Positions 1 through 38,995 of a stretch of DNA of 38,995 nucleotides are shown here, piece by piece (position 1 is the stretch's first letter; every line of letters begins with the position of its first letter). A program made the position numbers and the translations under genes. The stretch is from Minisyncoccota bacterium (GTDB lineage: Bacteria > Patescibacteriota > Minisyncoccia > Phycocordibacterales > UBA9973): positions 1 to 38,995 of the forward strand of contig JAGORC010000005.1 of the NCBI GenBank assembly GCA_018063015.1, written 5' to 3'. The notes under the pieces are model-generated. The model searched no databases, had not been told where the DNA came from, and saw only the letters and a list, made by a program, of their open reading frames with translations.

Positions 1-73
1 GAACTACCATTAATACCCGTCTATATACTATAGAAATCAAAAGAATAGTCAACGAGCTTAGGTATTGATATAA

Positions 74-79
74 TATAAT
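74..79 (+). promoter_or_regulatory. leaderless -10 box of dedA
   Basis: A TATAAT hexamer lies exactly 6 nt before the dedA ATG, so transcription should begin at or next to the start codon. A second overlapping TATAAT is at 69-74. No convincing -35 is visible. The spacing matches many other housekeeping genes in the window. Confidence 0.6.
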
Positions 80-85
80 TTCAAT

Positions 86-676
86 ATGCATGAACTTTTC
101 GATATAACTGGACTTATTTCTTCCTACGGATACATAGGAATTTTTATTATTGTATTTTTAGAATCAGGGATATTCTTTGCGCTTCCTGGGGATAGCTTAC
201 TATTCACCGCAGGAATGGTTGCATCAGCCCATGTTTTATCGATATACAAGCTTATCCCACTTATATTCATAAGTACGTTTACAGGGGCTCTGGTGGGCTA
301 TGAGATAGGATTACGACTAGATGCACTACAGAAGTATAGATTCTGGAGGAAGTTATTTAAGAAAGAGCACTTAGAGAAGACGAAGAAGTTTTTCGATAAA
401 TATGGCAGATTCACTATTCTGATTTCGCGTTTTGTCCCTATTGTTAGGACATTTGTGCCAATAGTTGCAGGACTTATAAAGATGAATTACAAAAATTTCC
501 TTAAGTACACATTTATAAGTTCTATTTTATGGTCAACGACGGTTACGCTAGTAGGATATTTCGTAGGAAGGATAATCCCAGAAGCTAAGGATTATTTATC
601 GATTCTTATTGTAATAGTTGTAGTGTTGTCACTTCTTCCTATAATTTGGAAGCTGATTAAAAAGGAGAAAGATTAA
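86..676 (+). CDS. dedA: DedA/SNARE-associated family membrane protein
   Basis: This is a polytopic inner-membrane protein of the DedA (VTT-domain) family. Some family members are known to translocate undecaprenyl phosphate or phospholipids between leaflets. Hydrophobic segments are visible near residues 15-30, 35-70, 115-130, 140-165 and 170-190. The family signatures are present: an ESG...LPGDSLL stretch near residues 26-40 and the RFVPIVRTFVPIVAG block near 110-125. At 196 aa it has the usual family length. It converges on miaA and the two genes overlap by 3 nt at a shared TTAA that supplies both stop codons; no terminator is visible between them. The membrane role is well supported, but the lipid substrate cannot be told from sequence. 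Confidence 0.9.
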   Translation: MHELFDITGLISSYGYIGIFIIVFLESGIFFALPGDSLLFTAGMVASAHVLSIYKLIPLIFISTFTGALVGYEIGLRLDALQKYRFWRKLFKKEHLEKTKKFFDKYGRFTILISRFVPIVRTFVPIVAGLIKMNYKNFLKYTFISSILWSTTVTLVGYFVGRIIPEAKDYLSILIVIVVVLSLLPIIWKLIKKEKD

Positions 677-1527
677 ATTTTTTGAGATATATACTTCTCT
701 ATATCTTTTTCTTGTGAAGGGGTGAACCATTTAATCTCATTATCTCTCTTAAACCAGGTAATTTGTCTTTTGGCATATTTTATATTTCCAGTTATTACGT
801 TTTCAAGTGTTGGTTTGTAATACTCAAATCCGAGCTCCTTTAATCTTTTCTCGCTTATTCCTGATCGTTTCAATTTAGAAACTTCTTTTAGAAGTCCATC
901 TTTAAACATCTTCTTTATTCTTTTTTCTATTTTCCCTTTTAATTCTTCTTGTGGAAGAGTTAATCCTACCTTGATAAATTCGTAATTATTTTTCTTTTCT
1001 TTTATTTTCGGCACTTTACCTAGATGCTTGGCAATTTCTATTGCACGTATTAGTCTTACCTTGTTTTTCTTATCAATATTTCTCGCTCTAGCTTTATCAA
1101 GTTTATTTAAAATTTTTATTAAATCTTCTGGGTTTTTCTTTTCTAGTTCTTTTCTTAGTTTATTGTTGGGTGGCACTTCAGGGAATACAACACCCTTTGT
1201 CACTGCGTCTATGTAGAATCCAGTTCCTCCGCATATTATTGGAGTTCGGCCTTTCTTTAGTATTTGCTCCAGAGCTTTATTCGCCAGTGTTTGATATTTA
1301 ATTACAGAGAATTTAGTCTTAGGATTCACTACATCAAGTAGGTGATGAGGGACACCTCTCATTTCTTTCTTGGTTATTTTCCCAGTTCCAATATCTAGTG
1401 TTTTATATACTTGTCTAGAATCGGCAGAAATTATTTCCCCGTTTAGTTTCTTAGCGAGCTTAACAGCTAGATTGCTCTTGCCTGTTGCTGTAGGACCTAG
1501 AATAACTATTACCTTAGGTTTTTTCAT
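673..1527 (-). CDS. miaA: tRNA dimethylallyltransferase MiaA
   Basis: MiaA transfers a dimethylallyl group from DMAPP to N6 of A37 in tRNAs reading UNN codons. The P-loop GPTATGKS is at residues 11-18, followed by the SADSRQVYK block, HHLLD, the GGTGFYI motif and the C-terminal AKRQITWFKRD signature typical of the family. At 284 aa it is slightly shorter than the ~310 aa of many bacteria, with the core intact. The ATG overlaps the murA stop by one base, so the two genes form an operon transcribed from the murA promoter. The tRNA-Leu(CAA) and tRNA-Gln(TTG) in this window are different cases: only the former is an expected substrate class (UNN codon). The assignment is firm. Confidence 0.96.
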   Translation of the reverse strand: MKKPKVIVILGPTATGKSNLAVKLAKKLNGEIISADSRQVYKTLDIGTGKITKKEMRGVPHHLLDVVNPKTKFSVIKYQTLANKALEQILKKGRTPIICGGTGFYIDAVTKGVVFPEVPPNNKLRKELEKKNPEDLIKILNKLDKARARNIDKKNKVRLIRAIEIAKHLGKVPKIKEKKNNYEFIKVGLTLPQEELKGKIEKRIKKMFKDGLLKEVSKLKRSGISEKRLKELGFEYYKPTLENVITGNIKYAKRQITWFKRDNEIKWFTPSQEKDIEKYISQKI

Positions 1528-3044
1528 TATTGATGACCTCCTTTTATAATTTTTATTTCAGCACCTATAGAGTTTAGTCTTTCTGCTATTTCTTCGTAAC
1601 CTCTATTTATCATGTATACGTTTCTTAGCACAGAAGTTCCTTCTGCCCCGAGCATAGCAATAAGTATTATCATTGCGGGACGTAGTGCAGGAGGAGACAC
1701 TACCTGAGCTGGTTTAAGTGTAGATACACCAGTCACATAAGCTCTATGCGGATCAGCTAGATTTATATTTGCTCCCAAACGATTAAGTTCTGTGAAGTAT
1801 ATTGCTCTGTTCTCATATACCCAGTCATGTATAAGAGTTTGACCCTTAGCTTGAGTGGCAATGGGTACGAAGAAGGGAAGATTGTCTATATTTATTCCTG
1901 GGTAAGGGTTTGAATGAATCTTGTCTTCGGGAGCAACAAGCTTAGAAGGGAATATCTCAATATCTACTAGTTTAGTTCTTCCGTTATAAGAATAATATTT
2001 TTTAGAAAGTTTAAAGCGTAGTCCCATTCTCTTTAGCTTCTCTAATTCCACTGAAAGGAAATCTATAGGGCAACGTTCTATTTTTAATTTAGAACGGGTT
2101 GTGACAGCTACAGATATAAACATCATTGATTCTATAGGGTCTTCACTATTCCAGTATTCTACATCTTGATTTATGCTTTTAACTCCATGTACGGTCATAG
2201 TGCCTGTACCTATTCCATCAATCTTCACCCCAAGTTTCTCCAAGAAGAAGCATACTTCCTGAACCATATAATTGGCACTTGCGAAGTCCACTATTGTTTT
2301 ACCTGGAATAAGAGATGCTGCAGTTAGAATATTTTCACAAGCTGTGTCGCCTGGTTCATACATTATTATATGAGCTGGTTTGAGTTTCTTGTTTTGGGTT
2401 AGCACATATCTACTGTTTGTTGTTTTGATTTTAACTCCTAGACTATCAAATGCGTAAGTATGTGCAGCAATTGTTCTTTTGCCTAAGTGGCATCCAGAAG
2501 CATGAGGCAAGTAGAATTCTCCTAGATAGTGTATTAGTGGACCCATGAGCATTATGATAGAACGAGTCTTCACAGCTGAGTCCCAGTTGATACCTTTGAT
2601 GTTGAATTTCTTTGGAGGTTTTATGGTTAGAGAATTCTTATCAATCCATTTAACATTTACTCCTATGCTTTCTAATATTTCAATCACTCTATAAACTTCT
2701 TCAATACGAGCAATTCCGTGTAGTGTAGTGGTGCCTTGGTTTATAAGGGAAGCACACAACAGCCCCACTGAGCCATTCTTAGAGAAATTAGTTCTTATGC
2801 TTCCTGATAGTTTCTTGCCCCCATGAACCTCGAAATCAATGGATCCATTTAATGAGAAAATGTCGTGATCTAATATTACGCTTACTTTATCTAATAATTC
2901 TGTGGTGAAATTCTGTTCACCTTTCTCCATACGAGCTACAGCACTCTGAGATGTCTTGAGTGCTTCTGCGAAATCCTTTTGAGTTATACCCTTACGCTCT
3001 CTTAGATTTTTAATAAAAAGCCCTATCTGCTTTTGTGCTTTCAT
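1527..3044 (-). CDS. murA: UDP-GlcNAc 1-carboxyvinyltransferase (MurA) with N-terminal Cro/C1-type HTH
   Basis: MurA catalyses the first committed step of peptidoglycan synthesis, moving enolpyruvate from PEP to UDP-GlcNAc. Residues 6-61 form a complete Cro/C1-type helix-turn-helix (ITQKDFAEALKTSQSAVARME), and the EPSP-synthase-like MurA fold follows from about residue 70 to 505. The catalytic Cys is at 185 (SGCHLGKR), the substrate-binding Lys-Asn pair at 89-90, an Arg at 190, and the C-terminal NRGYEEI block is present. Standard MurA is about 420 aa, so the extra length is the HTH. The first in-frame ATG is at 3062, but the ATG at 3044 is preferred: it gives a normal HTH start and has TATTAT exactly 6 nt upstream. 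Known enzyme, unusual fusion; the DNA-binding role is inference. Confidence 0.93.
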   Translation of the reverse strand: MKAQKQIGLFIKNLRERKGITQKDFAEALKTSQSAVARMEKGEQNFTTELLDKVSVILDHDIFSLNGSIDFEVHGGKKLSGSIRTNFSKNGSVGLLCASLINQGTTTLHGIARIEEVYRVIEILESIGVNVKWIDKNSLTIKPPKKFNIKGINWDSAVKTRSIIMLMGPLIHYLGEFYLPHASGCHLGKRTIAAHTYAFDSLGVKIKTTNSRYVLTQNKKLKPAHIIMYEPGDTACENILTAASLIPGKTIVDFASANYMVQEVCFFLEKLGVKIDGIGTGTMTVHGVKSINQDVEYWNSEDPIESMMFISVAVTTRSKLKIERCPIDFLSVELEKLKRMGLRFKLSKKYYSYNGRTKLVDIEIFPSKLVAPEDKIHSNPYPGINIDNLPFFVPIATQAKGQTLIHDWVYENRAIYFTELNRLGANINLADPHRAYVTGVSTLKPAQVVSPPALRPAMIILIAMLGAEGTSVLRNVYMINRGYEEIAERLNSIGAEIKIIKGGHQ

Positions 3045-3050
3045 AGGAAA

Positions 3051-3056
3051 ATAATA
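3051..3056 (-). promoter_or_regulatory. -10 box deciding the murA start
   Basis: On the minus strand a TATTAT hexamer precedes the ATG at 3044 by exactly 6 nt. It lies inside the codons that would belong to the longer start at 3062, which favours the shorter start. Confidence 0.5.
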
Positions 3057-3100
3057 TATCATAAATGATATATTATTTCAAGAGCGTGAACCATATTATG

Positions 3101-3182
3101 TGCCGCGGGAGAGAATCGAACTCTCACACCTTGCGATACACGATTTTGAGTCGTGCGCGTCTACCAATTCCGCCACCGCGGC
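3101..3182 (-). tRNA. tRNA-Leu (anticodon CAA)
   Basis: An 82-nt type II tRNA is readable on the minus strand. The acceptor stem GCCGCGG pairs with CCGCGGC, with A as discriminator. The anticodon stem CACGA/TCGTG closes a loop CTCAAAA, giving anticodon CAA, which reads UUG. A long variable arm and the GTTCGATTC T-loop support leucine identity. The CCA end is not encoded, so a tRNA nucleotidyltransferase must add it. Confidence 0.95.
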
Positions 3183-3199
3183 AAAAACAAACTTTCCAC

Positions 3200-3228
3200 A
3201 TGATATCCCAAATTTTATCTAAAATCAA
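3200..3228 (-). promoter_or_regulatory. promoter of tRNA-Leu
   Basis: On the minus strand there is a TTGATT -35 (3223-3228), a 17-nt spacer and a TATCAT -10 (3200-3205). The predicted start is about 10 nt upstream of the tRNA 5' end. It contrasts with the leaderless boxes lacking a -35 on nearby protein genes. Confidence 0.55.
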
Positions 3229-3255
3229 ACATTTTTTAAATAATTATTTTTATGT

Positions 3256-3261
3256 TAGAAT
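3256..3261 (+). promoter_or_regulatory. leaderless -10 box of parB
   Basis: TAGAAT lies exactly 6 nt before the parB ATG at 3268, so a leaderless transcript is predicted. Confidence 0.5.
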
Positions 3262-3267
3262 AGTCCA

Positions 3268-4257
3268 ATGTCTAATTTATATTCCAATTCAATTTTCTGG
3301 GTAGATACTGACAAGATTAAGCCTAACCCATACCAACCAAGACGAGAATTCGACGAAGCAAGACTCGATGATTTAGCTCTGTCTATCAAGCAATACGGAG
3401 TTCTACAACCTCTTACTGTTTCAAGATCCGAAATAGAAAAGGAAGAAGGTGGATTGGTAACAGAATATGAACTTATCGCTGGAGAAAGAAGATTAAGAGC
3501 TGCTAAACTCGCTGGCGTGTCTCAAGTTCCTGTAATAATCCGCACAGGAGATACCTCTATGATGAAGCTAGAGCTAGCCATAATAGAGAACCTTCAAAGA
3601 GAGGATTTGAATTCAGTTGATAGAGCTAGGGCATTCTTTAGGTTGGCTCATGAATTTAAATTTACCCATGCAGAAATAGCTAAGAAAATGGGTAAGAGTC
3701 GAGAATACGTATCAAACACACTACGAATACTTACTCTTCCTGAAGAAATATTAAATGCATTATCTGAAGGTAAAATATCTGAAGGTCACACAAGGCCAAT
3801 ACTAATGCTTGCTGATCATCCCGAAGAACAGATAACATTATTTAAGGAAATAATATATAAGAAAATAACAGTTAGAGAAGCAGAGAAACTAGCTAGAAAG
3901 ATTGCCTTCGATAGAGTTCGTAAGAAGGAATTTATGCCTGATCCTGAAATAACAGAAATAGAAGAAGAATTTCAAGAGAAACTAGGTACAAGAGTTCATA
4001 TAGATAGAAAAGATTTAGGAGGTCAGATAAAGATCGATTTCTTCTCTACTGACGACTTACGTGCAATTCTAGAACTCATAAAGAGATCAGAAGAAGAAAA
4101 GAAACCTACCGAATTGCTTGAGAATTTCATAGCGAAGAGTGAAACAGTACCATCTCCAGATGGTGAAGTAGCTAAAGAGCCACTAGATGACAGAAACGAA
4201 GAAGAAAAGAAAGAAGATGATTCTAAACTATACGATATTTCTAATTTTAGTATTTAA
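3268..4257 (+). CDS. parB: ParB/Spo0J-family chromosome partitioning protein
   Basis: ParB binds parS sites near the origin and, as a CTP-dependent clamp, works with ParA and SMC in chromosome segregation. The N-terminal nuclease-like/CTPase domain starts near residue 12 (KIKPNPYQPRREFD) and holds the GERRLRAAKLAG motif near residues 71-82. A ParB/KorB HTH follows around 130-160 (HAEIAKKMGKSREYVSNTLRIL), and the C-terminal ~45 residues are acidic and Glu/Lys-rich. The length of 329 aa is normal. No parA is in the window. The gene converges on the RSH gene with only a 2-nt gap and no visible terminator. A Noc-like paralogue cannot be fully excluded. Confidence 0.93.
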   Translation: MSNLYSNSIFWVDTDKIKPNPYQPRREFDEARLDDLALSIKQYGVLQPLTVSRSEIEKEEGGLVTEYELIAGERRLRAAKLAGVSQVPVIIRTGDTSMMKLELAIIENLQREDLNSVDRARAFFRLAHEFKFTHAEIAKKMGKSREYVSNTLRILTLPEEILNALSEGKISEGHTRPILMLADHPEEQITLFKEIIYKKITVREAEKLARKIAFDRVRKKEFMPDPEITEIEEEFQEKLGTRVHIDRKDLGGQIKIDFFSTDDLRAILELIKRSEEEKKPTELLENFIAKSETVPSPDGEVAKEPLDDRNEEEKKEDDSKLYDISNFSI

Positions 4258-4259
4258 CT

Positions 4260-5726
4260 CTAGCGACCAAATGATTTAAGTTTGGCTAGCAAGCTATTTT
4301 TCTCTAGATAAGATTTTATATGTTTCTTAGCTATTGCTGTCTTAACGAATTCAAGCCACTTACTTGATGGATGGGCATCAGACTTGTCTGTTATCTCTAC
4401 AATATCTCCATTCCTGAGAGGGGAGGTTATTTGAATCATTTTGCCATTCACCTTTGCTCCCGAAATATGATCTCCAATATCAGAATGTATAGAATAAGCG
4501 AAGTCTATAGGAGTAGAATTCTCTGGTAAATCAACTACATCACCCTTCGGCGTAAATATAAAGATTCGGTCATTAAAGAAATCCATCTTTAGATGTTCTA
4601 TGAATTTAGTTGGTTCGTCAGGTGCGTATTTGAAATCTTTTAGTTCTTCAATCCATTTGAATTTGGATTTGTCATAAGTTAGTTTATTTTCTCCAGTTTC
4701 TTTATAGGCGAAGTGGGCAGCGATACCATAAGCTGCTTCAACATGCATGTCCTGAGTTCGTATTTGGATTTCTGCAATACCTCCTGAGCCAGTAAGTATT
4801 GTAGTGTGAAGCGACCTGTATCCGTTTGGTTTAGGGAAAGCTATGAAATCCTTTATTCTTCCCGGCAGTGGTTTCCATATTGAATGAACTATACCTAAGA
4901 CACGATAGCAGTCTTCTACGTTTTCAAGCACTACCCGAAGAGCGACTATGTCATAGATTTTCTCTATATCCATTTCATATTTCTGGAGTTTCTTCCATAA
5001 GCTATATTTATGCTTCACTCTGTAGTCTATCTCATGAAATTTTATTTTATTTTTATTTAATTCTTCACTTAAGTCTTGCTTTATTTCTTCTAGATACTTT
5101 TCATAAGGCTCCTTGCGGTCATTTATTAATTTAGTTATTTCTGCATACTCTTTAGGATATGCGAAAGGGAAGGCCGCGTCTTCTAGCTCTCCTTTAAGTT
5201 TTCCCATACCGAGTCTGTTTGCTAATGGAGCGTAAACATCGATAGACTCCACTGCAATACGCTCTCGCTTGTCTTCTCTTACATGTTCAAGTGTTCTTAG
5301 GTTGTGAAGTCTGTCGGCAAATTTAATAATAACGACTCTTATATCATTAGCCATAGCCACGAAGAACTTTCTGAGACTTTCTACATGTCTCTCATGGCCT
5401 CGGTACTTAAGTGTTCCAAGTTTAGTCACACCTTTAACCAAGAATACAATTTCTTCGCCGAATTCTTTTGTTAAATTTTCTTCCGTAGCTTCTGTATCTT
5501 CTAAGGTATCATGTAGTAGTCCAGCTGAAATGGTTTGTGAATCCATACCGAGTTTAGCTAGAATCTTTGCTGTTTCAAAAACGTGAATGAAATATGGGTC
5601 GCCACTCATTCTCTTCTGTCCTTCATGAGCTTTAAGGGCAAAGTCATAAGCTTTAGTGATAAGCTCTTTCTCTTCCTTGTTTAATCCTCCCTCTACGAGG
5701 TCAAATATTTCGTTTACATTTGCCAT
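4260..5726 (-). CDS. relA: RelA/SpoT-type (p)ppGpp synthetase/hydrolase lacking the C-terminal regulatory region
   Basis: RSH enzymes make and degrade the alarmone (p)ppGpp. The HD hydrolase domain (about residues 25-170) keeps its metal-binding pattern: FIH near 46, LLHDTLED near 70 and FADRLHNLRT. The synthetase domain (about 215-350) has FPKPNGYRSLH and EIQIRT, so both activities look intact. A TGS domain follows at about 385-450. The protein ends at 488 aa, whereas full RSH proteins are about 700-750 aa; the helical, zinc-finger and ACT parts used for ribosome sensing are absent. TATAAT sits exactly 6 nt before the ATG. Which activity dominates cannot be told from sequence, so the symbol is used loosely. 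Confidence 0.93.
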   Translation of the reverse strand: MANVNEIFDLVEGGLNKEEKELITKAYDFALKAHEGQKRMSGDPYFIHVFETAKILAKLGMDSQTISAGLLHDTLEDTEATEENLTKEFGEEIVFLVKGVTKLGTLKYRGHERHVESLRKFFVAMANDIRVVIIKFADRLHNLRTLEHVREDKRERIAVESIDVYAPLANRLGMGKLKGELEDAAFPFAYPKEYAEITKLINDRKEPYEKYLEEIKQDLSEELNKNKIKFHEIDYRVKHKYSLWKKLQKYEMDIEKIYDIVALRVVLENVEDCYRVLGIVHSIWKPLPGRIKDFIAFPKPNGYRSLHTTILTGSGGIAEIQIRTQDMHVEAAYGIAAHFAYKETGENKLTYDKSKFKWIEELKDFKYAPDEPTKFIEHLKMDFFNDRIFIFTPKGDVVDLPENSTPIDFAYSIHSDIGDHISGAKVNGKMIQITSPLRNGDIVEITDKSDAHPSSKWLEFVKTAIAKKHIKSYLEKNSLLAKLKSFGR

Positions 5727-5732
5727 AAAAAG

Positions 5733-5738
5733 ATTATA
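5733..5738 (-). promoter_or_regulatory. leaderless -10 box of the RSH gene
   Basis: A consensus TATAAT on the minus strand stands exactly 6 nt before the ATG at 5726, with no evident -35. Confidence 0.6.
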
Positions 5739-5752
5739 GCATTTTTAAAATG

Positions 5753-7966
5753 TTATGAAATTTTGTTTAATTTATGAGGATTGTGGTTCGGACATGCTTT
5801 ATTAGAACATCTCTCTGGTATGGTCTTGGTTCCTTCCATCATAAGAGAACTGCACATATCACATATTCTGCCTGTAGGTTTGGCTTTGATTGCGTTTTTA
5901 CAGTCAGGGTAATTAGAACATGAATAGAATATTCCAAATCTTCCTCTTCTCTCCATCATCTTGCCTTTATTGCAAACAGGGCAGGTGACATCTGTCATTT
6001 TTCTTTTCAGTTCTTCTTCATCTTGCTTTACAAATTTACATTTTGGATATCTAGAACAAGAAATAAATGTTCCTCCTCCATCTCGTCTTTCTCTTACTAC
6101 TAATTTTCCTCCACCTGATTTTCCTTTCTTGTCTCCACATAAAGGACACATTTCTCCTGTTTCTGCAGGGCCCTTTAGCTCTGTGCCATCTAAAGTGAGG
6201 GCTCCATCACAATCTGGATATTTAGAACAAGAATAGAATTTACCACCACGAGATAGTTTAACTATCATAGAGCTTCCACATTTAGGGCATTTCATATTAG
6301 AAGGTGCGTCTCCTAGGTTGGTAGCTTTTTCTAATTTCTCTTTAGATTTAACTTCCTTCAGGAAGGGTACGTAGAATTCTTTTAAAGTTTTTGCATAATC
6401 TCTTTTACCTAGAGATATATCGTCGAGTTCGTCTTCCATCTCTGCTGTGAATGTATCAGAGATATATTCTGCAAAGTTTTTCTCAAGGAAATCAGATACA
6501 ACTTCTCCTACATCTGTAGGGAAGAGAGTCTTGCCTTCTTTCTTCACATAGCCACGGTCTTCTATTGTTCTCATTATAGAAGCATAAGTTGAAGGACGTC
6601 CTATACCTCGTGATTCTAGTTCTTTTACTAATCCTGCTTCTGTGTACCTACCTGGTGGTTCGGTAAATTTCTCTTCACTTTCAAGATTTAGAAGTTTAAG
6701 CTTTTCTCCTACTTTACATACAGGTAGTTCTACATCTTCTCCTCTTGCTCCTTCATCAACTCGAAGCCATCCTGGGAATAGAAGTCTAGATCCATTGGCA
6801 GAGAAAGATGGTAAATCCTCATGGCCATTCATGTGAGCTGAAACCTTAGTTTTGAGTAGTTTAGCATCTGACATTTGAGAAGACACAGCTCTTTCCCAGA
6901 TTAGCTTATATAATCTGCTTTGTTCTTCTGTGCCAACATGTTCAACCTCTATATGGGTTGGACGAATTGCTTCGTGGGCTTCTTGAGCATTCTTTGATTT
7001 AGTTTTGTAAATTCTTTTCTCTACGAAATTATCTCCAAACTTTTTCTTAATAAAAGCAAGAATTTGATTTTGAGCTTGGATACTTAGGGTGGTGCTGTCT
7101 GTTCTCATGTAGGTAATATGCCCAGCTTCATACAGCTTCTGCGCAATCTGCATAGTTCTAGAAGGAGAGTATCCCAGTCTAGAGCTTGCTGTTTGTTGAA
7201 GAGTCGAAGTGGTGAACGGTGCTCGCGGAGAGCGCTTCTGTTCTGATTCTTTTACATCTTTTATTATCCAATCTTCTTTTCTACCTTCTTCTAGGATTTT
7301 GTTTACAATTTTCTCATCTCTAGGTTCATCATCACAGGACAGAGTTATATTTTCTTTTCTTATTGTTTGGAATTCTCCTTTAATTCTCCAGAATTTCTCT
7401 GGAATGAAAGCACGTATCTCTCGTTCTTTCTCCATTATTATACGTAGAGCAGGAGATTGAACACGTCCTGCTGATAGTCCGTATCTAACTTTCTTCCATA
7501 TTATTCCAGACAAATCATAGCCTACTAATCTATCCAAGACTCTTCTTGCTTCCTGAGCACTCTTAAGTGACATGTCTATGTCTCTTGGTTCTTTAAGTGC
7601 TTCTTCTACTGCCTCTTTGGTTATTTCATGGAAAGTAACTCTTTTTATTTTTGCTTTGACTTTTTTATCATTGTCTAGAAGTTCTTTTATGTGCCAAGCT
7701 ATTGCTTCTCCTTCACGGTCAGGGTCTGTTGCAAGCATAACTACTTCTGCCTTCTCTGCTAGATGTTGAAGTTCTTGGACAACACGCTCTTTACCTTTTG
7801 ATATTTCATAAAAAGGTACGAAACCATTCTCGATATCTATAGCCTTCTTGTTGGATTTAGGTAAATCTCTTATGTGCCCCACAGAAGCACGCACAGTAAA
7901 AGCGCCATCAAGATATTTCTCGATTGTCTTCGCTTTTGACGGTGATTCCACTATAAGTAATTTCAT
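5753..7966 (-). CDS. topA: DNA topoisomerase I (type IA)
   Basis: TopA relaxes negative supercoils by transient single-strand cleavage. The TOPRIM domain spans residues 1-115, with Glu7 and the DPDREGEA motif (Asp81, Asp83, Glu85) for magnesium. The catalytic tyrosine is Tyr286 in ITYMRTDSTTLS. Four Cys4 zinc modules close the protein (from about residue 585), three of them of the CPxC...CSxYPxC type and a shorter fourth one, CxxC...CxxxxC. At 737 aa the length is normal. It stands alone downstream of a short gap from the ferric-reductase gene, which diverges from it. No clear 6-nt-spaced -10 box is seen here, unlike most neighbours. Confidence 0.97.
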   Translation of the reverse strand: MKLLIVESPSKAKTIEKYLDGAFTVRASVGHIRDLPKSNKKAIDIENGFVPFYEISKGKERVVQELQHLAEKAEVVMLATDPDREGEAIAWHIKELLDNDKKVKAKIKRVTFHEITKEAVEEALKEPRDIDMSLKSAQEARRVLDRLVGYDLSGIIWKKVRYGLSAGRVQSPALRIIMEKEREIRAFIPEKFWRIKGEFQTIRKENITLSCDDEPRDEKIVNKILEEGRKEDWIIKDVKESEQKRSPRAPFTTSTLQQTASSRLGYSPSRTMQIAQKLYEAGHITYMRTDSTTLSIQAQNQILAFIKKKFGDNFVEKRIYKTKSKNAQEAHEAIRPTHIEVEHVGTEEQSRLYKLIWERAVSSQMSDAKLLKTKVSAHMNGHEDLPSFSANGSRLLFPGWLRVDEGARGEDVELPVCKVGEKLKLLNLESEEKFTEPPGRYTEAGLVKELESRGIGRPSTYASIMRTIEDRGYVKKEGKTLFPTDVGEVVSDFLEKNFAEYISDTFTAEMEDELDDISLGKRDYAKTLKEFYVPFLKEVKSKEKLEKATNLGDAPSNMKCPKCGSSMIVKLSRGGKFYSCSKYPDCDGALTLDGTELKGPAETGEMCPLCGDKKGKSGGGKLVVRERRDGGGTFISCSRYPKCKFVKQDEEELKRKMTDVTCPVCNKGKMMERRGRFGIFYSCSNYPDCKNAIKAKPTGRICDMCSSLMMEGTKTIPERCSNKACPNHNPHKLNKIS

Positions 7967-8035
7967 TGTTCAATAAGTATTACATGAAAGCGAATTTTAA
8001 AGCAAATTTTGTAACCTTTTTGCTATATTTAGGTA

Positions 8036-8041
8036 TATAAT
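8036..8041 (+). promoter_or_regulatory. leaderless -10 box of the flavocytochrome operon
   Basis: TATAAT ends exactly 6 nt before the ATG at 8048. It should drive both the ferric-reductase gene and the cytochrome b5 gene directly behind it. Confidence 0.6.
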
Positions 8042-8047
8042 ATAGAA

Positions 8048-9343
8048 ATGGAAAAAAGGAGAGACATGACAGGAATTATATTTATTGCAATTTTGCCAAC
8101 CATAGCTTTAGTCTTATGGCTTTTTTCTCCTGGAGTGAGTTTGGATTTTAAAGATAAATGGGACTTCTTTTTCTTCTTGGGAAAGGCGTTTGGGGTTGTT
8201 GGTATGATTATGTTTGCTATTTCGATGATACTTTCTGCTAAGTTTAAATTCTTAGAAGAATTCTTCTATGGGTTAAATAGAGTTTATATTAAACATAGCC
8301 AGATAGGGCAGATCGCGTTTATGCTGATGTTGTTTCATCCTATACTACTTTTGGCTGAATACACTGATTTAACTTTCGGGGGAGCTGTGGGATTCTTCTC
8401 CCTTGGAGGAAGCTTGGCTCAGAGCTTCGGAGTTGTGTCGCTTTATCTTATGATAATCCTCATCTTCCTTACTCTGTACATGAGACCCAAGTATCATATA
8501 TGGAAATGGACGCACAAGTTTATGGGGTTTGCATTCTTTTTTGCTGGGTTGCATGTATTTTTAATACCTAGTGATACTTCTGTGTTCTTGCCGTTACGTA
8601 TATATGTGCTTCTTATCTCAGGATTTGCAATTTATGCATTTACTTATCACACAATTCTCGGATTCATTACTAACAAGAAATATGTATATGTAGTCTCTGA
8701 TTTAAAAAACTTCGACAATATAGTAGAGGTTAGGCTTAGCCCAGTAGGTTCTAAAAAGATGGATTTTATTCCAGGACAATTTGCCTTCATATCATTTAGA
8801 GACAAAAAGATAGGCACAGAGAGCCACCCGTTCTCTATGTCTTCTGGTTTGAATGATAATACTGTTTCTTTCACAATAAAGAATCTGGGTGACTTCACTT
8901 CTAATTTAAGTAACTTAAAGATAGGAACAGAAGTTTATCTCGAAGGTCCGTTCGGTAAATTCTCATACAACGAGGCAGAATTTAAAAAACAAATATGGAT
9001 TGCTGGAGGGATAGGTATAACACCATTTCTAAGTATGGCTAAGTCTATACCTAGAGATAATGGATTCTCTGTAGATTTATACTACTGCGTAAGAGATGAA
9101 AAGGAAGCCGTCTATCTAAAAGAACTTTCTTCGCTCGAGAATCCAAGCTTAAATATAATTCCATTCTATTCGAATACAGAAGGATTTATTAATGCCAATG
9201 TTATAGATAAGAAATCAAACGGTATAAAAGATAAAAGCATATTTATTTGTTCCCCGGTCGCCATGCTTGAAACATTAAAAAGACAGTTTAGGATAAGTGG
9301 AATACCAGCTAATCTTATTCATTCTGAAGAATTTAGTTTATAA
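8048..9343 (+). CDS. ferric-reductase-type transmembrane flavocytochrome
   Basis: This belongs to the NOX/FRE-like ferric reductase superfamily, in which NAD(P)H electrons pass through FAD and two membrane haems to an acceptor on the far side. Six membrane segments are visible within residues 8-205. Histidine pairs lie at 83/97 and 156/169, spaced 14 and 13 residues as in two-haem family members. The FAD domain contains IPGQFAF and HPFSMSS (about residues 235-265). The NAD(P)-binding half has AGGIGITPFLSMA near 320 and ends with FICSPVAMLETL. The next gene starts 4 nt after the stop and encodes an anchored cytochrome b5 domain. The electron acceptor is unknown; metal reduction, superoxide formation and disulfide chemistry are all possible. 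Confidence 0.88.
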   Translation: MEKRRDMTGIIFIAILPTIALVLWLFSPGVSLDFKDKWDFFFFLGKAFGVVGMIMFAISMILSAKFKFLEEFFYGLNRVYIKHSQIGQIAFMLMLFHPILLLAEYTDLTFGGAVGFFSLGGSLAQSFGVVSLYLMIILIFLTLYMRPKYHIWKWTHKFMGFAFFFAGLHVFLIPSDTSVFLPLRIYVLLISGFAIYAFTYHTILGFITNKKYVYVVSDLKNFDNIVEVRLSPVGSKKMDFIPGQFAFISFRDKKIGTESHPFSMSSGLNDNTVSFTIKNLGDFTSNLSNLKIGTEVYLEGPFGKFSYNEAEFKKQIWIAGGIGITPFLSMAKSIPRDNGFSVDLYYCVRDEKEAVYLKELSSLENPSLNIIPFYSNTEGFINANVIDKKSNGIKDKSIFICSPVAMLETLKRQFRISGIPANLIHSEEFSL

Positions 9344-9347
9344 ATTT

Positions 9348-9890
9348 ATGAAATTAAAAAAGATTACATTAATATCGTTCATAGCTTTTCTTGGAGTGTT
9401 CGTGCTTCTCTTGTTTATAACACCTGCAAGAGAAATAACATTAAACAATAACACATCACAAGAAGACTTAGACCTAGAAGGCAAGCTCGAAAATATACTA
9501 GATATAGTAAGTCCAGAAGAAGGAGAACCTGTTCAAGTAGAGGAAAAGAAGGAAACAACCTCTACTCCTAAAACTACTACCACACCTACACCTACAACCT
9601 CGACAAAACCTACTACAACCAAACCTACAACTACAACTCCTACTAAAACCTCAACAAGAAAGACATTGTCTTCCACGGAAGTCGCCAAGCACTCCACCAG
9701 AGAAGATTGCTACTTAATAGTAAAGAATATTGTCTACGATGTTACTACTTATATAGACAAGCACCCAGGAGGGAAGAGTAAGATAGTAAATAAATGCGGG
9801 CAAGAATCCTCTTCTGCCTTTGCAGCTATTCACTCCAACTTCGCCTGGAACCTATTAGCTAAGTATTACGTTGCTGATTTAGTCAAGTAA
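9348..9890 (+). CDS. membrane-anchored cytochrome b5 domain protein
   Basis: The 180-aa protein has a Lys-rich start and one hydrophobic segment (residues 6-26), predicting an N-in anchor with the rest outside. An acidic stretch is followed by a long Thr/Pro/Lys linker (about 70-104). A compact cytochrome b5 domain fills 108-180. Its haem ligands are visible as His139 in HPGG and His162 in AIHS, spaced 23 residues as in the family. Cys121 and Cys150 could form a disulfide. An in-frame upstream ATG at 9297 is rejected because it lies inside the preceding gene and would add residues ahead of a clean signal anchor. It is probably co-transcribed with the flavocytochrome, suggesting that it carries electrons from the outer haem; this is inference. 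Confidence 0.85.
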   Translation: MKLKKITLISFIAFLGVFVLLLFITPAREITLNNNTSQEDLDLEGKLENILDIVSPEEGEPVQVEEKKETTSTPKTTTTPTPTTSTKPTTTKPTTTTPTKTSTRKTLSSTEVAKHSTREDCYLIVKNIVYDVTTYIDKHPGGKSKIVNKCGQESSSAFAAIHSNFAWNLLAKYYVADLVK

Positions 9891-9894
9891 TCTA

Positions 9895-9923
9895 TTGACT
9901 TTTGTATAAAAATGTGCTATACT
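9895..9923 (+). promoter_or_regulatory. strong sigma70-type promoter of the exported-protein cassette
   Basis: TTGACT (9895-9900), a 17-nt spacer and TATACT (9918-9923) make a near-consensus promoter starting 4 nt after the cytochrome b5 stop. The predicted start near 9930 leaves a leader of about 110 nt, unlike the leaderless housekeeping genes around it. Confidence 0.75.
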
Positions 9924-9925
9924 AC

Positions 9926-10028
9926 CAAGGTAGACTTGTACCTTGATAATTTTGGTTTTGTTTAGTAAATCCTTCTGGAAGTCAGAATTGGTTTCTATGA
10001 GGATTTACTAAACTTTTTTAAAACCAAA
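9926..10028 (+). promoter_or_regulatory. structured 5' leader with nested inverted repeats
   Basis: A first hairpin pairs CAAGGTA (9926-9932) with TACCTTG (9939-9945). A larger one pairs TTTGGTTTT (9951-9959) with AAAACCAAA (10020-10028), and directly inside it GTTTAGTAAATCC (9960-9972) with GGATTTACTAAAC (10001-10013). A run of six T (10014-10019) is bulged on the 3' side. Within the loop TTCTG and CAGAA can also pair. The inner stem followed by six T could act as an attenuator, and the full stem as an alternative fold. No known riboswitch class is recognised. Confidence 0.55.
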
Positions 10029-10043
10029 CAAATAAAAATTGAT

Positions 10044-10874
10044 ATGAAAAAGATCACCGCCATTATGACCGCGTTTGTTTTCTTTTGCGCATGTGCAACT
10101 GCACAAAAAAAAGAAAAATCCTATGAAAAGTTTTTCAGTGAAATCCAGGTAGGCCTGAACCTCGGGAAAAATAATATCGGGGTAAAAGAAAGTGCCATGG
10201 AGCTGAGCGCTAAAGGTATTTACGGATGGCTTTACTGGCAGTTTGCCAGAAACCAGCCATTCAAAAAGCCGATTGGCCAGTCATACGAAAAATCAACTCA
10301 GTTTTCACTGGGGTTCGGAAAAAGGGTAAACCTGGATCCGTACCAGATTAAATCTGAAGAAAAACGTATGGAGTTGGATTTTGGTTTTGGACCGAGCGCG
10401 GTTCTTATTCCGGAATACATGTCTATTCCCAAAAGGAGTAAGACGTATTACGGAGGATCAATGTTCGGGATCCTCGAAGGCAATCAGTTAAGAGCCGAGA
10501 TTTCGGCTTCTGTAATGACACTCCCGCCGAGAACACAGTATGAATGGAACAACAGCTTCACCTTCGGTGAGGTTGATGTTACTAAATTCTTTAACGGATT
10601 TGGTTTGGGTTTGAATTTCAGGCTTCGCTCTGTGAAGCAATCTGAAAAGCAGATTATGAACCAGCCGTTTAATGGCTACACCTATACGGAAAACCAGACA
10701 GCCATAAATCCGTATTTGTGTTACCAGGAGAGTCACTTCATTTTCCGTGCTGGGCTGGTACTGAAAAAGTACAAAAATTCCTCTGCGGACCTCAATAATC
10801 CGCAACCGAATTTCTGGGCTGAAAACTATCCCATTGGGTTTTCTTGTGGGATGATCGTAAATCTCAAAAATTAA
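10044..10874 (+). CDS. exported protein with Bacteroidota-like signal peptide, possible beta-barrel
   Basis: I do not recognise the family. The first 21 residues form a signal peptide ending in an ATAQ-type cleavage site common in Bacteroidota exported proteins. The rest (276 aa in total) has no membrane helix and contains many short alternating hydrophobic/aromatic stretches (for example FSLGFGKRV, GLGLNFRLRS, FIFRAGLVLKK), which resembles a small outer-membrane barrel. This fit is weak but notable, because a Patescibacterium is expected to lack an outer membrane. Codon use is visibly richer in G and C than the flanking genes. The next gene follows after 7 nt and encodes a lipoprotein, so they form a two-gene unit with its own promoter and terminator. 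Recent transfer is the simplest explanation; an assembly artefact must be excluded. Confidence 0.75.
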   Translation: MKKITAIMTAFVFFCACATAQKKEKSYEKFFSEIQVGLNLGKNNIGVKESAMELSAKGIYGWLYWQFARNQPFKKPIGQSYEKSTQFSLGFGKRVNLDPYQIKSEEKRMELDFGFGPSAVLIPEYMSIPKRSKTYYGGSMFGILEGNQLRAEISASVMTLPPRTQYEWNNSFTFGEVDVTKFFNGFGLGLNFRLRSVKQSEKQIMNQPFNGYTYTENQTAINPYLCYQESHFIFRAGLVLKKYKNSSADLNNPQPNFWAENYPIGFSCGMIVNLKN

Positions 10875-10881
10875 TTCCGAA

Positions 10882-11487
10882 ATGAAAGCAAAAATCTTTT
10901 TCGTAGCAACAGTTACTGTCGTTGCTAGTTTGGTAGGATGTTTTCCTGCTAAACAAGGTCAAAGGAGTGTCGATTTATTCGACTACTCCAAACTCGTGCC
11001 CATGCACGAGGACACCATCCTTAAATATGATGATTTCAATGCAGAATTAATCACTAATCCGAAGGTAGAATATTTCCTTTCTGATTCTGTGGTTCTGCAA
11101 AGAAAGAAATCCTATACTGAGGCTGGTGCTGTGGGTGATGGACGTATTTTACTCAAGGATGCATCTGAAACCGAAATGATAATCATTCCGAAATATTCAC
11201 GCGGTGAATGCTTCAAGATTGATTCATCCGAGGCTAGGATGTACGTCACGTTTAAAAAGCGTGGTGACACTGAGCACTATTTGGTGTTCGGTGGAAGTAA
11301 TTCAAAAAAGAATAAGGGTAAGTACGTACTGTTCACCATTGCAGGCAAAGACAGTGTTTCTTACGGAGGTCTCCGCTATAAGATTATTTCCGGAATCGGA
11401 AGTAATATCCTCTACAACCCTGAAGTATTCAGGGGTCAGGATAAAGTCTTGATTGAGGACGGCGTAGCACCTGTAAAAAGAAACTAA
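10882..11487 (+). CDS. predicted lipoprotein, second gene of the cassette
   Basis: The family is not recognised. The N-terminus is a lipoprotein signal with lipobox LVGC, so Cys20 should be lipidated and the protein anchored outside the membrane. The remaining ~180 residues are soluble, mixed alpha/beta in look and Lys/Asp-rich, with an SGIGSN stretch near the end. Like its upstream partner it has higher GC than neighbouring genes. Spacing of 7 nt and the shared terminator at 11509 imply co-transcription with the preceding exported protein, so the two products may work together at the cell surface. No catalytic motif is visible. Confidence 0.75.
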   Translation: MKAKIFFVATVTVVASLVGCFPAKQGQRSVDLFDYSKLVPMHEDTILKYDDFNAELITNPKVEYFLSDSVVLQRKKSYTEAGAVGDGRILLKDASETEMIIIPKYSRGECFKIDSSEARMYVTFKKRGDTEHYLVFGGSNSKKNKGKYVLFTIAGKDSVSYGGLRYKIISGIGSNILYNPEVFRGQDKVLIEDGVAPVKRN

Positions 11488-11508
11488 GTAATTAACGAGA
11501 GAATAAAA

Positions 11509-11540
11509 GCCCCGACCTAGGTCGGGGCAATCTTGTTTTT
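11509..11540 (+). terminator. intrinsic terminator of the cassette
   Basis: GCCCCGAC (11509-11516) pairs with GTCGGGGC (11521-11528) around a CTAG loop, a perfect 20-nt palindrome. It is followed by a T-rich tail ending in TTTTT (11536-11540). Confidence 0.85.
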
Positions 11541-11555
11541 AGGGCAATTTTTGAC

Positions 11556-11580
11556 TGCGATTAGGTATCTAGTCTAATCT
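11556..11580 (-). repeat. imperfect copy of the dprA 3' end
   Basis: This 25-nt stretch matches 11643-11667, which holds the dprA stop codon, with two mismatches. The copies are 87 nt apart (29 codons), so on the minus strand the copy is in frame with dprA and would encode IRLDT plus stop, echoing the real C-terminus IRLDA. See also the GC-rich block between the copies. Confidence 0.7.
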
Positions 11581-11642
11581 TTCCAGATATTTTTCTACTG
11601 AAAAATTCTGCGAACCCACCTCGCGCCGTCGCGCTCCGGCCT
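11581..11642. repeat. REP-like intergenic block with two hairpins
   Basis: Between the two copies of the dprA end lies a 62-nt block. It contains an A/T hairpin (ATTTTTC 11589-11595 pairing with GAAAAAT 11600-11606) and a patch far richer in GC than the host sequence, with GCGC (11623-11626) repeated inverted at 11631-11634. It may be a small dispersed repeat element; no second copy was noticed in this window. Confidence 0.35.
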
Positions 11643-11667
11643 TGCGATTAGGCATCTAGCCTAATCT
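11643..11667 (-). repeat. dprA 3' end, original copy of the 25-nt direct repeat
   Basis: Partner of 11556-11580, with 23 of 25 positions identical. It includes the dprA stop codon at 11648-11650. Confidence 0.7.
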
Positions 11668-12511
11668 CACCTAATTCCTCTTTTATTAGTCCTTTGATTT
11701 CGAGAACTGATAAAAGGGTGTTTGCCTCATGGATTGGGAGTTTGAGTTTCTTTATAAGTTCATCTTTTGGTAGTGGCTCACGAAGTGCTTTGAGTACACT
11801 CTGTTCTTCATCCGATAAATCTTCAAATAGTTTAGCTTGGTGAACTGTATCTTTTTCAATATTAAATCCAAGTGCGTCGAGCACATCATAAGAAGACGTG
11901 ACTGGCACAGCACCTAGTCGTATTAATTTGTTTGTTCCTTTTGAATTCGGGGAAAAAATTGATCCAGGTACAGCTAACACATCTCTGTTGTATTCTGTGG
12001 CAAGTCTAGCTGTTATCATTGTGCCTGATTTTTCTTCTGCTTCTATTATTAGAACTGCTTTAGATATTCCAGACATGAGTCTGTTTCTCTTGGCGAAGCT
12101 CCACAGGGTTGCCTTGAAGTCAGGATCAAATTCTGAGATAAGGCAACCACCATCTTTTACTATTTCTTCTGCGAGAAGGGCATTTGTTTTAGGATACATT
12201 GCACTGGGAGACAATCCTGAACCAGGGAATACTAGAGTCTTGAGCCCCACAGACAGAGCTTTCTTGTGAGCTATAGAATCTATACCTAGTGCTAATCCTG
12301 AGACTATAACGATAGGGTAGCCTTTCAGTCCTTCGATTATTTTCTCACAAGCTTCTTTACCATAAGAAGTGAATTTACGAGACCCAACAATACATAGATA
12401 AGTATAGTCTTCACTTGGAAGGTTGCCGGCTATGTATAGTTCTTCCGGTGGTTCCGGAATTTCGAGTAGGGATTTAGGAAATTTACTTTTTTCCAATTTA
12501 ACAATCTCCAT
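11648..12511 (-). CDS. dprA: DNA processing protein DprA
   Basis: DprA loads RecA on incoming single-stranded DNA during natural transformation. The Rossmann-like core is clear: GSRKFTSYGKEACEKI near residue 43, SGLALGIDSIAHKKAL, VFPGSGLSPSAMYP, LISEFDP, AKRNRLMSGIS and the EKSGTMITARLATEYNRDVLAVPGS block. A C-terminal winged-helix (DML1-like) domain covers about 230-287. At 287 aa it is compact and lacks the N-terminal SAM-like extension of some DprA proteins. It diverges from serS across a 36-nt gap in which both genes have a -10 box 6 nt from their ATG. Its 3' end is partly duplicated downstream. It implies DNA uptake in an organism that may rely on scavenged DNA. Confidence 0.95.
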   Translation of the reverse strand: MEIVKLEKSKFPKSLLEIPEPPEELYIAGNLPSEDYTYLCIVGSRKFTSYGKEACEKIIEGLKGYPIVIVSGLALGIDSIAHKKALSVGLKTLVFPGSGLSPSAMYPKTNALLAEEIVKDGGCLISEFDPDFKATLWSFAKRNRLMSGISKAVLIIEAEEKSGTMITARLATEYNRDVLAVPGSIFSPNSKGTNKLIRLGAVPVTSSYDVLDALGFNIEKDTVHQAKLFEDLSDEEQSVLKALREPLPKDELIKKLKLPIHEANTLLSVLEIKGLIKEELGEIRLDA

Positions 12512-12517
12512 CTTTTT

Positions 12518-12523
12518 ATTATA
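12518..12523 (-). promoter_or_regulatory. leaderless -10 box of dprA
   Basis: TATAAT on the minus strand, exactly 6 nt before the ATG at 12511. It is the mirror partner of the serS box 12 nt away. Confidence 0.6.
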
Positions 12524-12535
12524 ACAACTTTGTTG

Positions 12536-12541
12536 TATAAT
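12536..12541 (+). promoter_or_regulatory. leaderless -10 box of serS
   Basis: TATAAT lies exactly 6 nt before the ATG at 12548. It supports 12548 as the start, because the alternative upstream ATG at 12530 would be upstream of the box. Confidence 0.6.
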
Positions 12542-12547
12542 CCTAGA

Positions 12548-13813
12548 ATGCTAGATATTAAATTTATTCGCGAAAATAAAGAAATAGTAAAGGCCGGAGC
12601 TATTAAAAAGCACGTAGAGGTGGACGTAGACAAGCTTCTAGAGATAGACGATAGCAGATTAAAGATTCTAAAAGAAGTAGAAGAGCTTCGCACAGAGGTG
12701 AATAGAGTATCAAACGATATTGCTCGTGACCAGGATCCAGCCCTTAAACTTCAGCTTATAGAGGAGATGCGTTCAGTAAAGGAAGATATCAAGTCTAAAG
12801 AAGAGAAACTAAAGGAAATTACAGATGAATGGCAGAAGATGATGTTGTTAGTTCCAAATGTTCCTGATATGTCAGTTCCAGACGGAGTAACAGATGCAGA
12901 TAATAAAGAAATAAAAGTTTGGGGTGATAAACCTAATTTTGATTTTGAACCAAAGGATCATATAGAAATAATGACCAGCTTAAAGATGGCAGACTTTGAA
13001 AGAGGAACAAAGGTTCATGGATTCAGAGGATACTATCTAACCAACGATGGAGCAAGGTTGTCTTTTGCTATCTGGAATTACGCAATTGATTTCTGGCAGA
13101 AGAAGGGATTCTCTCTAATTATTCCTCCTGTTGTAGACAGAAAGGAATCTTTCCTGGGCACAGGATTCCTGCCTCAAGGTGAAGAAGATTTATATAAGAC
13201 TCAAGACGGGGACTATCTAGCTGGAACATCAGAAGTTCCTATAATGGGACTTCATATGAGTGAGGTTTTAGACAAGAATAATTTTCCAATCAAATATCTT
13301 GGATTTTCTCCATGTTTCAGACGAGAAGCTGGAAGTCATGGTAAGGACGTAAAAGGTTTAATACGTGTTCATGAATTCTATAAAGTAGAGCAAGTTATTC
13401 TCTGTGAGGCTAATCATGAGATGTCTGTAAAGATGCATGAAGAGATAAACAGAAATACAGAAGAATTTATAGAATCTCTAGGTATTCCATATCACACCGT
13501 TGTTAACTGTGGTGGAGACTTAGGACTAGGACAGGTAAAGAAATATGATATCGAACTCTGGGTTCCAAAAGAAGGAACATATAGAGAAATAAGCTCTGCT
13601 TCTTACTTCCATGATTTCCAAACTCGACGTTTCGGTATTAGATATAAAGATGAAACTGGCAAAATGCACTATGCTCACTCATTAAATTCAACAGCCATCG
13701 CTACTCCTAGAATACTCGTATCTCTAGTAGAGAATTTCCAGCAAAAGGATGGCAGTGTTATGCTTCCAGAAGTTCTAAGGCAATACATGGGAGGACAAGA
13801 ATTCATAAAATAG
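12548..13813 (+). CDS. serS: seryl-tRNA synthetase
   Basis: SerRS charges tRNA-Ser with serine. The N-terminal coiled-coil arm covers about residues 27-100, rich in Lys/Glu heptads. The class II catalytic core follows, with the GTSEVP serine-binding loop near 235, motif 2 (FSPCFRREAGSHGKD) near 260 and motif 3 in the last 50 residues (LNSTAIATPRILVSLVEN). At 421 aa it has family length. The ATG at 12548 is chosen over 12530 because it gives the canonical MLDIKFIR start and follows TATAAT by 6 nt. It begins an apparent operon serS-ftsQ-dus-dnaX; a further -10-like box precedes dnaX. Confidence 0.97.
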   Translation: MLDIKFIRENKEIVKAGAIKKHVEVDVDKLLEIDDSRLKILKEVEELRTEVNRVSNDIARDQDPALKLQLIEEMRSVKEDIKSKEEKLKEITDEWQKMMLLVPNVPDMSVPDGVTDADNKEIKVWGDKPNFDFEPKDHIEIMTSLKMADFERGTKVHGFRGYYLTNDGARLSFAIWNYAIDFWQKKGFSLIIPPVVDRKESFLGTGFLPQGEEDLYKTQDGDYLAGTSEVPIMGLHMSEVLDKNNFPIKYLGFSPCFRREAGSHGKDVKGLIRVHEFYKVEQVILCEANHEMSVKMHEEINRNTEEFIESLGIPYHTVVNCGGDLGLGQVKKYDIELWVPKEGTYREISSASYFHDFQTRRFGIRYKDETGKMHYAHSLNSTAIATPRILVSLVENFQQKDGSVMLPEVLRQYMGGQEFIK

Positions 13814-13817
13814 AAAA

Positions 13818-14690
13818 ATGAAGAACCGAAGTGTTTCAAACTCTACTCGCCTAAAGGAAATAAAGAAAAAGAAGCGCGTCTACCTACGCAGAAAGATTTC
13901 GATAGTCTTTGTAGGTGTAATTGTATTATTCGGAGGACTTGCATATCTATCTAGTTTGCCGAAAATTAATATTCAAAATATTCAAATAGTAGGTAATAAG
14001 GTTATAGACTCTATGCCGGTTGAGAGTTTAATAAAAAGCAATTTAGAAGGTAAATATTTATGGATGTTCCCTAAGACAAATTCCATAATTTACCCAAGAG
14101 AGAAAATAGAGAAAGATTTGATAAATAACTTTCAAAGGATGAAGGATATAAGCTTTAGCCTCAAGGATTTAAATACTCTAGAAGTATCTTTTAAAGAAAG
14201 AGAAGCTGAATACATTTGGTGTGGTGAGAATTTACCAGAAGGAGAGGTGACTGATGAATTAAAATGTTACTTCATGGACGATACGGGATATCTATTCGAC
14301 GAATCCCCATTCTTTTCTGGGGAAGTTTATTTTAGATTCTTTGGACCTGTCGACAACGTAGATTCACCCAAAGGTGCTAATTTTGTCTCTGGGGAATTTG
14401 AAAACTTAGTTATATTTAAAGAAAGTCTAAAGAAACTCGATGTTAAGCCAGTAGCAATATTTCTAAAAGATGATAAAGATATAGAAGTTATACTCTCTTC
14501 TAGCTTGTCACTTCGTGAAGCACCTAAAATAATATTTAAAAGTGACTCTGATTTAAATAAAATGGTAGAAAATCTGCAATCAGCTCTAACAGCTGAACCT
14601 CTAAGAGATGATTTTAAAAACAAATATAATTCTTTGAAGTATATTGATTTAAGATTCGGTAATAAGGTATATTACAAGTTCAATGATTGA
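13818..14690 (+). CDS. ftsQ: FtsQ-like cell-division protein with POTRA domain
   Basis: The protein has a short basic cytoplasmic tail, one membrane segment at about residues 27-46 and a POTRA domain directly after it (INIQNIQIVGNKVI and onward to about 120). This is the layout of FtsQ/DivIB, the divisome protein that links early and late division factors. The remainder to 290 aa is less conserved. It lies 4 nt after serS and overlaps dus by 8 nt, an uncommon position because ftsQ usually neighbours mur and ftsA/ftsZ genes. The domain assignment is good; full functional equivalence to FtsQ is inferred. Confidence 0.8.
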   Translation: MKNRSVSNSTRLKEIKKKKRVYLRRKISIVFVGVIVLFGGLAYLSSLPKINIQNIQIVGNKVIDSMPVESLIKSNLEGKYLWMFPKTNSIIYPREKIEKDLINNFQRMKDISFSLKDLNTLEVSFKEREAEYIWCGENLPEGEVTDELKCYFMDDTGYLFDESPFFSGEVYFRFFGPVDNVDSPKGANFVSGEFENLVIFKESLKKLDVKPVAIFLKDDKDIEVILSSSLSLREAPKIIFKSDSDLNKMVENLQSALTAEPLRDDFKNKYNSLKYIDLRFGNKVYYKFND

Positions 14691-15642
14691 ACTTGGATTT
14701 TGGAAAAAACTTAAGAAACCTATTATGGTCCTTGCGCCAATGGCAGACGTCACGGATTGTGTATTTAGAAATATAATATCTAAATACGGGAAGCCAGATG
14801 TATTCTGGACTGAATTCGTATCTGCTGATGGGCTGGCACACAAGGTTGCCTTGAAGAAATTAATGATTGATCTTAAGTTCAGCAAAAAGGAACATCCTAT
14901 AGTTGCTCAGATATTCGGTAGTAACCCAGTAAATATTAAAAAAGCAGGGGAACTATGTAAGGAGTTAGGATTTGATGGAGTAGATATAAATATGGGATGC
15001 CCTGATAGATCCATAGAGAAGCAGTGCGCTGGTGCTGGGATGATTAAGAATCAAGACATGGCCATAGAGGTAATAAGAGCACTAAAAGAAGGAGCTAAGG
15101 GGCTACCAATATCTGTTAAAACTAGAATAGGCTATAACAAAGATGAGATAGATACCTGGATAAGGAAAATACTAAATGAAGATATTGCAGTGCTTACTGT
15201 TCACTTAAGAACTCGAAAGGAGATGTCGCTTGTTCCTGCACACTGGGATCTAATGCATAAAGTTGTGGCTCTTCGAGATGAGCTTAAGAAAGAAACTCTA
15301 ATCATAGGTAATGGTGATGTAAAAGATTTAAATGATGCAAAAGATAAAGTAAGGAAATATAAGTGTGATGGAGTTATGTTAGGTAGAGCCATATTCGGCA
15401 ATCCCTGGCTTTTCTCAGGCAAAGTTCCTACTCTTAAAGAAAAATTAAAAGTTATGATTGAACATACTAAACTATATGAGAAAGAACTAGTAGAGCATAA
15501 AAGCTTCTCAATAATGAAGAAACATTACAAGGCATATGTTAATGGATTCGAAGGAGCCAAGGAACTACGGATGAAGCTAATGGAGGCCAAAGATGCCAAA
15601 GAAGTCGAAATAATTACTAATGATTTTTTAAAGAAAATTTGA
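14683..15642 (+). CDS. dus: tRNA-dihydrouridine synthase
   Basis: Dus enzymes use FMN and NADPH to reduce uridine to dihydrouridine in the tRNA D-loop. The TIM-barrel start PIMVLAPMADVTDCVFR is at residues 13-29, the catalytic cysteine lies in INMGCPDRSIEKQ near residue 107, the SVKTRIGY substrate-binding stretch near 146 and the phosphate-binding GVMLGRAIFGNPW near 231-243. At 319 aa it has the typical length. It overlaps ftsQ by 8 nt and ends in TGA. It resembles the DusB group most, but the target uridine cannot be assigned from sequence. Confidence 0.94.
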   Translation: MIELGFWKKLKKPIMVLAPMADVTDCVFRNIISKYGKPDVFWTEFVSADGLAHKVALKKLMIDLKFSKKEHPIVAQIFGSNPVNIKKAGELCKELGFDGVDINMGCPDRSIEKQCAGAGMIKNQDMAIEVIRALKEGAKGLPISVKTRIGYNKDEIDTWIRKILNEDIAVLTVHLRTRKEMSLVPAHWDLMHKVVALRDELKKETLIIGNGDVKDLNDAKDKVRKYKCDGVMLGRAIFGNPWLFSGKVPTLKEKLKVMIEHTKLYEKELVEHKSFSIMKKHYKAYVNGFEGAKELRMKLMEAKDAKEVEIITNDFLKKI

Positions 15643-15648
15643 TAGTAT
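15643..15648 (+). promoter_or_regulatory. possible internal -10 box before dnaX
   Basis: TAGTAT directly after the dus stop sits exactly 6 nt before the dnaX ATG, matching the leaderless spacing. It could give dnaX its own promoter inside the operon. Confidence 0.4.
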
Positions 15649-15654
15649 AGATAA

Positions 15655-16692
15655 ATGCACGAACTTGCGTTATATCGTAAATATAGACCTAAGGAATGGG
15701 ATGATGTTGTAGGACAAGACCATATAGTAGATGTCTTAGAAAGCTCCGTAGATAAGGAGAAAGTTTCTCATGCATATTTATTCGTAGGTTCTAGAGGCAC
15801 AGGCAAGACTTCGGTGGCTAGAATATTTGCAGAGAAGATTGGAGTAAGTGTCAACGACATGTATGAGATAGACGCTGCTTCTAATAGAGGAATAGATGAT
15901 ATACGAGAACTTCGAGACGGGGTAAGAGTGCTACCTTTCGATTCAAAATATAAAGTTTATATAATAGACGAAGTTCATATGTTATCCAAGGATGCTTGGG
16001 GAGCATTACTCAAAACACTCGAAGAGCCTCCTAAGCATGTGATATTTATCCTAGCTACTACAGAATTACAGAAAGTTCCAGAAACAATAATTTCTCGCTG
16101 TCAGGTATTTAACTTCAAGAAGCCAACAGACGCAATCCTGAAAGAAATTATTTTAAACATAGCTAAGAAAGAAGGATATGAGCTAGATAATGGTTCTGCT
16201 GAGCTTATCGCAGTCTTAGGAGATGGATCATTCCGAGACGCAGAAGGTATACTTCAAAAGGTTTTAAACTTTGCAAAGAGTAAGAAAATAAAGAGGGAAG
16301 AAGTAGAAAAGATAACAGGTGCACCTAAGACAACTCTAGTGAATGAATTCCTTAGTTCTCTTTTGAAGAAAGATTTAGAATCTGGAATTATAACCGTAGG
16401 TAACGCCTCAAAAGAAAATTTAGATATGAAGCTATTTTCTAAGTTAATAATACAGAAAGTTCGTATAGCTATAATTCTAAGATATGCCCCTAAATTAGAG
16501 GATGTAATGGCAGGGGAAATGTCTTCAGATGACTTAAATTTCCTTAAGGATTTAGTGAAAGAGGATAAAGAAGGCATGTTTCGTTCAGGAACTCTCGCAA
16601 TACTTCTTGAAGCCTACCAGAACATAGATAGAGCATTTATCTCCGAGCTCCCTCTAGAACTCGCATTAGTGAAGATCCTAAAGAAAGAATAA
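15655..16692 (+). CDS. dnaX: DNA polymerase III subunit gamma (DnaX), no zinc module
   Basis: DnaX is the AAA+ clamp-loader ATPase of the replisome. Walker A GSRGTGKT is at residues 45-52, Walker B IIDEVH at 103-108, FILATTE (sensor 1) at 131-137 and the SRC arginine-finger motif at 147-149. Standard DnaX carries a four-cysteine zinc module between Walker A and the AASNRG motif; here only about 20 residues (54-73) without any cysteine connect them. At 345 aa it is gamma-length without the tau domains that bind polymerase and helicase. No ribosomal slippery run was noticed. It is directly followed by a small membrane gene. Confidence 0.93.
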   Translation: MHELALYRKYRPKEWDDVVGQDHIVDVLESSVDKEKVSHAYLFVGSRGTGKTSVARIFAEKIGVSVNDMYEIDAASNRGIDDIRELRDGVRVLPFDSKYKVYIIDEVHMLSKDAWGALLKTLEEPPKHVIFILATTELQKVPETIISRCQVFNFKKPTDAILKEIILNIAKKEGYELDNGSAELIAVLGDGSFRDAEGILQKVLNFAKSKKIKREEVEKITGAPKTTLVNEFLSSLLKKDLESGIITVGNASKENLDMKLFSKLIIQKVRIAIILRYAPKLEDVMAGEMSSDDLNFLKDLVKEDKEGMFRSGTLAILLEAYQNIDRAFISELPLELALVKILKKE

Positions 16693-17124
16693 ATGAGCTA
16701 TTCGTGGTTTAATACATCAAGCTTTCATCCGTCTATGAAAAACAATATTTTAGGATATTGGGTGATTATTTTATCCCATTTATCTAATTTATTACCCATA
16801 CTTTTAGCAGTTAATCGTCCATTACCAAATATTTATAAAGCCACAATAATCCTTCAAACTATCTTTTCTGTAATTTACCACGCTTTTCCAAATAAAAGAG
16901 GACCAAGATTCTTTGATTGGTTTTTTGCAACTACTCTTATAATTTCGAATTTGTTTATCTTTATAAATTACAATTCAGTAGAAGAAATTAGAAGTAAAAT
17001 CATTGTAGTAATACCTATTGTAATTTTAGCTTTTATCTTATTTTTCAAATTTGATCACTATACTAGAAATCATTCTATCTGGCATATTTTGTCAGCAATA
17101 GTTACGACTATAGTCATATTTTAA
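16693..17124 (+). CDS. small CREST-like multi-pass membrane protein
   Basis: No named family was recognised with certainty. The 143-aa protein has about five hydrophobic segments (roughly residues 18-40, 47-63, 74-92, 101-118 and 127-143). Its polar residues match the CREST membrane-hydrolase pattern (alkaline ceramidase, PAQR, Per1, SID-1, TMEM8): Ser59-x3-His63 in SVIYH, Asp75 in FFDWF and His127-x3-His131 in HSIWH. CREST proteins usually have seven segments, so this would be a minimal form. The start codon touches the dnaX stop, so it may be co-transcribed with dnaX. A zinc-dependent lipid hydrolase role is plausible but inferred. Confidence 0.6.
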   Translation: MSYSWFNTSSFHPSMKNNILGYWVIILSHLSNLLPILLAVNRPLPNIYKATIILQTIFSVIYHAFPNKRGPRFFDWFFATTLIISNLFIFINYNSVEEIRSKIIVVIPIVILAFILFFKFDHYTRNHSIWHILSAIVTTIVIF

Positions 17125-17151
17125 TAAGGATTTTAAGATTAATATTTTTTG

Positions 17152-17160
17152 TGATAAAAT
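17152..17160 (+). promoter_or_regulatory. extended -10 promoter of the NHL-repeat gene
   Basis: TGATAAAAT fits an extended -10 (TG, one base, TAAAAT). It is 13 nt before the ATG at 17174, giving a leader of a few nucleotides, not the exact 6-nt spacing seen elsewhere. Confidence 0.4.
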
Positions 17161-17173
17161 ATAAGTATTCTTT

Positions 17174-19234
17174 ATGAAGAATATAATCTTTATTATAAAA
17201 GCTTTCGGTTTTTTTTGCGTTGCATTTCTCGTTCCTTTTAGCGTTTCTGCTACTATTACGGCAACACTTTCAGATACAATAGGAGATGCCACAATAAGTT
17301 ATATAAACCCAGTAGATACAACCATAGATAGATCCACTGACACTTTCTACGCATTAATGTCTGATGGAAGTGTTTCTTTATATGACGATGAAGGGATACC
17401 CCTTTCATCTTTTTCTGCAATAAGTTCTCTTGGAGAAACTATTTCAGGAATAGCAGTGCATCCTGTATCTAAATATGTTTACCTTGCTTCCTCTATTGGA
17501 GAAATAAAGATTTATGATGATGAAGGAATATTCGTTAGTTCTTATGGAGGCGCTACATTCACTGGAAATCCAAAGAAAATAGCCGTTGATGCTAATGGTA
17601 GTTATGTAACAAGTAGTGACGATGGAGCTATCTATTTTTTCGACTCAAGTAATGTTTTTGTTGATTCCGAAGTTCTTGTAGGGGCACACTTCATTGAAGT
17701 AGAAGGAGCAACTGTTTATGTTGGTGAAGAAGGAGGATCAACTGTTTTTTCTTACACTAGAACAGGAACACCTGTAACATCCGTGAGTCTTGGATATACT
17801 ATAAATTCATTAGCAATTAGAGGAAATGGTACTTTTGCCATTGGGATTGCTACCCGTGAAGAAAGAAATGTTTTCATTTTTAATACATCTGGAGGAGTAA
17901 TTGACGCTGCCTCACAATTTACTTCATTAAACTCTGTTGCAACGACAGAAGTAACTTCAACCGATTTAATTATTGTGGGATATGATTCGGCTGACGTCGG
18001 CGTAGTAGAAGCTTTTGACATAGCGCAAGACATATCTTCTCACTTAATTCCTCGTATTCTTCCAGAGCGCTTAAGTAACCCTTCGGCAATAACTGTAGCA
18101 AGTAATGGTAATATTTTTGTATCCGATATTGATTATAGTAAAATAAATGTCTACAACAGTGCAGGAACATTTCTCTATTCTTTTGGTGGGTATGGATCAA
18201 GTAATGGTAAATTCAATATACCTACAGATATTGCTCTCGATTCAAATAATAATGTATATGTAGCTGATCGTAACAATAATCGTATACAAATGTTTTCTAT
18301 TAATGGTACTTATATTAGACAATGGCCTGTGACCGAGGTGGGAGGTTCATACGCAGGTCCTTCATCTATAACTGTGTATAATGATCAAATTTATGTTACA
18401 GGAGAATCCGGGGGTGAGCAGTTAGTTCAAGTATTTTCTCTAGATGGAACATCACTATTTACCTTCGGCGGTTCAGGAAGCAACTCTGGTCAGTTTTTAA
18501 ATATTCAAAAAGTAGAAGCTAGATCTGATGGAAAAATATTCGTATTTGATGAAGGGCAAGGAATTCGCACATTAAATCAATTTACCTCTGACGGTGTGTT
18601 TGTAAGTAATAGTCAAGAGTACAATGATTCTGGAGCTGTCTCGTATCCTTTAATGTCTGGAATGGCTTTCGATAGTAACGATAATCAATATTTTACGGAT
18701 TCATCAAATCGGCAAGTGATTATATTAAATAACCAGGAGACACAGATTGGTTTATTAGAATTAAATGAACAAGAAGAATACTTTTTTAATTCACCTGGTG
18801 GAATTTTCGCATCGTCAAATAAGATATATGTAGCTGATGGATCTAGTGGTTCTGTATTTGTTTTTGATTATACTGACGATGTTATTTATGAATCCGATAA
18901 TCCAGAATCAGGAAGAATTATATTATCTTCTGGAGGTGGTTCCACTAATAAAAAAAATAAGGAATATTGTCCAGTTGAATTGTTTCTTCAAAATTTTAAG
19001 AAAGGTATGAGAAATTCTGAAATTTCTAGAGTTCAAGATTTCTTACGAAAAGAAGGAGTATATAATGGTCCCACAACTGGGTATTTTGGACTACTTACTG
19101 AAGCAGGTGTAAGGAATTTTCAAGAGTTACATAAAGAATATATTTTAAAACCTTTAGGTCTTACAAAGCCTACAGGACTATGGTATCCAGCTACTAGGTC
19201 ACAAGCAAACAAGATACTTAATTGTACAATTTAA
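17174..19234 (+). CDS. secreted NHL-type beta-propeller with C-terminal peptidoglycan-binding domain
   Basis: A signal peptide covers residues 1-26 (cleavage near VSA). The bulk is beta-propeller: a divergent set of blades at about 30-290, then clearer NHL-like repeats at about 295-575 (for example GKFNIPTDIALDSNNNVYVADRNNNRIQMF). A Gly/Ser/Asn/Lys linker near 578-595 leads to a peptidoglycan-binding type 1 domain at 596-686, with SEISRVQDFLRKEGVYNG and a repeat-like LWYPATRSQANKIL. Cys599 and Cys684 could form a disulfide across that domain. The design suggests a propeller displayed on the cell wall, either an adhesin or a sugar/protein-binding scaffold. No enzyme motif is visible. It converges on mgtC, sharing a TTAA for both stops. 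Confidence 0.82.
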   Translation: MKNIIFIIKAFGFFCVAFLVPFSVSATITATLSDTIGDATISYINPVDTTIDRSTDTFYALMSDGSVSLYDDEGIPLSSFSAISSLGETISGIAVHPVSKYVYLASSIGEIKIYDDEGIFVSSYGGATFTGNPKKIAVDANGSYVTSSDDGAIYFFDSSNVFVDSEVLVGAHFIEVEGATVYVGEEGGSTVFSYTRTGTPVTSVSLGYTINSLAIRGNGTFAIGIATREERNVFIFNTSGGVIDAASQFTSLNSVATTEVTSTDLIIVGYDSADVGVVEAFDIAQDISSHLIPRILPERLSNPSAITVASNGNIFVSDIDYSKINVYNSAGTFLYSFGGYGSSNGKFNIPTDIALDSNNNVYVADRNNNRIQMFSINGTYIRQWPVTEVGGSYAGPSSITVYNDQIYVTGESGGEQLVQVFSLDGTSLFTFGGSGSNSGQFLNIQKVEARSDGKIFVFDEGQGIRTLNQFTSDGVFVSNSQEYNDSGAVSYPLMSGMAFDSNDNQYFTDSSNRQVIILNNQETQIGLLELNEQEEYFFNSPGGIFASSNKIYVADGSSGSVFVFDYTDDVIYESDNPESGRIILSSGGGSTNKKNKEYCPVELFLQNFKKGMRNSEISRVQDFLRKEGVYNGPTTGYFGLLTEAGVRNFQELHKEYILKPLGLTKPTGLWYPATRSQANKILNCTI

Positions 19235-19665
19235 GCGTCGAATTCGTCGACCTTCTTTTTCTTTATGTGAGGTATGCGAGGGACTACTATTGCTATTAAA
19301 CCAGAGAATATTGCTATAAAGTAATATCCAAATCCCAAAGCCATACCAATAGCTCCGGTGAACCATAGACTCGCTGCTGTTGTAAGGTTCTTTACATTTC
19401 CTCCTTCTTTCAATATTAATCCTGCTCCAAGGAAACCTATACCTGTGACAATCTGTGCAGCGATACGAGACCTAGAAGCTGGGTCTACCATACCAGATAG
19501 CACAGTGAAGAGCATTGAACCTGCTATGACAAATATGTGAGTACTTATTCCTGCATCCTTGCCTCGGCTTTCGCGTTCAGCACCTATGAAATATCCAAGC
19601 AATATAGCCAAGATCATTTCAAAAATAAATTGCATTTCTAAATTGTTTGTAAAAAAGTTTTCCAT
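19231..19665 (-). CDS. mgtC: MgtC/SapB-family membrane protein
   Basis: MgtC-like proteins are small polytopic membrane proteins linked to growth at low magnesium and to control of the F-type ATPase in pathogens; in many bacteria the role is unknown. Family signatures are visible: LLGYFIGAERESRGKDAGISTHIFV near residues 22-47 and ARS-like RSRIAAQIVTGIGFLGAGLIL near 65-86. Four to five membrane segments fit. The longer frame beginning at 19704 is rejected because it starts inside tRNA-Gln; the ATG at 19665 is 13 nt after the tRNA 3' end and gives 144 aa. It is probably cotranscribed with the tRNA. Confidence 0.9.
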   Translation of the reverse strand: MENFFTNNLEMQFIFEMILAILLGYFIGAERESRGKDAGISTHIFVIAGSMLFTVLSGMVDPASRSRIAAQIVTGIGFLGAGLILKEGGNVKNLTTAASLWFTGAIGMALGFGYYFIAIFSGLIAIVVPRIPHIKKKKVDEFDA

Positions 19666-19678
19666 GAAATTTCCAATG

Positions 19679-19749
19679 CTGGGGGATAGGGACTCGAACC
19701 CCAATTTACGGGACCAAAACCCGGCGTCCTACCATTAGACGATCCCCCA
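19679..19749 (-). tRNA. tRNA-Gln (anticodon TTG)
   Basis: A 71-nt cloverleaf is readable on the minus strand. The acceptor stem TGGGGGA pairs with TCCCCCA, with G as discriminator, which suits glutamine. The anticodon loop TTTTGGT gives TTG. The GGGG/CCC T-stem and the TTCGAGT loop are present. The outermost anticodon-stem pair looks mismatched (C against U). CCA is not encoded. The mgtC start lies 13 nt downstream of the 3' end. Confidence 0.93.
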
Positions 19750-19762
19750 ATAAAACTTAAAC

Positions 19763-19771
19763 ATTCTAGCA
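19763..19771 (-). promoter_or_regulatory. extended -10 promoter of tRNA-Gln
   Basis: On the minus strand TGCTAGAAT forms an extended -10 about 13 nt before the mature tRNA 5' end. It probably also drives mgtC. Confidence 0.5.
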
Positions 19772-19775
19772 TATT

Positions 19776-19823
19776 TAAAATAAAATAAAACAGCCGTCCT
19801 CTTCTCTTGAATTGGACGGCTGT
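19776..19823 (-). terminator. intrinsic terminator of the 111-aa gene
   Basis: On the minus strand ACAGCCGTCC (19814-19823) pairs with GGACGGCTGT (19790-19799), then a T-rich tract (19776-19789). It lies directly upstream of the tRNA-Gln promoter and insulates it. Confidence 0.85.
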
Positions 19824-19832
19824 GATGGTTGC

Positions 19833-20168
19833 TTACTGAAATAAATGATTTTTTCCAAGGTTGTAAAGCAGGGGGAAGTGACGAATACCTTCGGCCATGT
19901 ACCTCTCAAATAAATCATGGAATTCATAAAATTCCTCTACGCTATTTACTGCTACAACTCTAACTGGTTCGTCTCTCCAATCAAGGAATGAGATAAACAA
20001 CACACCATTATCTTTAAATTCTAATTGAATAGAATTTTGATTATGTTGCTTGTTTAGTTTATAGACATTCAAGGATGAAGGTACAACAATTAATCCAGGA
20101 AATAAATCAATGATTTCCTTTTCAGCAAGATGCTTCCGTTTTTCAAAGAAAAATTTCAGTGCTTCCAT
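19833..20168 (-). CDS. small orphan protein, 111 aa
   Basis: The family is not recognised. No signal peptide or membrane segment is seen. The N-terminal half is charged, starting with Phe/Lys-rich EALKFFFEKRKHLAEKE; the C-terminal half is rich in aromatic and acidic residues (VEEFYEFHDLFERYMAEG). It looks like a small soluble alpha/beta protein. It forms a stand-alone transcription unit on the minus strand with its own hairpin terminator; its upstream region overlaps the terminator of the next small gene. Confidence that it is a real gene comes from those flanking signals. Confidence 0.65.
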   Translation of the reverse strand: MEALKFFFEKRKHLAEKEIIDLFPGLIVVPSSLNVYKLNKQHNQNSIQLEFKDNGVLFISFLDWRDEPVRVVAVNSVEEFYEFHDLFERYMAEGIRHFPLLYNLGKNHLFQ

Positions 20169-20186
20169 TGGCTGTAATTTGCTCTA

Positions 20187-20215
20187 ATGAAATCATTTTT
20201 CATAAAAATTGTCAA
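20187..20215 (-). promoter_or_regulatory. weak promoter of the 111-aa gene
   Basis: A consensus TTGACA (20210-20215, minus) overlaps the T-tract of the upstream terminator. The best -10 candidates, TTTCAT at 17 nt or TTCATT at 18 nt, are poor. Confidence 0.35.
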
Positions 20216-20245
20216 AAAAAATAACCCCAGGATGGTTCCTGAGGT
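20214..20245 (-). terminator. intrinsic terminator of the 103-aa gene
   Basis: On the minus strand ACCTCAGGA (20237-20245) pairs with TCCTGGGGT (20224-20232) around a 4-nt loop, with one G-T pair. A run of T follows (20214-20221). Confidence 0.85.
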
Positions 20246-20276
20246 CAGTAAGTAAGGTGGTTCGATTTGTATGGAG

Positions 20277-20588
20277 TTATTTTACTCCACGAAGGTTAGC
20301 CAGAGCAGAGTACGCTCCTTTTTCGTAGAAAGTCTGGCCTTTAGGACCAGATGGATCTGATCTTTCGAACCTTCGCTCAATTAAGGACTTAATGTCCTCA
20401 GCTCTCGTGTCGAAGACCTTATCAACTTCCTTTTCATCCATTTCAGGATTAATGTTTTGTTGAACCAATACATAGCTGGTTAACAATCCAATAGTTGAAG
20501 GTGAGAGGTTAAATTTTTTCAATTCTTCCTCAATAAACTCAAGGACCTTCTGTCCTTTTGTTGCGGTTTCTGTTGCTGTACCACTCAT
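20277..20588 (-). CDS. small orphan protein, 103 aa
   Basis: The family is not recognised. After a Thr/Ala-rich start (MSGTATETATKGQ), the protein is predicted mostly helical and soluble, with acidic and basic stretches (FIEEELKKF, EMDEKEVDKVFDTRAEDIKSLIERRFER). No signal or membrane segment is present. It is a stand-alone minus-strand unit with a TTGACA-type promoter, a leader of about 37 nt that contains a short inverted repeat, and a strong terminator. Its neighbour doxX diverges from it. Confidence 0.65.
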   Translation of the reverse strand: MSGTATETATKGQKVLEFIEEELKKFNLSPSTIGLLTSYVLVQQNINPEMDEKEVDKVFDTRAEDIKSLIERRFERSDPSGPKGQTFYEKGAYSALANLRGVK

Positions 20589-20614
20589 AGTTTTTCTTTT
20601 TTAAAGGTTAGCGT

Positions 20615-20630
20615 TCTATTTACTAATAGA
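20615..20630. promoter_or_regulatory. operator-like inverted repeat at the 103-aa gene start site
   Basis: TCTATT (20615-20620) and AATAGA (20625-20630) are inverted around TACT. The repeat covers the predicted transcription start of the 103-aa gene, so it could be a repressor site or a 5' hairpin. Confidence 0.35.
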
Positions 20631-20631
20631 C

Positions 20632-20659
20632 AAGATAACATCTTTTGATTTTATGTCAA
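20632..20659 (-). promoter_or_regulatory. promoter of the 103-aa gene
   Basis: On the minus strand TTGACA (20654-20659), a 16-nt spacer and TATCTT (20632-20637). It diverges from the doxX -10 box only a few bases away. Confidence 0.5.
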
Positions 20660-20664
20660 AGTAG

Positions 20665-20670
20665 TATAAT
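20665..20670 (+). promoter_or_regulatory. leaderless -10 box of the DoxX-like gene
   Basis: TATAAT exactly 6 nt before the ATG at 20677. Confidence 0.6.
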
Positions 20671-20676
20671 AAGTTC

Positions 20677-21093
20677 ATGAACAAACAAAATATTTTAAGA
20701 CTTCTTAGGTTTTCACTTGGTTTTATATTCCTCTGGGCATTTTTGGATAAAACATTTGGTCTCGGATTTGCAACAACAGAAGCTAAGGCCTGGATAAATG
20801 GTGGTTCACCAACACACGGATTCTTGTCTAACGCGGTTAAAGGCCCTTTTGCAGACTTCTTTCATAGTGTTGCGTCCAATCCAATGATTGATTGGTTTTT
20901 CATGGCGGGTTTGCTAATAGTAGGTCTTACTTTAATTTTCAATAAATATGTTAAATGGGGTTCGTATGTGGGAGCGGCTATGATGCTCGTAATATGGGTT
21001 TCAGCGCTTCCTCCAGAGAATAATCCTGTGATAGATGACCACATAGTTTATATGTTTGTATTTCTATATTTTGCCTTAGGTGGTAGGGATTGA
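20677..21093 (+). CDS. DoxX/DoxD-like membrane protein
   Basis: The 138-aa protein has about four membrane segments (roughly residues 8-28, 68-86, 94-110 and 120-136), with a conserved-looking RFSLGFIFLWAFLDKTFGLGF start and an AWINGGSPTHGFL loop. This fits DoxX-like proteins related to the large subunit of quinone-linked thiosulfate dehydrogenase, but DoxX-family members have varied roles. It could pass electrons to or from a quinone; no quinone-using enzyme is near. It has no partner gene in the window. The leaderless -10 box groups it with the housekeeping genes. Confidence 0.75.
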   Translation: MNKQNILRLLRFSLGFIFLWAFLDKTFGLGFATTEAKAWINGGSPTHGFLSNAVKGPFADFFHSVASNPMIDWFFMAGLLIVGLTLIFNKYVKWGSYVGAAMMLVIWVSALPPENNPVIDDHIVYMFVFLYFALGGRD

Positions 21094-21174
21094 TTTATCT
21101 ATAAATATAAGCTATCTTAGCAGAAGCTCTTTATTTACTGGAACTGAAAAGTATCCATCACAAGCATTTGTTCG

Positions 21175-21204
21175 AAAAAAGGCCCCGGGTTTATACCCAG
21201 GGCC
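21175..21204 (-). terminator. intrinsic terminator of the LuxR-type HTH gene
   Basis: On the minus strand GGCCCTGGG (21196-21204) pairs with CCCGGGGCC (21181-21189) around a 6-nt loop, with a T run following (21175-21180). Confidence 0.85.
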
Positions 21205-21224
21205 TTCAATATTTGTGTTGGTTT

Positions 21225-21470
21225 TTAAATATCGACCAATTCCTTGGTCTTATTTTCAACTTTAACGTAGCCATATTTAATGGCTCCAAGTACAACACCG
21301 GCTGCCTCTTTGGCGCCGAATTTTTCTTTTACTTTTAATCTGATAGATTCTATCGTGCGGGGACTCCTATCTAGGAGTTCCGCAATTTCTTCCGTAGTTT
21401 TTTCTTCGCAGAAGAGTTTGATGAATTTTTCTTCGATTTCTGTAAGGACGGGAATTTCTGTGATTGGCAT
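21225..21470 (-). CDS. stand-alone LuxR/GerE-type HTH protein
   Basis: The 81-aa protein is almost only a LuxR-type DNA-binding domain: LTEIEEKFIKLFCEEKTTEEIAELL leads into the recognition helix region SPRTIESIRLKVKEKFGA, followed by a final helix (AAGVVLGAIKYGYV). No receiver or sensor domain is attached, so it may act as a simple transcription factor or dimer partner. It faces away from guaB across a 121-nt gap. Regulation of guaB or the purine region is conceivable but only positional. It has its own TTGACA-type promoter and terminator. Confidence 0.85.
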   Translation of the reverse strand: MPITEIPVLTEIEEKFIKLFCEEKTTEEIAELLDRSPRTIESIRLKVKEKFGAKEAAGVVLGAIKYGYVKVENKTKELVDI

Positions 21471-21517
21471 GTGATTTTTTTAAAAAAGTATTAAATTTTA
21501 TTAAAAGAGCTTCTATT

Positions 21518-21546
21518 ACTTTAATATAAAATATGGTATATGTCAA
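21518..21546 (-). promoter_or_regulatory. promoter of the LuxR-type HTH gene
   Basis: On the minus strand TTGACA (21541-21546), a 17-nt spacer and TAAAGT (21518-21523). The leader is about 40 nt and A/T-rich. Confidence 0.5.
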
Positions 21547-21578
21547 ATATGCGATTTTTATTTTATAAATAAGTATGC

Positions 21579-21584
21579 TATTAT
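21579..21584 (+). promoter_or_regulatory. -10 box of guaB
   Basis: TATTAT preceded by TGC (an extended -10 form) ends 7 nt before the guaB ATG, so a nearly leaderless transcript is predicted for the guaB-purA-guaA operon. Confidence 0.45.
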
Positions 21585-21591
21585 TAAATTT

Positions 21592-23076
21592 ATGAAAGAC
21601 AAAATTCTTGGAAATAAAGAAATTGATAAATCGTTCACATTTGACGACGTTTTAGTTTTACCTAGATACTCAGAAGTGCTTCCTAGAGAAGTAGATGTTT
21701 CTACCTACTTAACAAAGAAAATTAAACTAAACATTCCTGTAATTTCAGCTGCCATGGATACTGTTACCGAAGCTCGCCTTGCTGTAGCCATAGCTCAGGC
21801 AGGAGGAATAGGTATAATTCACAAGAACATGCCTGTAGCTAAGCAAGTAGAAGAAATAAAATATGTTAAAAGATCAGAAAACAGCATAATCCAAGATCCC
21901 TACACACTTTCTCCTAGTCAAACCATACTAGAGACTAAAGAATTAATGCAAGAAAAGAATATAAGCGGAGTTCCTGTTGTAGATACTAAGGGTAAGTTAG
22001 TAGGAATAATAACTGGCCGTGATATGAGGTCAGAGAATGATTTATCCAAGAAGGTTGAGGAGGTCATGACCAAGGATGTTATTACTGGTAAGGATAACTG
22101 CACTTTAGCTGAGGCTAAGAAGATTCTTCTTCAACATAAAATAAAGAAGTTACCAATAGTTAATAAAAACGGAGTACTAACAGGGCTAATAACATACAAA
22201 GATATACAGAAAGAAGAAGCGAACCCTCATGCATGTAAAGATGAGAGAGGCAGACTTCGAGTAGGAGGTGCGATAGGTGCAGGTAAGGATGTATTAAACC
22301 ATGCTAAGGCACTCATAGAAGCAGGTGTAGACGTGCTAGTACTAGATAGTGCTCATGGACATTCTAAGGGAATAATAGAAGCCACAAAACAAATCAAGAA
22401 ATCATATCCCAAAGTTCAGCTAATAGTAGGAAATGTCGCTACAGGAGAAGGAGCTCTAGCCCTAGCTAAGGCAGGTGCTGATGGGATAAAAGTAGGTGTT
22501 GGTCCTGGATCAATTTGTACAACCAGGATAATAGCTGGTATAGGAGTTCCTCAATTGTCTGCAATAATAAACGCAAAAGAAACATTAAGAAAAAATAAAT
22601 TAGATGTACCAATAATTGCAGATGGAGGAATTAGATATAGTGGTGACATCGTTAAAGCTCTTGTAGCTGGAGCATCATCAGTAATGATGGGTTCACTTCT
22701 AGCTGGAACAATGGAGTCTCCAGGTGAAGAAGTCTTGTATGACGGTAGAAAATACAAAAGTTATAGAGGAATGGGATCTGTCGAAGCTATGAATCAAGGT
22801 TCTAAGGATAGATATTTCCAGGGAGGAGTATCTGAAGCATCCAAGCTTGTACCAGAAGGAATAGTAGGTATTGTTCCTTTTGCTGGAACTTTGTCAGAAA
22901 TTATATATCAGCATATTGGAGGATTAAGATCTGGAATGGGATATATTGGAGCAAAAAATATAAAAGATATGTGGAGCGCAAAGTTCACCAAAATAACAGG
23001 AGCAGGTAGAACTGAAAGTCATCCTCATGATGTAAAAATAACAAAAGAAGCACCTAATTATTCAAATTTTAAATAA
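21592..23076 (+). CDS. guaB: IMP dehydrogenase
   Basis: GuaB oxidises IMP to XMP, the committed step to guanine nucleotides. The catalytic cysteine is Cys309 in GPGSICTTR, with the mobile flap region after about 385. A pair of CBS domains (residues 95-205) is inserted in the barrel, the normal bacterial arrangement that allows nucleotide control. At 494 aa the length is typical. It starts the guaB-purA-guaA operon: purA follows 7 nt later. The final 20 residues are basic and Lys-rich. Confidence 0.97.
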
Positions 23077-23083
23077 AACAAAG

Positions 23084-24454
23084 ATGAAAAAAACAAAAGT
23101 CATACTAGGAGTCCAATGGGGAGATGAAGGTAAGGGTAAATTTATAGACTACTTGGTTACATCTTTAGGGCAAAGCGAGAAACTTCTTGTAGCTAGATTT
23201 CAAGGGGGTTCTAATGCTGGCCACTCAATACAATTTGGAGATAAATCTTTTGTATTTCATGCTATTCCTTCAGGAATACTCGAGAAGAATACAGACAACC
23301 TAGTAGGAGCTGGTGTTAACCTAGATGTTGTGTCTGTAAAAAAGGAAATAGAAGAAATACAGAGTATGGCTCCATGGTGGAAAGAAAATCTATATATAGC
23401 ACTTGAGGCTACTGTTGTGGTGCCGACAGCTAAATTAGTAGATAATGCTGAAGAAGCAGGTCGCGGAGCAAAGAAAATAGGCACAACAGGTAAAGCAATC
23501 GGGCCTACATATAGTGATTTCTACGCTAGAACAGATGATCTAGGAGTATATGAGGCAATTAATGAAGAAGTATTTCAAAAAAGATATAAAGAAATAAAGG
23601 AATCCCACCTAAGGACACTCAAAGGTAAATTTGGTTTTGAAGTTAATGAAGAAGAATTTAAAAATGAAGAGGAGAGATTCTTTGACGCTATAAAATTCCT
23701 AAGAACCCTTAAGACAGTTTCTTGTCACAGCTTTCTAGAAAATAAAATTAAAAATGGTTCACAAATATTAGCTGAAGGAGCTCAAGGTACGCTTCTAGAT
23801 GTTCGTTTTGGTTCAAGGCGAGATGTCACATCTTCATACACCACAGCTGGTGGAGTTTGTGTTGGACTAGGATTAGCACCATCTAAGATCGGTGATGTTA
23901 TCGGTATATGTAAGGCCTATGCAACTCGAGTAGGAAGTGGCCCATTTCCCACAGAGCTAGGAGGTAAGGCTGCAAGCACTTGGGCAGATACTCACAAGAG
24001 AGTAGATGAAGAAAATCTAAATTATGAAATAAACGATACTGACCCTCTTCACCAAGGAATTGCACTTCGAACAGTAGGTAAAGAATATGGAGCAACCACA
24101 GGTAGATTAAGGAGATGTGGTTGGCTTGATTTACCTTTATTGAAATATGCGATAGCCATAAACGGCGTTACAGAACTAGGAATAACAAAGTTAGATATAT
24201 TAGATGAATTGAAGGAAATCCCAGTATGTGTGGGATATGAAGGTAGAGATTATGTAAACATGAATGATTTAGAAAATGTAGTTCCAGTCTACAAGAAGCT
24301 ACCAGGATGGAAGAGTAGTACTAAAGGTTCAACTTCTTATGAAGATTTACCTAAAGAAGCTAAAGATTATATAGATTTCATAGAGAAGGAAACGGGTGTT
24401 CCTATTAAACTTATTTCAACTGGTCCTAAACGTGAAGAAATGATAAAGAGATAA
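23084..24454 (+). CDS. purA: adenylosuccinate synthetase
   Basis: PurA couples GTP hydrolysis to form adenylosuccinate from IMP and aspartate, the first step to AMP; PurB later in the window completes it. The GTP-binding loop QWGDEGKGK is near residues 10-18, with the NAGHSIQF motif near 44-51 and the IGTTGKAIGP block near 131. GTTGRLRRCGW lies near 340. At 456 aa it is about 25 residues longer than the common form. It is between guaB and guaA, so IMP use for both branches is under one transcript. Confidence 0.97.
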   Translation: MKKTKVILGVQWGDEGKGKFIDYLVTSLGQSEKLLVARFQGGSNAGHSIQFGDKSFVFHAIPSGILEKNTDNLVGAGVNLDVVSVKKEIEEIQSMAPWWKENLYIALEATVVVPTAKLVDNAEEAGRGAKKIGTTGKAIGPTYSDFYARTDDLGVYEAINEEVFQKRYKEIKESHLRTLKGKFGFEVNEEEFKNEEERFFDAIKFLRTLKTVSCHSFLENKIKNGSQILAEGAQGTLLDVRFGSRRDVTSSYTTAGGVCVGLGLAPSKIGDVIGICKAYATRVGSGPFPTELGGKAASTWADTHKRVDEENLNYEINDTDPLHQGIALRTVGKEYGATTGRLRRCGWLDLPLLKYAIAINGVTELGITKLDILDELKEIPVCVGYEGRDYVNMNDLENVVPVYKKLPGWKSSTKGSTSYEDLPKEAKDYIDFIEKETGVPIKLISTGPKREEMIKR

Positions 24455-24455
24455 T

Positions 24456-25976
24456 ATGAAAGATCCGCAATTCGTTATTCTAGATTTAGGTTCTCAATAT
24501 ACGGAGATTATAGGAAGGGAAATACTAGCTCTTGGATTTAAGAATATTATTTTGAAATCCAAAGATATAGAAAATTATTTAAAATCTCACCAAGTTAAGG
24601 GAATAATACTTTCTGGTGGATCTAAGAGTGTTTATGATTCTGATGCTCCTTATATATCTCCAGATATATTTAATCTAGGAGTGCCTATATTGGGAATATG
24701 TTTTGGAATGCAATATATTTCTTACAGGAAAGACAAAACATCGGTTCTTGGTAGTCAGAAATTAGGTAAAGAATATGGGCCCATAGAAGTAGAGATAGAA
24801 GATAGTCAATTATTTATTGGGTTAGATAAAAAATTAAAGGTTTGGGCAAGTCATGGAGATATCGTTGCTAAAGTTCCAGAAGGTTATAAGGTTATCGCAA
24901 AATCAGAAAACGTAATAGAAGCCATAGAAAACAAAGAGGAGAATGTATACGCTGTTCAGTTCCACCCTGAAGTTATAGAGACAGAAGATAATAATTTAAT
25001 TCTTAAAAATTTCACAGAGAAAATATGTGGAGCTATTCATGATTGGGAATCAAAAGATATAATAAAAAATATCCAAGACGAAGTAGTAAAAGAGATAGGG
25101 GATGGCATTGGAGCTATAGGTGTCTCTGGAGGGGTAGATTCGACCACGCTTGCAGCGGTGCTCTCTCCTGTTTTAAAAGAAAAACTTTTCTGCTTCTTTA
25201 TTGATACTGGAGGTATGAGAGAAGGTGAAGTTGAAGAAGTACAAGAAGCTTGTAAACAAGCAGGTATAAATTTGCATATCATAGATGCAAAGAAAGAATT
25301 CTTAGAAAATCTAAAAGAAGTAATAGACGCAGAAGAGAAGAGAAGAAAGTTTAAAGAAGTATATGCTCCTATTTTCAAGAAAGTCATAAAAGAAAATGGA
25401 ATAACTCACATAATGCAGGGAACTCTAGCTACTGACTTGATCGAATCAGGTCATAAGGGTATGGCAGCAACTATAAAATCTCATCACAATGTTGGTCTTG
25501 ATTTCGGAATACAAGAGCTTATGCCATTTCAGAAATTATTCAAACATGAAGTGAGAGCTATTGCTCGAAATATAGGACTACCTAAGGCTATAAGCGAGCG
25601 AAAACCATTTCCAGGGCCTGGATTATATGTTCGAGTAGTAGGGACAGAAATAAATGAAGGTATTTTAAACAAATTAAGAACTGCAGATAAAATCGTAAAC
25701 GATATTCTAATAAAAGAACCTTTTTACGGCGGGATATCACAGGTAGTGGTAGCTATATTAGGCTCTAAAACAGTTGGGGTGCAAGGGGACGGCAGAAGCT
25801 ATGAATACCCAGTAGTTGTTAGATGTGTTTCTACAAGTGACTTTATGACAGTTCGTGGATTTGAAATTCCAAGTGAGATAAGAAAAAAGATAATTTCTGA
25901 AGTGACTAAACATGGCTTCAATAGAGTATTCTTCGACGAGACACCTAAGCCTCCGGCAACAACTGAACTAGAATAA
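24456..25976 (+). CDS. guaA: GMP synthase (glutamine-hydrolysing)
   Basis: GuaA aminates XMP to GMP using glutamine and ATP. The glutaminase domain (about residues 5-190) has the nucleophile Cys in GICFGMQY near residue 83 and the QFHPEV histidine/glutamate near 170. The ATP-pyrophosphatase domain begins with the P-loop SGGVDSTT near 223. The C-terminal dimerisation domain ends with the usual PPATTELE. At 506 aa it is normal. It sits 1 nt after the purA stop and ends the first purine operon. Confidence 0.97.
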   Translation: MKDPQFVILDLGSQYTEIIGREILALGFKNIILKSKDIENYLKSHQVKGIILSGGSKSVYDSDAPYISPDIFNLGVPILGICFGMQYISYRKDKTSVLGSQKLGKEYGPIEVEIEDSQLFIGLDKKLKVWASHGDIVAKVPEGYKVIAKSENVIEAIENKEENVYAVQFHPEVIETEDNNLILKNFTEKICGAIHDWESKDIIKNIQDEVVKEIGDGIGAIGVSGGVDSTTLAAVLSPVLKEKLFCFFIDTGGMREGEVEEVQEACKQAGINLHIIDAKKEFLENLKEVIDAEEKRRKFKEVYAPIFKKVIKENGITHIMQGTLATDLIESGHKGMAATIKSHHNVGLDFGIQELMPFQKLFKHEVRAIARNIGLPKAISERKPFPGPGLYVRVVGTEINEGILNKLRTADKIVNDILIKEPFYGGISQVVVAILGSKTVGVQGDGRSYEYPVVVRCVSTSDFMTVRGFEIPSEIRKKIISEVTKHGFNRVFFDETPKPPATTELE

Positions 25977-26002
25977 AAATAATCCGTCATTTCTGACGGA
26001 TT
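25975..26002 (-). terminator. terminator of the 103-aa minus-strand gene
   Basis: AATCCGTCA (25981-25989) and TGACGGATT (25994-26002) form a 9-bp stem with a TTTC loop (GAAA on the minus strand). The T-rich tail is only on the minus side, so it mainly ends the minus-strand gene starting at 26338. The same hairpin may weakly slow guaA transcription. Confidence 0.75.
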
Positions 26003-26026
26003 ACTACCTCCCATAAAGGGGGCGAA

Positions 26027-26338
26027 TTACTTTTTAAGTGACTTGAGTGTGTTCAAGACCTTTCTTATAGTCTCAACTTCTTCCTGAAGAGAATCACTTC
26101 TCCGATACTCTTCTGAGTTTAACTTCTCAAGCAATACTTCCTGTAAAGCTTGATGATAATCTACGCAAGGTATGGATGAAACTGAGAAAAGGCTTAATAC
26201 ACCCTCAAATACTTCAGAAGTGGTCTCGAATGTCTTAAAGAATGGATAAGCAACCTTCTCCTCAAATACACGCTTAATCCATAAAACCCACTCATCCTTC
26301 TTGAAGTAATACAAATCACTACTGATTTCCATTTGCAT
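26027..26338 (-). CDS. small orphan protein, 103 aa
   Basis: The family is not recognised. It is a soluble-looking, mostly helical protein with aromatic-rich segments in its first half (SSDLYYFKKDEWVLWIKRVFEEKV) and a Glu/Lys/Leu-rich C-terminal helix (EEVETIRKVLNTLKSLKK) that could be a short coiled coil. One cysteine is at about residue 58. A second ATG at 26332 is an alternative start. It is a stand-alone minus-strand unit that separates guaA from purL, with a promoter back-to-back with that of the next small gene. Confidence 0.65.
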   Translation of the reverse strand: MQMEISSDLYYFKKDEWVLWIKRVFEEKVAYPFFKTFETTSEVFEGVLSLFSVSSIPCVDYHQALQEVLLEKLNSEEYRRSDSLQEEVETIRKVLNTLKSLKK

Positions 26339-26363
26339 TGTGCAATTTTTAAAACCAACTAAA

Positions 26364-26391
26364 CTATTACAATTTTATATAAAAATGTCAA
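26364..26391 (-). promoter_or_regulatory. promoter of the 103-aa gene at 26338
   Basis: On the minus strand TTGACA (26386-26391), a 16-nt spacer and TAATAG (26364-26369). Its -35 is back-to-back with the -35 of the plus-strand gene. Confidence 0.5.
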
Positions 26392-26395
26392 TAAA

Positions 26396-26424
26396 TTGAC
26401 CTGAGTTGCTATAAGTGGTACTTT
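26396..26424 (+). promoter_or_regulatory. promoter of the 94-aa gene
   Basis: TTGACC (26396-26401), a 17-nt spacer and TACTTT (26419-26424). The two divergent -35 boxes form an inverted repeat around TAAA (26392-26395). Confidence 0.5.
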
Positions 26425-26449
26425 AAAGGTAGCAAACATCGATTTTTGT

Positions 26450-26466
26450 AACATAAAATTTATGTT
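26450..26466 (+). promoter_or_regulatory. palindrome abutting the 94-aa gene start
   Basis: AACATAAA and TTTATGTT are perfect inverted arms around one A, and the last base touches the ATG at 26467. It may be an operator or an mRNA hairpin that controls initiation. Confidence 0.4.
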
Positions 26467-26751
26467 ATGAACAAAGTTCATTATATAGTGGTAACAAACC
26501 ACGACATGGGAGGTTCAGGAGCGTTTGATCATTTATCTAATATTATTCTTAGAAATGCCAGTGATTACCTGGCGTTAGAGAAGGAAGTCAGAGAATTATT
26601 TTCCAAACGCAAAGATGCAGCAGGTTTCAAAAACTGCTCACTTACAATCATGCCAGCTCCAAAAGAGTTTCAAACAACAGGAGGGTTGGGAGTCTATCCT
26701 GGTTTAAATTTTATCCTCCCGGAAAAAAAGGAAGCAGCGGAAACAGCTTAA
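26467..26751 (+). CDS. small orphan protein, 94 aa
   Basis: The family is not recognised. The start is hydrophobic (KVHYIVVTN) without a signal-peptide pattern, followed by HDMGGSGAFDHL and a charged helix (EKEVRELFSKRKDAAG). The C-terminal part has TIMPAPKEF and GGLGVYPGLNF, and ends in a Glu/Lys/Ala-rich tail. It could be a small soluble alpha/beta protein. It is a stand-alone plus-strand unit with its own promoter, a palindrome touching the start codon and a hairpin terminator, and it precedes purL. Confidence 0.65.
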   Translation: MNKVHYIVVTNHDMGGSGAFDHLSNIILRNASDYLALEKEVRELFSKRKDAAGFKNCSLTIMPAPKEFQTTGGLGVYPGLNFILPEKKEAAETA

Positions 26752-26755
26752 GAAC

Positions 26756-26798
26756 ATGGGCCTCTTTGTTGAAAAACAAGGAAGCCCATTAAATTTGT
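26756..26798 (+). terminator. hairpin terminator of the 94-aa gene
   Basis: A stem of about 15 bp (26756-26789) with a GAAA tetraloop: ATGGGC at the base pairs with GCCCAT, interrupted by one mismatch and a G-T pair. The T tail is weak (TAAATTTGTCTT). Confidence 0.75.
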
Positions 26799-26817
26799 CT
26801 TAAATAAAAAATTAGTA

Positions 26818-26823
26818 TATTAT
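26818..26823 (+). promoter_or_regulatory. -10 box of purL
   Basis: TATTAT ends 7 nt before the purL ATG at 26831. This is the likely start of the purL-Q-F-N-D transcript. Confidence 0.45.
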
Positions 26824-26830
26824 CAATAAC

Positions 26831-29794
26831 ATGATTTCGCGCATATATGTAATCCCAAAAGTTGAAGATGTACGGGAGAAATTGTATAAAAATTCATGGG
26901 AAAGCATAAGCGCGTCTATAAAAATATCCAAGGTAAGAGTAGTGTCCTCATATCTAATAGAAGGAGATTTGAAAGATGGTGATATTATAAAAATCGCAGA
27001 AGCATTAACTAACAAAAATATAGAAGAGTATTCAGTAAATAAGATTCCTGAGTTGAGCTTCGATTATATTATAGAGATTGGATTTCTACCTGGGGTGACC
27101 GATAACGTAGGACACACAACAGAAGATACTATATGTGATTTATTACATCTAAAACAGAAAGATTCTGTGAAAGTTTATACATCACAAGTTTTCCTAATTA
27201 ATGGAAAGGTTAAGGATGTAGACATTAAATCCATATCATTAGCACTACACAACCCTCTCATTGAGAGGGCTCTTGTTTTAAATCCAAGTGATGTAAAGAA
27301 ATGGAACCTACCACTACAAACTCCGAAAGTAAAATTAAGCAAAAAAACAGATGTTGTTGAAATCTCACTTGACCTAGAAGATAAGAAACTAGAAGAGATA
27401 GGCAAATTAGGAATAAAGGATAAGGATGGAAGTTATAGAGGCCCTCTAGCATTGGATCTAAATTCAATGAAGGTAATAAAAGACTATTTCAATAAATTAA
27501 AAAGAAATCCAAACGACATTGAACTTGAATCACTAGCTCAGACATGGAGTGAACACTGCAAACATACGATATTCGCCAACCCAATAGATGAGGTAGCTGA
27601 TGGTTTATATAAAAGATATATAAAAGGAGCCACCAATCTTATAAGGAAGCAAAAAGGTAATAAAGATTTCTGTGTATCTGTATTCTCCGACAATTCAGGT
27701 GCTATAGCATTTGATAAAGATTATTTGATTACTCACAAGGTAGAAACTCACAACAGCCCCTCTGCGCTCGATCCATTTGGTGGAGCTATAACAGGTATTG
27801 TGGGGGTTAATAGAGATTGTTTAGGATTTGGCCTAGGAGCTAAGCCTGTGGCTAATCTGTATGGATTTTGTTTCGGTAATCCATATGACAAGAGAGCTCT
27901 ATATAGAGACAAAGAATTGAGGAATAAAATGCTCTCACCTAAGAGAATAATGGATGGAGTTATCAAAGGGATAAATTCTGGAGGAAATTGTTCCGGTATT
28001 CCAACAGTTTCTGGATTTATTAAATATGATGATAGATATAGAGGTAAGCCTTTAGTTTTTGCTGGAACAGTTGGACTTATACCTAGAAAGATCGGAAATA
28101 AATTATCTCATGAGAAGAGTGCTATGAAAGGGGATTATGTTGTCGTAATTGGAGGAAGAGTTGGAGCAGATGGAATACATGGAGCAACATTCTCTTCTGT
28201 TGTTATGGATTCATCTTCTCCAGCTACGGCAGTACAGATAGGAGACCCAATAACAGAGAAGAAATTCTCTGACGCTTTAGTAAAAGAAGCAAGAGATATG
28301 AATTTATATACAAGCATCACTGATAATGGAGCTGGGGGGCTTTCTTGTTCGGTAGCAGAAATGGCAAAGGAGTGTGGTGGAGCTATAGTAAATCTCGAAA
28401 AAGTTCCACTTAAATACCCTAACATGGAGCCATGGCAGATATGGATTTCAGAATCTCAAGAGAGAATGACCTTATCTGTTCCAAAAGATAAATGGTTAAC
28501 TTTTAAAAATTTAATGAATAAAAGGGGAGTAGAAGCCACAGTTATAGGAGAATTTAATAACTCTAAAAACATGACTGTAAAATGGAACGGTAAAAAGATA
28601 ATGGAAATCCCATTAGACTTCCTACATGATGGTTTACCTAAACAACATTTAACTACTAAGAAATTTATTCCAGATATTTCAGAACCAATCCTAAAAAGTA
28701 AAACAAACCTAACACAAGATTTAGAGATTTTATTAAAAGATAAAAATATTGCTGGGCACTCCTTTGTTTCTTCCCAGTATGATCATGAGGTTCAGGCGTC
28801 TTCTGTTATAAAGCCAGTAACAGGTAAAGGCAGAATAAATACAGATGCTCAAGTTTTCCGTCCTATATTAAGTTCAAAAAAAGGAGTAATACTTTCTACC
28901 TCAACTTATCCTTCTTATGGAGATATCTCTACTTACGATATGTCCATCTGTGCTATAGATACAGTTGTAAGAAACTCTATTTGTGTGGGAGGTTCTATTT
29001 CTAATCTAGCAATATTAGATAACTTCTGTTGGTGCTCATCCAACGAAGAAGAAAGGCTCTGGCAACTACACGAAGCCCTTAAAGCTTGCTATGACGGAGC
29101 TACTTTCTATGGAACACCTTTTATCTCTGGTAAAGATAGTATGTTTAACGACTTTAAAGGCTATGACGAGAAAGGAAATTCAATCAAGATATCTGTTCCA
29201 CCAACACTTCTAATATCTTCTATTGGAGTTATAGATGATGTGTATAAAACCATTACACCAGAATTCAAGAAAAAGGGAGATGTAATTTACCTTCTAGGAG
29301 ATACAGATAATGAACTAGGTGGAAGCGAGTATTTCAAAATGATTTCAAACAACAATACGAGCAAGATAGGAACAATAACACCTAAGGTAGACTTAGAAAA
29401 AAACATTAAAACCTACAAAGCACTAGAGAATGTAATCAGTAAAAACCTCATAGATAGCGCTACACCTATAAATTCAGGTGGACTTGCTGTTGCATTAGCA
29501 AAGAGTGCAGTAGGGGGTATGTTGGGATGTGAAATATCTATCAAAAATATAAAAGGAGGTGCGAAAGAGGCTTATCAGAAACTTTTTTCAGAAAGCCAAG
29601 GAAGGATTATTGTTTCTGTAAGTCCTAAGAATTTGAAAAAATTTGAATCATTAATGAATAAAATTTCTTATTCAAAAATTGGCAAGGTGTTAAGTACCTC
29701 AGCTTTTAGTATTTCTGATAGGACTAAAGTAGTTAATACGGATATAAATAAATTAAAGAAACTTTATCATGATTTTTCTATAAAAATGCAATGA
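26831..29794 (+). CDS. purL: phosphoribosylformylglycinamidine synthase, PurS-PurL part
   Basis: PurL makes FGAM from FGAR, ATP and glutamine-derived ammonia. The N-terminal ~155 residues hold two PurS-like halves (IYVIPKVEDVREKLY and EIGFLPGVTDNVGHTTED), and the two AIRS-type ATP-binding/catalytic halves fill the rest, with the AQTWSEHCKHTIF signature near 236 and HKVETHNSPSALDPFGGA near 302. In the large-type enzyme (about 1,200-1,300 aa) a glutaminase is fused at the C-terminus. Here the protein stops at 987 aa and the glutaminase is the separate downstream purQ gene, which overlaps it by 4 nt (ATGA). Function is well supported; the split is unusual. Confidence 0.95.
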   Translation: MISRIYVIPKVEDVREKLYKNSWESISASIKISKVRVVSSYLIEGDLKDGDIIKIAEALTNKNIEEYSVNKIPELSFDYIIEIGFLPGVTDNVGHTTEDTICDLLHLKQKDSVKVYTSQVFLINGKVKDVDIKSISLALHNPLIERALVLNPSDVKKWNLPLQTPKVKLSKKTDVVEISLDLEDKKLEEIGKLGIKDKDGSYRGPLALDLNSMKVIKDYFNKLKRNPNDIELESLAQTWSEHCKHTIFANPIDEVADGLYKRYIKGATNLIRKQKGNKDFCVSVFSDNSGAIAFDKDYLITHKVETHNSPSALDPFGGAITGIVGVNRDCLGFGLGAKPVANLYGFCFGNPYDKRALYRDKELRNKMLSPKRIMDGVIKGINSGGNCSGIPTVSGFIKYDDRYRGKPLVFAGTVGLIPRKIGNKLSHEKSAMKGDYVVVIGGRVGADGIHGATFSSVVMDSSSPATAVQIGDPITEKKFSDALVKEARDMNLYTSITDNGAGGLSCSVAEMAKECGGAIVNLEKVPLKYPNMEPWQIWISESQERMTLSVPKDKWLTFKNLMNKRGVEATVIGEFNNSKNMTVKWNGKKIMEIPLDFLHDGLPKQHLTTKKFIPDISEPILKSKTNLTQDLEILLKDKNIAGHSFVSSQYDHEVQASSVIKPVTGKGRINTDAQVFRPILSSKKGVILSTSTYPSYGDISTYDMSICAIDTVVRNSICVGGSISNLAILDNFCWCSSNEEERLWQLHEALKACYDGATFYGTPFISGKDSMFNDFKGYDEKGNSIKISVPPTLLISSIGVIDDVYKTITPEFKKKGDVIYLLGDTDNELGGSEYFKMISNNNTSKIGTITPKVDLEKNIKTYKALENVISKNLIDSATPINSGGLAVALAKSAVGGMLGCEISIKNIKGGAKEAYQKLFSESQGRIIVSVSPKNLKKFESLMNKISYSKIGKVLSTSAFSISDRTKVVNTDINKLKKLYHDFSIKMQ

Positions 29795-30552
29795 AGAAAA
29801 TAAAATCAAAACCTAAAATAATAGTAATGTCAGGGTATGGTCTTAATTGTGAAGAAGAGACTAAATTTGCTTTTGAGTCTTCAGGTGGTAAGGCAGATAT
29901 AGTTCACATAAATGACCTTATAGATAACCCTAAGATACTTTCTAAGTACGACATACTCGCATTTCCAGGAGGATTTTCTTATGGAGATGATACTGGTAGC
30001 GGTAAAGCTTATGCAAATAAATTTAAAAATCATTTATCTAAAGAACTAGAAAGTTTCTTAGAAAGAAATACTTTAGTTATTGGTATATGTAATGGCTTTC
30101 AAATTATAACTAATTTAGGAATTCTGCCAGGTGCATTAACTCACAACAAAGGTGGTAAATACATAGATAGATGGGTTGATTTAAAAGTTGAGAAAAATAG
30201 TAGTCCATGGTTAAAGGGTATTAAAGAAATATCTCTTCCAATAGCTCACGGAGAAGGTAGATACATTATAGGTAAGGATTACAGCAAGCTAAAGAAAGAA
30301 GGCAATATAGCTCTTACTTATACAAAAGGTGAGATATCTAAATTTCAAAATTTAGAAGCTAATCCAAATGGAGCAGAACATGACATAGCGGGTGTCCTGG
30401 GATATAATGGAAGAGTATTTGGCCTTATGCCTCACCCTGAAAGAGCGATGTTTTTTCATCATCGTCCGGATTGGCAATTTCAAAAGAAGAAGAGTGAAGA
30501 AGGTATGGGTCTTCAAATTTTTAAAAACGCAATAAACTATTTTAAAAGATAA
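29791..30552 (+). CDS. purQ: phosphoribosylformylglycinamidine synthase glutaminase subunit
   Basis: PurQ hydrolyses glutamine to supply ammonia to PurL. It is a class I amidotransferase of 253 aa: nucleophile Cys in VIGICNGFQI near residue 99, IAHGEGRY near 150 and the His/Glu pair in LMPHPERAM near 213. The long GRVFGLMPHPER...HHRPDWQF tail resembles the C-terminal glutaminase of large-type PurL rather than the usual small PurQ. Its ATG overlaps the purL stop (ATGA), and purF follows after 6 nt. It probably assembles with PurL as a heterodimer. Confidence 0.94.
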   Translation: MKKIKSKPKIIVMSGYGLNCEEETKFAFESSGGKADIVHINDLIDNPKILSKYDILAFPGGFSYGDDTGSGKAYANKFKNHLSKELESFLERNTLVIGICNGFQIITNLGILPGALTHNKGGKYIDRWVDLKVEKNSSPWLKGIKEISLPIAHGEGRYIIGKDYSKLKKEGNIALTYTKGEISKFQNLEANPNGAEHDIAGVLGYNGRVFGLMPHPERAMFFHHRPDWQFQKKKSEEGMGLQIFKNAINYFKR

Positions 30553-30558
30553 ATTTTT

Positions 30559-31956
30559 ATGGAAGAACTAAAAGAAAAGTGCGGTATTGTTGGTATTTAT
30601 GGGAAAGATATGGAGGTAGCTAGGTTTGCCTTTTTTTCTTTATTCGCTCTTCAACACAGAGGACAGGAAGCTTCAGGTATAACAACAAGTGATGGAAATA
30701 GATTATATACTCACAAAGGAGCTGGCTTGGTTGCTCAGGTTTATACTGAAGACGCCATAAAGTCTCTCTCAGGACACATAGCGATAGGACACAATAGATA
30801 CTCAACCTCAGCTGGAGGAGCACTTGCTCATGCCCAACCTGTAATAGACGAAGAAGGAACTTTCGCTCTTGCCCATAATGGAAATCTTCCTAGCGTTACA
30901 CACATAGAAGAATTTCTAAAATCAAAAAATATTTCTATAGAAAATAGATCAGACTCTGAATTAGTTTTTGATGCTGTGAATTTTTATTTAAAAGAAGGGA
31001 AATCTCTAAAAGATGCTGTACGAGAAGTTTATCCGTTGATTACAGGAGCATTCTCTATGGTAATGATGACAAAGGATACATTAGTAGCAGTAAAGGACGC
31101 ACATGGAATGCGTCCGCTTTGTTTAGGAACTATTGGTGATGGATATATTGTCACTTCAGAAACCTGTGCTCTTAAGACCATAGGAGCAACTATTGTGAGA
31201 GAAGTAGGTGAAGGAGAGATGCTTGTTATAGATGAAAACGGCTTAGAAAGTCTGCAGTTGGTAGATCCTAAGCCAAGTCACGATATATTTGAATATGTTT
31301 ATTTTGCTCGACCAGACAGTGTGTTGGGAGGAAAACTTATTTATGATGTAAGGAAAAATTTCGGCAAAACTCTCGCTAAAGAATTTAAAGTTGATGCTGA
31401 TATAGTGGTGCCTGTTCCAGATACAGCGGTACCTGTGGCTATAGGATTCTCGCATGCTTCTAATATTCCAATGGAGATGGCTTTAGTCAAAAATAGATAT
31501 GTTCACAGAACGTTTATAGAACCAGATCAAGATTCAAGAAGGAAGAGTGTTGCTTTGAAGCTTGTTCCATTACCTGAAATAATAGAAGGAAAGAGAATTG
31601 TACTAATCGATGACTCTATCGTTAGAGGTAATACTTGTAGAAAATTAGTTAAAACTTTCTTTGATTCTGGAGCGAAAGAAGTTCATATGCTTGTCTCATC
31701 ACCACCTGTACGTTTCCCTGATTTCTACGGAATAGACACACCTAAGCAAGAAGAATTAATAGCCTCTCAGAAAACAGTAGAGGAGATACGAGAATATCTA
31801 GGAGCTACATCACTGCATTTTCTATCCCTTGAGGGCCTTATATCGTCAATTGGCCTACCTAAGGAGCATTTATGCACGTCATTCTTCACAGGAGAATACC
31901 CTATAGATATATTAGAAAGAAAAAGTGAAGTAAGCTATGATGTACCAAAAGATTAA
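30559..31956 (+). CDS. purF: amidophosphoribosyltransferase
   Basis: PurF makes phosphoribosylamine from PRPP and glutamine, the first committed step. Cys8 must become the N-terminal nucleophile, so a 7-residue propeptide (MEELKEK) should be removed by self-processing, as in the Bacillus subtilis type. The PRPP motif VLIDDSIVRGNT is at 348-359. Three of the four iron-sulfur ligands of B. subtilis PurF appear replaced here: Asp242, Asp388 (RFPDFYGID) and Phe442 in CTSFF, leaving only Cys439. So the enzyme probably lacks the cluster. At 465 aa it has normal length. It overlaps purN by 20 nt. Confidence 0.95.
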   Translation: MEELKEKCGIVGIYGKDMEVARFAFFSLFALQHRGQEASGITTSDGNRLYTHKGAGLVAQVYTEDAIKSLSGHIAIGHNRYSTSAGGALAHAQPVIDEEGTFALAHNGNLPSVTHIEEFLKSKNISIENRSDSELVFDAVNFYLKEGKSLKDAVREVYPLITGAFSMVMMTKDTLVAVKDAHGMRPLCLGTIGDGYIVTSETCALKTIGATIVREVGEGEMLVIDENGLESLQLVDPKPSHDIFEYVYFARPDSVLGGKLIYDVRKNFGKTLAKEFKVDADIVVPVPDTAVPVAIGFSHASNIPMEMALVKNRYVHRTFIEPDQDSRRKSVALKLVPLPEIIEGKRIVLIDDSIVRGNTCRKLVKTFFDSGAKEVHMLVSSPPVRFPDFYGIDTPKQEELIASQKTVEEIREYLGATSLHFLSLEGLISSIGLPKEHLCTSFFTGEYPIDILERKSEVSYDVPKD

Positions 31957-32557
31957 ATCAAAGCTCGTTATGCTTATCTCTAATACCGGAACAGGAAGCA
32001 ACCTTCAGGCAATTATAGATGGCATAAATACAAACAGAATAAATGGAGAAATTATTGCAGTTGTGTCAGATACAGCTGACGCCCTAGGATTAGAGAAAGC
32101 CAGGAAGAATAATTTACCAATTGAAATGTGTAAATCCAAGGAAGAACTTCTTCCACTTTTAAATAAGTTAAATCCGGATTATATATGTCTTGCTGGTTGG
32201 AAACAAATAATACTAGATGAAGTTATAAATTCATTTACCGATAAAATATTGAATTTACACCCAGGATTAATTCCAGACGACGTAGAGGGTGTTGTATTAA
32301 ATCCTGATCAAACTACCGCCCTCTGGAATAAAGGCAAGCTTACAGATAAAGCCATTCAGAATTTCATAGACAATAAATCAACCTTTGCAGGTTCATCTAT
32401 ACACTTTCTTACTTTAAATTTTGATTTCGGACCTGTTCTAGGTAGAGTATTTGAAAAAATAGAGATAGGAGACACAATAGAATCTCTATATTCTAGATTA
32501 AAAAAGAGAGAGAATGAATTATATATACAAGTTTTAGAAAAATTAACACATGAATAA
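31937..32557 (+). CDS. purN: phosphoribosylglycinamide formyltransferase
   Basis: PurN moves a formyl group from 10-formyl-THF to GAR. The substrate-binding TGSNLQAIIDG is near residues 18-29 and the catalytic Asn/His pair lies in LNLHPGLIP near 103. The conserved Asp is in NFDFGPVLGR near 163. Compared with common PurN there is an insertion of about 20 residues after the NLHPGLIP motif (DDVEGVVLNPDQTTALWNKG). The start overlaps purF by 20 nt and the stop overlaps purD by 8 nt. A second Met follows directly at residue 2. A divergent family member, still well recognisable. Confidence 0.88.
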   Translation: MMYQKIKSKLVMLISNTGTGSNLQAIIDGINTNRINGEIIAVVSDTADALGLEKARKNNLPIEMCKSKEELLPLLNKLNPDYICLAGWKQIILDEVINSFTDKILNLHPGLIPDDVEGVVLNPDQTTALWNKGKLTDKAIQNFIDNKSTFAGSSIHFLTLNFDFGPVLGRVFEKIEIGDTIESLYSRLKKRENELYIQVLEKLTHE

Positions 32558-33836
32558 GAAAAATATTTTAATCATAGGTGGTGGAGGAAGGGAGCATGCC
32601 ATAGGATGGAAAATAAAACAATCTCCAAAGGCTGGAGAAATATTTTTTGCTCCAGGAAATGGCGGGACATCTTCACTTGGAACCAACTTAGATATAAAAG
32701 CGACAGAGGTAGAGAAACTTTTTAATTTTGCAAACGATAATAAGATTGATTTAACTCTAGCTATTCCTGATGATCCACTTGCTCTAGGTATTGTTGATAA
32801 GTTTGCCAAAGAAGGATTAAGGATATTTGGGCCGACTCAAAATGCTTCAAAACTCGAATGGTCTAAGGCGTTTGCTAAAGATTTCATGCAAAGGAACAAT
32901 CTTCCCACTGCTAAGTTTAGAATCTTCACTGCTTACAAAGAAGCCAAGGACTATTTATTAAGTCATAAACTTCCAGTGGTTGTGAAGGCCAGTGGTCTAG
33001 CTCTCGGTAAAGGGGTGCTCATATGTAATTCTCACGAAGAAGGATTGAAAGCATTAGAAGATATTTTAATTAAGAAAGTATTTGGTGAAGCAGGTAAAGA
33101 AGTTGTAATTGAAGAATTCCTAACAGGGCCTGAGATATCGACTCATGCTTTCTCCGATGGTAAAAACTTTTCCTTTTTTCCAACAGCCCAAGACCACAAA
33201 AGGATTGGTGAAAACGATACAGGATTAAATACAGGAGGAATGGGAACGATCGCTCCACTACCTTTTGTAAATAATGAAACCATTGAGTACATAAAAAAAG
33301 ATATAGTTGTTAGCACATTAGATGGAATGAGAAAAGAGAATAATCCATTTTCAGGAGTCTTATATCCAGGATTAATGATGACAGAAGATGGGCCGAAGGT
33401 GCTTGAATATAATGCTCGTTTTGGAGATCCAGAAACCCAAACATATATGAGATTGCTAGATACTGATTTGATAGATATTTTAGAAGCTTGTGTTGATCAG
33501 AAACTTTCAGAAATAAAAATAAATTGGAAGCCTGTATCTGCTTGCACAATCGTCCTTGCATCAGGTGGTTATCCAGAAAATTACGAAAAAGGCAAACTAA
33601 TATCCGGTATAGCTGAAGCGGAGGAATATGATGATGTTATTGTCTTTCATGCAGGTACGTCTAATAAGGATGGGCAATTCTTCACCAATGGAGGGCGTGT
33701 ACTTGGAGTTACTGCTACAGCAAATAATCTAGAAGAAGCTTTAGCTAAAGCATATAAAGCAATTTTAAATATATCTTTCGAGGGGATGCAATATAGGCGC
33801 GACATAGGCAAGAAAGCTTTGTCATTGATAAAGTAG
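32550..33836 (+). CDS. purD: phosphoribosylamine-glycine ligase
   Basis: PurD joins phosphoribosylamine and glycine with ATP. The N-terminal loop GGGGREHAIGWK is near residues 9-20. The ATP-grasp domain includes LPVVVKASGLALGKGVLI near 138-155, GTIAPLPF near 232 and the LEYNARFGDPETQ metal-binding motif near 281. At 428 aa it is full length. It overlaps purN by 8 nt and ends the purL-Q-F-N-D run; a small orphan gene then separates it from purE. Confidence 0.96.
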   Translation: MNKKNILIIGGGGREHAIGWKIKQSPKAGEIFFAPGNGGTSSLGTNLDIKATEVEKLFNFANDNKIDLTLAIPDDPLALGIVDKFAKEGLRIFGPTQNASKLEWSKAFAKDFMQRNNLPTAKFRIFTAYKEAKDYLLSHKLPVVVKASGLALGKGVLICNSHEEGLKALEDILIKKVFGEAGKEVVIEEFLTGPEISTHAFSDGKNFSFFPTAQDHKRIGENDTGLNTGGMGTIAPLPFVNNETIEYIKKDIVVSTLDGMRKENNPFSGVLYPGLMMTEDGPKVLEYNARFGDPETQTYMRLLDTDLIDILEACVDQKLSEIKINWKPVSACTIVLASGGYPENYEKGKLISGIAEAEEYDDVIVFHAGTSNKDGQFFTNGGRVLGVTATANNLEEALAKAYKAILNISFEGMQYRRDIGKKALSLIK

Positions 33837-33853
33837 ACCTTTTATAGTAATCT
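33825..33853 (+). promoter_or_regulatory. promoter of the 71-aa gene
   Basis: TTGATA (33825-33830), a 17-nt spacer and TAATCT (33848-33853). The -35 lies within the last codons of purD; the leader is about 40 nt and A/T-rich. Confidence 0.4.
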
Positions 33854-33900
33854 AGCGTTGTAATTTCGTACACATTAACTAACTATAAAAATCTTAAGCC

Positions 33901-34116
33901 ATGCTTGCTTTTAATTTCGAAGTTCAGGCATTAGGAAGAATGCTTGCTTCAATGGACATGATTTCCAATCTTATTTCTAAACCAGTAGAGCAAAAACCAA
34001 CAGAAAACATCTTTGGAACGTATTCTAAAGAAACTCCGGTTGGGGTTGAACATTTTTTCAGGAGCACTGACGCTGACGACAACGGTGCAGGTTGGGATAA
34101 TAGGCTTGGTAAGTAA
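33901..34116 (+). CDS. small orphan protein, 71 aa
   Basis: The family is not recognised. The N-terminal third is a mixed hydrophobic helix (MLAFNFEVQALGRMLASMDMI); the rest is Lys/Glu/Asp-rich with a Gly-Trp-containing tail (DDNGAGWDNRLGK). There is no clear signal peptide. The reasons to call it a gene are its strong hairpin terminator, a plausible promoter and its isolated position between purD and purE. It interrupts an otherwise continuous purine cluster. Confidence 0.6.
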   Translation: MLAFNFEVQALGRMLASMDMISNLISKPVEQKPTENIFGTYSKETPVGVEHFFRSTDADDNGAGWDNRLGK

Positions 34117-34136
34117 ATCACTACTCTTAAATGAGC

Positions 34137-34184
34137 AAAAAGGGTGTCTGTCTTCTGTAGACAGCGCCCTTTTTTTATTTTTTT
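34137..34184 (+). terminator. intrinsic terminator of the 71-aa gene
   Basis: AGGG plus GTCTGTC pairs with GACAGC plus CCCT around a short loop (34141-34170), with A-rich sequence before and a T-tract after (34171-34184). The purE -10 box begins at the last T. Confidence 0.88.
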
Positions 34185-34189
34185 AAAAT
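34184..34189 (+). promoter_or_regulatory. leaderless -10 box of purE
   Basis: TAAAAT exactly 6 nt before the ATG at 34196. A second TAAAAT (34192-34197) is 7 nt before an alternative ATG at 34205. Confidence 0.45.
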
Positions 34190-34195
34190 GTTAAA

Positions 34196-34729
34196 ATGAC
34201 GCTTATGGAAAACAAAATCAAAGTAGGGATAATCATGGGTTCAGATTCAGATCTTGAGGTAATGGCTGAAGCTGGTTCAATATTAAAAGAATTCGGTGTA
34301 TCTTATGAGATCAATATTGCCTCTGCACACAGAGCCCCCGACCTTGTTCATGAATATACAACTACTGCGGTTTCTCGAGGACTTAAGGTAATAATAGCTG
34401 GAGCAGGAGGTGCAGCACATCTAGCAGGAGTTACAGCTTCTCTTACCACATTACCCGTAATAGGTGTACCAATAAAGGCAAAGACTCTAGATGGTCTAGA
34501 TTCTCTTATGTCGACAGTAGGCATGCCACCCGGAGTACCTGTCGCTACTGTAGGAATAAACGCAGCTAAGAATGCTGGAATACTTGCTGTAGAGATACTA
34601 GCAACTGGGGATAAGGAGCTCGAAGATAAATTATCTTTGTATAAGAAAAAAATGAGTGATGATATAAACAAGAAGAATGAAAAGTTAAAGAGTCAGGGTG
34701 TAGAAGAATATCTTAAGGGAATGAAATAA
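34196..34729 (+). CDS. purE: N5-CAIR mutase PurE
   Basis: PurE rearranges N5-CAIR to CAIR. The substrate-binding GSDSD loop is near residues 15-19, SAHRAPD near 43-49, [10 protein letters not shown] near 72-81 and [11 protein letters not shown] near 110-120. These match class I PurE, which depends on PurK to make N5-CAIR; class II enzymes differ at the GAGGAAH stretch. PurK is not in the window. At 177 aa (174 from the second ATG at 34205) the length is normal. It begins purE-M-C-B after the terminator of the small gene. Confidence 0.95.
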
Positions 34730-34730
34730 T

Positions 34731-35765
34731 ATGAAAGACCAATATAAATCATCAGGAGTAAATATAGAAGCAGGTAATGAATCTGTAAAAAGAATAAAAG
34801 GATTCGTTAAAGAAACTCATAACAAGATGGTTCCTATGGGTATAGGAAACTTCGGTGGACTCTATGATTTAAAAGATATAATTAAAAATTACAAGAACCC
34901 TGTTTTAGTGCAGAGCATCGATGGTGTTGGAACTAAGTTAACAGTAGCCAAAATGATGAAAAAGTACGACACTGTTGGAGAAGATATCGTAAATCATTCT
35001 TGCAATGACTTATTAGCACTTGGGGCAAGAGCTGTAACTTTCTTGGACTATATAGCTCATGAAAAACTTGATCCAAGCATTATGGAGAAAATGGTTTTTG
35101 GAATGGCTAAAGCTTGTAAAGAAAACAGTATTGCACTCATAGGTGGAGAAACAGCTGAAATGCCAGGGGTCTATAATAAAGGTGAGCATGATATTGCTGG
35201 AGCTGTAACTGGAGTTGTAGAAAAGGATAAAATAATAACTGGAGAAAAAATAAAAGCAGGGGATATAATATTAGGTTTCCCTTCTTCTGGATTACATACA
35301 AATGGGTACTCTCTAGCTAGAAACGTACTGTTTAAGAAGGCTAAGCTCAATGTGAATACAAAAGTGAAGGCTTTAAATGGTGAGATATTAGGGGAAGCTT
35401 TATTGAAAGTCCACGTAAATTACTCTAAACCAGTATTTAACCTTCTTGATAAAAAAATAAACATAAAAGGCATAGCTCACATAACAGGAGGTGGATTCAT
35501 AGATAATATTCCAAGAGTTCTACCGAAGAACGTTGACGCAGAGATATTTAAAGGGTCTTGGCCAGTTCTACCTATATTTTCATATATACAAAAATTAGGA
35601 AGAATAGAAGAGGAGGAAATGTATAAAGTCTTCAATATGGGAATAGGACTTATTATTGTAGTGGATAGGAAAGATAAGGACAGAGTCGAAGAAATTTTAA
35701 AGAAAAATAAGGTTTTTTGGATCGGAGAAATTATTAATGGTAATTCTAAAGTAGTTTTTAAATAA
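34731..35765 (+). CDS. purM: phosphoribosylformylglycinamidine cyclo-ligase
   Basis: PurM closes the imidazole ring of AIR with ATP. The opening YKSSGVNIEAGNESVKRIK is the usual PurM start, followed by SIDGVGTKL near 63-71, NHSCNDLLALGA near 87-98, GGETAEMPG near 138-146 and HITGGGFIDNIPR near 243-255. At 344 aa it is full length. One base separates it from purE and 4 nt from purC, so it is in the middle of the operon. Confidence 0.96.
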   Translation: MKDQYKSSGVNIEAGNESVKRIKGFVKETHNKMVPMGIGNFGGLYDLKDIIKNYKNPVLVQSIDGVGTKLTVAKMMKKYDTVGEDIVNHSCNDLLALGARAVTFLDYIAHEKLDPSIMEKMVFGMAKACKENSIALIGGETAEMPGVYNKGEHDIAGAVTGVVEKDKIITGEKIKAGDIILGFPSSGLHTNGYSLARNVLFKKAKLNVNTKVKALNGEILGEALLKVHVNYSKPVFNLLDKKINIKGIAHITGGGFIDNIPRVLPKNVDAEIFKGSWPVLPIFSYIQKLGRIEEEEMYKVFNMGIGLIIVVDRKDKDRVEEILKKNKVFWIGEIINGNSKVVFK

Positions 35766-35769
35766 AAAT

Positions 35770-36729
35770 ATGCAAATAGAAAAAATAAAGGAGCATCTAG
35801 GAGACGTATTGAGAGAGACTAATTTTCCAGAATTAGGAGTAAGGAAAGTAGGTAAGGTTAGAGATATCTACATAGCAAATGACAAAATTACTCTAATATC
35901 AACAGACAGGCATTCATCATTTGATAGGAACATAGCTCATATACCATTTAAAGGTGAGATTTTAAATAAGATCAGTTTATTTTGGTTTAAAAAAACAGAG
36001 GACATTATTCAGAACCATGTTTTAACGTCTCCAGACCCAGCTGTTTTAGTGGCTAAGAAGTGTACTCCACTACCAATAGAAGCAGTCGTTAGAGGTTACA
36101 TCACCGGTGTCACAGGAACATCCTTATGGACACATTACAAAGATGGCAAGAGAGATTTCGGAAACTTTACTCTTCCAGAAGGATTAAAAAAGAACCAGAA
36201 GCTCGCTGAGCCAGTGTTTACACCCTCAACAAAATTTGAGGAACACGACAGAACTCTATCAACAGATGAAATAGTAAGTGAAGGCTTACTTACAAAAGAG
36301 ATGGTAGATAAAGTTGAGAATACAGCTAAATCTTTATTCAAAAGAGGGCAAGAAATAGCTCTCACCAGAGGTCTTATATTAGTGGATACAAAGTACGAAT
36401 TTGGAATAGATGATAAGGGCGAACTAATGCTTATAGATGAAATTCATACACCTGATTCATCTAGGTATTGGAAAGCTGATAGCTATCAAGAAAGGTTTGA
36501 TAAAGGAGAAGAGCCAGAATACTTCGATAAGGAGTTTCTGCGTATTTGGTTTAAGGATAATTGTGATCCATATAAAGACGAAGTACTTCCAGAAGCACCA
36601 ACTGAGTTAGTGGCTGAACTATCTAGAAGGTATATAGAAATCTATGAGACTATAACAGGTGATGCCTTTGATCATGATTTTAGTATGACTGTTTTAGAAA
36701 GAGTTAAGAAAAATTTAAACTTAAAATAA
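35770..36729 (+). CDS. purC: SAICAR synthetase
   Basis: PurC joins CAIR and aspartate with ATP to make SAICAR. The ATP-binding start GKVRDIYIANDKITLISTDRHSSFD is near residues 28-52, with PIEAVVRGYITG near 107 and LVDTKYEFGIDDKGELMLIDE near 205-225. At 319 aa it is the longer form seen in eukaryotes and some bacteria, not the ~240 aa form; the extra part is the C-terminal region after about 235. It is 3 nt upstream of purB. Confidence 0.96.
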   Translation: MQIEKIKEHLGDVLRETNFPELGVRKVGKVRDIYIANDKITLISTDRHSSFDRNIAHIPFKGEILNKISLFWFKKTEDIIQNHVLTSPDPAVLVAKKCTPLPIEAVVRGYITGVTGTSLWTHYKDGKRDFGNFTLPEGLKKNQKLAEPVFTPSTKFEEHDRTLSTDEIVSEGLLTKEMVDKVENTAKSLFKRGQEIALTRGLILVDTKYEFGIDDKGELMLIDEIHTPDSSRYWKADSYQERFDKGEEPEYFDKEFLRIWFKDNCDPYKDEVLPEAPTELVAELSRRYIEIYETITGDAFDHDFSMTVLERVKKNLNLK

Positions 36730-36732
36730 TTT

Positions 36733-38100
36733 ATGTCCGAAAATATTAGTCCACTTGATGGAAGATACTCAAACAAAGTTGCGCCTCTTGCGCCTTACTT
36801 CTCAGAGAAGGCATTAATGAAGTATAGAATAGTCATGGAAGGGGAGTATCTTATAGCTCTTTCATTGTCCAAGAAAACAAATCTAAGATTATTTTCTCAA
36901 GTAGAAATAAAGAAAATAAGAGATTTATACAACCTAAGAGATACCGAATTTCTCGCAATAAAAAAAATAGAAGAAACCACGAATCATGATGTAAAGGCTG
37001 TAGAGTATTTCATTAAAGACAAACTTAAAAATACAACTCTTAAGGATTCCCTAGAATGGGTTCATTTCGCCACTACTTCAGAAGATACAAACAACATCGC
37101 CTACGCTTTAATGCTTTCTGATTCACTAGAGAAAGTTATAATCCCTGAAATAAAGAAAATCTCTAATAGCTTAGATGACCTAGCAAGAAGATATTCTAAC
37201 CTACCTATGCTTTCTCGTACGCATGGACAATCAGCAAGTCCTACAACTTTTGGTAAAGAAATAAAGGTGTTCGTTGCTCGATTAGAAAAAAGAATAAAAG
37301 AATTAGAAAGTATAAAAATTCAAGCTAAATTAAATGGAGCGACAGGGAACTGGAATGCTCACACCGCAGCATATCCTAAGGTTGATTGGATGTCTTTTAG
37401 TAAGAAATACATAGATAGTTTTAATAAAGGTAGAGTTCAAAAATTAGAAGCAAATAATACTACTACTCAAATAGAGTGTCATGATAGTTATGTAGCTGTA
37501 TTTGATACTATTAGAAGGATAAATACTGTTCTCATAGATTTCAATCAAGACATGTGGAGATATATATCTGATGGATGGGTTGGTCAAACTCCCAAGAAAG
37601 GTGAAGTGGGTTCTTCCACTATGCCTCACAAGATAAATCCGATAGATTTCGAAAACAGCGAGGGTAATCTAGGATTAGCTAATGCACTCTTTGAATTCTT
37701 TGCTCGGAAACTTCCTATATCTAGACTCCAAAGAGACTTGTCGGACTCTACGGTAGAAAGATCATTTGGAACTGCGTTTGGCTACTCGTTTTTAGCATAC
37801 ACATCATTACTAAAAGGTTTAAGTAAAATAAAAGTAAACGAAGATACTATAAAAAAAGAATTACTAGCCCACCCAGAAGTATTAGCAGAAGCAATTCAAA
37901 CAATTTTAAGAAGAGAAAAATATCCTATTCCTTATGAAACCCTTAAAGAACTAACTAGAGGTAAAGACATCACAATGCTCGACTTCTCTAAATTCATAGA
38001 AGGATTAAAGGTATCAACAAAGATAAAAAATGAATTAAGCAAGCTTACTCCTACCTCCTATATAGGGCTAGCTCCTAAAATAGCTAAGCTAAAGAAGTAA
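36733..38100 (+). CDS. purB: adenylosuccinate lyase
   Basis: PurB cleaves SAICAR to AICAR and adenylosuccinate to AMP, so it serves both the main pathway and the purA branch. The opening ISPLDGRYSNKVAPL is of the Escherichia coli type. TSEDTNNIAYAL is near 114-125, THGQSASPTTFGKE near 159-172, and the fumarase-superfamily signature SSTMPHKINPIDFENSEGN near 295-313 contains the catalytic flexible-loop serine. At 455 aa the length is normal. It closes the purine cluster; the next gene starts 37 nt later with its own -10 box. Confidence 0.96.
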   Translation: MSENISPLDGRYSNKVAPLAPYFSEKALMKYRIVMEGEYLIALSLSKKTNLRLFSQVEIKKIRDLYNLRDTEFLAIKKIEETTNHDVKAVEYFIKDKLKNTTLKDSLEWVHFATTSEDTNNIAYALMLSDSLEKVIIPEIKKISNSLDDLARRYSNLPMLSRTHGQSASPTTFGKEIKVFVARLEKRIKELESIKIQAKLNGATGNWNAHTAAYPKVDWMSFSKKYIDSFNKGRVQKLEANNTTTQIECHDSYVAVFDTIRRINTVLIDFNQDMWRYISDGWVGQTPKKGEVGSSTMPHKINPIDFENSEGNLGLANALFEFFARKLPISRLQRDLSDSTVERSFGTAFGYSFLAYTSLLKGLSKIKVNEDTIKKELLAHPEVLAEAIQTILRREKYPIPYETLKELTRGKDITMLDFSKFIEGLKVSTKIKNELSKLTPTSYIGLAPKIAKLKK

Positions 38101-38125
38101 TTTGGTTTTTTGTTCAATCTTAGTG

Positions 38126-38131
38126 TAATAT
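38126..38131 (+). promoter_or_regulatory. -10 box of the gene at 38138
   Basis: TAATAT preceded by TG, exactly 6 nt before the ATG at 38138. Confidence 0.4.
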
Positions 38132-38137
38132 AAAATT

Positions 38138-38407
38138 ATGAAACTAAGAGTGATATTTAGCTTAACTTTATTTTTATCTAGCTTATTTGCCCCTTTCTGG
38201 GTTTCGGCATTACTAGCTTTGTTCGGTATTGTTTATTTCAAATTATACTGGGAAGGAGTGCTTATTTTACTTATATCTGATTTCTTCTTCGGAGCTTCTG
38301 AAGCCAGATACTCCTATATTACTTACGTCTCATTTACAGCATCTCTACTGGTTCTTATAGTAGCTGAGTTTGTAAAGAATCGAATGAACCTAAAGGAATA
38401 CCTATGA
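38138..38407 (+). CDS. small membrane protein upstream of PBP2
   Basis: The 89-aa protein is almost all hydrophobic, with three membrane segments at roughly residues 5-33, 38-50 and 62-80, and a basic tail (KNRMNLKEYL). Its position just before mrdA suggests a role related to MreD, which often precedes PBP2 genes, but MreD is about twice as long and no clear similarity was seen. It overlaps the PBP2 gene by 4 nt (ATGA). Confidence 0.65.
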   Translation: MKLRVIFSLTLFLSSLFAPFWVSALLALFGIVYFKLYWEGVLILLISDFFFGASEARYSYITYVSFTASLLVLIVAEFVKNRMNLKEYL

Positions 38408-38995
38408 TAAGGAAACTTTTAAGAAGAAACAAAATAAAAAATGCTAATTTTTTCGTCGAACCAGATGAGATATTTCTGGACTCTAAAAATTTAGAAAATT
38501 TTGACCAACAACAATTTGAAGGCAGGATAGAGAAACCGATATCTAAAAAGAATATTTTATTTCTTATAATCTTTTTCCTAATTTTTATTATTACTTTTGG
38601 AACAAGGTTAAGCTATCTTAGCTTGGTAAAGGGTGAAGCCTACCTTAAACGAAGTCAAAGTAATACCTTACAGAAAGCCGTCATCTTCGCTGATCGCGGA
38701 ATTATCTATGATAGAAATAACGTTGAATTGGCTTGGAATGAAAAGACTGCTGATGGATCCAACCAAGCTATAGAAAATCAAGGGGTAGTCCCACTTAGAT
38801 CCTATATGTCTCCTGGTTTTTCTCACGTATTGGGCTATGTTAGCTATCCTGCAAAAGATAAAAGTGGATTCTACTGGCAAACTGAATTTATTGGAAAAGA
38901 TGGTTTAGAGAAACAATATAACGACATATTGAAAGGCGAGAACGGTCTACGAATAGTGGAGACAGACGCTCATAACGAAATTCATTCAGAAAATA
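38404..38995 (+). CDS. mrdA: penicillin-binding protein 2 (partial, cut by window end)
   Basis: Only the first ~197 residues are in the window; no stop is reached. The protein has a cytoplasmic tail of about 57 residues, one membrane segment (about 58-76) and then the start of the PBP2 pedestal. The ADRGIIYDRNNVELAWN stretch near 105-121 and FIGKDGLEKQYNDILKGENG near 161-180 are hallmark features of elongasome class B PBPs. The transpeptidase domain with the SxxK motif should lie beyond the edge. It overlaps the preceding small membrane gene by 4 nt (ATGA). Confidence 0.88.
   Translation, partial: MIRKLLRRNKIKNANFFVEPDEIFLDSKNLENFDQQQFEGRIEKPISKKNILFLIIFFLIFIITFGTRLSYLSLVKGEAYLKRSQSNTLQKAVIFADRGIIYDRNNVELAWNEKTADGSNQAIENQGVVPLRSYMSPGFSHVLGYVSYPAKDKSGFYWQTEFIGKDGLEKQYNDILKGENGLRIVETDAHNEIHSEN

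Follow-up and report, generated by a model that had tools for sequence, protein, structure and literature searches.

A NOX-type flavocytochrome and a tethered cytochrome b5 as a probable electron-export unit in a Minisyncoccota bacterium

We found two adjacent genes in a Minisyncoccota bacterium that probably form an electron-export unit, in which electrons would pass from NAD(P)H through FAD, an inner haem and an outer haem to a cytochrome b5 domain held outside the membrane. The genes lie in a stretch of 38,995 nucleotides of contig JAGORC010000005.1, referred to here as the window. The computed points that carry this reading are the identities of the two genes, the conservation of their ligands, their adjacency, their co-divergence and the presence of other exported carriers in the slot beside the NOX gene. 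In the proposed mechanism, the NOX-type protein would oxidise NAD(P)H in the cytoplasm, and electrons would move from FAD to the inner haem (H83/H156) and on to the outer haem (H97/H169). Direct transfer to the b5 haem (H139/H162) would follow, after which the b5 domain, on its flexible tether outside, would hand electrons on one at a time to an acceptor on the far side of the membrane. The original prediction from this DNA had described a two-haem NOX/FRE-type protein with an anchored b5, and this part stands, together with the adjacency of the genes and the outside position of the b5, but its haem pairing and its promoter do not. The two genes are indeed separated by 4 nt and share the plus strand (Table 1).

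Table 1. Coordinates of the gene unit and its features in the window.
Feature	Position	Strand	Details
TATAAT hexamer (weak candidate for a -10, transcript then leaderless)	8036-8041	+	6 nt before ATG
NOX-type flavocytochrome	8048-9343	+	431 aa; FAD/NAD(P) dehydrogenase domain following six hydrophobic segments (~residues 4-207)
His83 codon, predicted inner-haem ligand (with His156)	8294-8296	+	Kept in 49/49 homologues; aligned to SpNOX H69
His97 codon, predicted outer-haem ligand (with His169)	8336-8338	+	49/49 homologues
His156 codon, predicted inner-haem ligand (with His83)	8513-8515	+	46/49 homologues; Q or M in the other three
His169 codon, predicted outer-haem ligand (with His97)	8552-8554	+	49/49 homologues
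FAD motif HPFS, residues 260-263	8825-8836	+	HPFS/HPFT in 47/49 homologues; fits bacterial NOX filter (PMC5676040)
NAD(P)H motif GGIGITP, residues 320-326	9005-9025	+	Fits bacterial NOX filter (PMC5676040)
Anchored, probably exported cytochrome b5 protein	9348-9890 (ATG to stop)	+	180 aa
Predicted N-terminal membrane anchor, ~residues 5-25	9360-9422	+	Hydropathy only; KD maximum 2.97, after basic MKLKK N-terminus
Thr/Pro-rich tether, ~80 residues	9423-9671	+	
Cytochrome b5 domain	9675-9881	+	Pfam Cyt-b5; predicted haem ligands His139 (9762-9764) and His162 (9831-9833)
Cys121 codon, first half of proposed disulfide	9708-9710	+	30/30 partner b5 proteins; aligned to 1cxy Cys
Cys150 codon, second half of proposed disulfide	9795-9797	+	30/30 partner b5 proteins; aligned to 1cxy Cys
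Terminator-like hairpin downstream of gene 2 (weak)	9926-9945	+	Consensus scan only

The product of the first gene matches the Pfam families Ferric_reduct (E 6.5e-10), FAD_binding_8 (E 9e-10) and NAD_binding_1 (E 3.4e-9), and its best PDB matches, 8qta, 8qt6 and 8qq7, belong to the SpNOX family (E ~2e-37, residues 50-425 covered). Bacterial NOX proteins are recognised by an FAD motif H[PSA]F[TS][LIMV], an NADPH motif and four histidines arranged as two His-X12/14-His (PMC5676040). In gene 1 we find HPFSM at residues 260-264, GIGITP, and the spacings H83-X13-H97 and H156-X12-H169, together with about six transmembrane helices predicted from hydropathy, and by these published sequence filters the protein is classified as a bacterial NOX. 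The four histidines had been numbered correctly in the original prediction, but their assignment to haem pairs 83/97 and 156/169 was wrong. In SpNOX the inner haem is held by H69 (TM3) and H129 (TM5) and the outer haem by H82 or H83 (TM3) and H142 (TM5) (PMC11031084, PMC11564096), and because the window histidines align with these ligands, the predicted pairs are H83/H156 for the inner and H97/H169 for the outer haem. Furthermore, the protein has basic residues at its N-terminus as well as in loops 62-85, 146-155 and 205-215, but none in loops 103-130 and 172-182, a positive-inside pattern that we count in favour of electron export, the topology being predicted from hydropathy.

The second gene carries a Pfam Cyt-b5 match above the cut-off (E 1.3e-19), the only such match in this genome (G000), and the ligands named in the original prediction, His139 and His162, are the right residues for a predicted bis-His b5 domain. 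Its position outside the membrane, which had also been predicted, is now better supported by features of the protein family: N-terminal hydrophobic anchors are present in 96 of 100 b5 proteins, and Cys121 and Cys150 co-occur in 106 of 109 b5 domains, a near-invariant pair that would form a disulfide. Additionally, the genome encodes a homologue of VKOR, an enzyme of disulfide formation, which fits the oxidation of exported thiols. Both cysteines within the aligned part of the bacterial b5 structure 1cxy match Cys121 and Cys150, and 1cxy is reported to contain a disulfide. The insertion of 1cxy before the sixth ligand is shared with some partner b5 domains, for example that of G012; 1cxy is a chain of 90 residues, whereas the window b5 is anchored on a long tether, and to our knowledge 1cxy has no link to a NOX. 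The tethers of partner b5 proteins differ in length, with a median of 45 residues, and the NOX-partner proteins of L117, L118 and L119 each carry two consecutive b5 domains, strung like beads along a tether.

Conserved adjacency in relatives, which the original prediction had proposed as a check and whose lack would have counted against it, was found in most NOX-bearing genomes of the order, well above chance expectation. Among the 397 genomes surveyed there, 38 have a full-length NOX gene, and in 25 of these a b5 gene lies within 1 kb, on the same strand in every case (25/25), 13 times downstream and 12 times upstream. A b5 occurs anywhere in the genome in 29/38 NOX-bearing genomes against 60/359 others (Fisher p 8e-14 over the 397 genomes, shared ancestry not removed). 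In a wider set of 96 NOX loci from the phylum, enriched for the window's own order, the neighbour is a b5 at 42 loci, ApbE at four, a cupredoxin at two and none of these at 48. A b5 partner is thus not obligatory: 13 of the 38 NOX genes of the order have none within 1 kb, and at half of the 96 loci no recognised carrier adjoins the NOX gene.

Where the two genes are paired, they also diverge together. Across 42 pairs the Mantel r between NOX and b5 is 0.565, against a highest value of 0.236 in 5000 permutations (shared ancestry not removed), and for pairs below 50% NOX identity it is 0.477, where no permutation exceeded 0.287. The NOX and the b5 of G000 both group with those of G015, G743, G468, G316 and G364; the window NOX clusters with NOX proteins of distant orders and not with those of the same-genus genomes G012 and G021, and the window b5 does likewise. 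This shared grouping suggests that the pair was inherited or transferred as a unit. Upon comparing gene orders, the b5-before-NOX and b5-after-NOX arrangements fall mostly in separate NOX groups, which is consistent with several pairings or rearrangements. Individual loci depart from the pattern: in G057 H156 is lost and the b5-like domains are weak, and in G291 a stop interrupts the b5 region.

The b5 proteins without a NOX fall into other groups, many of them beside DoxX-like or other small membrane proteins. Among the anchored b5 genes away from NOX (L095-L114, L135-L174), 21 of 60 have a DoxX-like neighbour and 14 of 60 another small membrane protein, perhaps a second exported-b5 unit. The window itself holds a 138-aa membrane ORF (20677-21093, plus strand) that is unlinked to the b5 gene and whose weak similarity to DoxX stays under the Pfam cut-off.

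Around the pair, the order topA - NOX - b5 - dprA is common to G000, G015 and L044. Two ORFs on the plus strand at 10044-11487, with GC ~41%, separate the b5 gene from dprA in the window; they encode a signal-like protein of 276 aa and a lipoprotein-like protein of 201 aa, neither of which has a Pfam match. Since dprA directly follows the b5 gene in G015 and L044, this segment looks like an insertion in the present genome. The -10 box under which the original prediction had placed both genes is unproven: a promoter scan gave no acceptable -35/-10 pair at this hexamer, and TATAAT occurs 27 times on the plus strand of the window. If the promoter were real, the mRNA of the unit would be leaderless. 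Farther along (21592-38100, plus strand), ORF reading reveals a long purine synthesis run of guaB, purA, guaA, purL, purQ, purF, purN, purD, purE, purM, purC and purB, which is notable in such a small genome.

The b5 is not the only carrier found beside this NOX. A cupredoxin-like protein directly precedes the NOX gene in L082 (G148) and L217 (G529), the former with a Pfam Cupredoxin_1 match (E 3e-13) and the latter assigned by similarity to the L082 protein. ApbE adjoins the NOX gene in L087 (E 4.5e-30), L225, L226 and L227, and a gene for a small anchored protein lies between the two or next to them; this protein has no Pfam match and is labelled FMN-carrier-like because of its position beside ApbE. 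This swapping of carriers is the best hint that the neighbour of the NOX carries electrons outside. In the NOX loci that have neither b5, cupredoxin nor ApbE, a Pfam scan of the neighbours gave no other common redox family. We also observed a MAPR/PGRMC-like b5 with the Tyr-type motif beside the NOX gene in L187, L188, L189, L190 and L212, with response regulators nearby in several of these loci. As a broader and tentative idea, which we consider rather improbable as a whole, Patescibacteria may fit one NOX chassis with swappable exported carriers (b5, tandem b5, MAPR-like b5, cupredoxin, flavin). Built on scavenged haem, such units would give cells that have no respiratory chain a minimal outlet for their electrons, perhaps into a neighbouring cell.

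ORFs of ~500 aa that match the NOX model only at residues ~200-430 were taken to be other FNR flavoproteins and left out; some of them look like an NQR/RNF-like type with ApbE. In L012 and L013 we noticed FNR-domain membrane flavoproteins with lengths of 506-520 aa, and an ApbE-like ORF upstream of the L012 flavoprotein suggests the NQR/RNF-like type. Beyond chromosomes, relatives of the NOX protein were found in 110 plasmid records, with 27-29% identity among the matches listed. In four cases from other phyla the neighbours were a c-type cytochrome, PepSY proteins, a Fur regulator with a Dyp peroxidase, and nothing obvious, and none of the four had a b5 beside the NOX relative. The b5 domain search matched one plasmid, and viral contigs gave three distant matches.

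The original prediction expected organisms of this type to lack a respiratory chain and haem synthesis, and the genes searched for agree: neither ferrochelatase nor COX1 above the cut-off was found in 53 NOX-bearing genomes, nor cytochrome bd in 41 genomes. Completeness is 97.8%, so that a gene could, with low probability, have been overlooked. Judged from these genes, the cell appears unable to make haem, barring an unrecognised ferrochelatase-free route, and without ferrochelatase any haem in use would therefore come from outside unless such a route exists. TspO was considered as a linked haem factor and dropped, being present in 201/397 genomes of the order and not found in G000. If the proposed transfer works, reduced cells that apparently lack haem synthesis would spend scavenged haem on electron export.

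The dependence on external haem, if haem is used, also bears on a different and unlikely reading, namely that the pair serves to handle haem or iron: the exported b5 would capture haem, and the NOX-type protein would reduce surface haem or Fe(III) for uptake. The absence of ferrochelatase from the 53 genomes, the haem-binding nature of b5 domains, the ferric-reductase-type fold that Pfam assigns to gene 1 and the plasmid NOX relative beside Fur and Dyp peroxidase all fit this. However, no iron or haem transporter was found beside the window pair, the exchange of b5 for cupredoxin or FMN carriers suits electron transfer and not haem capture, and SpNOX reduces ferric iron slowly (PMC11564096). 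Fe(III) as the acceptor, raised among the checks of the original prediction, likewise found no support in the window, where no acceptor gene is linked to the pair.

Still less probable is that the NOX acts mainly as an oxidase, making superoxide or consuming O2 outside, with the b5 as an accessory that modulates or detoxifies. SpNOX does produce superoxide (PMC5676040), terminal oxidases were not found as described above, and in L090 and L226 the unit has peroxiredoxin genes close by, but this linkage is confined to few loci. Co-diverging and interchangeable one-electron carriers adjoining the NOX suggest a protein acceptor instead, and SpNOX, which has no convincing O2 site, reduces cytochrome c directly and has an exposed outer haem; its authors suggested a protein acceptor (PMC11564096). 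That the two genes work independently and only happen to lie together in an inherited or mobile block is highly improbable. The shared topA - NOX - b5 - dprA site is what inheritance alone would give, but both gene orders occur, the pair is found at many unrelated chromosomal sites, the strand is always the same (25/25), and other exported carriers occupy the slot beside the NOX. Electron export through the pair remains the preferred reading. The literature on SpNOX-type bacterial NOX proteins names no established physiological acceptor (PMC11031084, PMC11564096), and the conserved, co-diverging b5 is a concrete candidate protein acceptor for this family.

Upon comparison with known systems, gene 1 shares its domain order, four haem histidines and FAD and NAD(P)H motifs with SpNOX and the bacterial NOX family (PMC5676040, PMC11031084, PMC11564096); no b5 partner has been described for SpNOX, whereas a b5 gene is the conserved neighbour of the window NOX. 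In MsrQ-like flavinylation systems an exported carrier is thought to be fed by a transmembrane di-haem protein that in many cases ends in a NAD domain (Meheust 2021, PMC8238504). The window pair resembles them in joining a predicted di-haem membrane protein to a probably exported carrier, but that carrier is a b5 haem domain in place of an ApbE-flavinylated FMN domain, and no ApbE or FMN-binding gene was found among the window ORFs adjoining the pair, which sets it apart from MsrQ-like flavinylation. Nor was the MsrP molybdoenzyme gene of MsrPQ recognised among the window ORFs. The loci with ApbE and a small anchored protein (L087, L225, L226, L227) do resemble MsrQ-like systems; flavinylation is underrepresented in the candidate phyla radiation (Meheust 2021, PMC8238504).

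The closest known arrangement is a reconstructed CPR operon which, as summarised in PMC10093951 from a 2021 preprint (doi 10.1101/2021.11.17.468889), brings together a MAPR-like b5 (cytb5MY) and two other b5 proteins with TSPO, a putative ferric reductase and a two-component element. The original statement that no such system had been described in Patescibacteria was therefore too strong. Going by that summary, both cases combine a ferric-reductase-type protein with b5 in Patescibacteria, but the window has one of each, its single b5 being bis-His, and lacks the MAPR-like b5, TSPO and regulator; neither a MAPR-like (Tyr-ligand) b5 nor TspO was found anywhere in G000. L187, L188, L190 and L212 partially match the operon layout as summarised. 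Since it lacks the MAPR-like b5 and TSPO, the window unit is a stripped two-gene variant of the reported CPR ferric reductase/b5 operon and not a new system, and if electron transfer from the NOX to the b5 works as proposed, it would tie that operon to a mechanism.
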